From Branchipolynoe longqiensis (Eukaryota; Annelida; Polychaeta; Phyllodocida; Polynoidae), in assembly GCA_030323885.1 (NCBI GenBank), contig CM059186.1, positions 172,159,230 through 172,223,229 of the forward strand: DNA of 64,000 nucleotides, read 5' to 3'. Shown in pieces: positions 1 to 64,000 of this stretch; within the stretch, counting starts at the first letter, position 1, and each line of letters starts with the position of its first letter. Below the pieces are notes generated by a model. That model made no database searches and was not told the origin of the DNA. It saw nothing but the letters and a program-made list of their open reading frames with translations. Made by a program: the position numbers and the translations under genes.

Positions 1-345
1 CGATTATTATTTGACCCAGGAAATATAAATTAAATAGAAGGAATTGTTAGAGAATGGACAATGGGTTATTATTTGACTAATGAAGTATAAAATTAAATAG
101 GGAAGAATAGTCAGAGAATGGACAAGGGATTATTATTTGATTCAGGGAAGTATGAAATGAGATATGGAAGAATATTCAGAGAATGGACAATGGATTATTT
201 TATTCATGAAGTATACAATTAAATAGGGAATGATAGTTAGAGAATGGACAATGGATTACTATTTTGTTCAGGAAGTACGGATTTAGATAGAGGAGAATAG
301 TCAGAGAATGGACAATAGATTAATATTTGACTCAGAAGGTATGAC
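1..345. repeat. Tandem repeat, about 60-bp unit
   Basis: Roughly five to six degenerate copies of an AT-rich unit of about 60 bp. Each contains GGATTATTATTTGA or a close variant and AGAGAATGGACAATGG. The array starts at or before the window edge. No coding potential is seen. Confidence 0.8.
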
Positions 346-809
346 AAGATATAGGGAATGGTATTCAACAATTCATTCATGGCGCGGAACAAATCAAACA
401 TGCTGCCTACTCACTGCGATTTGTCCACAGAACTGTTCCGAGCTGCTGCGAGCTGTTCCGAGCTGCTCGGGTCTCTGATCTGTTATGGCGGGCTGACTAG
501 GCAATGCAGCGGCCGAAGCTGTCCCCGAACACTCTCAGAGTTGGACTCCAGCGTCTGCTTTACTAACGACACTTCTCAACCAAAGACTCAAAGACATAAA
601 CTGTGTGTGTTCAGTTCGATTTGCCCTTCCTGATATGACCATAGATGTTGTTAGGACGTAAAACCATAACAAAGAGTTAGATTCGATAACTTTCATTTCG
701 GAATATTACATCAATAATTGTTGGGTTTTTTTTTATATTAAAGATAGAACCGAATGGTTTGAAACTATATGTACAGAGCATATTTCTCCGGTGGTCATAC
801 AATGGTGAT
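346..809. other. No gene seen; short SINE-1 tail fragment
   Basis: An open frame at 358-633 has no recognisable domain. Bases 632-665 match the 3' tail of the SINE-1 family (CTGATATGACC...GTTAGGACGTAAAAC). The rest is unexplained. Confidence 0.4.
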
Positions 810-1225
810 GTACATACTATAAAAAAAGTTGGTTAAACCAAAGTCGGTTAATCCAAAGTATCGGTTAATCCAAACACAATTGTCGGCCCCAGGCCACTTC
901 CGGTACAGTTAAATCACACTTTCATGTGGTTTTAAGGTCATCTGAGACTTTTTTATATGATAAATGGTAGTATTTTGCCAGGTCGCCAAACAAAATTTGG
1001 ATTAACCGATCGTTTGATTTAACCGAGGTTGGTTTAATGGGGTTAAACTGTATATACATCGAAAAACAATAATCATAGTGTCCACATACATTGTACATTC
1101 ATAATGCACCCCCATTTTTGCCAAAGCCAAGTCAAAGTCAAAGCTCGGTTAAACCAATGATCGGTTAATCCAAACAGATTTCTAGGGTCCCTTCAAGTTT
1201 GGTTTAAGGGGGTTATACTGTATTA
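810..1225. mobile_element. Degenerate MITE cluster, GGTTAAWCCAAA motif
   Basis: The motif GGTTAA(T/A)CCAAA and its complement recur many times. Ends such as GGGGTTAAACTGTATA (1038-1053) and GGGGGTTATACTGTA (1208-1222) resemble pogo/Tigger-type terminal repeats ending in ACTG next to TA. The boundaries are blurred, so two overlapping relics are possible. Confidence 0.45.
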
Positions 1226-1424
1226 TGAATAGTGATACATTACACCCGATTTAGCTTGCCCTCCACAGATTCGGCACCACATCCGGTGTCGCATGTAGAA
1301 GAGATTTAGGGGGGCCCTTCACAATTATCTACATTTCCATATGCATACAAACCACACGTTGGGGTTAGGGGATAAAACCCACTGCATGCTTTTTAAACCT
1401 TATTAAAAAATGTCAGTCCAATTA

Positions 1425-1585
1425 AGCAGCATTCGAAGCCACACTCAATGCAATTCCGGGACTAGCGTGCTAGCAATTACACTACCTAGGCTCCCTCATG
1501 CCATCACTCTATCCGCGCCCACCTGTCTATGTTACTCCTTACGTCAGAGGTCAGTGCTGACTACTACAATATCAACATTTGTATA
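1425..1585 (-). mobile_element. SINE-2 copy (tRNA-derived), diverged
   Basis: On the minus strand it carries the SINE-2 head GGAGCCTAGGTAGTGTAATT. Towards lower coordinates a diverged B-box region follows; towards higher coordinates lies the conserved family module with CCACCTGTCTATG and AGAGGTCAGTGCTGA. Confidence 0.7.
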
Positions 1586-1640
1586 GCAAACTTTGTGGTG
1601 GAGGGAGGGGGGGGGGGGGGAGGGAGGGAGGGAGGGGTCA
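1586..1640. repeat. G-rich low-complexity tract
   Basis: A run of G4-G14 blocks (about 1600-1636) separated by single A residues. It could form a quadruplex on the plus strand. Confidence 0.8.
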
Positions 1641-2271
1641 TACATACAAAAGTCTATGTTTTTTTGCGCTTGTGAAAATGTTGATAATTGTGAAGGACCC
1701 CTTGACAAATAATTCGATGAAACAATTGATCGACGTATTGTGAGTAAACCTCCGAATAGATAGCCACCTCTTTCTCCACCACAGAACGCTGCTGCAGCAG
1801 GCTTGGCTTATATGAGTGGCGTTCTGGTGGAGAGTGTATGCGCTTTGGAGAAAGCCTAAAACAGTTCAACTGCGATGGGAAGAAAAGTGCGTGAAGGGCG
1901 GAAACACAATGTAGTTGTTTGTTGTTTTACGCCCTGGCACTATCTAAGGTCATATCAGGTCGGGAAAAAACAACGTAATCAGAACGTATTGCAGGTGTTA
2001 AAAGAAGAGGCCTTCATCTTTGCATGTCACAGATGGTTCTCTGAGATTAGTCATATATACTATGATGTAGTCCAATGGGTGAGAGTTTCTACCTATGTCG
2101 ACACATATATTAGAATTAGAATGATTGCTATAAAAAGATAACTAGAACCTTTTGAGGATTTGCGTCAAACGATTAGCACCACGTGATCAGTGCCTCGTCG
2201 GCCATTTGGATAGAAAGTACAGCTAAAAGTTATAACACTGCCAATGCGGCGGCGTGTGTTAATATTGCTCT
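1641..2271. other. No gene recognised; SINE-1 tail fragment
   Basis: Two short opposing ORFs (1654-1869 and 1875-2141) show no known domain. Bases 1918-1962 are the reverse of a SINE-1 tail (TTTTACGCCCTGG...AAGGTCATATCAGG), which accounts for part of the plus-strand ORF. Confidence 0.4.
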
Positions 2272-2970
2272 GATTTTTTGTTTAATTTGACACAATTTCA
2301 CTTTTTGAGTAAGATATTCTCATAAATAACATCATTTCAACCCCCGAGTGAATATTCATGATTCTAAATAACAGAATTAAATCATAGCAGTGAACAGATT
2401 TGTGCTTTTTGTTTTGTTTTCCTTTGACAATATCGCCGCCTGCATTAATATCGCTCCGATTGTGGGTTTAATCAAAGACCCTATAATACTAAGGCGGCTC
2501 ACTCAGCCTGTATTGTGTAATCAAAATGATCAAACCCACCACTTGGTGCGCTGGCTGTTCGCTTGGTTAAACAGGTGCTATATTATATGTATAAATGTAT
2601 ATATGAATGTGAAAGATGTGTGATGATGGTGATGATGATGATGATGTGTATTTATTCATAGCAATTTCATATTGATGTGTATTCATACTTACCTATATCA
2701 TGTATAATATAATTGTATGTGTTTACATGTGAAACACCAACCAGCAGCCGGGCTGATCAAACCCACCACAAGGTGGCACTGCAAAATGTACATTACCATG
2801 GGAGAGATAGGGAGTGAGCCGTCTTAGTAGTATAGGGTCTTTGGTTTAATTTGACCGAATTTCACTTTTTTAGTAAGCTATTCTCATACATAACATTATT
2901 TCAACCCTCGAGTGAATATTCATGATTCTAAATAACAGAATTAGATCGTAGCAGTGAACAGATTTGTGAG
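2272..2970. repeat. Tandem duplication split by a MITE
   Basis: The segment starting TTTAATTTGAC at about 2281 recurs at about 2846. It runs through TATTCATGATTCTAAATAAC, the GTAGCAGTGAACAGATTTGTG region and beyond. A MITE at 2473-2843 lies exactly between the two copies. Confidence 0.75.
2473..2843. mobile_element. MITE with 30-bp terminal inverted repeats
   Basis: The left end CAAAGACCCTATAATACTAA and the right end (reverse complement CAAAGACCCTATACTACTAA) form terminal inverted repeats continuing into GGCGGCTCACTC / GACGGCTCACTC. GTTTAAT flanks both sides (2466-2472 and 2844-2850), consistent with a 7-bp target-site duplication. The interior has a GATGAT microsatellite and no ORF. Confidence 0.8.
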
Positions 2971-3151
2971 TTTTGTTTATTTACATACACTTGATAGTAG
3001 AAGAAACTGCTTCTATCCAACCATGATGCAGGAGTAGTGCAATGGTTTACCATTTCATATTGTATTTCTTGTCTGCTATTAACCTATATATATATATATG
3101 CCTTGTGTTGCTGTATGATCAGGGTTAATTATTATATCGGCAGGCCAGTAA

Positions 3152-3245
3152 GGACGATATACGACTGAGTGCTATTATTATATAATGGTGCCTGCAGGCC
3201 AACAGACTGATAAAGACGATATACGACTGAGTGCTATTATTGTAT
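3152..3245. repeat. Direct duplication of about 61 bp
   Basis: GACGATATACGACTGAGTGC is followed by TATTATT at both 3153 and 3214, with GCAGGCCA repeated nearby. The unit is two copies long. Confidence 0.7.
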
Positions 3246-3530
3246 AACTTTGTACTTCGGGCCAGCAGGCCGACTTGCACCGCCAGTAGGTGGGGGACAC
3301 TTTTTATGTTTATATATACTTTTTTTTTTGCTCACAAACTGGGCTGGAGCGCCTTGGCTACCAGCTCAATGCTCCCAATACGGGGAGTGAACGACTCAGG
3401 GGGTCACATGCGTACACGCTCCCCCTGTCTCACTCGCGCACAATTTTGACTTTAATAAAGCAAAAGGGCCTTTTAAGGAGGGTCAAGCCAGACATAGTTC
3501 AACCAAACTAATTGTATTGTCTTCTCAGTT

Positions 3531-4500
3531 ATGTAATAGATAAATAAATACCTTTATTTTAGCTTGATATGAATCCGAGGTTGACTTCAGTCTAATATAT
3601 TTTTTGTTTGTTTCATTCAATACACAATATTCACATGCATGCGCTGTGGTAACGGTCCCACAACCATAGTGTTTGCCGTCGCCGTCAGATGTCGCATCTG
3701 TTGTGAATATTGTGAATTAATAGTGACTGACTAGTTTGGTACCCTCCTAAAATTTTCAAGAGGGTCCAAACATGAACATTTTATTTTTCTTGGAAGCTCC
3801 AATGAACCAAAAGCAATATACTTTTAGAATGTTCAAAATATCCCAAAATTTGACTGACATACATGCATTTGAAAGTTAGTAATTTCTATAGCTTTTGTAT
3901 GCGCTGTGGCAATGGTCCTACAACCAGTGTTCGTCGTCACTGTTAGATGTCACATGTGTTGAGAATATTGTGTATTGAAACAGATTTATTTGAAATATGA
4001 TTAAAGGGATGGAATTCGCCAAAAGCGTCAAATTTCTACTAGTGTAGGCCTACGCCTGCTCACCTTAAATGAATATTTTACGGGCTACAAATAATTCAGA
4101 CTACAAAGTGGAGGGCCTTTTATGATGCTTAGAGAGCATGGATATTTGTGTTTCATTATTTACTGCTACATATCCGCATCTTAGTTGTCTTTCTAATTGC
4201 TATGTTCGGTTCATATCTTAAAGTTTCATAATTCATTAAATGGTTTGTAAACATAGCTACATATCCAAATTGGAAACTAGGGTGGTCAGTCCCCATTTCT
4301 TTGGGAGTTTCCCCTTTAAGAAGGTTAAAACTTGTCCACTGTAACATGACCTAGTTAACATAATGTCGCATTGAACTTTGTTTCAATTGGCGTATAGGCC
4401 TACGCACGCGCAAATTAATCTACATACTTCCATTCCACAATTATCACAAAAGTTACTCTCAAACTAGCGTAGATTAATCGCTAACTTAATGCATTTAACT
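3531..4500. other. Non-coding; diverged direct repeats
   Basis: The block around GCGCTGTGGTAACGGTCC (3638-3720) recurs diverged at 3898-3975 (GCGCTGTGGCAATGGTCC). The piece between them, with AAGCTCCAATGAACCAAAAG, is related to the 3' part of the tRNA-like element near 38.5 kb. No gene is seen. Confidence 0.5.
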
Positions 4501-4501
4501 A

Positions 4502-4677
4502 CAATAAAACCTCTCTAAATGGACAGACCATGGGACCAACTTCAAATGGCCCATTTAGGGAGTTTTTAAAAATCATTACAATTGTATTGTATGGACAATC
4601 GTTAGGGACGTAAATAAAGCGAACGATATAGGGGAGCAGTCGATCTGTGGAAGTGGTCGGTTAGAGAGGTTTTACAG
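4502..4677. mobile_element. MITE, pogo/Tigger-like ends
   Basis: The left end CAATAAAACCTCTCTAA and the right end TTAGAGAGGTTTTACAG are inverted repeats. TA precedes the left end; the right side has CA, so the expected TA duplication is eroded. Length 176 bp. Confidence 0.65.
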
Positions 4678-5082
4678 CATAACAACAAAATATAAAGAAA
4701 AACATTAACCAACGGATTATGCAAGTTTAACCTTTGCATTGCTTGTAAAAGGGTGTTCCTTGGTACTGTCCCGTTACGTGGCGTTCAGTCTTTTAGTTCC
4801 TGTCCTATCAGCTGGCCCCAAACCAGGCCATTCATCCAGTCAGACCCTGGTCTCAGCAATCTTCACCTCCCCTCCATGTGCCCCGCTTATCTCAGCCCTA
4901 TCACGACCTGTCCGCCTCTGATTGGCTGCGGTGTAACATGTGACCAAGGTCCAGGGCCATGTGACCTAAGTACCAGGGTCGTATTGGTGTCGACTTGAGA
5001 ATTCTCAACAAGGGTTTCCTAGGATGTAGATACGGAGGAGGGAGGGGGTGTGTGTTCTGGGATCACAGCCGAGTTGAGCTTC

Positions 5083-5360
5083 CGTCTCCCGTTTTGGTAG
5101 ATCGTGGGATTCGAACCCGCGGGTTCGAACCCTAGACGAATCAAACCAATGATACTTGTCACTTCCTAGCCAGGTACTCAGCATTATCAGGATAGGGCAA
5201 GCACTGTTTGGCTCTCAGGATAATGTGACTGAGTGTGGTATCATGTGATGGTGCTGGTGGCCTGGACTCGCTGTGGGGCAGCATTATAAAGTCGCCAAAG
5301 TGGTACCCCTCCTGATAAAGCCCTAGATGTTGCCAGGACCTAAAAATCCAACAACCATCC
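5083..5360 (+). mobile_element. SINE-1 copy, 5'-incomplete
   Basis: Contains the B-box GGTTCGAACCC, the CTAGCCAGG and GATAGGGCAAG blocks, AGGATAATGTGACTGAGTG, and the tail AGATGTTGCCAGGACCTAAAA. Confidence 0.85.
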
Positions 5361-5557
5361 AGCCAACCTGCAGGCTGGCTACGACCCTGGAGTTTCTCGG
5401 TCAATTGTTATCTGGTATCGTGTAATAGGCAATGGAACCTGTAGTAAAGAGCACCTACAGGGAAAGCCTGGTTGGGAGTGCAGTTAGTGTCGCGTTTCAA
5501 ATAGCCTCATGTCAGCAAAGGAAAATAAACACACAACAAAGATAGCAACAATATATC

Positions 5558-5563
5558 TTTATT
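5558..5563 (-). promoter_or_regulatory. Candidate ORC5 polyadenylation signal
   Basis: AATAAA on the minus strand, about 625 bases after the ORC5 stop codon. The intervening sequence contains a MITE (5682-6030). This is a motif match only. Confidence 0.3.
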
Positions 5564-5681
5564 TGAAGGCACATGTATTCAATATCATTCAATGCAACCA
5601 TTATATATGTATGTGTATTCATATGTATATGTACATGTGTGTGAGTTCGCACGCACACGCGCACACAACTGTATTATATTT

Positions 5682-6030
5682 CAGGGATGAAAGTGGTCTC
5701 CGGGGAAAAAAAGCGGAAATGCTGATATTCTTCCATAGGTTTAGCATTGTCAGGGAATCGCGGAAAATTCCCGGAAGTCGGGTTTCAAACAAATACGCTT
5801 GAAGCATGTATTGGTAGTATATGCTGATAGTATTGGTAGTATTCGCTGATAGTATTAGTAGTATACGCTACGCCACACATTAGTATACGCTGATGATGCT
5901 GCAGCGTAAAACAACATATTAGTATACTTATAGTGCTGCAGCATTTGAACACCGTATTAGTATACATAAGACTTATAGCTACAGGAAAAATCCCGGAAAT
6001 CCGCGAAATCGTGGAGATCTTTCATCCCTG
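5682..6030. mobile_element. MITE, hAT-like ends CAGGGATGAAAG
   Basis: Begins CAGGGATGAAAG and ends CTTTCATCCCTG. TATTATA occurs just outside both ends (5672-5678 and 6032-6038). The interior has TATTAGTAGTATACGCT repeats. It lies 158 bp past the ORC5 stop codon, so it is probably transcribed in the 3' UTR. Related copies are at 42426-42787 and 58221-58643. Confidence 0.75.
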
Positions 6031-6187
6031 TTATTATACAGGTCCACATTTTGATATTCTAAATTCTGAACTAAAAAAAATCTAATCTTTTTCGTACGTT
6101 CGTCGTTTGTCTTGTGTGAAATGAGTGGTTATCTGACAGCGCAATGTTTTCAGCCACATACACAGTGTGCAGATGACGCCGGAGTGT

Positions 6188-6233
6188 CTACACGAAGTCG
6201 AACAGGTACCGCACAATGTCGAAGTCCACAGTT
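6188..6233 (-). CDS. ORC5: ORC5 coding exon 13 (C-terminus and stop)
   Basis: After acceptor TTCCGCTCCAG it encodes (R)[14 protein letters not shown] and a TAG stop. This matches the conserved ORC5 end (TVNFDIIKYLYDFL in human). It supplies the third base of the Arg codon begun in exon 12. Confidence 0.92.
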
Positions 6234-9200
6234 CTGGAGCGGAACAATATAAAAAGGGCATTAAAGGTCAATATATGTAAGACAAGCAAAAATAGTAGAA
6301 AATACAAAAGGTATTTTCAACATTTTCAACATAGCACAAAGAGTACTACTTTCCGAGACCCCCCCCCCCCCGCCAAAGTAATACACATCAACATTTTAGC
6401 ACAGACCCATAAGGGGTGGCTAAATGGGTTGCGTGCTTGCCTCCCGTGTTGGTAGGTCATGGGGGAGTTGAACCCTTGGGTTAAAACTCTGGTTGGTTGA
6501 GTCAAACCAATGACTTAAAAATGTATACTTGTTGCTACCTAGCCTGGCATTTTGCATTACTAGGATAGGGCAAGGAGCAGTGGAATGAGGAACACCAATT
6601 GTCCACAACTGAAAATTCCCATGCAGCTAATGTACAACAAAAATGTCTAAATCTCAGGACCAAGTCTTCCTGTCCTCTCCTCCCGCCTCTTCGCCTCAAC
6701 CAATATGTGCGTTCCAACTTCCGCTGGTCGGTCAGGACACACTGAAGCTGGCACCCAGCACGCCGGGTCACAGCTTCAGCTTACATGGCGGAAGGTGGTG
6801 GGGAAATAGTGAATACACATACACCCATGACATATGAAGCGTTAAATAATCCTCTGGTGCGACTGACACTTGTCGACACCCATTGGAGGAGAGGTGGGCC
6901 ACAGGTGGCGCCACCGGTCAAGTGCGGAGTCTTACAGAGTATAACAATGGTACTACCAATAATATATAGGAATTAATATATATAATGGAAACAATTTGTT
7001 CCGTATTTTTATACTCGCATAATATGTTATACATCACACAATGTAAAATATTTGCTAGGACAATTTCCCTGCAATCTACATCAGAAAAATGTATGGCAAG
7101 AACCGTACACAGTTCGCTCATCAGGAGGCAAGCGGTTATAGGTGCAAAATGAGTTTAAATAATAGGATCTATAGTGCAGGGATAAAGGTGTTGCCCCCTA
7201 GTGGGTTCTGGCAGAACCAATGGCGAATTTCCACAAACACATGGATATTCCCCAATAGACTACATCGCCATTCCAGCGGTGTTGTGCATTGTGGGGTGCG
7301 TGGAACAAAAACAAACCCGCAAGAAGCACATGGCTAATGCTAATAAAACTGGGTGCAGCTATGGAATGTGCTAGTTTTAGCTCATCTCAGCTCTTGTTTG
7401 AAACATAGAATACCAACTAAAAAAATATATATAATAAATTTAGATATTAATCTTTTATCCAGCATTGCATTTACATCAATATAATCAGCACATCCTATGC
7501 CATGTGCATTTAGATTTAGACAAATCTGAGCACTCAGACTAGTGTTAGAGCCATAGCCAGAGTCAGTTTTACTTATTTTATTCATGTTTTTATTTATATC
7601 CTATGGTTAATGACATATGTAGAACTAGAAAATGAGTAGGCTTAATCAGATATTGGTCATATATTTCTCTGATACAAGTGTCTGTTGACACATTTGGCAT
7701 TTTAATATTTAGAACAAGAATTAATAATGGTGATGTGGATATCAGCCTTAAAGTGACTGATTGTTTTGTGTGGAATTGTATGTTTCTTAGCTCCAAATAT
7801 TTAACTATGGCTAGTTTTGTCTTAGATATATTCATCAGATCCTTATACTGCATGTGTACATCCATGTTTATGCCAAATTGTTAGGTATTTCTATTCATTT
7901 TTAATCAAATCAAAGTTTTGCCTACGCGTATCAGCAAACTCAATGGCCATAAGCATTTGCTTTGCTGCCAACGCCGTTTCAGCACATGCGGAGTCGGAAC
8001 GGTGATCTCGTCTATAGGAGTCAGGGAATTGCGAGGGGAAAAAAAGGCCAGAAATCAGGTTTCCATTGTCCTTATTGTGACTGTATTATCGCCCATGCCA
8101 AACTCTTTCTTGTTTGGGACTTATGTTCTAGCAACATCTAAGGTCATATAAAAATGGGATGTGGACTAACCAATTGCTGTCATATATATTGGCATTTTAT
8201 GAACGTTAATCGGAGAATATAAAAAATGGTGGAAATCTGCGAAATTGTGGAGATCTTTCATCCGTTATAGTGAAGGATATGAGCCGAGAGGCACTAGCCC
8301 CACCTTCCTGTCTGTCTGTAAGCTGAAGCTGGATGGCAGCTAGTCCTTATAGCGGAAAGCGGAACAGGTAAAATTGAGCACAAAAATGTATGCCAAAGAG
8401 CATACAACTGTCATAAAATCACATGTGGTATTTGATAAATCAACAGTAAAAGAATTCAAGTTAAAAATGGAAAAGGAATTTCCCTCAACAATTTAACAAT
8501 GAGTTGCAGATGGAATCGGAACGACTCCATCACACCCACATTTCCAAATACATCATCTCTAACTGGTTCTCGGTGGGGACATCTCACCAAAATGTGACGC
8601 ACTGTCAGTATCAGGGCTGCAGTATACACCGGCAGTGCTCCAATCAGAGTTCATACCAATTTTGCCATATCAAACTTCAGGACTTTCAAGGACCTTTCAG
8701 TGCAAAATTACACACATATTAACACGTACCGACTGCAAAAAGGGGAAAAAAAAAGAAAAATATTAAAAAAAGTTTAAGGGGAGACGCGGGTGATTTTTGG
8801 ATGATTTCCGTATCTCAAAAACTATTAAAGATAGAGCTTTGAAAATTGGAGCACACATTCTTTGTATCAAGAGAAGCATATCTGCAGAGGTTCAAAGCTC
8901 TATCTTGAGTAGGGGTCATATAATGAAGGATCTTGCAAAGAAATATATCAAAATTTTACCCCCTCCAGGAAGTATACTGAATATGCCTAGATTTGCCTGA
9001 ATCAAGTTATTATATGAAGAACTGGTCCAGTTGAGTGCAAGAAGGTGGTTTGTGAATTTATATATGTCATTACCAACATGTCCCTACATGACGAACCAGA
9101 GGAAAAAAAAATTCAATGGTCAATTTTTGTGTCTCCATCCCTAGCTCTTGAACTATGAAAGATACAGTGTTTTTAACCATCTTATTGCACTCAGCAGAAA

Positions 9201-12200
9201 CATTTACATAAGACTGCCAAGTTTCAACGTTCTGCTACAATTATAACTTACATTTTTAGAGGGGCAAATTGGCAAAACCCTGGGAAAAGCAGTCCTGAGA
9301 AAACGAGCTTCAAAGTTCACAAAGTGTTTCTTTCAAATGGTAAAGTCCACTATCATCATCTAGAATCCCATATTATATACACAAATATCCAGTCAAGTAA
9401 TTATCTGTCCAAAAAACATATCATTTACACCAAATTAGTACACCAAAAACCAAAAATCACCAGTTTGACCCAAATTCATATTCCGATCACCTGTGTCTCC
9501 CCTTAAGAAAACAAAAATTTGTAAGATTAAAAATAAGCATTAAAAACACCACCAACAACAAACTGACGAGGCCACCAGTTCGCTGTTGACTTTCAGTGCC
9601 CACCTGGCTATAGGCTTGATGAAGTCTAAGGCGACAAGACACTTGAACTTGGGAGCCTCGAGTATGTCCGAATTTCCGGTCTGGGTGAGCAGGCCGAGTG
9701 TGACGAGAGAGGTGATCTAGGGTAGAAAAAGGCCGACAAAATCAGCACAAATAACTGGTTTCACAGCAAAAACACACTGAAGAAAAACCGAAGAAAATTC
9801 TGTTTAGTTGTTGTTGACAAAATGGTGAATAGCAATCAGGGAGGAAAGTGGTCTCTGTAATAAAAATAATAAAAAATATAATTTAATCAATTACAAAATT
9901 TAATTAAAAAAGTGGAAATCTATGGCGAGGTTAACTGTAAACAATGTTATTCCAATAAGAGCATTGCTATCCTAGTAATTATTGCCCTACATGGTCCTCA
10001 TGCTTACCCGCGGACTTATTTCTAAGTGCATGTGAATGTGAATGGGTGGACGGCAAAGTGGATCGTTCAATGAACCGATCGTTGCAAATGCATGTACATA
10101 TTTGCATACGCATTCACATTTGCATGCCGCAAACCACGTATATCGCATCACCTCTTCCATCAGGCTGCAGTCTAGTGAAAGGTAAAGCTAAGATTCCATA
10201 TACGTGGTTTGCGGCATGCTTGATTGATTGATTGGTGGTTGCTTTACGATGTGTCGGCAGCATAGGCCATATTCACGGCGAGAAATGTTTGTTTTTTTGT
10301 TCAAACCATCGCTTTTACATGTAAAAGCAGACAATCAATTATGTGCCAATAGACACTAATTAAATTAGAAAGCTCACAATCATATATTTGTGGTGAAGGG
10401 AAACAAATTCGCATAGAAAAAGAAAAGTTTTATTAATAATTGATAGAATCCATTTAGTAAACTATATGAGGTGGTACAGTCCAGCTGCCCTCAAAAAGGC
10501 TAAAATGTTTTCCTGTTTTACCTTAGTAAAAAGGTCATGCATACTGACTGCAGTGTAGAACCGTTGGCGCAGGGCCAAAAAATCAACGCAACTTAGTAAA
10601 ATGTGTTTGAGTGTCAATGGGGACTGACACGCAATACATTCAGGGCAGGAGGTTCCCCCTTGAGCAGAACAAGCATGTGTAAGGCCAGGACGTGGCCAAT
10701 ACGGCAGCAGCGGCTAAGGACCACTTGGTCCCGCCCAGACCCTGCCACGCATGAGTCTGTGGTGGCTTTCCCACAGATGGTTCAATTTCTTTAAGTTTAT
10801 TAATGTTCTCATCCCACTCATGTTGCCATTTGGATTGTATGTGGGTGGCTATTAGTGGTTTCAGATCAGAGTGAGGGATCAGACACGGTTCAAGATCACA
10901 GTTCAGGGCCTTCTTCGCAGCCCGATCAGCTCGTTCGTTTCCTTGTATGCCGGCATGGCCAGGCACCCAGCACAGGTGGATATCATACCCATCCGTTGTC
11001 AGTTGGTTCATTTTATAAATGACCGTTGCTAGAATAGGGTGATTCGTTTTCAGTGCATTCGCATTTGCGGCATGCAAATGCGAATGCGAATGCGTATGCA
11101 AATGCATAAATGCATTCGCAACGATCGGTTCATTGAACGATCCACTTTGCCGTCCACGCATTCACATTCACATTCGCAACCAGACATACGGAAGCACCGC
11201 CGTGCGTTTACATGCTTTTCCTTTTTTTGTCGCATTCACATAACGCATATATGGAATCTTAGCTTTATCTGGCTACCAGACACATACTTCAGAACACACA
11301 ATGGGGCCAGGTTATAACTTCCTTGAATTGAATAGTTTATTTTTGTCAACGCCGTGGCACTGGTCTAATAATACTGCTGTAGAGTGATGGAAATGGGAAA
11401 TATTGCGCCTAAAGCAGGATTCGAACCCACATCTCTTGCCAATCCGTGGCTAGCGTGCTCACTATTACACTACTTAGGCTCCCTAAATCAATCACCCTCT
11501 TCATGTCCACCTGTCTATGTGGCTCCTTGCCCGAGACGTCAGTACAATCAACCAAAATACAGTTGATTTAATCAATATTTCTATCCCACTTTTTTACAAA
11601 TCGGTGTCCGTCCGGATTACCTTAGACGCTACCAGGACGTAAAACCCCAATAAAGCAAACAATCATACTGACTTGTGAAAAGATGTTGGCTGTGGGCGCG
11701 ATGCGACTGTCGACGACAGAGTAGAAGATGGCCATCAGGCGGTCCAGTGGGAAGGGCTTGGGGCCCAGCAGCTGATTAGACGTCTACAAAACAAGAACAC
11801 CGGTGAACCAGCCACACCTCAGGGTACGACAATAAGGACTGCCCGATTTCCCGGGGCACCTAATTTACTCGGTCGGTCAGGTGAAGTTTTCGATGACCTG
11901 TCTGAACAGTAAAGTCGTTATTTTTCTGATCTGCAGTAGCAGATTTCAGTTTCAATTGGCTGACTTAGGTTTGGGCAAGTAGTTTTGCCACTCCGTTACT
12001 CGGCTCAGGCAAGTAGAAAATTCAGTCACTTGCCCAAGGGCAAGTGGGAAAAAAGTTACTATCCAACCCTGCACCTAGTTTATCATCCAGTTTCTGATTT
12101 TTAAGGTTTGGAGTTCGAATCTCGGCCGAGTCAAACCATGACTTAAAAACTTGATACGTGTTGCTACCTAGACTGGTGCTCGGTATTCGTAGGATAGGGC

Positions 12201-15200
12201 AAGAACTGGTTAGTTCAGTATCAGGATAATGTTTGTTTGTTTGTTGTTTCACGTCCTAGCAACATCCAAGGTCATATCAGGATGCGCACTGACTTGTGAT
12301 AGTGCACACACATGGCAACTTTATTATGTTGTCCCAGTGGGAGACCAGGCTTCCGGCACTATGACTTGATATATCCCACATAGTCACATTATCCTGACAT
12401 TGTGCTAACCAGCGCTTGCCCTATCCTAATAATGCCAAGCACCTGGCGAGGAAGCGAAAGTATAAACTTTTATGTCATTGGTTGACTCGACCAGGGTTCG
12501 AACCCATGAATCCCATGATCTACCAAAACGGGCGACGGACACTCAACTCATTCGGCCACCCCGTCTGGTCTGGTCTTCATTGAATTGTAGGGTACCGGTT
12601 ATAAGATTAAATTAATCTAATCACTTACTCGTTCATGTTTCTTTAGTGATGCAAGTTGGGCGCGCTTTCCGACACCAGCTTTATACTGCAGAGACAAAGA
12701 TTTAAACAATTGCTTTAATCACATACATATACTGACATTTAATCAAATAGATATGATTCGCAACAAATGGGGGAGGAACGCGCTGTGGAGATAAGTAAAG
12801 CTTGTCGGCCCGAGAGAAAGTCGGCTCTGACGTCTTGGCTGCTGGAAAAGTAGTGCGAGAAATGGCAGCAGCGCAGTGGCAGGTTCTGGTGGGAGGCGAC
12901 AGGCGGCGGCTCGGGCAAGCGAGGTCCAAGTCAAGAAGAGCGGAGGTGCCCCCCTCCCTTCACTCTGCCACAAATCAAACACCATGCTAGGCATTACACA
13001 TCAATTATAAGCCTTTGATTTTGTTCAAGTATGTCGCATGGTTAATAAATTATCCATTTTTTTTATATTTTACATTTCTATAATTGCAGAGAGTTGTGAT
13101 GAGACTTTTGCGCACACTGACTTCTGGACCCCACCTGTTCTCTGAACAGAGATGTGGTTGTTCTCTGTACAGGGATGTGGCCATTAGGGGACAAAAATGA
13201 AAGTCAAGCTGGGGGACCTGCCCAATTGGATGTGGGGCCGACCCCCAATTGGATGTGGGGCCGCCCCCCAATGGGGGCAAAGGGGGCGGCACCACCGGAA
13301 CCCCCTGCAATTTAAGCATTTTAAAGTTGCATAGTTCAATGATTTTGAGTTTCTGTCATTTTAAAGAGATAAATAGATTAAATTGATTGTTATAATCTAC
13401 CTCACTTTAGCTTGAAGTAACTTATTTTAAATGGCTTAGTTTTGAGATATTTGTAGTGCAAACATGTCAAATTAGTTTTGGCAAGCATGTCATAGGCTTC
13501 TGAAGTAACAGATTATATTAAATTGCCTCAGTATTCCGTAGAATCTAGATAATTATTTTGGTTTTGAAAAGTTGATGCTTCATCGGACTACGCAGCTTTA
13601 AGTATATATTTAGGCTGTCTCCAGAAAAGCGGAAAACCAGAAATTTAGGCCACTTCGGGTCCCAGGCTTGACGGATATTTGGCAACAGCTCACCTTGGCG
13701 AAGAAGCGCCTGTCTGTCTTGGCTGGGTTGTAGGAGGCGAGGTAAGCCGCGATGAGCAGGTACTTGGAGTAGAACGGAAGCTCCACCTTTGTGCGCAGTG
13801 ACGTCACAGGCGGGGCAAGAGACGCTAACTGGGCACCGGAAGCAGCAGCCGCCGCTGCAGCATCGACTTCCTGTTGCTGTAGCCTCTCCCACTGCGCACT
13901 GATAGTGGGTGGGTGAGTGGGTGAGTGAGTGTTTTGTTTGTTTGTTGCTTTATGTCCTAGCAACATCTAAGGTCATATTAGGACAGGTGCCGACTTGCGA
14001 CAGTGCACACCCATGGCGACTTTATAGTACTGCCCCACTGGGAGACCAGGCAACCAGCACCATGACGTGATATCCCACTCAGTCACATTATCCTGACACT
14101 GAGCTAAACCAGTCTGGCTAGGAAGTGACAAGTATCAATGTTTAAGACATTGGTTTGACTCGACCAGGGTTCGAATCACGATCTACCAACCCGGGAGACG
14201 GACGCTCTAACTCATTCAGCCATCCCGTCTGGTGAGTGAGTGAGTCAATGGAGGTGAAAGATTGTCGGTTTGTTTGTTTGTTATTTTACATCCTAGCAAC
14301 ATCTACGGTCATATCAAGACAGGTACCGACTTGTGGGAGTGCACACTCATGTCGATTTTATAGTGCTGCCCCACTGGGAAACCAGGCCATTTGCAACATG
14401 ACCTTATTTTCCACAATCACATTATCCTGATACTGTGCTAACCAGTCCATGTCCTATCCTATTAATGCAGAGCTCCGTGCTAGGTAGCGACAAGTATTGT
14501 TAAGTCATCGGTTTGACTTGGCTAGGATTTGAACTCCCTACCTTCCACATGGGAAGTCTGCATTCTACTGATTGGGCAACCGGTTCTGGTGAGGTGATAT
14601 AAATGTGCTGCTCAACACACTACGCTATATGGGACATGGGGCCATCACATACACGGGCAGAGTGACTGAGTGTGGCCAGACAAGTTAGCGCATTTGCAGA
14701 GAGTGGGCACCACAATCGGGCCGGTTGCAGAGTCGATGAACAATTAATAGTACGAGCAGCACAATGAATGATTTATGGTGCTGTCACATTACGACGTTTC
14801 TTACCGGCGTGCTGCAAATGCGCAAAATATTTTAGACGCGTTGAGCCACATCCAACTTTTCGGCGTTTTGGGAGAAAATTCGATGGAGCACAGCGTGTTA
14901 GTAGCGTGTTATTAGCGCACGGCCAACGGGTTTCGACGTGTGGCGGAACAAAAAAATAGAGAAGACTGCTTGACCTAGTTTACTCCAGTGTCTGTCAGCG
15001 CGTGTGAACGTTCCGCCAGCCAGTGGGTTCCCAGCATGTCGACAGCGCGTTAATCAGGGTCGGCGGGTTCCCAGCGGGTTATCAGCGTGTTGACGGCGTG
15101 GGGGTGGCGCGTCATTAACGGGTGCCTAGATAAGGCGTCCGGTGCTTTGATATAAATAAGGGTGGAAACGTTCCCAGAACGCCGGGTAACGTTAGGCGCA

Positions 15201-18200
15201 TGGCAGACGCGCCAGCAACAGATCCAGACGCGCCAGCAACACGTCCAGACACGCCAGCAACATGTCCAGATGTGCCAGCTACAAGTCCAGACGCACCAGC
15301 AACACGTCCAACGCGTCGAGAAACGCTGGAGCAACGCCAATAGCGCGCCCACTACCCGTCCATGGAACGTTACGGATGCGTTGATGGACCGCTCGCAGTT
15401 TGGCGAAAAATTCCCAACGTTAATTGAAATTGATCAACGTGCTACGAGCGGTCCGGCAACACGCTGGTAAGTGTGTCGAAGTCCTGCAAACGCGCCCGTA
15501 ACGCGCGACCCAACACATTGACGCGCATTGTGGCTCGTCGAAAGTTTTGTGCAAGCACAAAACCTTCGACGCGGCCCGATGCGCGCCAACGTGTGGGTGC
15601 AGACGTTGTTGTCACTCAAAGTGTACCGACGCACCGGTAACACATTCGTAACGCGCCCTGATGTTTCGCCCAAAAAGGCAACACGTCGGCAAGAAACGGC
15701 GTAATGTGACAGCACCATTAAGATAATAATAAGTGAAAGCTCCGATTAATTAAACTTGTATAATGCTTATACATCACATATATTTCTGCTCACACGCTCA
15801 CTCACTCACTCACTCACTCAGATACACTGGCATATTATACATAACGGACACTTATACGCATCATGCGAAGGTAATCTTAAGTCATGTCAGTAGAGCCTTA
15901 ACCAAGTGACCCAATTCTGTTAGTTGGACAGTCGCAGCCCTCACCTGGACACCTCCCGCAGGTACACTGTCTGCAGCGCCTTCTTCAGCTGCGGTTCTAT
16001 GGCCCGCCACAGTTTGCTCTGGTTATCTTCCGTTGCTGAAATGCATTTTTACTAATTTAAATATTATTCTCGAAAAATTAAAGTGGTAGTAACATAACCA
16101 ACATATCTCTTCAGAATTATTATGCTCGAATGTGACTAATCATGGTTTGCATCTTGAATCAGATCATTCACTGAGTTATTTAGGTCCCAATCAAGGTCGA
16201 GGGTCTCTGGCCTAGTAATAGGAGTAATAGGATCATCCCGTAGACTTGTGCAACCAAATTAATTAGGCATGCTTACATTTCAAATATCGCCGAAGTAAGT
16301 CATTTTAAATCAAGGCCACTTCAATATAAAATAAGGTAGATTATAACAATTAACCTGATAAATGTATCTTGGAAAATGAGAGAAATTTAAAACCACCATT
16401 CTAAGCAACTAGAAATGTAGCGAATATTCACGTAAGGAACACAAGTTAAAAGCAGGTGAGCAGATATTTGAGTATATGCGTCATTCTCTGAAACTGGTCA
16501 CTAAAGTGTGACATGGAAACAGAAAGTGAAAACCTTCCAAATAATATCATAATCCATGTTCATATGAAGGTTTACATCTTGTGCGTGTGTCAGAGTTGAC
16601 AAAAAAAGAGAAGCTATTTCACTTTTTGATTTAAAAAAAGCCATTTCACCATTTGAATTGAAAAAAAGCTATAAACAAATTTGAAAAAAGTGAGGGTAAA
16701 TACATGACATCAATGTGTACATCTTCACATTTTCACTTTAGCACAAAACCATACCAGCATACTTTTAATACTTTTTGTGGGATAGATTAAATACGTGTAT
16801 TATTGCTAAACATACTAAGCAGTAACACAGAGAAACAACAATAATTATTTGACTTGCTACCATAAAAAGGAAAGAATTAATTATCACCATCTTAACATGG
16901 AAACCAAATATGTGGTGGCCAGTTTCAGCGAATGACCCATATATGTGTCACAGATGGACATACTTACCATCACCTCGCGTGATTGGCTCAGTGTACTTGG
17001 GAAAATTCAATAGTGCCTGAAAATATAATAAGATTGCTAATATTTTAATAGTTTACACTTTCAGAGCTTTTTACAACAAATTTTCTGTCGCCGCTGAAGC
17101 CCGTGGTGTATAAACTGAGTTGGCATGGTTTCACTTAACATATCTCCAAAGCTACCCCTAATAATAAAAGTTAGTGCAAAGTAAAGTAAGGTAGATTATA
17201 AAGATCAACATAATATATTTATCTCAAATAATGACAGAAACTCTAAACCATCGGACTATGTCACTTTAAATGTTTACATAAGCAAAAACTATCATTTTAC
17301 ACCTATTTTTAGTTAATATTATTTTTTTAAATTTTATTTTATAGATAAATATATTAGGCTGATTGTTGTAATCTACCTTACCTTAGTTTGAAGTAACATA
17401 TTAATATATTTGAAATGGCTAACATATATTTGAAGTGCAAACATGTCAAATTAATGTTGGCAAGAAGATCAAAACTTATTATTATTGCTGTTATTATGGG
17501 AGCATATTCCCAACAAACACACAATCCATTACTCAGGCTCCTTTCTTCTATTAAATTGGAAATTATATGAAAATCTAATTTGCCTGTAATCGTGAAAATA
17601 AAAAGCGCAATTCACTGACCAGATGTCGCAGTTCATTCAGGTCCCGACATACGAGGTGGAAGACGGAAAGCACTAGGTTACAGTAGTTGCGGTAGAAGTT
17701 TGCCTTGTAGCCGGCTGGGCAGTCCATCGTCACCAGTTCCAGCAGCTGATCTGCAACAAGCCGTGTAATAGATCAGGGTTCGCACCCATTTTGACATTTC
17801 AAATTCCAGGACTTTCCTGGAACTTTCAGCGCAAAATTTCAGGACGTTTTAAAGACGTTTATTAAAGTAAAGTACCCCGAAACACAGCTGTATTCATAGT
17901 CGATTCACGTGTTGATACACATGAAGTGTAAATAAGCATAAAAATATAAAAACAAATGTATTTATGTATAGTTTTAATATAAAAATCAACAGACTAGACA
18001 ACAAACCCACAAAAATCACTTTAAATACAAGACATCACTGATTACACTTTGCGCATGTTGACGAATATATATACGATTTTTTAAAATATCGTCATGATTT
18101 TCCATTTTCAAGGACAAATTCCAAGATCTTCCAGGCCTGGAATCCTGAATTATCAAATTCCATGACTTTTCGGGTTTTTAGGGACCCATACAAACCCTGT

Positions 18201-21200
18201 AGATCACACGCATAGTAAGACACTTTTACGAGAGCTTTTAATTAAACAGCGAACATTGTCATGGCAGGGTAGTATCAATGAAGCTGATAATGTTGAGTGC
18301 GGGTTTGCGGTATTATTTATGCTATGGTCATTGGTGTGATGAAAATGGGAAATATTGCACCTAGACAGGATCTGAACGCACACTTCTTGCCATTCTGGGG
18401 CTCCGACATTCCTACATACATATGAAATGCAATATTTAATCACTCATACAAGTTGTTCCTCCAATTTCTATTGTTAACAGAATAGTATATGTTTATGGAA
18501 TAATGTTTATAAATTGTGAATAAAATGTCTTAATTGGGAGTCAATGAATTTTTATATGTGAACTGTCAAACTATACCAAACTGATCTTTGAATGATTAAT
18601 ATTGTTATTTCAGCTGATTTGAGCTAGCTGCTGATGACAATATCAGACTACATATACATATATTGTAAATAACTGTATGGTCACATGGCTGGAAGACCAG
18701 TGCTACGGTGCTGACAAAAGACTTTATTCAATGAATAGACTATATTTACAACAACAACAACAAAATGTGTCTGTATTTGAAAATCTCTTCTGGTACCTTT
18801 AGTGTAGTCGGGGAAGTGGACTGTGTAGGGTTCCAGACACCCGGTCCCCGTGCGGAACTTGTCCCACACAATCTCGGTTACACACACGACACATATGTTT
18901 AGGCCGCTCTGTGATGGACAAACACATGGTACATGATAAACCCGTCTTATGGGTCATCCAAAGTTTTCAACAAAACACACAACATAAAGTTTTCAACATT
19001 ATGTTGTGTGTTTTGTACATTAGTTGATTAAGCAGGGGAATTTCAATCGCGGACAATTGGTCTTCCTCATTTGACAGCTCTTTGCCCTATCATAGTAATA
19101 ATGCTGAACGCCAGGCTAGGTAGTGACAAGTATCAGTTTTTAAGTCATTTGTTTGATTGGTTGGTTGTTGAAGTTTTACGTCCTGGTAACATCTAAGGTT
19201 ATCTCAGGACGGGTACCGACTTGTGACCATGGACATCCATGGAGACTTTATACTGCTGCCTCACTGGAAGACCTAGCTGCCGGCACCATGACCCGATTTC
19301 CCACTCAGTCACATTATCCTGACAATGAGCTAACCAGTCCGTTCCCTATCCTAGCAATGCTGAGCGCAAGGCTAGGTAGTGACAGGTATCAATTTTATAC
19401 GTCATTGGTTTGACTCAACTGGGATTCAAACTCCCAACCTTCCACACGGGAAGCTTGCGCTCTGCTGATTCGGCCACCGCGTCCGATCCTGTCATTCATT
19501 GGAGGGACAGTCAAATGAGACAAAAACTAATCATAAATTCTAAAACTGTCACCAAATGGCAGGGGTCCGCATATCGCAGTTGTCACTGAAGACTGTGACT
19601 AACCTATACACAAACACAGGGTCCGTACATATGCGTAGATATGGAATTCAAGGCTAATTCAAGGCTGTTTTTTAATAGGAATTCAAGACTATTTTCATTT
19701 GGATTTCAGGGAAAAAAAACAATGTCGATTTCAGACTAATTTAGATCAGGCGGGACAGTTTAATGGAATTCAAGGCTTTTCAAGACTAATTACTCAAAAT
19801 AGGTTTAAATTCAAGGCTTTTTAAGGCCATGAAACACAGCAAATGAAGTTCAAGACTTTTCAAGACCGTCCATGCCCCGCAAGTGTTGCACTTACCAGTT
19901 CTGAAAGCCGAAGAAAGCCTGGTAGAAGATTTGCAGACATATCACGGAGTCTTTCTGCCTTATCAAACACCTGAAACCGAAGAAAGCCTGGTAGAAGATT
20001 TGCAGACATATATCGGAGCCTTTCTGTCTTATCAAACACCTGAAACCGAAGAAAGCCTGGTAGAAGATTTGCAGACATATCACGGAGTCTTTCTGCCTCA
20101 TCAAACACCTGAAACCGAAGAAAGCCTGGTAGAAGATTTGCAGACATATCACGGAGTCTTTCTGCCTTATCAAACACCTGAAACCAAAGAAAGCCTGGTA
20201 GAAGATTTGCAGACATATCACGGAGTCTTTCTGCCTTATCAAACACCTGAAACCGACGAAAGCCTGGTAGAAGATTTGCAGACATATCACGGAGTCTTTC
20301 TGCCTTATCAAACACCTGAAACCGAAGAAAGCCTGGTAGAAGATTTGCAGACATATCACGGAGTCTTTCTGCCTTATCAAACACCTGAAACCAGAGAAAG
20401 CCTGGTAGAAGATTTGCAGACATATCACGGAGTCTTTCTGCCTTATCAAACACCTGAAACCGACGAAAGCCTGGTAGAAGATTTGCAGACATATCACGGA
20501 GTCTTTCTGCCTCATCAAACACCTGAAACCGAAGAAAGCTTAAATAACCGGAATGTGCAGCATTACATTTATCAATAAACCATTTCAAAGTTATTTGTGT
20601 TTATTTTGTGGGGGTGATAAACTTTGTTCATCGGCTACGTCCACAAGTACATTACTCTGAAGTCTAGTCTCAAGCAATATGGTTCATTGTGGCTGTTTGA
20701 AGTTACACCTTACTGTTTGAGATTAGATCCCCCGATAGACTGCCATATCGCCGTATTAAACTTTTGTCATAGTTAATCGATGAGTATACATTAAAAGAAT
20801 TATTTTAATCGCGAAAACCCACGAAATCGCTTGGTTTATGCCACTGGTTTATGCATCACTGGAAATTCAGCTCTGAATTTTTAAACAGTGTCAAATACAT
20901 GGTTTCAAGCAATCATCATCACCACCATCATCATCACTCCCTTAACCGCGAGGGCACCACAGATATCATTGCAACCAGTTTTCCCTGTTCTCCACGACCC
21001 TCTGACTTTCTGAACTCCAGCAACGAGAATATAATAGAATAGAAATAAATAAAATAACAAATAAAAATAATAAATTAGAATAGAGTTACAAGAGTAACGA
21101 GAATGAACAATAAGATCAATGAGAGCCCTGATCTATTAACTCCAAACACTCACCAAATAAATAGTCTGTGTGATCGCTTGCTCCTCTGCTACTGTTTTCA

Positions 21201-24200
21201 GAAGCCTTACAAAGTCATTCATGTTGTCACACTTTGCGTAGGTGTCGAAGTCATTGTCGGGCGTGGGCACTGTGCCCGACAGGTGGTTCAGGATGTGTTC
21301 GTACAGCCGTCGTGCTGTGTAGTGTTCGACGCAGTTCACCACAACATGCGGGGCCTGCGGTCAAACAACGAAACACTATGCACTGAGTCACTATCGTATA
21401 ACTTTGACATCACTTGTCCTGTGACCATATGTGTATATGCATGTGAAATGCTTAGTATATATGTATACATCCAGGGACATATCTGATTCTCGGCAAAGAT
21501 TTCAGTTGCAAATTTGTAGTAACAATGTACTTTGCATAAGCATGAACTAAAATTTAATGTAACATTGGTTGCTTGGCTGGAAGATCATCCCTTAGGGAAG
21601 CCATAAAGTCACCTTACTACATGCTTGTGGTCATAGAAAAATACATATTAGATTAATGATTATAATCTGGTTTAATTTAGTTTGAAGTAACTTATTTTAA
21701 AGGGTTAACTTTGAAGATATATATATATATATATTTTTATATACCAACGTATATACTACGTATATGCGGATGTAGGCGGCGCACGGGGGAGACCCCCCCC
21801 CACCCTCCGGTTTGGCAAACCGGGTGGGGGGGGGCGGCTATTGTAACAGCCGCGGCACCCACTCACACAGCCCACTTGCCGCTCGCCGGCTGCCTCACTC
21901 TGCCCTGTGACGCCAGCCTGTAAAATTATTCTTAATACACGTTAGGGCCAGCGGACGACGGCGAGGTAAGTCGGCTGCAAACTGTAGCGACTTGCCTTTA
22001 ATGTGACTTTATTCTGACCTTAATATTACTAGTCTGAACCGTTACGTACGGGCCAACGGACGACGTCACGGGTGCCTTTCAAAGGCAGGTGGATCCTCGC
22101 GACAATCTTCAAGTCGGATTCAGACGTCTGCCCGCCTCACGTACACCTTAGGGCCAGTGGACGACGGCGAGCCTGAACCGTTACGTACGGGCCAACGGAC
22201 GACGTCACGGGTGCCTTTCAAAGGCAGGTGGATCCTCGCGACAATCTTCAAGTCGGATTCATACATCTGCCCGCCTCACTTACACCTTAGGGCCAGTGGA
22301 CGACGGCGAGGTAAGTCGGCTACATCCCATAGCGACTTGCCTTTAATGTGACTTTATTTTGACTTTAATCTATCGCTACCATATTACTAGCCTAAACCGT
22401 TACGTAACGGGACAATGGACGACGTCACGGGTGCCTTTCAAGGCAGGTGGATCTTCGTGACAATCTTCAAGGCGGGTTCGGTCGTCTGCCTGCCTAACTT
22501 ACACCTTAGGGCCAGCGGACGACGGCTAGGTAAGTCGGCTACATACTGTAGCGACTTGCCTTTAATTTGACCTTATTGTGACTTTAATCTATCGCTACCA
22601 TTACTAGCCTGAACCATTACGTACGGGCCAACGGACGACGCACTGACTCTCTTGCTAATCGATCGCCTAACCTTATACTCGGGCAGACGCCCCCTGTTGA
22701 ACTGATGTAGCCGAGTATTGAACCGGCCACACTAAGCCGCTAATGTACTGCGGTCCTTGTGGCTGCCAACACAGAGGACCAGTCAACGAGGCTTGTCACC
22801 GCGCAGCAATGCAGACTAGGCGAGCCACGCGGTCAGCTGACAGATCAAGCGCCATGTCAGGTGATGGTGACTTAGTAAAGGATAAGGCACCGGCGCCGTC
22901 CAGTCCCCCAGCTGCCCCAAGTGATGAGGAAATGGACGAGCGGGAGCGCGCCATTGCGGCCAAGGAGCGGGCGATGGAGCGACGCAAGCGCTGGGCGGAT
23001 CTGGATCGCCGAGAAAAACGCCTGGAGAACGACGCGGCCGACCTGTCGTCGAGACGGAAGCGGGGCCGGAGCCCCAGCAGGAGGCGCAGCGGCTCGAGGG
23101 AACGACGCCATCGCCACCGTCATTGCCGGTCGACAAGCTCCAGTTCGTCATCCTACAGAACAATGAGCCGCGAAAGGCGTCAGAGAAGTAAGTGGTCAAT
23201 TAAGCGCTACGTCGAGGACCGCAAAGACCTAAAAAAACTCTCGCCTTTTGAGATTGTCGAGGCATCCTGTGCATGGGTTCTGGACAAAAAAGATTTGGAC
23301 TTACAAGACTTGCGCCGGTTTGTCAAACACCTTAAGTATATAGCGGGGAAGGCCAAGTCGGGCAGATTCCAGGACCAGGCGCACGCGGGCTATGACCTTG
23401 CAATACGAAAGCTTGCAACGGTGGACGGCTATGACGCCTTTTGCGCAGGGAACCCTGAGCTGGCACTAAAGCACTATGCCTTCGAATCAATGCGCAGTCA
23501 GCACTCCAAGGGGAGCAACTCAACAGGCAGGGCGAGTCATGGCTCCACCAAACAACTCTACACCAAGGATGGGAAGAAGCCTTGTTTCGCCCACAACAAG
23601 GATGAGGGTTCTGGACGCGACGATAAGACTTGTAATTGCAAAAGCTCTTGGACTTTTCTTCCGATGGCGAGGAGCACTACAACTCCCCATTCAGTATGGA
23701 TGAGTTGAGGTGTTCTTTGGAAAGCTCGCATGACACAGCAGTTGAACCTGATGGAATTCATTATCAATTTTTGAAACATCTCCCTGAACATGGACTGAGA
23801 CTGTTGCTTCAACTCTTCAACAACATCTGGGAGTCGGGTGTCGCCCCCGCCTCTTGGCGGGAGGCGACAGTAATACCGATTCCCAAACCTGGTAAAGACC
23901 AGAGTGAAGCCCACAACTATCGTCCCATAGCCCTTACAAGCTGCATCTGTAAAACCATGGAGCGCATGGTAAACAACCGCCTCGTCTGGCTACTGGAGTC
24001 AGGACACCCCCTGTCCAACCTTCAATGTGGCTTCAGACGGGGCCGCAGCACCCTCGACCATTTGGTGTGGATGGAGACCTTCATAAGAGATGCTTTCCTT
24101 AAAAAGGAGCACGTTGTGGCTGTCTTTTTCGACCTCGAAAATGCCTATGACACAACGTGGCAGCATGGCATCATGGAGGATCTTCATGCGATTGGCCTTC

Positions 24201-27200
24201 GTGGCCACTTGCCAATTTTCATCAGGAACTTTCTAGCCTTCAGGCATTTCCGCGTCCGTGTCAAGGCTACCTATTCCCGCCTACACTCACAGGAACTAGG
24301 AGTACCTCAAGGCAGCATACTGGCCGTGACCCTTTTCGGGGTCAAGGTCAATGGTATTGCTGCTGCTGTAAAGCAGGGGGTCTCCTGTAGTCTTTTCGTG
24401 GACGACTTTGTTTTATATTACAGCGGTGCTAACATGAATGTCATAGAGAGACAGCTACAACCAAGCATAAATGGGATCCATCGATGGTCAGTTCTGAACG
24501 GTTTCAAATTTTCCAAGACCAAAACAGTCTGCATGCACTTCTGCCTGCTGCGTAGAATACATGCGGAACCGGAGCTGACCCTGGATGGGGATCCCATTAA
24601 AGTCGTTGAGAAAACCAAATTTCTGGGCCTCATTCTCGACGCAAAACTGTCTTTTGTGCCACATATAAAGTACCTGAAAACAAGATGCCTGAAAGCGCTG
24701 GACATTCTGAGGGTGCTGTCCAGCTCAGAGTTGGGAGCGGTCAGAGATGTTCTGCTCTCCGTGTACAGAACCTTGGTTCGTTCACGAGTGGATTACGGCA
24801 GCATAGTATATGGTTCCGCAAGGAAATCATGTATTGGGCTGCTAGACACGATCCACCACCAGGGACTGCGCTTGGCCCTTGGGGCCTTCCGCACCTCACC
24901 AGTTCAGAGCCTTTATGTCGAAGCCAATGAACCATCACTTAATAACAGGAGAATCAAACTGGCCATGCAATATGTAGTCAAGATAAAAACTAATGCATTG
25001 AATCCTGCACACAATTGTCTATTCGAGCAACATGACGAATCCAGGTATGAAGCCAGGCCAAATTACATCCGGCCACTGAGGCTCCGAATGAAACCTCATT
25101 TGGAGGCCTTAGGTGTGGATTTGGACGTGTTGGAGGATGCCAAAGTCCCAGAACATCCCCCGTGGTCGTTGAGAAAGCCATCGGTTATCCTCCGACTCAC
25201 GGAACTGAGGAAATCTGGGACACATCCACTCGAGTACAAAGGACTGCATGCAGAGATTCAAGGCCAGTTTGCAGACCACCTCTCCATATACACTGATGGT
25301 TCGAAAGACCAAAGCCGGGTAGCTGCTGCGGCAGTCTGCCGATGGGAAAAATTTGGTGTACGTTTGCCCGATCAGTGCTCGATTTTCACTGCAGAGGCCC
25401 GAGCACTCCTTCTGGCTTTGGAGTGTATCGAGGTATCCAACCAAACTAACTATGTTATATACAGTGATTCCTTCTCTTGCCTCCTGGCTGTTGCTGGACT
25501 GAAAACGAATCACCCTATTCTAGCAACGGTCATTTATAAAATGAACCAACTGACAACAGATGGGTATGATATCCACCTGTGCTGGGTGCCTGGCCATGCT
25601 GGCATACAAGGAAACGAACGAGCTGATCGGGCTGCGAAGAAGGCCCTGAACTGTGATCTTGAACCGTGTCTGATCCCTCACTCTGATCTGAAACCACTAA
25701 TAGCCACCCACATAAAATCCAAATGGCAACATGAGTGGGATGAAAACATCAATAAACTTAAAGAAATTGAACCAACTGTGGGGAAGCCACCACAGACTCA
25801 TGCGGGAGGTCGGCGGGACCAAGTGGTCCTTAGTCGCTGCCGTGTTGGCCACTCGTGGCTTACACATGCTTTTCTGCTCAAGGGGGAACCTCCCCCTGAA
25901 TGTATTGGGTGTCAGTCCCCACTGACACTCAAACACATTTTACTAAGTTGCGTTGATTTTTTGGCCCTGCGCCAACGGTTTTACACTGCAGGCAGTATGC
26001 ATGACCTTTTTACTAAGGTAAAACAGGAAAACATTTTAGCCTTTTTGAGGGCAGCTGGACTGTACCACCTTATATAGTTTACTAAATGGATTCTATTAAT
26101 TATTAATGAAACTTTTCTTTTTCTATGGGAATTTGTTTCCCTTGACCACAGATATATGATTGTGAGCTTTCTAATTTAATTAGTGTCTATTGGCACATAA
26201 TTGATTGTCTGCTTTTACATGTAAAAGCGATGGTTTGAACAAAAAACAAACATTTCTCGCCGTGAATATGGCCTATGCTGCCGACACGGCGTAAAGCAAC
26301 CACCAATCAATCAATCAATGTAATTTCGGACACTGGTGCTCCCGTTGTGGGAGTAAGTACCATATCAGGGCTAAGTGCCGAAAGGAGTGAATTCCTAGGG
26401 GGAGGGGCAGAGGGAGAAGGAAGCGACGTGTGGTTTATGTTAATGCAGTTATCGCACCTTCAATCAATTGTTCAACCTGTTGCCCCTGTGACCCCGTACC
26501 ACTAACTGGGGCTGAGTGCTCTGCCCCCCATTGTGTTAACCATACTAATATCGAAACTCACTGTTCACTAGTTCCGGGTGTGGGTATGTGTCCCAGCGGC
26601 TTATTGGCCCGTCGCCACTATGGCGCCCCCAGCTCAATTAGCCTGAACCTTTGTGTGTTTCTGGATAACCACCTTACTAATTGCCCCATCACTCCCGCCA
26701 GTTACGGCGACCCCACTACCTTCGCCCTTTGTGACGAGATGTGCGTGTCGCTCTCGGGGGAGGAGCTCCCTGGGGGGGTGGGCGGTCACGCTCCCACTGC
26801 CACGCTTCTGGCGGGTGCCTGGGCTGTTTGTCCTAATTGGGTGAGCATCGGCCGTGATTGGCTAACTGTTTCTCCATGCGAAAGAGGCCTTTCTGTTTCC
26901 GCCTCCGATAATTATTCGCATGAATCAAGCAATTTTACTGTTACCTTGTCTTGTTTTGAAGCAACTTGCTGCTGCACACACTTCATAGCAGGCCGAGCCA
27001 CCCAATTTAAGCCTTGTCGGGCATTTTGTGACTGCTTCGCCAGGGGCAATTTCGACCCTGATTGTGACTTTATTATGCGCGGCGCCATATTTGGCTTTAA
27101 AGTAATTAATCCAACTTGTACCGCCAATTATTCGGTTAGCCACCCACCCCGCTCCATTTTTGAAACAAAGAACTTTATTGATGATAAGCTTAGATCTGAG

Positions 27201-30200
27201 CTCGCCGCGGGCTATATAAGCTATGCCGATGTAGCTCCCATTTGTACTCATAACATCTTTGCAGTCCCTAAATCTCTCGCTGCTGGCTATAGAATGATTG
27301 TCGATTGTAGTAAGCCGAGAGATGTCTCAGTAAATAACTTTGTCTATGAGATTACACAGAAATTCTCTTACCAGGGTGTTGATGATCTTGTCAAAATGAT
27401 GATCCAAGGCGAGTTCATTGCCTCCGTAGATATTAAGGACGCCTACAGGGCGATTTCCATACACCCAACCGACCGGCCTCGCCAGGCCTTATCTTGGGAC
27501 TTCGGTGAGGGAACAACAATTTTCTTGGACAATCGTCTGTGTATGGGCCTCTCCTCAAGTCCCTTCATCTTCAGTAGAATCTCTGACTTTATTGTACGTT
27601 GTGCTCGCAGGGATGGGGTCCTTCGCACTGTTAATTATCTTGACGATTTCGCTGTTCTAGGCACTGACTTTGAGGACTGCCTTCAGAATCAGCTGTTAAT
27701 AATGAAAGTTTTACGCCATCTAGGCTTCTACCTGAGTTACTCCAAACTGCCCGCTCCAGCCCAATGCCTAAGGTTCTTGGGAATAGATATAGACACTGTA
27801 AACTTGCAACTCAGACTTCTGGTGGACAAGATTGTTAAGCTAAAACATGTGCTGTGTCTCTTCCTCGGCCGAAAGAAGGCGTCCCGCAGGGAACTCGAAC
27901 GCTTGGGTGGACGCTTGGCACACTGCTCGACGGTCGTCCGGGGTGGGCGCTCCTTTTCCACCAGGGTCTACGACGCTATTCGCCAGCTGAAAAAACCATA
28001 TTTTAAATTTAGGCTAAATAACGAGTTCCGCTCTGAGTTGAGCTGGTGGCTCACCTCTGTGGATTCCTTCAATGGTTTTGCAAAAATGCTAGGCGTCCAC
28101 GCCACTACCCTTTCAGTGTATAGCGATGCGTCTAACTGGGGCTTTGGAGCCACCCACTCGGACGACTGGTTGGTGGGTAGTTTTGCCCCAGATCACACCT
28201 TGGCGGAGGAGCTGGGCCATCATTTTTCCAGCTGTTCCCCTGATATCGATAAGTTGCATATTAACATGAAAGAAATGTGGGCCGTCGTTGCCGCCTCCAG
28301 ACGCTGGTGTCATTTATGGAGGGATCGCTGTATAGTCTTTGTAACAGATAATAATACTGTCCGTGCCGCCCTATCTACCGGGCGCTGTGTAAATAAGCAT
28401 ATCATGTTATACGTAAAAGAGCTCTTCTGGCTTTCAATTACCTATAATTTCGAGATTAAATCTGCTTATGTCAGAAGTAGTGATAACATTATTTGTGATG
28501 CCCTAAGCAGGTGGAGAGATCCGGTTAGTAGGAACCGGGTAAATGGTGCCGATCATGTGAGACGCTTATGTTGCACCTCACTCTTTTCTAACTAACTCCT
28601 CTTCCTTTCCAGGTCTGGATCGCTTGAGGGGGGCGGCTAGGGCTATGGGCGACCGCTATTACTCGACAAACTCCCCCTCAACTAGGGCGATGCAGCTCAA
28701 GAAATATCTCGCCTTTATAGACGAGTTCAGGGGGATCCTTGCGCCCTTGCCATGCCCCCCCTCTCAGGTGGCTATCTACATCGTTTGGTTAGCTCGAACT
28801 CTTAAGTACTCATCTATTACTAACTACCTGAGCGCCCTTAATTTCTTTCTCAAATCTGAGGGCAGTGACCCTATTGATTTCACCTCACATCAAATACGTA
28901 CTGTCCTGGGGGGTACTAAGCACACCCTTGGTTGTGCGGTCAAGCGCGCAGCGCCCCTTCTGCCCGCCGAATTAATTAAAATGTTCTCCTTTATGTCGGA
29001 AAGCGTGGGCCACGTTTCTACGCGTGCTGCCCTTTTGCTGGCCTTCAGGGCGCTATTGCGCAAGTGCCAGATCACCGCCTCTGAATCGGTCTTGCTACAC
29101 TCAGATTTCGCCTTTTATACCTGGGGTATGGTGGTAAAAGTCCGCCACTCAAAAACAATTCAATTCTCTGAGCGTGAGCTCCTCATACCGGTGGCATGTG
29201 TGCCGAACACTGAACTGTGTGCCGTGTTCTGGGTAAAAAAGCACTTTGCCCAGGCTAAGGTGGGCCCCAGCGAACCGGCATTCCAGGTCCCTTCTGGGCC
29301 CAGTGGCTATGCTCCGCTTGACTACCCAACGCTGCAGTCGACCATTAAGCACTTCGCCTCCTTGGCGGGTCTTGCCAGAGACAATTTTTCATGCCACTCG
29401 CTTCGGCGAGGTGGCTGCACCTATTTGGCCTTACAAGGAGTTTCGATCGACGAAATTAGGACCAGGGGGGACTGGTCCTCAGATGCTATTTACAAATACA
29501 TATCCCGACCCCTGTCTGATCGGATCATCGCTGACATGCGGGTGGCTTCAGCCCTTTCAGCTGCCACTTAACTCTGTCTGGGTGGGTCCATGGGACTTGG
29601 CACTATGCGCCCAGCCAGATACTGACTATTGACTTACTGTGAAATAAAGTTGTATCCTCCATTCCGTTTCCGTCTCAGTGCGTAGCTTACACCAACGTAT
29701 ATACTACGTATATGCGGATGTAGGCGGTGCATGGGGGAGACCCCCCCCCCCCTCCGGTTTGGCAAACCGGGTGGGGGGGCCGGCTATTGTAACAGCCGCG
29801 GCACCCACTCACACAGCCCACTTGCCGCTCGCCGGCTGCCTCACTCTGCCCTGTGACGCCAGCCTGTAAAATTTTATATTTTATTCCGGTAGGGCACTAT
29901 GCGCCCAGCCAGATACTGACTATTGACTTACTGTGAAATAAAGTTGTATCCTCCATTCCGTTTCCGTCTCAGTGCGTAGCTTACATATATATATATTAAA
30001 ATCTAGATAAGTGTTTTGGTTTGGAAAATTTCATCAAATTATGCAGCTTTAATTAATAATTAGCACGGAATAAATATATAGATGGAACTGGGCTTTATAT
30101 AAGTATGCAGGGCATATCATACTTTTATAGAACTTTTCTCAATGAAAAATATCTAATCTACATCTAGCATAGGAGCATATTAAAAGGTTGTACCGCTATT

Positions 30201-31137
30201 TCTTTAAGGATAGCATCGAGGACCAAGGATTTCCCCGTTGCAGAATGTCCATAGACGAACACCGCCGCAGGAGTACTTTGCTCGGCCTACAAGTATAACA
30301 AAAAGAACATGAATTTTGATTCAACAATGATGAGAAAAGTGATGTGTCAGCATTTCTGGTTGTTTTTCTGTTTGTTGCCTTACATCCTCAGGGTCCGTAC
30401 ACATGTGAAGATATTGAATTCAAGGCTATCTCAAAACTGTCTTTGATGGGTATTCAAGACTATTTTCATTTGGATTTCAGGAAGAAGAAAAACATTTGCG
30501 AACAGCGATTTCGGATTCATTTATATCAGTGGGGACAGTTTAATGAAATTCAAAAGGCTTTTCAAGACTAATTACCCAAAATAGGTTAAATTCAAGGCTT
30601 TTCAAGGCCTGGGGCAAATGAAGTTCTAGACTTTTCCAGGCTTTCCAGGCCCTGTACGGACCCTGTGTCCTAGGAACTTCTAAGGTCAGGACGAATACCG
30701 ACTTCTGACAGTGCACTCATGGTGACTTTATGGTGCTCTCCAACTGGGACACCAGGCCGCCAGCACCATGACCCGATATATACCACAGTCATATTATCCT
30801 GATACCGCACTAACCAGTCCTTGCCCTAGCTTATTAATTCCAAGCGCCGGGCTAGATAGCGACAAGTATCAATTTTATAAGTCATTGGCTTGACCCGACT
30901 GGGATTCGAGCTCCCGACCGATGTCAGGAGGCACCCAACACATAACCAGAAAGAAAGATAATTTAATTTCAGCAACATTTAAGCTGCGACCTTCACATGG
31001 TGATCTCAGTCCTAAGCAAATATGGCCGAAAATGTACTAACCTCTCCAAAAAGTGTCATCAGCAGTTTAAACTGACGCTTACGACAGAATATTCGTTCTG
31101 ACAGTCTTTCAATAACCTCTTCAATGTCGTACCCCAT
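6188..31137 (-). CDS. ORC5: ORC5, origin recognition complex subunit 5 (13 coding exons)
   Basis: Nuclear replication factor: an AAA+ subunit of the six-part origin recognition complex, which binds origins and helps load the MCM helicase. The exons were joined by eye from conserved blocks and GT-AG sites, and every phase agrees. With one copy of exon 4 the product is 459 aa, close to human (435 aa). Visible parts: the N-terminal segment (exon 1); Walker A GHSATGKS at residues 45-52 (exon 2); a Walker B region beginning VFDKAE at 131 (exon 4); the conserved [13 protein letters not shown] block (exon 5); [20 protein letters not shown] (exon 9); and the C-terminal GPKPFPLDR and [14 protein letters not shown] blocks (exon 11), ending RYLFDFV. 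Exon 4 is amplified nine-fold in frame, so a 643-aa form is also encoded. Intron 2 (8.8 kb) holds a tyrosine-recombinase retrotransposon. A polypyrimidine-AG acceptor lies 4 bases before the ATG, implying an upstream 5' UTR exon that was not located. Confidence 0.93.
6410..6605 (+). mobile_element. SINE-1 relative with a different tail (subfamily B)
   Basis: Shares the SINE-1 body (GAGTCAAACCAATGACTTAA, CTAGCCTGGC, AGGATAGGGCAAGGA). It then switches to GTGGAATGAGGAA and CAATTGTCC instead of the GTCAGGATAATGTGAC body. The same tail occurs at 53.9 kb and, inverted, near 19.05 kb. Confidence 0.7.
8778..9502. mobile_element. TTAA-flanked MITE (Kolobok/piggyBac-like)
   Basis: Ends GGGGAGACGCGGGTGAT and ATCACCTGTGTCTCCCC are inverted repeats. 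TTAA lies immediately outside both (8774-8777 and 9503-9506). 725 bp with no transposase ORF. The TTAA duplication points to the Kolobok or piggyBac superfamily; the family name is inference. Confidence 0.8.
9604..9716 (-). CDS. ORC5: ORC5 coding exon 12
   Basis: Acceptor CTACCCTAG, donor CAG|GTGGGC. Encodes [15 protein letters not shown], then APKFKC and LDFIKPIA, matching the winged-helix-side C-terminus of ORC5. If the donor were ignored, the frame would run 20 more codons to TAA at 9540-9542 with an unconserved tail. The spliced form restores the conserved end, so splicing is preferred. Confidence 0.92.
10027..11178. mobile_element. Palindromic MITE interrupted by a LINE
   Basis: The left arm (10027-10142) and right arm (10199-10219 plus 11076-11178) are inverted copies. 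Shared blocks include ACGGCAAAGTGGATCGTTCA, AACCGATCGTTGC and TGCATGCCGCAAACCACG. The spacer is 10143-10198. Its right arm is split by LINE copy 2. Without the LINE the element would be about 0.3 kb. No clear target duplication was found for the MITE itself. Confidence 0.8.
10220..11063 (-). mobile_element. RNase H-bearing LINE copy 2 (5'-truncated 3' end)
   Basis: Minus-strand copy of the LINE at 23638-26318, covering the end of the RNase H domain and the C-terminal zinc-knuckle region. Its 3' end is the same (CAAT)n tail, seen here as TTGATTGATTGATTGG. TTTGCGGCATGC flanks it exactly at 10208-10219 and 11064-11075 (12-bp target duplication). Nine filler bases lie at 11055-11063. The minus ORF 10640-11161 fuses MITE sequence to the RNase H remnant. 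Confidence 0.88.
11380..11560 (-). mobile_element. SINE-2 copy
   Basis: Minus-strand head GGGAGCCTAAGTAGTGTAAT, B-box-like GGGTTCGAATCC, then TTAGGCGCAATATTTCCCAT. The family module with CCACCTGTCTATGTGG is adjacent. Confidence 0.75.
11673..11783 (-). CDS. ORC5: ORC5 coding exon 11
   Basis: 37 codons from [15 protein letters not shown] to PTANIFSQ. This is the most conserved stretch of the gene, nearly identical to human ([15 protein letters not shown] and [14 protein letters not shown]). Acceptor TTTTGTAG, donor CAA|GTCAGT, phase 0 at both ends. Confidence 0.97.
12100..12235 (+). mobile_element. SINE-1 fragment, plus strand
   Basis: B-box-like GGAGTTCGAATCTC, CCGAGTCAAACC and AGGATAGGGCAAGAACTGG, ending at CAGGATAATG. 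It abuts an oppositely oriented copy. Confidence 0.75.
12236..12567 (-). mobile_element. SINE-1 copy, near full length
   Basis: On the minus strand it runs from the tRNA-like head (GTGGCCGAATGAGTTGAG) through the B-box GGTTCGAACCC and the conserved body to the tail CTTGGATGTTGCTAGGACG and AACAAACAAAC. Confidence 0.88.
12629..12685 (-). CDS. ORC5: ORC5 coding exon 10
   Basis: 19 codons, [19 protein letters not shown]. Corresponds to the basic linker that ends LKKHEK in human. Acceptor GTCTCTGCAG, donor CGA|GTAAGT, phase 0. Confidence 0.88.
13325..13597. mobile_element. TTAA-flanked MITE, AGTTGCATAGTCCGATG family
   Basis: Left end AGTTGCATAGTTCAATG, right end CATCGGACTACGCAGCT, each with TTAA outside (13321-13324 and 13598-13601). 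Shares the interior GAAGTAACTTATTTTAAATGG with the copy at 44660-45006. Lies in ORC5 intron 9. Confidence 0.78.
13694..13898 (-). CDS. ORC5: ORC5 coding exon 9
   Basis: Encodes [13 protein letters not shown], a seven-alanine run, then [33 protein letters not shown]. The second half is strongly conserved (human [25 protein letters not shown]). The polyalanine tract and following 20 or so residues form a variable linker. Acceptor CACTATCAG, donor AAG|GTGAGC. Confidence 0.95.
13930..14233 (-). mobile_element. SINE-1 copy
   Basis: Minus-strand copy with head GGGATGGCTGAATGAGTTAG, the B-box region, CTGAGTGGGATATCACG and the tail AGATGTTGCTAGGACATAAA. It starts about 30 bases before ORC5 exon 9. 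Confidence 0.85.
14270..14592 (-). mobile_element. SINE-1 copy
   Basis: Second adjacent minus-strand copy with diverged head (TTGCCCAATCAGTAGAATG), CAGGATAATGTGATTGTGG, and tail AGATGTTGCTAGGATGTAAA plus a CAAA-rich end. Confidence 0.82.
14776..15717. mobile_element. Harbinger-like non-autonomous transposon, 942 bp
   Basis: Terminal inverted repeats of about 36 bp: TGGTGCTGTCACATTACG at the left and its complement CGTAATGTGACAGCACCA at the right. TTA flanks both sides (14773-14775 and 15718-15720), as expected for PIF/Harbinger insertions. The GC-rich interior has no transposase and carries an 18-bp minisatellite at 15203-15312. Located in ORC5 intron 8. Confidence 0.85.
15203..15312. repeat. 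18-bp minisatellite inside the Harbinger-like element
   Basis: About six units close to CCAGACGCGCCAGCAACA. Open in one frame on each strand, which explains two ORFs there. Confidence 0.85.
15945..16035 (-). CDS. ORC5: ORC5 coding exon 8
   Basis: Encodes (A)[20 protein letters not shown], then QTVYLREVS. Matches human [24 protein letters not shown]. Acceptor GCATTTCAG, donor CAG|GTGAGG. Splits codons with both neighbours in agreeing phase. Confidence 0.95.
16475..16941. mobile_element. MITE with TATGCGTCATTCTCTG ends
   Basis: Left TATGCGTCATTCTCTGAAAC and right GTTTCAGCGAATGACCCATA are inverted repeats, with TA outside both, suggesting a TA target duplication. A longer relative is at 55215-56309. 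It ends 26 bases from ORC5 exon 7. Confidence 0.75.
16968..17016 (-). CDS. ORC5: ORC5 coding exon 7
   Basis: Short 49-bp exon encoding [16 protein letters not shown](A). Human has AVLNFPKYCEPVVKGEA. Acceptor TATATTTTCAG, donor ATG|GTAAGT. Confidence 0.94.
17095..17480. mobile_element. Fragments of the AGTTGCATAGTCCGATG MITE family
   Basis: CATCGGACTATGTCACTTTAA at 17250 and inverted internal blocks (GTAGATTATA, AGTTTGAAGTAACATATT) on both sides of about 17300. Reads as two head-to-head partial copies. Confidence 0.55.
17620..17750 (-). CDS. ORC5: ORC5 coding exon 6
   Basis: Encodes (D)[15 protein letters not shown], then [20 protein letters not shown] and LNELRHL. Matches human [27 protein letters not shown]. 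Acceptor TTGTTGCAG, donor CTG|GTCAGT. Confidence 0.95.
17764..18205. mobile_element. hAT-like non-autonomous element, degenerate
   Basis: CAGGGTTCGCACCC at the left and GGGACCCATACAAACCCTG at the right are imperfect inverted ends. The interior carries CCAGGACTTTCC and its complement. A fragment of the same family lies at 8640-8715. Confidence 0.55.
18797..18908 (-). CDS. ORC5: ORC5 coding exon 5
   Basis: Encodes [20 protein letters not shown], then [17 protein letters not shown]. Human has [26 protein letters not shown]. Acceptor CATCACAG, donor AAG|GTACCA. Confidence 0.96.
19076..19487 (-). mobile_element. SINE-1 copies, one partial and one near full
   Basis: 19076-19145 is a body fragment (CTATCATAGTAATAATGCTG reversed). 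19160-19487 is a near-complete minus-strand copy with tail AGATGTTACCAGGACGTAAA. Confidence 0.75.
19617..19878. mobile_element. hAT-like MITE, CAGGGTCCGTAC family
   Basis: Starts CAGGGTCCGTACAT. The interior repeats ATTCAAGGCT and TTCAAGACTA, shared with the better preserved copy at 30389-30665. The right end is eroded (GACCGTCCATGCC) and stops about 17 bases from the exon 4 donor of ORC5. Confidence 0.7.
19896..20522 (-). CDS. ORC5: ORC5 coding exon 4, amplified nine-fold
   Basis: The ancestral exon is 75 bp (19896-19970) and encodes [19 protein letters not shown] plus LRLSEL, with donor CTG|GTAAGT. It matches human [25 protein letters not shown], the Walker B region of the AAA+ fold. Eight more copies follow upstream at a 69-bp spacing, with acceptor points at 20039, 20108, 20177, 20246, 20315, 20384, 20453 and 20522. 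The reading frame is open across all 209 codons, and each extra unit adds 23 residues. Because exon 3 ends and exon 4 starts in phase 0, using any acceptor keeps the frame. Which acceptor is used cannot be told from DNA. Confidence 0.9.
19896..20541 (-). repeat. 69-bp tandem array with nine splice acceptors
   Basis: Each unit is 17 bases of intron end (GCTTTCTTCGGTTTCAG) plus 52 bases of exon. The natural exon end reads GCTTTCTTCGGCTTTCAG, nearly identical to the intron end, which gives a homology track for unequal exchange or slippage. Unit joints read (5' to 3' on the gene strand) FRRFQ, FLWFQ, FLRFQ, FRRFQ, FLWFQ, FLRFQ, FLRFQ, FLRFQ, hinting at a 207-bp three-unit block. The second unit from the gene 3' side is the most diverged. 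Confidence 0.95.
21154..21354 (-). CDS. ORC5: ORC5 coding exon 3
   Basis: 67 codons beginning [20 protein letters not shown] and ending QAITQTIYL. Aligns with human PHVFVNCVECFTLRLLLEQ and TFNDFVRLFKQ...DQTVYI. Acceptor TTTGACCGCAG, donor TTG|GTGAGT, phase 0 at both ends. Confidence 0.96.
21640..21730. mobile_element. Left half of a TTAA-type MITE split by the retrotransposon
   Basis: Carries the family interior TTTGAAGTAACTTATTTTAA and ATTATAATCTGG. The other half resumes at 29990-30048. ORC5 intron 2. Confidence 0.7.
21743..21927 (+). repeat. Split direct repeat A1
   Basis: Same sequence as A2 (29691-29873) apart from a few changes, mostly in C and G runs. Starts ACCAACGTATATACTACG and ends CAGCCTGTAAAATT. 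Contains a strong hairpin, CCGGTTTGGCAAACCGG, inside C-rich and G-rich runs (about 21788-21835). Confidence 0.93.
21938..22640 (+). repeat. Leader array: four units with intron-like inserts
   Basis: Units begin near 21942, 22148, 22286 and 22506, each with TTAGGGCCAG(C/T)GGACGACGG and later CGGACGACG and GGGTGCCTTTCAA. Units 1, 3 and 4 contain GTAAGT...TACTAG segments at 21966-22032, 22311-22390 and 22530-22607 (67, 80 and 78 bp). Unit 2 lacks the segment exactly at the GT and AG borders (junction 22171/22172). Confidence 0.88.
22743..23637 (+). CDS. Gag-like ORF1 of the retrotransposon, 5' part
   Basis: 298 codons before the LINE insertion. Features in order: a possible extended N-terminus; an acidic stretch [20 protein letters not shown] leading into a charged probable coiled coil (about residues 60-100); an Arg/Ser-rich basic region (about 105-150, [19 protein letters not shown]); then a conserved-looking helical domain ([20 protein letters not shown] onward) and the start of a Cys/His cluster (CFAHN...TC). 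The true start could be the first ATG or one further in. Interrupted at 23638; the frame resumes past the LINE at 26319. Confidence 0.8.
23638..26077 (+). CDS. LINE ORF2 fragment: reverse transcriptase, RNase H, zinc knuckle
   Basis: About 813 open codons with no stop, so the insertion is young or conserved. RT fingers/palm: [20 protein letters not shown], a motif A-like [10 protein letters not shown] and the catalytic VDDF at residues 255-258 (counting from the frame ATG at 23636). RNase H: YTDGSK with Asp554, [18 protein letters not shown] and [18 protein letters not shown]-terminal C-x2-C-x8-H-x4-C knuckle lies in [18 protein letters not shown]. The frame begins in the host gag, so no native start codon is present and it is probably not translated as such. 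Confidence 0.9.
23638..26318 (+). mobile_element. RNase H-bearing LINE copy 1 (5'-truncated), nested
   Basis: Inserted in the gag ORF with TGTAATT on both sides (23631-23637 and 26319-26325). The 5' end is truncated before the RT domain, so the endonuclease and ORF1 are missing. It ends with a (CAAT)n tail at 26303-26318. Same family as 10220-11063 and 32622-33545. RT plus RNase H in one ORF places it in the I/Nimb-like part of the Jockey-I superfamily; the exact clade is not settled. Confidence 0.92.
26319..26390 (+). pseudogene. Gag-like ORF1, 3' end beyond the LINE
   Basis: In the gag frame, continuing from the duplicated target site, the sequence encodes a short stretch with three further Cys residues and His residues, then TGA at 26388-26390. 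Together with the Cys residues before the insertion it forms a Cys/His zinc-binding pattern typical of YR-retrotransposon Gag C-termini. The LINE therefore cut the knuckle in two and removed the native end of Gag. Confidence 0.8.
26430..28595 (+). CDS. Retrotransposon ORF2: reverse transcriptase and RNase H
   Basis: 721 aa, starting 39 bases after the gag stop. The N-terminal 210 residues are Cys-rich with no recognised domain. The RT has motif [12 protein letters not shown] (Asp334), motif B-like [10 protein letters not shown] and motif C YLDDF (residues 403-407). The RNase H acidic residues are in YSDAS (Asp566), NMKEMWA (Glu615), VTDNNT (Asp640) and CDALSR (Asp690). This layout, with YLDD and an RNase H directly after RT and no integrase, is DIRS/Ngaro-like. 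The frame is intact. The first ATG is assumed. Confidence 0.92.
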   Translation: MVYVNAVIAPSINCSTCCPCDPVPLTGAECSAPHCVNHTNIETHCSLVPGVGMCPSGLLARRHYGAPSSISLNLCVFLDNHLTNCPITPASYGDPTTFALCDEMCVSLSGEELPGGVGGHAPTATLLAGAWAVCPNWVSIGRDWLTVSPCERGLSVSASDNYSHESSNFTVTLSCFEATCCCTHFIAGRATQFKPCRAFCDCFARGNFDPDCDFIMRGAIFGFKVINPTCTANYSVSHPPRSIFETKNFIDDKLRSELAAGYISYADVAPICTHNIFAVPKSLAAGYRMIVDCSKPRDVSVNNFVYEITQKFSYQGVDDLVKMMIQGEFIASVDIKDAYRAISIHPTDRPRQALSWDFGEGTTIFLDNRLCMGLSSSPFIFSRISDFIVRCARRDGVLRTVNYLDDFAVLGTDFEDCLQNQLLIMKVLRHLGFYLSYSKLPAPAQCLRFLGIDIDTVNLQLRLLVDKIVKLKHVLCLFLGRKKASRRELERLGGRLAHCSTVVRGGRSFSTRVYDAIRQLKKPYFKFRLNNEFRSELSWWLTSVDSFNGFAKMLGVHATTLSVYSDASNWGFGATHSDDWLVGSFAPDHTLAEELGHHFSSCSPDIDKLHINMKEMWAVVAASRRWCHLWRDRCIVFVTDNNTVRAALSTGRCVNKHIMLYVKELFWLSITYNFEIKSAYVRSSDNIICDALSRWRDPVSRNRVNGADHVRRLCCTSLFSN
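28624..29571 (+). CDS. Retrotransposon ORF3: tyrosine recombinase
   Basis: 315 aa. Catalytic set visible: Arg146 in LLRKCQI, Lys177 in RHSKTIQ, His258 and Arg261 in HSLRRGG, Trp284 in RGDWSSD, and a nucleophile Tyr at 290 or 292 (IYKYIS). The N-terminal 100 residues resemble a SAM-like core-binding domain. It would cut and join the circular cDNA into target DNA without a target duplication. Only 28 bases separate it from ORF2, so it may be read by reinitiation or from a separate message. No frame damage is seen. Confidence 0.93.
   Translation: MRGAARAMGDRYYSTNSPSTRAMQLKKYLAFIDEFRGILAPLPCPPSQVAIYIVWLARTLKYSSITNYLSALNFFLKSEGSDPIDFTSHQIRTVLGGTKHTLGCAVKRAAPLLPAELIKMFSFMSESVGHVSTRAALLLAFRALLRKCQITASESVLLHSDFAFYTWGMVVKVRHSKTIQFSERELLIPVACVPNTELCAVFWVKKHFAQAKVGPSEPAFQVPSGPSGYAPLDYPTLQSTIKHFASLAGLARDNFSCHSLRRGGCTYLALQGVSIDEIRTRGDWSSDAIYKYISRPLSDRIIADMRVASALSAAT
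29599..29690 (+). repeat. Split direct repeat B1
   Basis: 92 bp, matching B2 (29893-29984). Contains AATAAA in GTGAAATAAAGTTGTATCC, a probable polyadenylation signal for the element. Confidence 0.92.
29691..29873 (+). repeat. Split direct repeat A2
   Basis: 183-bp copy of A1, directly after B1. The B1-A2 junction recreates the circle-junction sequence expected for the rolling cDNA template. Confidence 0.92.
29893..29984 (+). repeat. Split direct repeat B2 (3' end of element)
   Basis: 92-bp copy of B1, ending GTAGCTTAC before ATATATATAT flank. Confidence 0.92.
29990..30048. mobile_element. Right half of the TTAA-type MITE
   Basis: ATCTAGATAAGTGTTTTGG, then a CATCAAATTATGCAGCT end with TTAA at 30049-30052. 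Pairs with 21640-21730 across the retrotransposon. Confidence 0.7.
30194..30286 (-). CDS. ORC5: ORC5 coding exon 2 (Walker A)
   Basis: 31 codons, [20 protein letters not shown] then [11 protein letters not shown]. Contains the P-loop GHSATGKS; human has IFIYGHTASGKT. Acceptor ATACTTGTAG, donor GCG|GTACAA, phase 0. Confidence 0.96.
30389..30665. mobile_element. hAT-like MITE, CAGGGTCCGTAC family
   Basis: CAGGGTCCGTACA at the left, TGTACGGACCCTG at the right. Inserted into a SINE-1 tail: ACATCCT precedes it and TGTCCTAGGAA follows. ORC5 intron 1. Confidence 0.82.
30663..30922 (-). mobile_element. SINE-1 copy interrupted by the hAT-like MITE
   Basis: Minus-strand copy whose tail (TTGTTGCCTTACATCCT) lies on the far side of the MITE at 30370-30388. 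The body includes CAGGATAATATGACTGTGG and GCTAGGGCAAGGACTGG. Confidence 0.8.
31042..31137 (-). CDS. ORC5: ORC5 coding exon 1 (start)
   Basis: 32 codons, [20 protein letters not shown] then [12 protein letters not shown]; human ends this exon LQSLFGE. Donor GAG|GTTAGT. TATATTTTTCAG lies 4 bases before the ATG, so the true first exon is probably non-coding and further upstream. Confidence 0.9.
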
Positions 31138-31664
31138 CGTTCTGAAAAATATAGTCATCGATTACCTGTTGGAAAATTCACAACATGCCAAAAAATGTAA
31201 GACGATTGTAACTCGTATCGCAAAGCCACAAATAGAAGTATTGATGGAGTTTGTCTTGCAGTCATTGATATTTGTACATTGGGAGCGGGGGAGTGGGTAA
31301 AAAAAAACATTTTAATTTAACGAAAGATTGGCAAGCCCAGTGCATTGCTTCAAGTTCAATGCGAGTAGTCCTAATTTTGGTTTGTTGTAGTCTGCCATAT
31401 TGGTTTCTTGGCAACTCGATACTACTCCGGTCAAAATTCCTGCCCTATAAACCAATGCACTTACTGTGAGATTAATAGCCCATTTTCCAGGTACATTACA
31501 TATTGTAGTAGTCTGCACTAGGCACAGTATTTCCCATTTTTATCACCCCCACAACACTGGTGTCGTGACCAGGATCCTGTACAAGCTACACGCTGTATAT
31601 TTATTGAACCTACCCTGTGTATGTGTAAGTGCACTGCCTGTATGTATGTAATTCACTAATTGTA

Positions 31665-32121
31665 AGGGACAAGTGTAGGGGTCTGCACTGACCTCTCAGG
31701 CAAGGAGCCGCATAGACAGGTAGGCGTGGGTAGTGTGGTGACATCAGGGAGCCTAGGTGGTGAAATGGTTAGCAGACTGCAGAGAGATGTGGGTTTGAGT
31801 CCCGCTCTTGGAGCAATATCTCCCATTTTCATCACCCCCACGACACTGGCGCCGTGACCATGATCTTGTACAAGCCACACACTGTATGGTTGTTGAACCT
31901 ACCCTGTGTATGTATGTGTAAGTGCATTGCCTGCATGTATGTAATTGTAAGCATTAAATGACCATTTAAAAGACTTATAATTCCAGGGGGACGAGTGTAG
32001 TAGTCTGCACTGACCTCTCAGGCAAGTAACAACATAAACAAGTAGGCGTGGGTAGTCTGGTGATATCATGGAGCCTAGGTGGTGTAATGGTTAATACACT
32101 GGCCCAGAATGCAAAGAGATG
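31665..32121 (+). mobile_element. SINE-2, two tandem units, cut by the gap
   Basis: Heads GGGAGCCTAGGTGGTG near 31747 and GGAGCCTAGGTGGTGTAATG at 32070. The preceding module (GACAAGTGTAGG or GACGAGTGTAGT, then GTCTGCACTGACCTCTCAGG) recurs 316 bp apart. The second unit runs into the N gap. An older partial copy lies at 31525-31650. Confidence 0.8.
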
Positions 32122-32621
32122 NNNNNNNNNNNNNNNNNNNNNNNNNNNNNNNNNNNNNNNNNNNNNNNNNNNNNNNNNNNNNNNNNNNNNNNNNNNNNNN
32201 NNNNNNNNNNNNNNNNNNNNNNNNNNNNNNNNNNNNNNNNNNNNNNNNNNNNNNNNNNNNNNNNNNNNNNNNNNNNNNNNNNNNNNNNNNNNNNNNNNNN
32301 NNNNNNNNNNNNNNNNNNNNNNNNNNNNNNNNNNNNNNNNNNNNNNNNNNNNNNNNNNNNNNNNNNNNNNNNNNNNNNNNNNNNNNNNNNNNNNNNNNNN
32401 NNNNNNNNNNNNNNNNNNNNNNNNNNNNNNNNNNNNNNNNNNNNNNNNNNNNNNNNNNNNNNNNNNNNNNNNNNNNNNNNNNNNNNNNNNNNNNNNNNNN
32501 NNNNNNNNNNNNNNNNNNNNNNNNNNNNNNNNNNNNNNNNNNNNNNNNNNNNNNNNNNNNNNNNNNNNNNNNNNNNNNNNNNNNNNNNNNNNNNNNNNNN
32601 NNNNNNNNNNNNNNNNNNNNN
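32122..32621. other. Assembly gap, exactly 500 N
   Basis: 500 consecutive N, a round number suggesting a placeholder rather than a measured size. Confidence 0.98.
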
Positions 32622-33545
32622 TGAGGTGGTTACAGTCGAGGCTGCCCTCCAAAAAGGCTGTAAAATGTTTTCCTGTTTTACCTTGGTATAAAAGGTGATG
32701 CATACTGTCTGCCAGTGTAGAACTGTTGGCGCAGGGCAAAAAAAAATCAACGGCAACTTAGTAAAAATGTGTTTGAGTGTCAGCGCGGTGACTGACACCC
32801 AATACATTCAGGGGGAGGTTCCCACCTTGTGCAAGAAAAGCATGTGTAAGCCACGAGAGGGCCAATTACGGCAGTGGCTTAAGGACCAACTTGGCCCCGC
32901 CGGACCTCCCGCATGAGACTGTGGTGGCTTTCCCTCAGCTGGTTGCAATTTCTTTAAGTTTATATTAATGTTTTCATCCCACTCATGTTGCCATTTGGTT
33001 TTTATGTGGGTGGCTATTAGTGCTTTCAGATCAGAGTGAGGGATCAGACACCGGTTCAAGATCAGCACACAGTTCAGGGCCTTCTTCGCAGCCCGATCAG
33101 CCTCGTTCGTTTTCCTTGCTATGCGGCATGGCCCAGGCACCAGTCAACAGGGGGATGGTCATAACAACGCCATCTGTGTTGTCAGTTGGTTCATTTTTAT
33201 AAATGACGTTGCTAGAATAGGGTGATTCGTTTTCAGTCCAGCAACAGCCAGGAGGCAAGAGATACCAATCACTGTATATAACATAGGTTAGTGTGGTTGG
33301 ATACCTCGATACCACTCCAATGCGAGAAGGAGTGCTCGGGCTTCTGCAGTGAAAATCGAGCATCTGATTCGGGCAAATCCGTACAACCAATTTTTTTCCC
33401 GTCGGCAGACTGCCGCAGTAGCTACACCGGCTTTGTTCTTCGAACCATCAGTGTATATGGAGAGGTGGTCTGCAAACCTGGCCTTGAATCTCTGCATGCA
33501 GTCCGTTGGTACTCGATATAACCAATGTAGGTATGTGCGCAAATG
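32622..33545 (-). mobile_element. RNase H-bearing LINE copy 3, frame-damaged
   Basis: Minus-strand relative of 23638-26318 covering RNase H ([30 protein letters not shown]) to near the 3' end. Many single-base insertions, mostly in homopolymers, break the frame into at least three pieces. The 3' end is lost in the gap. Confidence 0.88.
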
Positions 33546-34400
33546 GTGACTAGCGGCGGATATTTTCTTACAACAAAACTGATCCAGCCAATCACACCGT
33601 TTTTTTTTGGGAGGGGTCTAGAAAAACGGCTCTAGCTGGATTGGTTTGCATTGGTCAATCTTGATGATTTTTGTATATTATGTAGTATGGGAATCCCTTT
33701 ACAGTCTTAGTTTAACAATATTTCAATTGGTTAAGTTTTGCTATTGCAATAATAACTTCAAAAAGTTTCACTCAATTTCATCACTTAAAATTCACCCTTT
33801 TTTTTAGCAATCTGGAATTTTTTTAAAGTTAACCTGGAACGTGCAGACATTATTAATCTAATACACTGTTGAGTTTGCGCGGGAAATTGTGACTATGGCA
33901 CTCAGAATTGGTGCGAGCTACAATGCAATAGAGGAGCTACAATCCAATAATAACATCTCAAAGTTCACCCAATTTCAACCCGCAAAATTCACCCTTTTAC
34001 ATAAATCCCCAATCTGGAATTTTTTTTAGTTAACTGGAATGTGTAGCAATTATTTAATCTTATAAGTTATTATACTGTTTGAGTTTTGGGAAATTGTGAC
34101 GAGGCACTCAGACATTGGCGCGAGGCGGAATGCAATTGAGGAGCTACTTGTGGTTGGCTTATTGGCAGAGTTGACAGAGAATTGAGTCACCAATTTCGGT
34201 CACAGAAATCTAGTGCTTACTACCTTAAATTTTTTAAATAATTACTCAAGTTCAGAGTTGGAAAAGGCCATAACTTCCTTAATACTCGACCCTATTCCCA
34301 ATAATCTTGGTATCATGTTGAATGCGTTTCAAGGTCTTTCCAGTGGGTGCATTTTGTTTTATTATTGATGGGGTTTGAAATTTTTTGGCACATACCGAAC
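33546..34400. repeat. Non-coding; about 220-bp tandem duplication
   Basis: The stretch with AATTCACCC, AATCTGGAATTTTTTT, GGAAATTGTGAC and GAGGAGCTAC at about 33720-33950 is repeated at about 33951-34150. Nothing else is recognised here. Confidence 0.65.
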
Positions 34401-34945
34401 CAATGTAGTGTCGTGTGGGGTGATGAGAAAAAATGGGAATACTGTGCCTAGAGCGGGACTACGAACCCACATCTCTTTGCATTCCCGGGCCAGTGTGCTA
34501 ACCATTACACCACCTAGGCTCCCTGATATCCAATACACTCCCCACGCCTACCTGTCTATGTGGTTACCTTGCCTGAGAGGTCAGTGCAGACCACTACACT
34601 CGTCCCCCTGGAATTGTAAGGTCTTGTAATTCTTACAATTACATACATACAGGCAATGCACTAACACATACATACACAGGCGTAGGTTCAAACAACCATA
34701 CAGCGCAAAGCTTGTTACAGGATCCTGATCAACGGCAACCAGTGTCGTGGGGGGGTGATGAAAATGGGAAATACTGCCGCCTAGAGCGGGACTCGAACCC
34801 CACATCTCTCTTTGCATTCCCGGGCCAGTGTGCTAACCATTACACCACCTAGGCTCCCTGATATCAATACACTCACCCACGCCTACCTGTCCTATGTGGT
34901 TCACTTGCCTGAGAGGTTCAGGTGCAGACCACTACAGTAGTAACT
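34400..34945 (-). mobile_element. SINE-2, two tandem units, inverted relative to 31.7 kb
   Basis: Minus-strand heads GGGAGCCTAGGTGGTGTAAT end near 34534 and 34860. Each is followed by the B-box GGTTCGAGTCC or a close variant, GGCGCAGTATTTCCC-like sequence and TGATGAAAATGGG reversed. Confidence 0.82.
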
Positions 34946-35289
34946 CACTAACTGTGAGGTAAATAGCCCCATTTTTGGGGGTAGGCCTACATTATACTCC
35001 ATAAATTTGCTTCTACTCGTACATATTATGGTCCATCCACATGTCAAATTATAGGTCTTAAAGTGGTTTATCAGAATACATTTGATTTGAAAGCCTATTT
35101 GATATTGACCATTTTTCTGCAAGTATCTAACATTGGTAATAGTTTTCAGTTAAAAAATATCATAACTTTCTTAATATTGATCACACAAAGATTAATTTGG
35201 TACCATATTAATATTCAGTTTAAGACCTTTCCATTTTTTTTATTTTATTTTGGTCCATTAGTTGTTTAAGCAGGGGAAATTTCAGTCAT

Positions 35290-35480
35290 AGACGACTGGT
35301 CTTCCCTCATTCAACTGGCTGGTTGATAGAAAGCCCGAGCCTACACTTTTACCGACCCAAGGGATTTTTAACCTCCCACACCACATAGACATGGTATGAG
35401 AGCAACTGGCCTTTGATGACGCTGTAAGTTATAGTTATACACAGCGGTGGAAATCCAAATTGGCAGAGCTGGGGGCACAG
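35290..35480. repeat. Dispersed repeat, also at 43.7 kb
   Basis: GATAGAAAGCC(C/T)GAGCCTAC, ACTTTTACCGACCCAA, ATGGTATGAGAGCAACTGGC and AAATTGGCAGAG occur here and at 43740-43897 in the same order. No domain was recognised. Confidence 0.75.
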
Positions 35481-37640
35481 GTAGGTACCCCGGAATCCGC
35501 CGGGAGCGCCACTGTCGCGGTGAGATAAAACTCGTACAACTTCTAGCGACTTTCTGAGCAGCCCAGTCATGTCGGAAAACGGCACCACCATGTGCAAACA
35601 CATGCACACTCGCATTGACTGCTACATCTGGGTTTGAAGCACAACAGACTGGGGCACAGATAGAGACCATTTTCAGTGCCTGTGTGACATTTGAAAGGCA
35701 TTTTACCAAGCCATTCAAGTCTTCAGATGCAGAAAATCAGAGCTAAGACTGCCGGGAAAGTGCATGTTAACTATGATAAAGTGAAACTTTAGCATTTTAT
35801 CTTCCTAAAACTGGTCTTACATTGACTCTAACTGGAATCGCAACTCTACAATTTGATGGCCAAAAGTTGGTGTTTTGACTGGATTCTGGAGTTCAGTGAC
35901 TCACGCGCGGCCCCCGCGGCCCGCGGGAGGGTCGAGGGATGCGTCGGCTACATTAGTCGTTAAATCAACGGTGTTTGGTGGTGTTTGGTGGTGTTTGATA
36001 GTGTTTGATGGTGTTTGGTGGTGTTTGGTTTGGTTGTTGTTGGTTTGGTTGTTGTTGGTTTGGTTGTTGTTGGTTTGGTTGTTGTTGGTTGTTTGATGTT
36101 GGTGGTTGTTTGTGGTTTGGTTGGTGGTTTGGTTGTTTTGACTGGATTCTCTAGTTGAGTGACTCACACGCGCGCGGCACCCGCGGGAGGGTCGAGGGAT
36201 GTGTCGGCTACGTTAGTCGTTAGATCAACGGTGTTTTGTTGTGTTTGGTGGGGTTTGGTTGTTGTTGGTTTGGTTGTTGTTGGTTTGATGTTGGTGGTTG
36301 TTGGTGGTTTGGTTGTTTTGGACTGGATTCTCTAGTTGAGTGACTCATGCGCGGCCCCCGCGGGAGGGTCGAGGGATGCGTCGGCTACGTTAGTCGTTAG
36401 ATCAACGGTGTTTTGTTGTGTTTGGTGGTGTTTGGTTTGGTTGTTGTTGGTTTGGTTGTTGTTGGTTTGGTTGTTGGTACCCCGGAATCCGCCGGGAGCG
36501 CCACTGTCGCCGGTGATATAAAACTCGTACAACTTCTAGCGACTTTCTGAGCAGCCCAGTCACGTCGGAAAACGGCACCACATGTGCAACACATGCACAC
36601 TGCATTGACTGCTACATCTGGGTTTGAAGCACAGATAGAGACCATTTTCAGTGCTGTGTGACATTTGAAAGGCATTTTACCAAGCCATTCAAGTCTTCAG
36701 ATGCAGAAATCAGAGCTAAGACTGCCGGGAAAGTGCATGTTAACTATGATAAAGTGAAACTTTAGCATTTTATCTTCCTAAAACTGGTCTTACATTGACT
36801 CTAACTGGAATCGCAACTCTACAATTTGATGGCCAAAAGTTGGTGTTTTGACTGGATTCTGGAGTTCAGTGACTCACGCGCAGCCCCCGCGGCCCGCGGG
36901 AGGGTCGAGGGATGCGTCGGCTACATTAGTCGTTAAATCAACGGTGTTTTGTGGTGTTTGGTTGGGTTGTTGTTGGTTTGGTTGTTGTTGGTTTGGTTGT
37001 TGTTGGTTGATGTTGGTGGTTGTTTGGTTGTTGGTGGTTGTTTGTGGTTTGGTTGTTTTGACTGGATTCTCTAGTTGAGTGATTCACGCGCGGCCCCCGC
37101 GGGAGGGTCGAGGGATGTGTCGGCTACGTTAGTCGTTAGATCAACGGTGTTTTGTTGTGTTTGGTGGTGTTTGGTTTGGTTGTTGTTGGTTTGGTTGTTG
37201 GTTTGATGTTGGTGGTTTGGTTGTTTTGACTGGATTCTCTAGTTGAGTGACTCATGCGCGGCCCCCGCGGGAGGGTCGAGGGATGCGTCGGCTACGTTAG
37301 TCGTTAGATCAACGGTGTTTTGTTGTGTTTGGTGGTGTTTGGTTTGGTTGTTGTTGGTTTGGTTGTTGTTGGTTTTGGTTGTTGGTTTGATGTTGGTGGT
37401 TTGTTGTTGGTGGTTGTTTGGTTGTTGGTTTGGTTGGTTTAGTCGTTAGATCAATGGTGTTTTGTTGTGTTTGGTTAGGTACCCCGGAATCCGCCGGGAG
37501 CGGCACTGTCGCCGGTGCGATAAACTCGTACAACTTCTTGCGACTTTCTGAGCAGCCCAGTCATGTCGGAAAATGGCACCACATGTGCAACAGAGGCACA
37601 CTGCATTGACTGCTACATCTGGGTTTGATTGTTGGTTGTT
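35480..37640. repeat. About 1-kb tandem macrorepeat with GT-rich minisatellites
   Basis: GGTACCCCGGAATCCGCCGG starts units near 35486, 36477 and 37479. Each holds the ACTCGTACAACTTCT...GACTTTCTGAGCAGCCCAGT block, then GTTGCGATTCC-side sequence, then several GCGGCCCCCGCGGGAGG / GTCGAGGGATGCGTCGGCTAC sub-units, each followed by (GGTTTGGTTGTTGTT)n. Minus ORFs in the block (35368-35718, 36397-36675) have indels between copies and no recognised domain. Confidence 0.8.
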
Positions 37641-38400
37641 TGAATCACCTTGATGTCAAGTTTGATCAGGATCAAACCATTAATAAAGAAACTGCAGTTA
37701 TGGGCATGATTGTATTACGGTTGCCATGGAAACCAACATTTTTATGGTTGCCATGGAAACCTACATTTCTCTGTGATCTAATTTATTTATATCAGTTTTG
37801 ATAAGCTGAGGTGATTTGCCAGACCAAGAAGAAACCTTGATGTGACATTTCATCGGGATCTGACCATTATTAAAAAAGAGCTACAGTTGACTGATATTGT
37901 AGGTGGGAGTGATTGTATTACGGTTGCCATGGAAACCTACATTTTCCTGTGATCTAATTTTTGTATATCCGTTTTGATAAGCTGGGGTGATTTGGTATAA
38001 GAAGAAGAACCTTGATGTCAAGTTTGATCAGGAACAAACCATTAATAAAGAAACTGCAGTTGTAGGCATGATTGTATTACGGTTGCCATGGAAACCAACA
38101 TTTTTCTGTGATCTAATTTTTTTATATCAGTTTTGATAAGCTGAGGTGATTTGACAGACCAAGAAGAACCTTGATGTGAAATTTCATCAGGATCTGACCA
38201 TTATTTAAAAATAGCTACAGTTGACTCATATTGTAGGTGGGAGTGATTGCATTATGGTTGCCATGGAAACCTACATTTTCCGGTGATCTAATTTTTTTAT
38301 ATCAGTTTTGATAAGCTGGGGTGATTTGGTATACGAAGAAGAACCTTGGTGTGAAGTTTGATCAGGATAGGATCATTAATAAAGAAACTACAAGGAAATG
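37641..38400. repeat. Tandem array with five RFX X-box-like palindromes
   Basis: About 170-bp units of two alternating types (CTTGATGTCAAGTTTGATCA and CTTGATGTGACATTTCATC), giving a roughly 345-bp higher-order period. GGTTGCCATGGAAACC occurs unchanged at 37719, 37746, 37922, 38081 and 38256. It fits the RFX-factor X-box pattern GTTNCCATGGNAAC. Confidence 0.82.
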
Positions 38401-38607
38401 TAGTTATAATTAGTCTATTTAACAGCCCTAAATAAGGCACTTCTCTAGTGCATTAGCTAATACAAAAAATCTTAAATTCAACAAACTTCAAATGCACATA
38501 TCTCATTCAATTTTTGGAATATCTTAAAAATTCAAAAAGCATATTGCTTTTGATTCATTGGAGCTTCCAATGAAATTATAATTTGAATGTTTGGAATAAT
38601 TTGAAAA

Positions 38608-38704
38608 TTTTACTGGGGTACCTAGCACAGGGAATCGAACCACTGACCCTCAGATTAGGAGTCTGACCTAGAAAAAAGTCAGACACTTTAACCACTCCGC
38701 CACA
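38608..38704 (-). mobile_element. tRNA-like SINE head or tRNA pseudogene
   Basis: On the minus strand, GTGGCGGAGTGGTTAA is an A-box, CAGACTCCTAATCTGA forms an anticodon-like stem-loop (CCT in the loop), and GGTTCGATTCC is the B-box. The acceptor arms do not pair and there is an extra T-rich insert, so it is not a working tRNA. Its 3' body (about 38500-38605) is shared with 3720-3850. Confidence 0.6.
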
Positions 38705-41700
38705 GAGAACGCGTTGATGTCAACAAAACTGAAATCCCTTAACCTTAAATTGTTTTAATATATAGGCCTACCTACTTACTCAGCCTACTGTCACGAGAGT
38801 TAATGGACGTATTCGACTGGGCCTAGACTAGTATATCAGACAGGCTATGTTACAGTATGTAAACGTTGGAGATAACTTATTGTATGACAATCTGTACGAG
38901 CACACAAGTGTGTGGCCGTCACCTTTCGTGAAATACTAGCCAGCAAAGATACACTGAAATGTTAGCATGATTGTTATGAACATACAACACTAGATTACGT
39001 TTACAAATAGTCAACTTACCCCAACTTTGTTTTTACCGCCATGTTTGCTTTAACTGCAGCAAATCGGCAGAGGTTTCTGATTGGCTAAAATAATTCACGA
39101 ATTTGTGGAGGTGACTTCCGGTTAGTTATTTGGATAAGGTTGCTTGGTGAGTATTTTTTAAAGGTTATTTGCTGGTTTGGGTCATACTCGTGCGATCTAT
39201 TCTATCATATTCACGTGATTTAACTTTAACGAGAGATTGCTTAATTAGTAAAGTTAGTAATTTCTAAGATTGAAACTTGCAATTCCTATCGGATCGCGAG
39301 TGAAGTTGCTGGACCAGTTCGGGCTAGAATTGAGGCCACACCGCGGATGCATTCGGTAAATAGTTGTTTTGGGTCAATCATACTCAATGCACTGGCACTG
39401 CAAAGCATATCGTAACAATTAACATATATGATTTATTGTCATTTAGATAACACATTTAAGGACTAATGTGCTATTTAATGGGGATGGACACGATTGTGGG
39501 TGATGCCTACTCTTTCCAGACTTAAACTAGATTTAAGATTAGGTTATCCCTGTAACAGTGTAAGTTGCCGAACACCCCCGGTGAGAAAGGTGGGTTGGTC
39601 CGTGGAGCGGGAGGCTTGCGATGAACCCCCCTCAACCCGCCTCAATGCCTCAGTGACTCGATGCTGTTCTCGCTTCTATGGAGGGCTGGCACCAAGCAAG
39701 GCATGTAAAATAGGACTGGGATGGTGGAATTTTCTCACAACTAAAGTGGATTCACACAGTCTGTAAGTGTGACTCGATGTGGATTTAACTGGCCCATTTA
39801 CTGGGCCATCATCACTCATCATCATCATGCTGTCCGTCGCGATGCGACAAAGACTGCTTTCACTACTTGACTGCCGCTCTCCATTTAGCTCCCTGCTGTG
39901 AGAGTTGCGTCCATGAGTCGGTCTTAATGTCTCTCAGCTTCAGGTTTCTCTTGATCGTAACATTTCATGAAAGCTGCCTGCAAAAGTGTTGAAGTGCTGC
40001 TGGCTTTTGCAAGTTACCAGCGGCACTCTCTCGGGGAGAAAATAGAGGTTTCACACCGGCAAGAACATCTCAAGACAGGCGCAAAACTATTTGTCCCTGC
40101 AGTGGCTGGTCGGGAGATGTTGGGAGTTCAATACATCAACCACCCTTAATGCTGCCACAGTGACATGGTTTTCTGTTTAGGGTTTGCTCCCTTAGCCTTC
40201 GGTTCTGTCAAGAACCTGTACCACATTGCTATACCTGCAATACCTGCATACCACATCATTACTAAGGGACCGATTAAACAAGCGGCAATGCCAATGGACT
40301 AACTCTTTGACACACTGCCACATCTTTATAGTAGGATCGATTTAACATGTACATACTACCTTGATTCTACACAATTGTGGTTTTACATTGTTCGTATTAT
40401 TGAGAAACTGAACAGCTGCATCAAATAACAATAACATACGTGACATAGGCCTACTGGTATAGTATTTCTAAAATATGATTAAATTTATATTATATATATA
40501 TATATAAATATAATTTAAAACATACCTTAAGGGGTAGTAATGTTGCTTCTTGTGCTACACATGGGTGTATGAAAATACACTGCTGTATATCTAGTGTAAA
40601 CACCATACCATGAACATAAAGCATAGGTAGTCAAACACGTAGGCCTACCCATTGTTTTTGAGACTGGAGACAGGGACCCGAGTGTGTTATGGGGGGGGGG
40701 GGTGATTTGCATATATGTTGTGGCAGTTGAATTCTAAGGAAGGCACATGTCACCTTATTTACAATCCTGACCACAGGGATGACATTTTGGGGAACCCCTC
40801 CTTGTCAAGGCTCCGGGAGTCATAGGCTGGAAGCATTATTCAATATTCAGTTCAATTAATATCGCTTCAGAATATTACATTCTATACACACAAACCACCC
40901 GCTACCCCCAAACAAAATCTAGAACCACAAAGGCTTTAAAATAAGCATATAGCATATTTCTCTAGTGATTATGCAACGATGATGTATACAATGTATCACT
41001 TCATAACACATTGTAATAATGCATTGTCCGATTTAGTTATGCACATGATACAACTATGGAATTGTTATTTGTCTTGTCATTGTAGCAATTAATCAAATGT
41101 TCCCCTTTATTGCATGATTGTGGTATATAAATACAAGTTATATTAATATTATTTAACATAGCCGAGGGGCAGCACCTAGGTCAGGGGTGCTACGGTTAAA
41201 TGCCGATTGGTTTCAACTGTTGGGGCAACTTGGGTTTGTAATCAGGTAGGCAAACCCCATATGAGTCGCTCATGAAATTTAAACCAATATAAATCAAACG
41301 GTAGGCTATTATATTGGCCAGCCAGGGTCATCGTTCTCAAACAGTAGAACTGGGTCACTCTCCTGAAAACTGGTCAGCATGAGATGGGATTTTAAAACAT
41401 CAATAAAAACCTTCCTACTTATTTTTGTCCTTATACTTTTCATATTCATGCTCAGATTTGATGAAAGAAATAAGGGAAATAAAATAAAACTGTGTGCAAC
41501 TTTGGTCTTTTTAGTTATGAACTGTTTTTGTACAAAAAAAAAACCATTTTACAGTCAGCCATTTGTAACATGACATATGGGACGTGGTTGAATCCTTATT
41601 AACATGTTGTTTTGCATTGATATATCAAACAAAACATTTCCCAAATCAAAGAGGAAGTATCTATTAACATGTATGCATGCTTAAATTTAAAAAAAAAAAA

Positions 41701-42425
41701 ATTTAATGTCTTCAGAAATAACATTAGAAATTTCCGTCACACGTGTAACCGTGGTGTCTGGATGCCACACAAATATTGTACACTAATTATACAGTGAATA
41801 AAGCATGGCAGGGAATTACTATTTTTTATCAATATAAGCATTAGATATTTCTGTATATTATGCCATGATTAATATGCTTCTAAGTATGATATTATTTAAT
41901 TCTGATTAGATATTTATTAAGCAGACTGTGTGGTGTCCTAAACACGTGTTACACATGTGACGCACATGTTATACTGCCATAAGAGATATCTTATTCACGG
42001 ACTACACCTTTATTTTTTATCTCATCAATTTATATTTTACAAAGATGTAAAGGGGAGATTTCCAGCTTTCATTTGCAACCAAAAAATGTAAAAAATTCAA
42101 ATATTAAATTTTAACTCTCCATGTGACACTTCTGGCCAGTTTTCAGGAGAGTGACCCAACTAGAAGTCTCGCGTTGTTATTGCGAGTTACTAATACATAT
42201 ATATTGTATTTATACAATATAAATATCTAGATATTGTAAACTTTGACAAAGAAAAAAAATCACAGCTCTTGCTAACGCACTCACACAGCGACGAGGGTAA
42301 GCAGTGAGGGTTGTCCCAACGAGCACCCAACATATACCAATGATCCCAGCGTGGGCTGGCCCCTAGCCACTCGAACCCGCACCACACATTAGTTAACACA
42401 CCAGACACTAAATGGCAGCACAGTT
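38705..42425. other. Intergenic; no gene recognised
   Basis: 3.7 kb with (CAT)n at 39812, a G-run at 40691, AT-rich tracts and several short ORFs without domains (39494-39766, 39967-40149, 41379-41573). The interval probably holds the 5' UTR exon and promoter of the LHFPL gene, but none could be pinned down. Confidence 0.4.
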
Positions 42426-42787
42426 AGGGATGAAAGATGTCCGCAATTTCGCGGATTTCTGCTTTTTTTTATATTCACCGATTAACGTTAAACGAAAATG
42501 CCAAGGAATCCGGATGTATATGACAACACTTGGTTAGTTTTGAATCCAGTTTTTATCTGAAGTTTTGAGTACATAAAACCCAAACAAGAACGAGTTAGGT
42601 ATGGGCGATAATATAGCCACTACAAGGATAGTTGAAACCTGACTTCCGGCATTTTCCCCCCGTGGTTCCCTGACAGTGCTAATCTTATGGGGGGGCGTGA
42701 AATCCGCCTTTTCGCTGAAATTCGCTGTCGGTGTAATAATCTTGGCTTGATTTCCACGATTTTTGCCGGACACCACTTTCATCCCTC
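42426..42787. mobile_element. MITE, hAT-like, AGGGATGAAAG family
   Basis: Left TAGGGATGAAAGATGTCCGC and right CCGGACACCACTTTCATCCCT are inverted ends. The interior includes TCGCGGATTTC and ATTAACG, as in the 5682 and 58221 copies. Ends 155 bp before the LHFPL start codon. Confidence 0.75.
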
Positions 42788-42941
42788 CACAATGCTCGCC
42801 TTACATTTACAGCCGCTTATTATAGCTTGCGCTATATATCTAAATATCGCAAACTTTGCCATATTTCCAGAGACCGAAGGCAAGAACTGGGTGTCCTTTT
42901 TTTAATCTCAGGGGGAAGGAGATTCAAACACAGCCACCACA

Positions 42942-43365
42942 ATGTCAACGGTCAACATGGAGGTGAACAACTACACAGAAACAACGCGTGTCTACTACAC
43001 CAACTACATCCGCAACTACCGAGCGGTGGGTGTCATGTGGGGCGTCTTCGTCATCTGCTTTGCCATCGTGAACATCGTGGTCTTCCTGCAGCCTCAGTGG
43101 ATCGGAGACACGGACGTGAGCCCGGGCATTGGCTACTTCGGCCTGTTTGAGTTCTGCCACCTATACACTGCGGGCCAGAATCTGTACTGCAGTGGCACCT
43201 TCGACCAGTTCAGCACCATTCTGTCTGGGGAGTTTAAGGCGGCCACCTTCTTTGTTGGCGTCTCCGCCCTAGTGGTGCTCATCTGCATCTGCTGCTTGCT
43301 CATGTTCTTCTTCATGAGGGCCTCGTACGTATTCGTCATCTGCGGCATCCTGCTTGCACTGTCGG
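42942..43365 (+). CDS. LHFPL-like coding exon 1
   Basis: 141 codons plus one base, from [11 protein letters not shown] to LLALS(G). Covers TM1, the first loop, TM2 and most of TM3. Donor TCGG|GTGAGT. A strong acceptor (CTTTTTTTTAATCTCAG, ending 42911) precedes the ATG by 30 bases, implying an upstream non-coding exon. A stop lies in frame upstream, so this ATG is the natural start. Confidence 0.93.
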
Positions 43366-46300
43366 GTGAGTTTTTTATATTTGTTATCTCTTTCAGTTAC
43401 TAGACCAGACGGGATGGCCGAATCAGTTAAGCGTCCGTCTCCCGTTTTGGTAGATCGTGGGATTCGAACCTATTGGTTTACACCCTAGTCGAGTCAAACC
43501 AATGAAAATTGATACTTGTCGCTTCCTAGCCAGGCGCTCGGCATCATTGCGATAGGTTGGCTCAGTTTCAGGATAATGTGACTGAGTGGGATATCAGATC
43601 ATGGTGCTGGTGGCCTGATTTCCTAGTGGGGCAGCACTAGTATTAAGTTACCATGAGTGTTGTTTTTTTGTTTGTTTTTTTTTCTTGAAGATTTATACTG
43701 CGTATCATGGATAAGTCTGAATAGACTTGTTTTCACCATTAGACAGTTTGTTGATAGAAAGCCTGAGCCTACACTTTTACCGACCCAAAGGTTTTTTAAC
43801 CTCCAACACCACATAGACATGGTATGAGAGCAACTGGCCTTTGATGACGCTGTAAGTTATACACAGCGGTACAAATCCAAATTGGCAGAGGTGGGGGCAC
43901 TGTCACAAGTCGGTACCCGTCCTGATATGACGTTAGATGTTGCCAGGATGTAAAACTCCGACAACCAATCAACTTTCAGTTACTATATATATTAGTCGTT
44001 CTCAGAAACTGCATGCCACATATTTGGTTTCCATGTTACATTGTTGATAATTAAGCCTCCTCTTGTCCCGGCCCTTCCGCTCCCGGGGATCCTTCCTTCC
44101 ATTCCCCTCCCCCTCCTTCGCTCCCCTCTCCCATCCTCTTGTCCAAAATGTTCACTTGTCCAACGGAAAAGCTCGAGCCATACTCTGGTTGTCCGTCCCT
44201 ACTCTCACTTGGCGTAGACAAGCCTTATTTCGAACGTTGTTATGTTACTTCCCTTTGACTGCTATTATAAAAGTGGCCCATATTCTCCCACATCCACAAT
44301 GCCACCGGCCTGGCAGGTTTTAAATCCAACCGGATCTTGTTGACGCGTCTTTTACATTTGACCTGGAGTTATCTTTCAAGGAATGTCAACAATAAATATT
44401 TATCGGCTTTATGTAGCCTGGTGTCGTCTAGCTTCTTACAGCCTATAGGATTTCAAATTTTATGGGAAACAACATTTTTGGTGCCGTGCTCAAGGGCTCC
44501 TGGGAACCCAGCGGTAATGACTTTCAGGTTCTGTGAAACAGGTGATGGGAAACAAAAACTTAATGGGAACCAACATTTTTGTTCCGTTGTTTTTCCAGCA
44601 TGGTAGCGTCACATTGCCGGAAACGATCGTTACCGTGAAATCTTATTGGTTGATCTTAAAGTTGCATAGTCCGATGAAAACATCAAATTTTCAAAACCAA
44701 AGCACTTATTTAGATTTGATTCTATATATTCAACTTAGATACTGGTTCACCTATTAAGCATTTATTTATGCATAGAAGGTCGTATTAGGTCAATTTAATA
44801 GAACCTGTTAGTACTGAATTCTATGGTGTCAGAGTTTCGGCGTGCTTGCCAAAATTAATTTGACATGTTTTAACGCCAAATACCTCCAAAGTTAGCAATT
44901 TAAATTAAAAGTTACTTCAAACTAACGTAATTTCGATCATAACGATCAGCAAAATGTATTTATCTCAGAAAATGGCAGAAACTCAAAAGCATCGGACTAT
45001 GCAACTTTAAGTAGCGTTTCTTTGAATATATTTATTGTCACATTGAAGACGCGGTAAGGATTGGGATTAATAGTTATCTAATTTATTAATCGAGCAGTGA
45101 TGTACCTAACATTGTACACCAGATTTATTCTTTGTCTTCATCATTGTATTGCTCAAACATTGACATTTTAAAGCTGCATAATCCAATGATAAGATCACAT
45201 TTTCTAAACCAAAACACTTGCCTAGATTTACTCTACATACCCAACTTAGATACTGATGTTGAACATTTACTGCATTTTGGTGACCCTGTGCTATGCTCGA
45301 AAATGGGTAAATAAAGCCTTATTTGTGTCCAGCATTTCGGTGTGCACACCAAAATTACTTTAGCATGTTTCCACTTCAGGTATTTCCAATATCAAAACTG
45401 CAAAATTAAATGTACTTCAAAGTAAAGTAAATTATATAGTGACCAGCCTAATATAATTTATGTGTTTTTTAAAGCAAAATCGAACGGAAACTTTAATTAA
45501 AACATCAAAATATGAAAAACTTTAAGAATAATGAACTCATTATTCCATTAAGCCCATATGGGTGTGGGAGTCCAAATATCGACACAGATGGTTGGTTGGA
45601 TGTGGGAGTTTTATGTCCTGGCAACATCTAGGGTCATACAGGACAGCTACCGACTTGTGCACTCATGGCAACTGTATAGCACTGCTCCACCTGGGAGACC
45701 AGGCCACCAGCACCATGACCTGATATCCCATTCAGTCACATTATCCTGACACTGAGCCAACCAGTTCTTGCCCTATCCTAATAATACAGAGCGCCTGGCT
45801 AGGAAGCGACAAGTATAAATTTGTATGTCATTGGCCGGACTCGACCAGGGTTCGACGAATCTCATGATCTACCAAAATGGGAGGCGGACGCTCAACTCAT
45901 TCGGCCATCTCGGCCATCCCGGCTGGTCATATCGACACAGAAGATGGCGGTATTAGTGACTGGTTTAAAGAGGGCGGATATATGACTGGTGTTCTAGTCT
46001 TTGTATCAAGTCAATGTGTTGCGATTCGAGTCACCTTGACAGGACGTGGCTGCATTCCAGTCAGGCCGCCCCGTCACGCTCTGGTTGGCAGCGAGGGTAG
46101 GCCGTGGGCACACAGGTTCCGTCTGGGGCCGTGGGGGTTTAGTGGAGGGGGGAGGGTCGACCATGTTGGAAAGGAGGTGTGCGAATATTTTCTCCATGCT
46201 GCGTTCCATATTCACCGAAAGCACATTTAAATTGGTGAACTTTTTCTTTTGTCACTAAGTTAAATTGGTAAAATTCATGTATCATCGTCATAATTCTACT

Positions 46301-49300
46301 GTTATATTTATTTATTATTTTTATATGTGTCTTCTATTTTCATTCTTATGATGTAGTTAGCAGTTACTCATACTCATCTTATTCTGATCTGTATCTACAG
46401 AGCATGTATATACAGAGCCTGTATCTACAGAGCATGTATCTACAGAGCATGTATCTACAGAGCATGTATATACAGAACAATGTATCTACAGAGCATGTAT
46501 ATACAGAGCATGTATATACAGAGCATGTATATATACAGAGCCTGTATATACAGAGCATGTATCTACAGAGCATGTATCTAGAGAGCATGTATATACAGCA
46601 CCTGTATCTACAGAGCATGTATATACAGACCATGTATATACAGAGCATATATACACAGAGCATGTATATACAGAGCCTGTATCTACAGAACATGTATATA
46701 CATAACCTGTATCTACAGAGCATGTATGTACATAGTCTGTATCTACAGAGCCTGTATCTACAGAGCATGTATCTACAGACCCTGTATATACACACCCTGA
46801 AAATATACACACCCTGTATATATACACACCCTGTGTATACAGACCTTGTATCTACAGATCATGTATATACAGACCTTGTGTATAGAGACCCTGTGTCTAC
46901 AAAGCCTGTATCTTCAGAGCATGTATATATACAGACCCTGTAGTTTCAGACTCTAAAGTTTGACTTATTCAAATTATAGGCATCATGTACCGTGTGTTGA
47001 CTATATATAGCTCTATCGGTACTGCCACCAGTGTCTGTCCAGTCTGGATTTAAAAGCGTTTAGTGATGGTGCACTAACCACTTCGGCAGGTAGCATATTT
47101 ACTAACTGTTCATTACTACTAATACTAGCACATGACTGTGAACTCTGTGTGTGGTATGTTAATTACACCAGGCAGTTCCTCCATTAGCGATGGGGTACCT
47201 AACTGCCGTGGTTGCGGTTCGATGCTAATGCATACACCTTTCTTTTTCATTTTCTTTTTTTATTAAACTGGATGCACACAACCTCTTTTCCGAAGCATAT
47301 AAGACCCTCACATTAATTTAGTTAAATTATGGATAAAATCTCCAATGTTTAAATATCAATCGTATATTTCCAATGCTTGGTAGTAAAATTTACATTCATT
47401 TTGAGGCCACATCTCTCACTTTTTTCTTTTACTTCATCCACTATATCTTGTAGTCGATTTGACGTTACGGCTAGCTGTGCTGTATCGTCTGTGTATCTTG
47501 TGTTATTGATATTTCCACCTCCAACATTTATTCCTATGATGTCATCTATTTCTCTGAAAATCATTTCCGTATAAATGTTGATAAGACTAGGTGATAGAAC
47601 ACATCCTTGTCGCACTCCACATTTGATCTTCACTTCTGGTGTCAATGAGTCTCCAATTCTTACAGCAGCATACTGTTCCCAGTAGAGGTTGGCCACAAGC
47701 CGAACGTCCTTACTGTTTAGACCGATTGAGAGATGTGGCTTTAAAATGAATGTAAAGAAGACAAAATCCATGGTTGTCAGCAGAAAGGAATACAAACCAA
47801 GAGCAGAGATAAAAGTTAATGGTGTAATCTTGGAGCAGGTAGAGTCATTTGTGTATCTGGGCCATTTAATTACTAGTGATGGCGGATGTGAAAGAGAGAT
47901 TAACCGGAGAATAAACATTGCCAAAACAACATTTCTAAAGATGCAGAAAGTACTAACATCTAGAGACATAAATATAAAAAGACTCCGACTGCTAAAATGC
48001 TATGTGTGGTCTACACTTTTATATTGTGCTGCGAGACATGGACTTTGAAGAAAGCAATAACAACAAAGCTCGAGGCATTTGAAATGTGGCAATACAGAAG
48101 AATGTTAAAAATTCCATGTACAGCAATGATAAGCAAAGTAGAGGTCCTAACAAGAATGAAAATAAAGAGACAGATAATACAAACGATCAAAAACAGAAAA
48201 ATTTAATACTTTGGCCACATGATACGACACCAGGAATCACAGAGAAGAATACTGGAAGGGAAGATAGGACGGAAAAGACCAAGAGGGAGAAGGAGAACAA
48301 CCTGGATGGACAACATCACTGAGTGGACAGCAATGAGCTATGCGGAATGCGTGAGAGGAACGAATGACAGGAAGAGATGGAGGTCCATTGCAGCCAACCC
48401 TCTTCGAGAAGACGGCACCCATTGATTGATTGGTAGTAGAATGGGATAACTCCGAACTTGACATCTTTTTCATCTGTTTTAAAACAAATTTACTTTTGTT
48501 TAAATTTAGTTTTGAAAACCTTTTTAATGTTCTACATAACGTACCCAGCGTTCAAAATAAGACATGTCCGTGTATTCAGCCAAGTGAGATTAGACACGGA
48601 CAAGCAGAATGTGGCTGGAGCTTTTCTCTCGTGTTAGACAATGGCAAGTTTGTGCTGAAAATCATCAAATTTAAAGTTTACCAGGTACATATAACATTGA
48701 GCATTTATATAGCAATACTTAGACACTAGAATGAATTTACCATTACCCAGTTAACGAGTTTATCATGGTAATAACATGTGGAAAAGTGAAAGTTCAGGCA
48801 GACAATGTCATATACAAGGCGTGGGTGGGGATGAGATGGGGGGGGGGGTGACATTTTTGCGGTCTGGCTAGCGTGGGAGGATTGGCTGACAAGCACGTTT
48901 TGGTTTGTTTTTTGTTTGTTGTTTTGCGTCCTAACAACATCTAAGGTCATATCAGGACGGACAAGCAGGTAGTCATACACCAGACTTGTCGTGGTGTACT
49001 ACGTATTCACCGATGGTATACCGTACTCTGTATCCGAAATCTTGTAACTATCCATGTCCAGCACTATGTAAACATGCAAGGAAAATTTAAAAAACTGGTG
49101 CTTCTCGAGAATGACAATGTTTTCCCCCTTGGGAGATCAACTAGGGTTCCGTAACTGGTGCTCTCCTATAACTCCCCCCCACCCCCCGTCCTGATATGAC
49201 CTTAGATGTTGCTAGGATGTAAAACAACAACAAACAAACTAACCTATTCCCCTGTCACACTAGGCTTGCGATTACTTGCGACAAAAAAAAACAAACCCGG

Positions 49301-52300
49301 TGGTCTCTATTTGGTCCTCAGTTGTCACCGACTTCCTGGCTATGCATTTTGGTTGCAGGTGTTGCATCAAAAACTTTCTTGTGACCATAATGGTCGCCAG
49401 GAGATCGCCAACCATTTTATTGGTTGGCGATCAGGCGGAGACCATTGATGACTGGTCCCCAGCTGATCGACGACCGTGGCACTGCTGCCAACCACCTGCG
49501 ACCACTTGGTTAGTGGTCGGGGACTGATTTGCGACTGATGAATGGCAATCGGTTGCAAATCAGTCCCCGATCGATTGCCAACCTGTCTTCTCTGCAATTT
49601 GCAATTTTTCCGTCTGTGTTTATTTGCTTTGGTCGCAGGGATGTCGTCGATGACAGGTTTTTTTGTTGTTGCAAGAGGTCGCAAAGCGATCCCTAGCATA
49701 GTGTGACTGGGGTCCTAGGTATTAATTGATTGGTTGATGATGGTTTAGCACCATGTTGGCAGACGATATTCTAATATTAATGCTGAGCGCCAAGCTATGA
49801 AGTGACGATTATAAATATTTACATCATTGGTTTGACTTGACCAGGGTTCGAACCCATCCCACGATCTACCAAAACGGAAGACGGACGCTCAATTCTTTTG
49901 GCCATCCCGTCTGGCGCTAAACATTGTCTATGTTATTGTTAAAACGTAACATAAATAATTCACAACACGACAACAGTCGTCGCAGTGTTCTCATGTAACT
50001 ATGATGCGGCGTAAGCATGACAAAATAACAAAAACAAGTAACCCATCATTCCCAAACTCGGTAACCATGGAGAGGTAGTTATGAATCTAGACAAGCAAAC
50101 TTGTCAGTTACACTTACAGTTCTAGTTTGATACTCACACAGTTAAGAGCAGCAGTATGTAAACTATTTTACAAGTTTGATACCCACACAGTTAAGCGCAG
50201 CAGTATGTAAACTATTTTACAAGTTTGATACCCACACAGTTAAGAGCAGCAGTATGTAAACTATTTTACAAGTTTGATACCCACACAGTTAAGAGCAGCA
50301 GTATGTAAACTATTTTACAATATCCAGGTACAGTGAAACCCCGTTATAACGCGATCGTTGGGGTCAATTAAATTGCCATCGCGAAACCAGCAGCCTCGTG
50401 CTAAATCATGGTTCAGTTTACTGAATTACTATTTGAAGCAAGGAATTCTGGGTCCAGTGAATCGTCGCGTTAAATCGGGGCGCGTTATAACGGGGTTTCA
50501 CTGTACTAAACATTAGTCTTTTTTAATTTTGTTTATTATGGGAGTGGATGGTAATTATATAGACGGTCACAAGTACGCAAGGAGAGGACGGTTATGGGGG
50601 AACGGATGTGGTGGCCAAATGGGTAGAGCGCAGGCCTTCCGTGCAGGAGATCGGGAGTTCAATTTCCAGTCGAGTCAAACGAATGACATACATAGTTGAT
50701 ACTTGTCGGTTCCTAGCTTAGCGCTCGGAATTAATAAAGATCGGGCAAAGACTGGTTAGCTCAGTGTCAGGATAATGTGTCTGTGTGGGATATCGGGTCA
50801 TGGTACTGGTGGCCTGATTTCCCAGTGGTGCAGCATAAGACGCCATAAGACTGATAAGTGCACACTATCACAAGTCGGTACCCATTCTGATATGACCGTA
50901 GATGTTGCCAGGACGTAAAACACCAATAACCAACCAACAAATACACCTTTAGCAATAGAGAACTTGGGGGGGGGGGGATAATATATCAGGTCTCAATAAT
51001 AACTGGATGGTGAGCTCCCACAGAGACACCAGACGAGATGGCCGAATGAGTTAGGGCGTCCGTCTCCCATGTTGGGAGACCATGGGATCTTGGGTTCGAA
51101 CCCTGGTCGAGTCAAACCAATGACTTAAAAATTGATACTTGTTGCTTCCTAGCCAGACGCTCTGCATTATTAGGATAGGGCAAGGACTGGTTGGCTCAGT
51201 GTCAGGATAATGTGACTGAGTGGGATATTAGGTCATGGTGCTGGCAGCCTGGTCTCCCAGTTGGGCAGCACTATAAAGTTGCCATGAGTGCGCACTGTCA
51301 CAAGTCAGTACCAGTCCTGATATGACCTTATATGATGCTAGGTCGTAAAACAACAACAAACAAACTCTGTGACAGGGGTGCTAGACAACCACATAGAAAA
51401 AGTGTCAGAAGGCTGGATTATGGAAATAACCACATGATTTTGCAATCTAAAATGCTATGTATGTTGCTTAAATATTCATCTAGCATAGCCCGCTACATTT
51501 GGCGTGAATAATTGATTAAATCACGTAGATTATCTAATCTGGCATTACATACTTTGGCATCAACAACAAATGTTGTATTTCCAGTTGAGTAATCGACTGC
51601 AGAGTTTCTGACAAGAATTCTTTCTGATTAAATTATTTACTTTTTTTAAATTAATTAAAAAAAAAAATATTAATAACAAATTTCAATGACCATCACAGAT
51701 ACCTGATGATAAAGAGTTCCTTAATTGTCTGACAAATTACATGCGTTGTATCAAATTATTTCATGGTCCATGGTTTTCTTGGTATTTTTTAAAGCTCTAA
51801 TTTTAATTTTAAATCCATAGCTACATACCCCCCCTTTTTGCTTTCCTGTAATTAAAACAATTTTGTTGTTGGTGCCTCCTAGCGATGGAAACGTATAGTG
51901 TCTTTCTCACGAACAATTAATGGTCACTGAGGTTTTAATTCTAGTTTTGAGAGATATTCATATTCATTCACACATTTCTAATTGTAAGTGTCAAAGCTAT
52001 ATGATGTTAGCGCACGTCGTTAATGTCTGAGTGGATTATTGTGCGCCGACAGTCACGCTTCAGTGGGTCACCGCTGGCACGTCGGGTCAGGTGATTAATT
52101 ATGTATGCAACCTAGTTTTAGAGTGTGGATTACCCCCCGCCCCTGACACACACACACCCTCACACACACAGACACACACACCATCATCACCTCAAACACC
52201 AGGTGGGTTTTATTCTGGACAGTAGCTAGATAATTATTGGATGTATTGACAACAACAAAAAAGTTCATTAATAGTCTGACATTTCGATGCTTAGATTATG

Positions 52301-55300
52301 TGGATACTTATGAAATGATTGAGTCTTAATTGTTTTTAAAAAAAATTATTTTTATTTCGGCTGTATTTATACTGTCCATAGCATATAAGCCCAGGTATTC
52401 AGGCTTGTTTTCAATGCTGTCCAGTTGTAGTGTTGGTGTTATCTTACCACACAGTAGCTGCTGATAAGGTATTTGATTGCCTGCATTTCAGTAGCAGATA
52501 GATAGTTGGTTGGTATGGTTAGTAGCCTATGTTAGTTTTTTTGGATTTTCTCTGCATATATGTATTTTATTTGTTTCTACTTTATTACAAGACTAGCCTA
52601 CTGCTATTTACATATCATAGGCTTGTATGTAGCTGTGTGGTGTGTTATCTGGTTACTTTTGGCATGGTTACCTTCCCTTGGGCATCCCGCTGGTGGGTGG
52701 GCCATGACATATCACATGCCCCTTTGCAGTGCAGCTTAGTGGGGGGTTTCCTAGCCTTATTTTGCACAGATATTTATTGTATGTTTTTAGGTCAGGAATT
52801 TGTCGTTCCTTCACTGTTTGGGCATTCCACACCTAGGCAGTCATTTCCAGTGCGTTAAATTTTATTTGGCTTCTGGTCTGCTTTAGTAGTGGTGCATTAT
52901 TTGCTCTGGTATCCCTTTGTGGTTTTGTTAGGAGTTTATTGTTTTGACTATAGCTATATGTTAATATTTTCAAATGAATTATTCTCCTATTTTCTAGTAA
53001 TTTCACTTTGGTTCTTTTGTGTATGTCATAGGTGGGGTGCAGCTTGTCTTCGGCAGATTTTTAGGGCTCTGTTCTGCAGTATTTGCAGTTTTCTTAGAAG
53101 GTCTTTACTCGCACCAATGTAGTTTATATCTCCATAGTCAAAATAGGGGAGCACTATGCCCTTAAAGATTGTTATTGACATTTCTTGTGTCATGTAGTCT
53201 CTTAGCTTTGCAAATAGCCACAGTTTGTGGTTTACCTTTTGGATAATTTTATTTATACATAGGTTGTAGTTTAGTTGGCTGTCCAGCTCAAGACCTAGGT
53301 ATTTGTAATGGTCTACATTTTCTAATGTTTGGTTTCCTAACTTACAATGTAGTTTTCTTTCTGGCATTTGTTTATGCGAGAAGAGTACTGTTTTTGATTT
53401 GCTTGTGTTGATGGTTATTTTGTTGGACTCACACCACTCGTCTAGTTTTAGTAGGACTTTATTTAGTTTAGTTATTACCTCCTCTTCTGTGGTGCCATTT
53501 GCATATATGACTGTGTCATCTGCATATAGTTGGAGGCGTTCAGTTTGCAACCATTTTTCAATATCGTTTATATAGATTATAAAGAGCAGTGGCTCTAGCA
53601 CTGACCCTTGGGGTACACCCCATGTGACAAGTTGGTTGTCTGATAGTGTATTGTTTATTTTTGTTTTCTGTTGCTTGTTGTTCAGGTAGAATTTGATCCA
53701 ATCCATAGTGTTGGATTTTATGCCCATGGTTTTTAGTTTTTCCAGTGTGGATTTTGTTGGATTCCCAATTGACGGGCTGGTAGAATGAGTTGAGCGTCCA
53801 CCTCCCATTTTGGTAGGTCAATGGATTCGAAACCTGGTCGAGTCAAACCGATGACTTAAAAATCTATTCTTGTCACTACCTAGCCTGGTGTTGGGCATTA
53901 CTACGATAGGGCACAGAGTAATGGAATGAGGAAGACCCAATTATCCGTCCCCTGTTTAATCGACTAATATACGCACAAAAACTAATAAAACTGGGATCCT
54001 ATACTCGTGAAAATGGATATTACTTTTTGACCGCTTTTCATGCTGCGAGTTTGCCTGGGAACCCAGACTAGTGCGTGCACCATAAAGGTCCGACTGCCAT
54101 GGACCCCGGTAATCAGTTATTGATCCGTAGTGCAAAAACCTTTTTACTCCTTCATAAATGTTATTTTATTCATTTGACAAACAAAAACCAAATTTCAGCG
54201 ATATGGCGCTGGTCTTCCGGTGCTTTAACTGGAGGCTTTAGGCTTCACCATTGACAATATCATTCTCTTTCTGTATCAATGTACGCGCTGGTCGAGTCGA
54301 TAGAGCGCAGACTTCCAGTGCGGACGGTCGGAGTTCGAAACCCGGCCGAGTCAAGCCGATGACTTGTCACAGCCATGTCACTACCTATCCTGGCTCTCAG
54401 CATTACTAGGATAGGGCATGGACTGGTTCGCAATGTCAGGATAATGTGACTGAGTGGGAAATTGGGTCATGATGCTGGTGGCCTGGTCTACCAGTGGGAC
54501 AGCACTGTAAACTCACCATGAGTTCCCACTGTCACAAGTCGGTACCTGTCCTGATATTACCGTAGATGTTGCCAGGATGCAAAACCCCAACAAACAAAAC
54601 AAAACTTAGCGTAACAGCTGATATAGAACAAACACTGCGAATAGATACAAAGTTTGAGAAATGTCGTCTGCGTTGACCAGTTTGCATGACACTAACAGAC
54701 GACTTCTGACAATTTAGTAAATGTGGTCTGTCTCTTGTTGTGCATGTGGGTGAAGTTGTGATTGCTTGTACCAAAATTTGGTTTAATTTTAAATGCTTAT
54801 AGAGACTGGCTAGTTCAGTGTCAGGATAATGTGACTGAGTGGGAAATTGAGTCATGGTGCTGGCGACCTGATTTCCCAGTGATGCAGCACTATAAATTCG
54901 CCATGAGTGTGCACTGTCACAAGTCGGTAGCTGTCCTGATATGACCTTAGATGTTGCCAGGACATAAAACTCCAACAACCAACCAATTGCCTGGATGATA
55001 TCGGTCGGGGATTTGTTTGTGAAAGGAATTCGCAACCGAGTCATGCATGACGTGCACGTAGCTGTGTGTGTGTGGAGGGGTGAAGGGGGGGGGGGGGGTG
55101 GTCGGCGCGTGAGTCACCTGAGGCCGTGGAGGAATGTGTGTCGTCTGTATCACCTGGAGGGGGTGGCGAGTCCTGGGTGGGGGTGTTTGTAAGTGTGGGA
55201 GGGGGGGAATTGTATATGGGTCATTCTCTAAAGCTGGGCACAACAGTGTGACATTCTTGATGTTGGACATCCGGGCACTTATTGCGTTCACAACGCGCGA

Positions 55301-58300
55301 TGGGTAAAACAACTATCACAGCAATTTCTGCTTTTTGGTGCTTTTAAAGCAAATTTCTCTTGTTTCTATTAAATAGTTCAGATCTTTCTCTACAATTTCA
55401 CATTCAGCTTTTTTTTTTATCAGCCAATTGGAAGTTCTTGAATTTATTTTGCGAAAATAGTTTTTGAGGCCATGATCTGGTAAGGCTAACACTGACACTG
55501 ACACTCAGAATATCCCAACTTTCACTATTATCTCTGTTTTTAATACTTTCAAAGCAAATTGTTCTTAGGTTAAACTAAATACTTCATATCTTCCTCTTCA
55601 ATCACGCATTAAGATATTTTTAATCGATCCAATGAAAGTTTAAAATTTATTTTGCAAAAATAAATGCTCCGCATAAACATAGCATTGCTACAGCACACAT
55701 CACTGCGGTGTTTTACCCTTCGCGGGCTAAATTACGGGGTTGTGACGCGATGCCGACATCGAGAATGGAAACCAACAGTGAAAACCTTCCAAATAATAGC
55801 AAAAAACCTTCCAAATAATAGCCTAATCTAATGTCCTATGAAGGTTTGCATGTTGTGCATATGTCAGAGTTAAAAAAATTGAATTTCACTTTTTGAATTA
55901 TATCTTATACAAATTGAGCAATACATTAATATCACTTGTGTAACATGAAAATCAAAGACACATCCAGAACCTCATTTTAAAATATACAACATAGTCAAAC
56001 AAGATTATATTGATTACTGTTAAGCAGACAAGGTTATGACTTACAAGAAAAAAGTTGAATAATAAGTTGAAAAAAGGTTTGGCTACATGCATAGTGTAAA
56101 TGTGTAAATTTTCACTTTTTCACATTAGCACTAAATCATATAAGTAAACTTTTAATTCCTTTCTTGGGATAGCTTCAATAAATGAACTATTGCTAACATA
56201 CTTAATACACAGAGGATACAATCATTATTTGACTTGCAATCAATCAAAGAAAGAACAGATTATCAGCATCGTAATGTGGAAACCAAATATGTGATGCCCA
56301 GTTTGATGGGGAGGCCACCGAGAATTTCACCTGCCCGACCGAGTATATTATGGGCCCCTGGAAACTGGGAAATCCTTAATGTCCTTCCAGACGGGATAGC
56401 TGAATGAGTTGAGCGTCCATCTCCCGTGTTGGTAGATCGTTGGATGCGAACCCACGCGTTCGAACCCTGGTCGAGTCAAACCAAATACTTAAAAATTGAT
56501 ACTTGTAACTTCCTAGTCAGGTGCTCGGCATCATTGGGATAGGGCAAGGACTGGTTGGCTCAGTGTCAAGATAATGTGACTGAGTGGGATATCAGGTCAT
56601 GGCGGCCTGGTCTTCCAGTGGGACAACACCATAGAGTGCCATGAGTATGCACTGTCACAAGTCGGTATCCATCCTGATATGACCTTAGATGTTGCCAGGA
56701 CGTAAAACCCCATTAACCAGCCATCCATCCCGGGCCAAATAAACATCACGTAGGATAAACTGTAGCCAGACAACATAATTAGGCCATTAAGTGTATATGT
56801 TTGCTTCCGAATTTACCACACCTCACCCCGCCCGCCATGTTGATATATTCTGTCCTCCCCCCCCCCCCCCCCCCCCTTTTCTGTGTTCCTTCGCTATCAC
56901 TCACAGAGGAGACGGCAGGTCCTTTCCGTTTCCGTTTCCGGTAGGCACTTAGCTGGCGGAAGTAGGAACAGGCAGAACCGCACCATGCGCACTACCAACA
57001 CGCGGAAACCATTATATACACAGAGCCTAAAATAAACCCCACAAGCAAACAGCTTTGGAGGCATATTATCCCATTATCGTAATTTTATATTCATAAGTTA
57101 TAAATTGTTGATTCGAACAAACGGGAGTGGGGGCGGGGGAGAAACGCAAAGATGGAGCAAGAAATGTTTATTTGAAAGATTTGATTCTACGTATCTAACA
57201 TTGATACTGATGCACTGATTACAGGAGTTGTTGCCACATAGAAGGGAATACTAAGTTGATTTCATTAAACCTGTTTCATTCAGAAGCCTATCGTATCAGA
57301 GTTTTGGTATGCTTGCCAAAACTAATTTTACCTGTTTGCATTTCAAATATCTCAAAGGTTAGCCATTTAAAATAAATTACGTCAAACTAAACCAAGATAG
57401 ATTATAGTAATCAAATTAGTATTTTTATCCCAGAAAAATGGCAAACTCAAAATCATGGGTCTATGCAATTTATGCACAGTCAGACTACAGCTTGCAACCC
57501 CTTTGCGAGCAAAAACCGACGACCTTCTTGCGACCCTAGGCAAACAAGATATACATTTTTAAAAGGCATGAAAAACAATGGTTAGCAACCGGTCGCAAGC
57601 ACTGAAAATGGTCGATGCAAGGAGGTTTTTAGTCCAGCATCTGCAACCTCCTTAAGGATAAAATGATCGCCGACCAGTCGCTGACCACCTAGCGATCGCC
57701 TCTTTTTGATAATGGCCGCAAAGTGGTCTCAAGCGTAGTGTGACTGGGGTATTAGTGTATTGACTCTGCAGTAACGAAGACTGTGTAGTAATGAAGACTA
57801 ACGCTGTATCTCTCTCCTGGTCCGCGGTTCTGCTGGTCCCCAGGCGTGTGCATGTTCCTGGGCTGCGTGCTCTTCCCGGCCGGCTGGGACCACCCCGACG
57901 TGCGGCGGGTGTGTGGGGCGGAGGCCGACAAGTACCAGATCGGCAAGTGTGGCATCCGCTGGGCCTTCATCCTCGCCATCATCGGCATCTTCGACGCCTT
58001 CATCCTCGCCATCCTCGCCTTCATCCTCTCGTCACGCCAGGCGAAGCTGGTCGAATATGGCGGTCACGGGGGCATGCTCACCAAATGTATGTACATACCG
58101 GCGTCTTTCCCAGATATCAGGTGCTGTACTTTCCGTGGTCATTTGACATAGAAAGTCATCTTTACTGGTTTAAGCACGACCAAAGTTCTGTTACTGGGAA
58201 AATAGTTCACTTCATGTATGCAGGGATGAAAGATCTCCACCTTTTTTTGCTATGCTATTCAACGTTCGCAAAATGCCAATATATATGACAGCAATTATAG

Positions 58301-59605
58301 TCCGAATCATCTTATATGACCGTCAGGGGCTTAGCTAGACGTACGCCAAAACGTCCACATCGTTTTGTCAACAACAAAAAATAAATAATAAAGAGAGACA
58401 GAGAAAGTGTTAAAACCTGACTTCTGGCATTTTTCTGCGATTTCGTAACAGTGTTAATCCATTTGGGGAATATCCATGGTTTCATGGAAATTCGCCCTTG
58501 GTTCTGCCGGAACTCGCTATATGGTGCCATGGTCTTGGTCAACATTTTTACTGTCTCAGCTTAGTTCTACCAGAACCTACTAGGTGGCGCCACGCTCTCG
58601 GCCTGATTTCTACGTTTCTTGGCGGAGACCACTTTCATCCCTGTGTATAATAGGGCCCTTAAATAGTAATTTTTATTGGCTTAAACATGTCGGTGTTCTG
58701 TTACCGAGAAAGTAGTTCCTTTCATTTATGATAGGGCCTTTTGTGATCTTTCTTGGTTTAAAAATGACAATTGTTACCTAGAAAAGTAATTCATTTAATG
58801 TATGATATTATGATCTTAACTAGTGTAGTAGTCCACAATGAGCCCCACTCCCACACGGTGGCGGTAGTGACTACGCTGACCCCTGTTACTGAGAAGTAGC
58901 AACAGGTGGCAGCACGCTAGCAGGAACAGTCACGAGGGTCGACTGTTCCACCCATTGCTAGCAGTCATTCCCTGAGGAAGGTTATGTTACATGGCTAGGT
59001 AGTGGCAGATGATGATGATAATCATCATCATCATCATGTATTATGGTTAAGAGTTCCATCTTATGCTTATATATTTTATGAGACATCTTAGTGTCAGTAT
59101 TTCTAGGTAGTTTAACATTTTTATTTTATGTTAAAATCAGCATTTCTAGGTGTTTTAACATTTTATGACTCCGGATTTAATTGTATATTAAAACATGTAA
59201 CTTTTTTTTTAAACCATTAACAGTCTCAATCCTCACTACAGACAGCTTTTTTTTTTTCCTCTGAGTTTAAAAAAAATTAAAAAACCAAACATTTTTGCTT
59301 TCTTTATTTCCTTGTCCGCTCTCCTTTAAATAACCAACAGAATTCTGCAGCCATCTCTAAATAAATAAGCCATTGCAATTGGTACTCATATTTATATTTG
59401 GACTGTCACTGTCACAAGTCCTCACCTACCCATTCTTTCGTCCCTAGCGGAGATTAACGGCTACATGGCGGAGACCGAGTCGAAGCCGTCCATGATCATT
59501 CAGCCGATGAACGTGATGACCCTGCCGGCCGACGGGGCCGACTACCACTCCGAGTTCTCACACGCCTCCGCCAAGCACTCCCGGAAGGGCGACTTCTCCC
59601 TGTAG
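42942..59605 (+). CDS. LHFPL tetraspan family gene (LHFPL3/4-like), 3 coding exons
   Basis: 274-aa four-pass membrane protein of the lipoma HMGIC fusion partner-like family. Vertebrate members act at the plasma membrane as partners of other membrane proteins (LHFPL4 with GABA-A receptors, LHFPL5 with the hair-cell transduction channel). Probable membrane spans are at residues 29-49, 101-123, 129-151 and 181-204. Family signatures seen: [51 protein letters not shown] and [13 protein letters not shown]. The first extracellular loop has Cys72 and Cys83; the second has Cys165 and Cys177. The C-terminal tail after residue 205 is invertebrate-specific in look and ends KGDFSL. Introns are 14.5 kb (phase 1) and 1.4 kb (phase 1). 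Orthology to LHFPL3 is supported mainly by the neighbouring ORC5. Confidence 0.92.
43408..43975 (+). mobile_element. SINE-1 copy split by a dispersed repeat
   Basis: Head GACGGGATGGCCGAATCAGT. The body runs to TTACCATGAGTG (about 43652) and resumes at CTGTCACAAGTCGG (about 43901). The insert is a copy of the repeat at 35290-35480. It begins about 40 bases after the exon 1 donor. Confidence 0.85.
44660..45006. mobile_element. TTAA-flanked MITE, best copy of its family
   Basis: Perfect terminal inverted repeats AGTTGCATAGTCCGATG and CATCGGACTATGCAACT with TTAA outside both (44656-44659 and 45007-45010). Confidence 0.88.
45172..45531. mobile_element. TTAA-type MITE, diverged copy
   Basis: Left AGCTGCATAATCCAATG after TTAA, with a weaker right end before TTTAAG. 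Shares AAACACTTGCCTAGATTT and the TGTACTTCAAAGTAAAG interior. Confidence 0.65.
45588..45925 (-). mobile_element. SINE-1 copy
   Basis: Minus-strand copy with tail AGATGTTGCCAGGACATAAAA, CAGGATAATGTGACTGAATG and the B-box region CGAACCCTGGTCGAGTC. Confidence 0.85.
46396..46947. repeat. About 15-17-bp minisatellite
   Basis: About 35 units of (A/C)CAGAGC(A/C)TGTAT(A/C)T or similar. Open on both strands, which explains three long repetitive ORFs here; none is a gene. Confidence 0.92.
47391..48429. mobile_element. LINE fragment with 5' inversion (twin priming)
   Basis: 47391-47720 reads on the minus strand as an RT piece ([20 protein letters not shown] and the motif [10 protein letters not shown]). 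47720-48429 reads on the plus strand as the downstream part of the same protein ([35 protein letters not shown], a frame shift, then [11 protein letters not shown] and [12 protein letters not shown]). TTGGTAGTAAAAT (47377-47389) and TTGGTAGTAGAAT (48430-48442) flank it as a target duplication. The end carries ATTGATTGAT. Confidence 0.87.
49249..49712. mobile_element. MITE with CCCCTGTCACACTA ends
   Basis: Left CCCCTGTCACACTAGGCT and right TAGTGTGACTGGGG are inverted. The interior is rich in GGTCGC / GCGACC words. A diverged relative sits at about 57480-57750 (ends TAGTGTGACTGGGG). No target duplication was identified. Confidence 0.75.
49770..49915 (-). mobile_element. SINE-1 5' fragment
   Basis: Minus-strand tRNA-like head GACGGGATGGCC and B-box GGTTCGAACCC plus the start of the body. 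Tail missing. Confidence 0.75.
50128..50322. repeat. About 49-50-bp tandem repeat, four copies
   Basis: CACACAGTTAAGAGCAGCAG and TATGTAAACTATTTTACAAG repeat four times with almost no change. No palindromic repeats or unique spacers, so not CRISPR. Confidence 0.92.
50331..50503. mobile_element. pogo/Tigger-like MITE, 173 bp
   Basis: CAGTGAAACCCCGTTATAAC at the left, GTTATAACGGGGTTTCACTG at the right, and TA on both sides (50329-50330 and 50504-50505). Confidence 0.93.
50610..50940 (+). mobile_element. SINE-1 copy
   Basis: Head GTGGCCAAATGGGTAGAGCG, CAGTCGAGTCAAACG, AGGATAATGTGTCTGTGTGG and tail AGATGTTGCCAGGACGTAAA. Confidence 0.85.
51033..51362 (+). mobile_element. SINE-1, best full-length copy
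   Basis: 330 bp. Head GACGAGATGGCCGAATGAGT (A-box), B-box GGTTCGAACCC, CGAGTCAAACCAATGACTTA, AGGATAGGGCAAGGACTGG, CAGGATAATGTGACTGAGTG, GCAGCACTATAAAGTTGCC, TCCTGATATGACC and the tail AACAACAACAAAC. The two boxes show an RNA polymerase III tRNA-type promoter. Confidence 0.92.
52680..53768 (-). mobile_element. CR1/Jockey-like LINE fragment
   Basis: Minus strand: RT with [20 protein letters not shown], motif [10 protein letters not shown] and a thumb with [16 protein letters not shown]. After a frame shift near 53030 it continues as [18 protein letters not shown] and VWNAQTVKE...TYNKYLCKI, the usual end of such ORF2s. The 5' end is truncated at 53768, where a SINE starts. The clade is approximate. 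Confidence 0.88.
53769..53945 (+). mobile_element. SINE-1 relative, subfamily B tail
   Basis: Head GACGGGCTGGTAGAATGAGT, body to ACGATAGGGCACAG, then AATGGAATGAGGAAGACCCA. Directly abuts the LINE 5' end. Confidence 0.75.
54280..54600 (+). mobile_element. SINE-1 copy
   Basis: CTGGTCGAGTCGATAGAGCG head, B-box GAGTTCGAAACCC, CAATGTCAGGATAATGTGAC, tail AGATGTTGCCAGGATGCAAA. Confidence 0.85.
54800..54985 (+). mobile_element. SINE-1, 3' half
   Basis: Starts at ACTGGCTAGTTCAGTGTCAG and runs to the tail GTTGCCAGGACATAAAAC. Confidence 0.82.
55215..56309. mobile_element. Longer relative of the 16475 MITE
   Basis: Left end TATGGGTCATTCTCTAAAGC. Shares AACCTTCCAAATAATA, TATGAAGGTTT, TTATTTGACTTGC and GTGGAAACCAAATATGTG with 16475-16941. 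The right terminal repeat breaks at about 56309. Confidence 0.65.
56388..56730 (+). mobile_element. SINE-1 copy
   Basis: Head GACGGGATAGCTGAATGAGT, B-box GTTCGAACCCTGG, CAAGATAATGTGACTGAGTG, tail AGATGTTGCCAGGACGTAAA. Confidence 0.88.
57844..58086 (+). CDS. LHFPL-like coding exon 2
   Basis: Acceptor TCTGCTGGTCCCCAG, donor AAAT|GTATGT. Encodes (G)[18 protein letters not shown] through the TM4 block [18 protein letters not shown] to [11 protein letters not shown]-rich third positions (CTC, ATC, GCC) contrast with the AT-rich surroundings, supporting a real coding exon. Confidence 0.95.
58221..58643. mobile_element. MITE, CAGGGATGAAAG family
   Basis: CAGGGATGAAAGATCTCC at the left, GGAGACCACTTTCATCCCTG at the right, in LHFPL intron 2. 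TGTAT lies near both borders. Confidence 0.78.
58644..59447 (+). other. Rest of LHFPL intron 2
   Basis: Non-coding. (ATGATG)n at 59008-59037 and A/T runs near 59200-59290. Nothing else is recognised. Confidence 0.6.
59448..59605 (+). CDS. LHFPL-like coding exon 3 and stop
   Basis: Acceptor CTTTCGTCCCTAG. Encodes (S)[35 protein letters not shown] and [16 protein letters not shown], then TAG at 59603-59605. Cytoplasmic tail. The phase (T|CG) agrees with exon 2, and codon use is GC3-rich like exon 2. Confidence 0.88.
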
Positions 59606-60120
59606 ACGCCGGCCCGAACCCCCGCCCCGCCCGGTCTCCGCATCTACCCCGCCCGGTCTCCCCATCTACCCCGCCCGGTCTCCCCATCTACCCCGCCCGG
59701 TCTACCCGGCCGCTCCTTCCGTCTGCCGCCCCTCCCCTCTCCCCGGCCGACAGGAATTATTTTGTTAGTGCTACTTTAGTGTGCGGTCTATCGCAGTATC
59801 CGTAGTCTACGCTGTGAGATGACCTGATCTGTCTACCGAGACCTCAGCTGATTTTGTGACCTGTATCCTCCTCAAATTGAAGGTTCGGGTTAAGTAAATA
59901 GACCACACGCTGAAGTGTAGAAAGGCAGGTAGAGCGCACACTAAAGTGGCACTATTTCGCACGCTAAAGTGGCACGTTTGTATGCTAAAGTGGCACTATT
60001 TCGCATGCTAAAGTGGCACGTTTGCATGCTAAAGTGGCACTATTTCGCATGCTAAAGTGGCACTATTTCGCATGCTAAAGTGGCATTATTTCGCACGCTA
60101 AAATAGCACCATTCTGTGAC
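59606..60120 (+). repeat. LHFPL 3' UTR region with two minisatellites
   Basis: CCCCGCCCGGTCTCC(C/G)CATCTA repeats four times at 59623-59704. (GCATGCTAAAGTGGCAC(T)) words repeat about eight times at 59938-60110. The end of the transcript was not determined; AATAAA at 60491 is a candidate. Confidence 0.7.
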
Positions 60121-60720
60121 TGTCGAATCGAAGTTGTATTGGTGATAGGGTGGGGTTTATTCTTTTGGCCATCGGGGTGGGCGAGGTAGGATAAAATATA
60201 GCACACAGAAATTGTGAAAGTGGATTCTAAATTATGAGGTTAAAGTCCATTAAACTACATGTTTTCTTATATTTTTTTCAAATCAAAAGTAGTGGGTAAA
60301 TATTAAGATATATTTGAAGAATATATTTGGCTTCTTAAATTAAGAATTGATGTGATCATTTCATTTACCCAGCATGTAGATAATTTTTACCACTTTTTTT
60401 AATGGGTTGAATTTCACCCCTTACTGCAAGTACGGGGCGAATCTACTGTGACCATGCTATATTCTAATGGACTTCCACATGCAGAGCGACAATAAATAAC
60501 ATGCGCAAAAGATTTGTTTAGTGGTACAGTGAGTGTCGGTTACAGTGTGAAGGGGTGGTGGCGCCACCATCCGAGCTACGGTTGGGGAGGCGAGAGCAGT
60601 AGATGACTAGGCTAAACTCCATCAGTCCATGAACTGTGTGAGTGATGCGGGGAAAGGAGGGATATTCCGGGATATTATACTCATATAATTTGTATACCGC
60701 ATATAATATATGTATAATAT
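60121..60720. other. Likely distal 3' UTR or intergenic; no gene seen
   Basis: AT-rich, with AATAAA at about 60491-60496, which could end the LHFPL message. A (TA)n tract starts at 60700. Confidence 0.35.
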
Positions 60721-60734
60721 ATATATTATATATA

Positions 60735-60785
60735 TATAGATCGGCGACGTCTGGGTCTTTTCAGACTCATCCACATTTGCAAAAT
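60735..60785 (-). other. Degenerate hammerhead-like core
   Basis: On the minus strand, GGATGAGTCTGAAAAGAC is followed by CCAGACGTCGCCGATC. The GATGA core and stem II hairpin (GTCTGAAAAGAC) resemble hammerhead ribozymes found in Penelope-like elements, but the CT before GATGA and the GAAA core are altered. Confidence 0.3.
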
Positions 60786-61139
60786 GTATAAATCTTCAAT
60801 AAAAATAATTTTACAAAATAAGCAGGTTGGAGAACGGCTACTGCTGCAATGTTTTGAACCCGTTTGAGAGTTGTGCTGCATGTCCTGTCCTCCTGTACAC
60901 TTGGTACACCACAACACCGTCCACACCGAAGTGTCGCCCGTCCTGATATGACCTTAGATGTTGCCAGGTCGTAACACTCCAGCAACCAACCGAAGTGTCG
61001 TTAAACCTGGGTGTGATTGTGGTGGTTTCCATAGAGGTGGGAAAGTAGGTCGGTATTTTGTAATACCTTTCTTTAAAATGGTTATGCATTCTATCTGGAA
61101 GTGAATGAAGCATTCACACATCTTGATGAATATAATCAC

Positions 61140-61800
61140 GTGACTGCATTTTTCTGTTTGACAGTCTGTTTCCTTTAAATGTTAATTTGTAGGTTTAGAA
61201 ATATAAATTTAAGTGTTATTTCCTTTAAATGTTAATTGTGAGTCTCTTGGGGTATTTGTTTTTATAGTTTTTGTCCTATTTGACTATGCTTCCCATTAAA
61301 TGTTACTTATTGAAAAAGAATGTCTTCCTGTTTGACGATCCTTTCCTTTAAATGTTAATTTGTGGGTTTAAAAGAAAAGTAGATTTGTTTTTGATTGACT
61401 GTCCGTTCATTTACATATAACGTATCGGGGTGGGGGTGTAGTTTCTTTCCCATGTGAATGTTAATGTGGTGTTCTTTAGGCAGTTGGTTGGCTGGTGTGT
61501 TTTTTTGTGTGGGATTTTCTTTTTTTGTTAATCCCATGAAGTAGTCCAGTCCAGACCGTAAGGTACTCCAGTTTCCATTGTCGGTGTTGTGTAAGGGTTG
61601 AGAATGGCAGGCGTGACTTTGATGTAACTGTGAGCGCGTTGTCGATAAAGCGGTCTCTTCATTTTGTATTCTCTTCATTAGGCCAAATTTAAAGAAAATT
61701 AAATTGGTGATCTATCCCGCCCGTGCCTAAAAAAAATGGATCGCCCTGAAATATATATATATATATTTTTTTTTGTTCACTTAAAAATGTATCGAGCTAG
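61140..61800. repeat. TCCTTTAAATGTTAAT repeats; no gene recognised
   Basis: CCTTTAAATGTTAATT(T/G)TG recurs at 61170, 61221 and 61341, with a weaker copy at 61290. The minus ORF 61355-61678 has no known domain. Confidence 0.55.
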
Positions 61801-61804
61801 CAGC

Positions 61805-61925
61805 AATTCAATTTTTGTATTAAGTCAGTGGTTTGAGTCGGCCAGAGTTCGAACCCAGGAGTTCAAATCCCACGACCTACCAGAACGGGAGTCGGGCGCT
61901 CAACTCATTCGGCCATCGTGTCTAG
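61805..61925 (-). mobile_element. SINE-1 5' fragment
   Basis: Reversed head (GATGGCCGAATGAGTTGAG), B-box GGTTCGAACTC region and CCGACTCAAACCACTGAC. Confidence 0.75.
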
Positions 61926-62237
61926 TTACCTATTACGTCTACTTCAAATATAAAATGTAAAAATAAAAAGGGCCCGATCCTGATTTTTATTTCAAAAGGA
62001 CTGATCATCAATTTCTCATTTTATTTGACCTTACCTAACTGGGTCATATAGGTCATATACATATAATATAGGTCATATACATATAATACATTACCGTCTA
62101 GTTGTAGATGAAGCTAGAACCGCTTTGTGTATTGTCCTCATATACACACTTTTATATTAACATTTACAACGGTTGTGGGAATGCTGAGGTAGTGAGGAGA
62201 GTTAGGTGTGTATGCTATCAATTAAGGTTATATTTAA

Positions 62238-62817
62238 AGCTGCATAGTCCGATGAAAGCAAGACATTTTCAAAGCTTGCCTAGATTTGATCACTTATTAA
62301 ACATGTGTTGCTGCATCGAAGAGAATATTGCGTAGGATGAAATACTTGGGTTGTTGAACCAGGGCCACGTTCAGGGTACGACTCGCAGACGGTTTCTGGC
62401 CTATTTGCGTTCAGGGTACGCCTCGGAGACGTCTCGCTTTTCAGATAGGAGGCAACAAAAAAAACGTCTCCAAAATGGCTGCTGTATTCAGTGATTTCAC
62501 CAATCAGAGCGCTTCTTTTCCATTTTTGAGATGACCGACTGCTTTTGCCGTTTAGACTAGCGTGATGTCAGGAATTTTTCCAAGACGACTCGGAGGCGTA
62601 CCCTGAACGCAGCCCTGTTGTTGCTGAAGCTAGTTTGTACATGCACGCCAAAATTCATTTTGCATGTTTTCACTTCAGACATCGTCTAAGTTGGCTAATT
62701 GCAATAAAAGTTACTTCAAACTAAAGTGAGGCAGATTACAATGATCAACCTAATATATTTATTTAAATAAATATGGCAGAAACTGAAAACCATCGGACTA
62801 TGCAACGTTAATTGAAT
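62238..62817. mobile_element. TTAA-type MITE split by a second MITE
   Basis: AGCTGCATAGTCCGATG at the left and CATCGGACTATGCAACG at the right, with TTAA outside both (62234-62237 and 62818-62821). Interrupted at 62360-62617. Confidence 0.82.
62360..62617. mobile_element. MITE with CAGGGCYRCGTTCAGGGTACG ends
   Basis: 258 bp nested element. Left CAGGGCCACGTTCAGGGTAC and right GTACCCTGAACGCAGCCCTG are inverted. TTGTTG lies near both borders, a partial target duplication. The family could be hAT or P-like. Confidence 0.82.
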
Positions 62818-62821
62818 TAAA

Positions 62822-64000
62822 TTTGACCCGAGTGTCTTCCATAATGATGTTGAAGTTTTCCCTAGGGGGTATTTTGTATGAATTATAATGTCTTGAACAT
62901 TCCATTATCAGGTCCCGAAAAGAGAATTATTGCTGACAAGTTCCTCGATACATTCCATGCAATTTTATATTGACAATTTATATACTGGCACTTTTCAATT
63001 GTAATGTTGGATCTGATCGGGTTACCCGTCCACAATTAGCTGAATCTCCCGTCAAGGCTACGTAGCTACATATTTATAAAATACCAATGTTCTTAATGAC
63101 TACACTAGCATCTGGAATGCACTTAGCTACCAAATATTTGCATGTAGTGGAGTTCCTATTATATGATTTGGATTTCACCTATGTTTTGTATACTTATACA
63201 ATTTAAAGTGCATTGTGGTACTTTGCTAGAAAATTTCAGTATGTTCCAAGTAGGCTTTTTTCACTGCCCCTAAATATTTATAATGGCTTTGTTAGTGTGC
63301 ATGCTATTGCCTTTAGCAACATGTTTCTTAAATGGTTATTTTGAAACTCATTTTAAATGCTCATTAATGTGTAAAGATTTCTCACCCAGTCGACAAGGTG
63401 GTGTTAACTCATTAATTGTGTACTGTTAGATTTGAACACGTTCCTTTATAATAATCACTTAACTAACGAGGGGATCGAAGTATTTCCTAATACTAAGAAC
63501 ATAGGGGTTAAATAAAGCATGTAATGAGTACATGTGTTATTAATAATAGTGATGTCCCGATATTTGTAAACTATTTTTGTAACTGGCATTCCTTATTATT
63601 TAAATAAATTGCATAAATAAATGCAGTGAGTTTGTTACATTTAATAATTTGTCTCTTGGTACTGTTAGTTTCTCAAATTAATGTATGTTCTTCAGTAGGT
63701 AATGGGGTTGACAGTTTTGGGAATGAGAGTATTGCTGGTTCCTCCATGATTGAAGATAAGACCCATTATGCCGGGTCACAGCTACATCCTACATGGCAGA
63801 AATTGGGGTTCGTGTCCTTCCCTCATAGGCCCAACACTTTAAATTGAATTTGCACCTATAGCCACATATCCCCTGATAACCTAAAGTGGTAGTTTTTGGA
63901 TTGCGTTTGTTTCAAATGTAGATTGCAGTACAACATTTTCCAGCGAATATGTTTCTATGTGTGTTCCCCTTACCCTCATGTGTCAACTACTGCGGGTCGC
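62822..64000. other. No gene or repeat recognised
   Basis: AT-rich. A 73-codon ORF at 63626-63847 starts with a hydrophobic, signal-peptide-like stretch but has no family match visible and no coding-type base composition. Confidence 0.4.

Follow-up and report, generated by a model that had tools for sequence, protein, structure and literature searches.

The only ORC5 gene found in the genome of the polychaete Branchipolynoe longqiensis contains nine tandem 69-nt units, each preceded by a splice acceptor and all open in the ORC5 frame, in what appears to be a minisatellite lying across the boundary of intron 3 and exon 4. The array is located on the minus strand of a 64,000-nt stretch of contig CM059186.1 (GCA_030323885.1), the whole of which was analyzed and is referred to as the window, and its presence in the assembly is confirmed. 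The explanation considered best, in which the minisatellite arose by tandem duplication and mainly the last unit is spliced, may be given an even chance of being correct as a whole. The features of the gene and the array are presented in Table 1.

Table 1. Features of the ORC5 gene and its repeat array, in the order of transcription. Positions are those of the window; on the minus strand, each unit starts at the higher number.
Feature	Position	Strand	Remark
Exon 1, coding part	31042..31137	-	proposed ATG (putative start) to FGE
Exon 2	30194..30286	-	Walker A, GHSATGKS
Exon 3	21154..21354	-	phase 0 end ...TIYL|GTGAGT
Four of the five top branch-point candidates of the 5'-most acceptor	20545..20576	-	A at -23, -41, -50 and -54 from unit 1
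Intron 3 end, 17 nt, GCTTTCTTCGGTTTCAG	20523..20539	-	pyrimidine tract and AG of the 5'-most acceptor
Nine-unit array (eight 69-nt units and the last unit, to the end of exon 4)	19896..20522	-	open in ORC5 frame
Unit 1	20454..20522	-	
Unit 2	20385..20453	-	
Unit 3	20316..20384	-	consensus, ...FLRFQ
Unit 4	20247..20315	-	...FRRFQ
Unit 5	20178..20246	-	...FLWFQ
Unit 6	20109..20177	-	consensus
Unit 7	20040..20108	-	VFDEAE...
Unit 8	19971..20039	-	
Exon 4, one-unit form (75 nt)	19896..19970	-	unit 9, then donor GTAAGT
GCTTTCTTCGG in exon 4 (unit 9)	19908..19918	-	proposed founding breakpoint; partner of the 11-nt repeat at 20529-20539
Exon 5	18797..18908	-	beta4 region
Exon 6	17620..17750	-	
Exon 7	16968..17016	-	
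Exon 8	15945..16035	-	
Exon 9	13694..13898	-	
Exon 10	12629..12685	-	
Exon 11	11673..11783	-	
Exon 12	9604..9716	-	
Exon 13, coding part	6188..6233	-	with stop codon

From 20522 to 19896, the nine units follow one another without gaps, each preceded by TTTCAG|GTGTTTGA. An initial annotation of this DNA had described nine 69-bp units in the ORC5 frame, and the description holds: nine exact copies of the boundary word TTTCAGGTGTTTGA are spaced 69 nt apart on the minus strand, and the gene is recognized as ORC5 by the match to PDB 5uj7 given below. TRF analysis of the window returned the array as the top of 61 rows, with a period of 69, 9.2 copies, 96% matches and a score of 1192. When up to one mismatch was allowed, the window held nine occurrences of TTTCAGGTGTTTGA, whereas 100 dinucleotide shuffles averaged 0.03 and none of them reached nine. 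In the whole 1.85-Gb assembly the word gave 23 matches, nine from the array and 14 that were lone and scattered, and a reversed control pattern gave 21. Outside 19880-20560, no 14-nt word is shared with the unit within the window, and no ungapped 63-nt match with at least 34 identities to the unit was found in the window outside the array. The copy number of nine comes from one assembly.

The same annotation had placed TTTCAG at the end of each unit. This is correct for eight units, whereas the ninth runs on as CTTTCAGAACTG|GTAAGT to form the end of the exon. Units 1–8 each comprise 63 exon-derived nucleotides (21 codons) and the 6-nt acceptor TTTCAG, which would be translated as Phe-Gln if included. 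The entire array is open in the ORC5 frame and CAG|GTG is present at all nine boundaries. In GCTTTCTTCGGTTTCAG, which precedes unit 1, the first 11 nt are the same as those that close the exon part of the consensus unit. Since these 17 nt match the unit end, the array comprises nine units and one partial unit.

The host gene is intact, with 13 exons, GT and AG at 12 of 12 introns, and a frame of 459 aa without an internal stop when one unit is read. Its assignment to ORC5 is supported at the sequence level. The one-unit join of exons 2–6 matched the chain of PDB 5uj7 that is named ORC subunit 5 (phmmer E = 3.9e-63), the one-unit product aligned to that chain without gaps at the joints of exons 3, 4 and 5, and most of the top ten matches to a 408-aa query were named ORC5 (98–100% coverage, 57–62% identity). 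The ORC5 of 5uj7 is the human protein. A six-frame ORC5 search of the animal's own 1.85-Gb genome, in which all 30 of the 30 best candidates were scored, produced 11 matches, every one of them within the gene that bears the array. Readings of the locus as a pseudogene, or as one of two ORC5 loci, were rejected on the basis of the open 13-exon frame and the location of all 11 genome matches in one gene. ORC5 is essential in other animals. If it is essential here, a functional form must emerge from the array locus, as this is the only ORC5 found.

Several observations were made in the neighborhood of the gene. Intron 2 harbors a mobile element on the plus strand (21835-29873) with a reverse transcriptase frame (26391-28592), another frame with reverse transcriptase and RNase H (23636-26074), a frame (28561-29568) whose phage-integrase match is weak and does not reach the Pfam cut-off, and an exact direct repeat of 93 nt that starts at 21835 and 29781. 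In its make-up it is similar to a DIRS/Ngaro-type element in which a non-LTR element is nested. A gap of exactly 500 N (32122-32621) lies upstream of the ORC5 start. Further upstream, and divergent from ORC5, is an LHFPL (lipoma HMGIC fusion partner-like) gene from which two plus-strand exons were recognized (42906-43400 and 57795-58148, Pfam PF10242). Human ORC5 and LHFPL3 are neighbors as well, which suggests that the linkage is old. A plus-strand frame of 223 aa, open from stop to stop, contains a further minisatellite with a 15-nt unit and 35.5 copies (46390-46929).

Both boundaries of exon 4 are in phase 0, as is the end of exon 3. As the initial annotation had proposed, any of the nine acceptors may be joined to exon 3 in frame: each join gives a stop-free coding sequence with an exon 4 of 75–627 nt, and the predicted protein is 459 aa long with one unit and 482–643 aa long with two to nine units. 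The splice sites and branch points were scored with simple weights based on the general animal consensus, and the values are rough. By these weights, the nine unit acceptors scored 9.1–11.6 compared with 0.1–9.6 for nine of the 11 other ORC5 acceptors. The exon 4 donor is strong, with a rough score of 10.6 on the same weights. The unit boundaries also score as weak GT donors (5.8 on these weights; 3 of the 8 other scored ORC5 donors are lower). Since each boundary doubles as a weak donor, the splicing out of a whole unit as a GT..AG intron is conceivable. All eight inner acceptors, that of unit 9 included, have a competing AG (CCAG, score 6.6) at a distance of 17 nt on their upstream side; if the one before unit 9 were used, the frame would close after 160 residues. 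On the same rough weights, the best branch-point candidates scored 4.5 before unit 1, 3.0 before units 2–8 and 2.3 before unit 9. The candidates before unit 1 that are listed in Table 1 lie outside the repeated unit.

The Walker B/alpha3 segment encoded by the unit was then counted in other ORC5 proteins, with a copy defined as an ungapped identity of at least 10 in 25. Two homologue searches, each with the 8,000 best candidates scored, gave 909 and 315 significant matches, and the best 120 of the 909 together with the best 120 of the 315 yielded 171 distinct proteins. By the ungapped identity test, the segment is present exactly once in all 171. A third search, from which all 84 matches were taken, brought the set to 234 proteins, shorter ones included; here the segment occurs once in 230, is absent from four, and occurs more than once in none. 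These counts support the statement of the initial annotation that the segment is single in other animals; the gene described here encodes one to nine copies depending on splicing. In a predicted ORC5 of Batillaria attramentaria (P0110, 581 aa), the VELPYYSK segment is preceded by a long insert rich in proline and alanine, which may be an annotation effect.

With queries of 408, 313 and 196 aa, none of the matches listed went above 62% BLASTP identity across at least most of the query length, and none of them is similar enough to come from the same species. The top identity to the window ORC5 over most of the query was 62% by BLASTP among the matches listed, and 65% over 396 columns of the tree alignment. 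Since the best identity among the matches listed is only 62%, no close relative was seen among those matches in the protein database. In a tree of the window ORC5 with 42 of 120 homologues, the protein branches from an open fork that also holds the annelids, the molluscs, one nemertean and one brachiopod. No report of this ORC5 array was found in the open-licence PMC literature.

The units vary at 8 of their first 63 positions. Units 1–3 differ from units 4–6 by only two changes in 207 nt, and the array was thus probably copied in blocks, as these are the same triplet. Of the eight variable sites, five are nonsynonymous and three synonymous, whereas a ratio of 70:29 (plus 0.8% stop) is expected without constraint. 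The variation is therefore consistent with the neutral expectation, an argument for relaxed constraint that is limited by there being only eight sites. Six of the eight upstream units (1, 2, 4, 5, 7 and 8) are altered at residues that are near-fixed in the 171 homologues, and units 3, 6 and 9 carry no such change. Among those homologues, glutamate at K4, the Walker B lysine, is found in one and threonine at A5 in none; arginine at L20 and tryptophan at R21 are each found in none, and tyrosine at D10 in at most one. Unit 1 carries both the K-to-E and the L-to-R change. Since three of the nine units are clean, a clean unit 9 would be expected one time in three by chance and is weak evidence. In units 1 and 7, the ORC5 pair DK becomes DE, the glutamate of which is the one seen in a single homologue of the 171. 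DE is the canonical Walker B acidic pair.

The effect of additional copies on the protein was considered using a model of Haliotis ORC5 calculated with 30 aligned sequences (AAA+ core mostly at pLDDT > 80; C-terminal part poor; mean 68.9). In this model, the Walker B strand spans residues 129–134 and is followed by helices at 136–141, 146–151 and 153–157 and by beta4 at 161–167; the repeat unit corresponds to residues 132–154. The initial annotation had equated the unit with the Walker B region. The strand is split, however, and its first half (TIYL) is encoded by exon 3. Since exon 3 ends with TIYL and the unit supplies only VFDKAE, the inner copies would be without the first half of the strand. 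According to the model, any added copies would form a bulge that follows the Walker B strand and precedes beta4. PMC5039278 describes a hairpin between alpha3 and beta4 for the pre-sensor 1 superclade of AAA+ proteins, so that an insert at this site is not absurd. A beta solenoid, obtained in the best model when the array was folded alone, was rejected as unreliable, as the five alignment-free models disagreed (mean pLDDT 85 for the best and 70–45 for the rest).

A founding event may be proposed from the flanks of the array. The end of exon 4 in unit 9 is GCTTTCTTCGGCTTTCAGAACTG, which has an 11-nt word, GCTTTCTTCGG, in common with GCTTTCTTCGGTTTCAG; when the left 17 nt were put through 20,000 simple shuffles, 7 gave an equally long shared word. 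The ancestor would have had one copy, with the acceptor on the left and the exon end on the right, and a tandem duplication would have taken place between these 11-nt direct repeats, one in the pyrimidine tract of the intron and the other at the exon end. Each added unit would take TTTCAG from the intron, with the frame reading Phe-Gln. At the two positions encoded by TTTCAG, the homologues have Phe in 16 of 171 and Gln in 158 of 171, and an exonic source of the hexamer is thus also possible. The 11-nt repeat may itself be the product of exchange and not its cause. From one duplication, the array would have grown by unequal exchange, with units 1–3 and 4–6 as one copied block, and growth of this kind would explain the triplet pattern. 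Since 69 is divisible by three and every copy carries an acceptor, the frame is kept whichever copy is spliced or whichever unit is removed; with the frame intact, the expansion would be nearly invisible to selection. Through exon definition, the single strong donor at 19895 would mainly pair with acceptors in its vicinity, above all that of unit 9 at 19970. Most of the message would then encode the 459-aa ORC5, and units 1–8 would serve as intron with a low level of multi-unit in-frame products. Both the founding mechanism and the choice of splice site are inferred from the sequence.

Main use of the unit 9 acceptor is judged to have a probability of about one half. In the initial annotation, exclusive use of the 3'-most acceptor had been offered as an alternative, and the evidence leans towards main use of that acceptor. 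The gap-free alignment of the ordinary ORC5 product to 5uj7, the unmutated state of unit 9, the alterations in six of eight upstream units, the fit of the units to an absence of constraint, and a 75-nt exon 4 that falls within the 46–205 nt of the other exons' coding parts all count for unit 9. The competing CCAG and the stronger branch-point candidates upstream of unit 1, which favor the first acceptor and full inclusion, count against it. The nine acceptor scores are nearly equal, and thus the sequence does not single out unit 9. It is unlikely, but worth weighing, that the 5'-most acceptor at 20522 is mainly used and that all nine units (643 aa) are placed between the Walker B strand and beta4. 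This acceptor and its branch point are probably ancestral. Only unit 1 is preceded by non-repeated intron with the better branch-point candidates, the inner acceptors face a competing AG 17 nt upstream, the entire array is open, and the insertion site, as placed by the model, has the counterpart in another AAA+ superclade described above (PMC5039278). On the other hand, unit 1 would have to complete the Walker B strand, yet it carries the K-to-E and L-to-R changes seen in one and none of the 171 homologues, respectively. If splicing used an AAG that lies 16 nt 5' of the acceptor at 20522, the frame would close after 137 residues. An exon 4 of 627 nt would also be far longer than any of the other twelve exons in its coding part, and two copies are found in 0 of 234 homologues. 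Mixed acceptor choice, giving isoforms that range from one to nine units and could vary by tissue or allele, is likewise improbable: while nine near-equal acceptors are all in frame and the boundaries score as weak donors, an essential subunit would be exposed to many altered forms, and no conservation was seen to suggest that selection keeps the ladder.

The remaining two readings concern the locus itself. Near-identical short tandem repeats are easily miscounted and the 500-N gap is about 12 kb from the array; the assembly may thus give a wrong copy number for the true alleles, too high or too low, or the whole array may be an assembly artefact. This is very improbable, as the units bear distinct variants in a three-unit higher-order pattern, the array is continuous and joined to unique flanks, and the assembly is long-range, with the window at 172 Mb of C1. 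That the gene is a decaying copy, with the array as a mark of its decay, might be read from the mobile element in intron 2 and from the array itself; against 13 exons, an open 459-aa frame, GT/AG at 12 introns and no second ORC5 locus in the genome, it is hardly credible.

A known system with some resemblance is the human 6-16 gene (IFI6/G1P3), an interferon-induced gene with a minisatellite of 12-bp units. Like a minisatellite of this type, the ORC5 array lies over an exon-intron boundary in the gene model and carries a splice-site consensus, here that of an acceptor, in each unit. The two differ in that 6-16 has donors in 12-bp units, whereas ORC5 has predicted acceptors in 69-nt units with 21 exon-derived codons; moreover, the 6-16 gene is interferon-induced while ORC5 is a replication ATPase. 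The title of the 6-16 work by Turri, Cuin and Porter (1995), a minisatellite with multiple splice donor sites, is cited in PMC3618361 and PMC2572611, and by that title both are minisatellites that supply multiple splice sites to one transcript.

Intron gain through the duplication of AGGT segments, reviewed in PMC3443670, offers a second comparison. The ORC5 boundary is CAG|GT, the unit is readable as a GT..AG intron, and its removal keeps the frame; in contrast, the ORC5 duplication would have included a pre-existing acceptor, there are nine copies, and the units are putative introns. A further comparison is with the potato RdRp gene PGSC0003DMG402000361 (PMC4974935), where the segment duplicated in tandem spans an intron-exon boundary, and a new intron was created as the acceptor was copied with it. 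The duplicated ORC5 segment likewise crosses such a boundary and copies an acceptor with its pyrimidine tract. In potato there was one duplication, which copied a putative branch site as well, and the new intron is backed by RNA-Seq reads, whereas the ORC5 array has nine copies with only 6–17 nt of intron per unit. In the prawn Rlec lectins, in-frame coding tandem repeats of 30 or 33 bp are ascribed to slippage, and in-frame repeats are combined with alternative acceptors in one gene family (PMC7536079). The passages on these repeats describe ordinary coding repeats and do not mention an acceptor per unit, unlike ORC5. What is new here is that a minisatellite with multiple splice sites is combined with a boundary duplication, with acceptors in place of donors, in nine copies and in a core AAA+ gene.

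If mainly the unit 9 acceptor is used, nine near-identical 3' splice sites compete in one natural transcript, from which proximal choice, branch-point distance and exon definition could be read. It is quite improbable that the sole ORC5 of this animal exists as a graded series of isoforms in which acceptor choice and allele length determine how many 23-residue units, from one to nine, are inserted between the Walker B strand and beta4. If this were true, it would be a repeat-tuned AAA+ ORC subunit in which a translated acceptor, Phe-Gln, comes with each added unit, and in its full-length form DE would replace the usual DK as the Walker B pair. More generally, a core replication ATPase with a variable repeat insert would be very surprising should the units be included. 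If unit 9 is mainly used, the locus would represent a natural experiment in which an acceptor-bearing minisatellite grows harmlessly within a single-copy core gene, and a step on a path to intron growth or gain.
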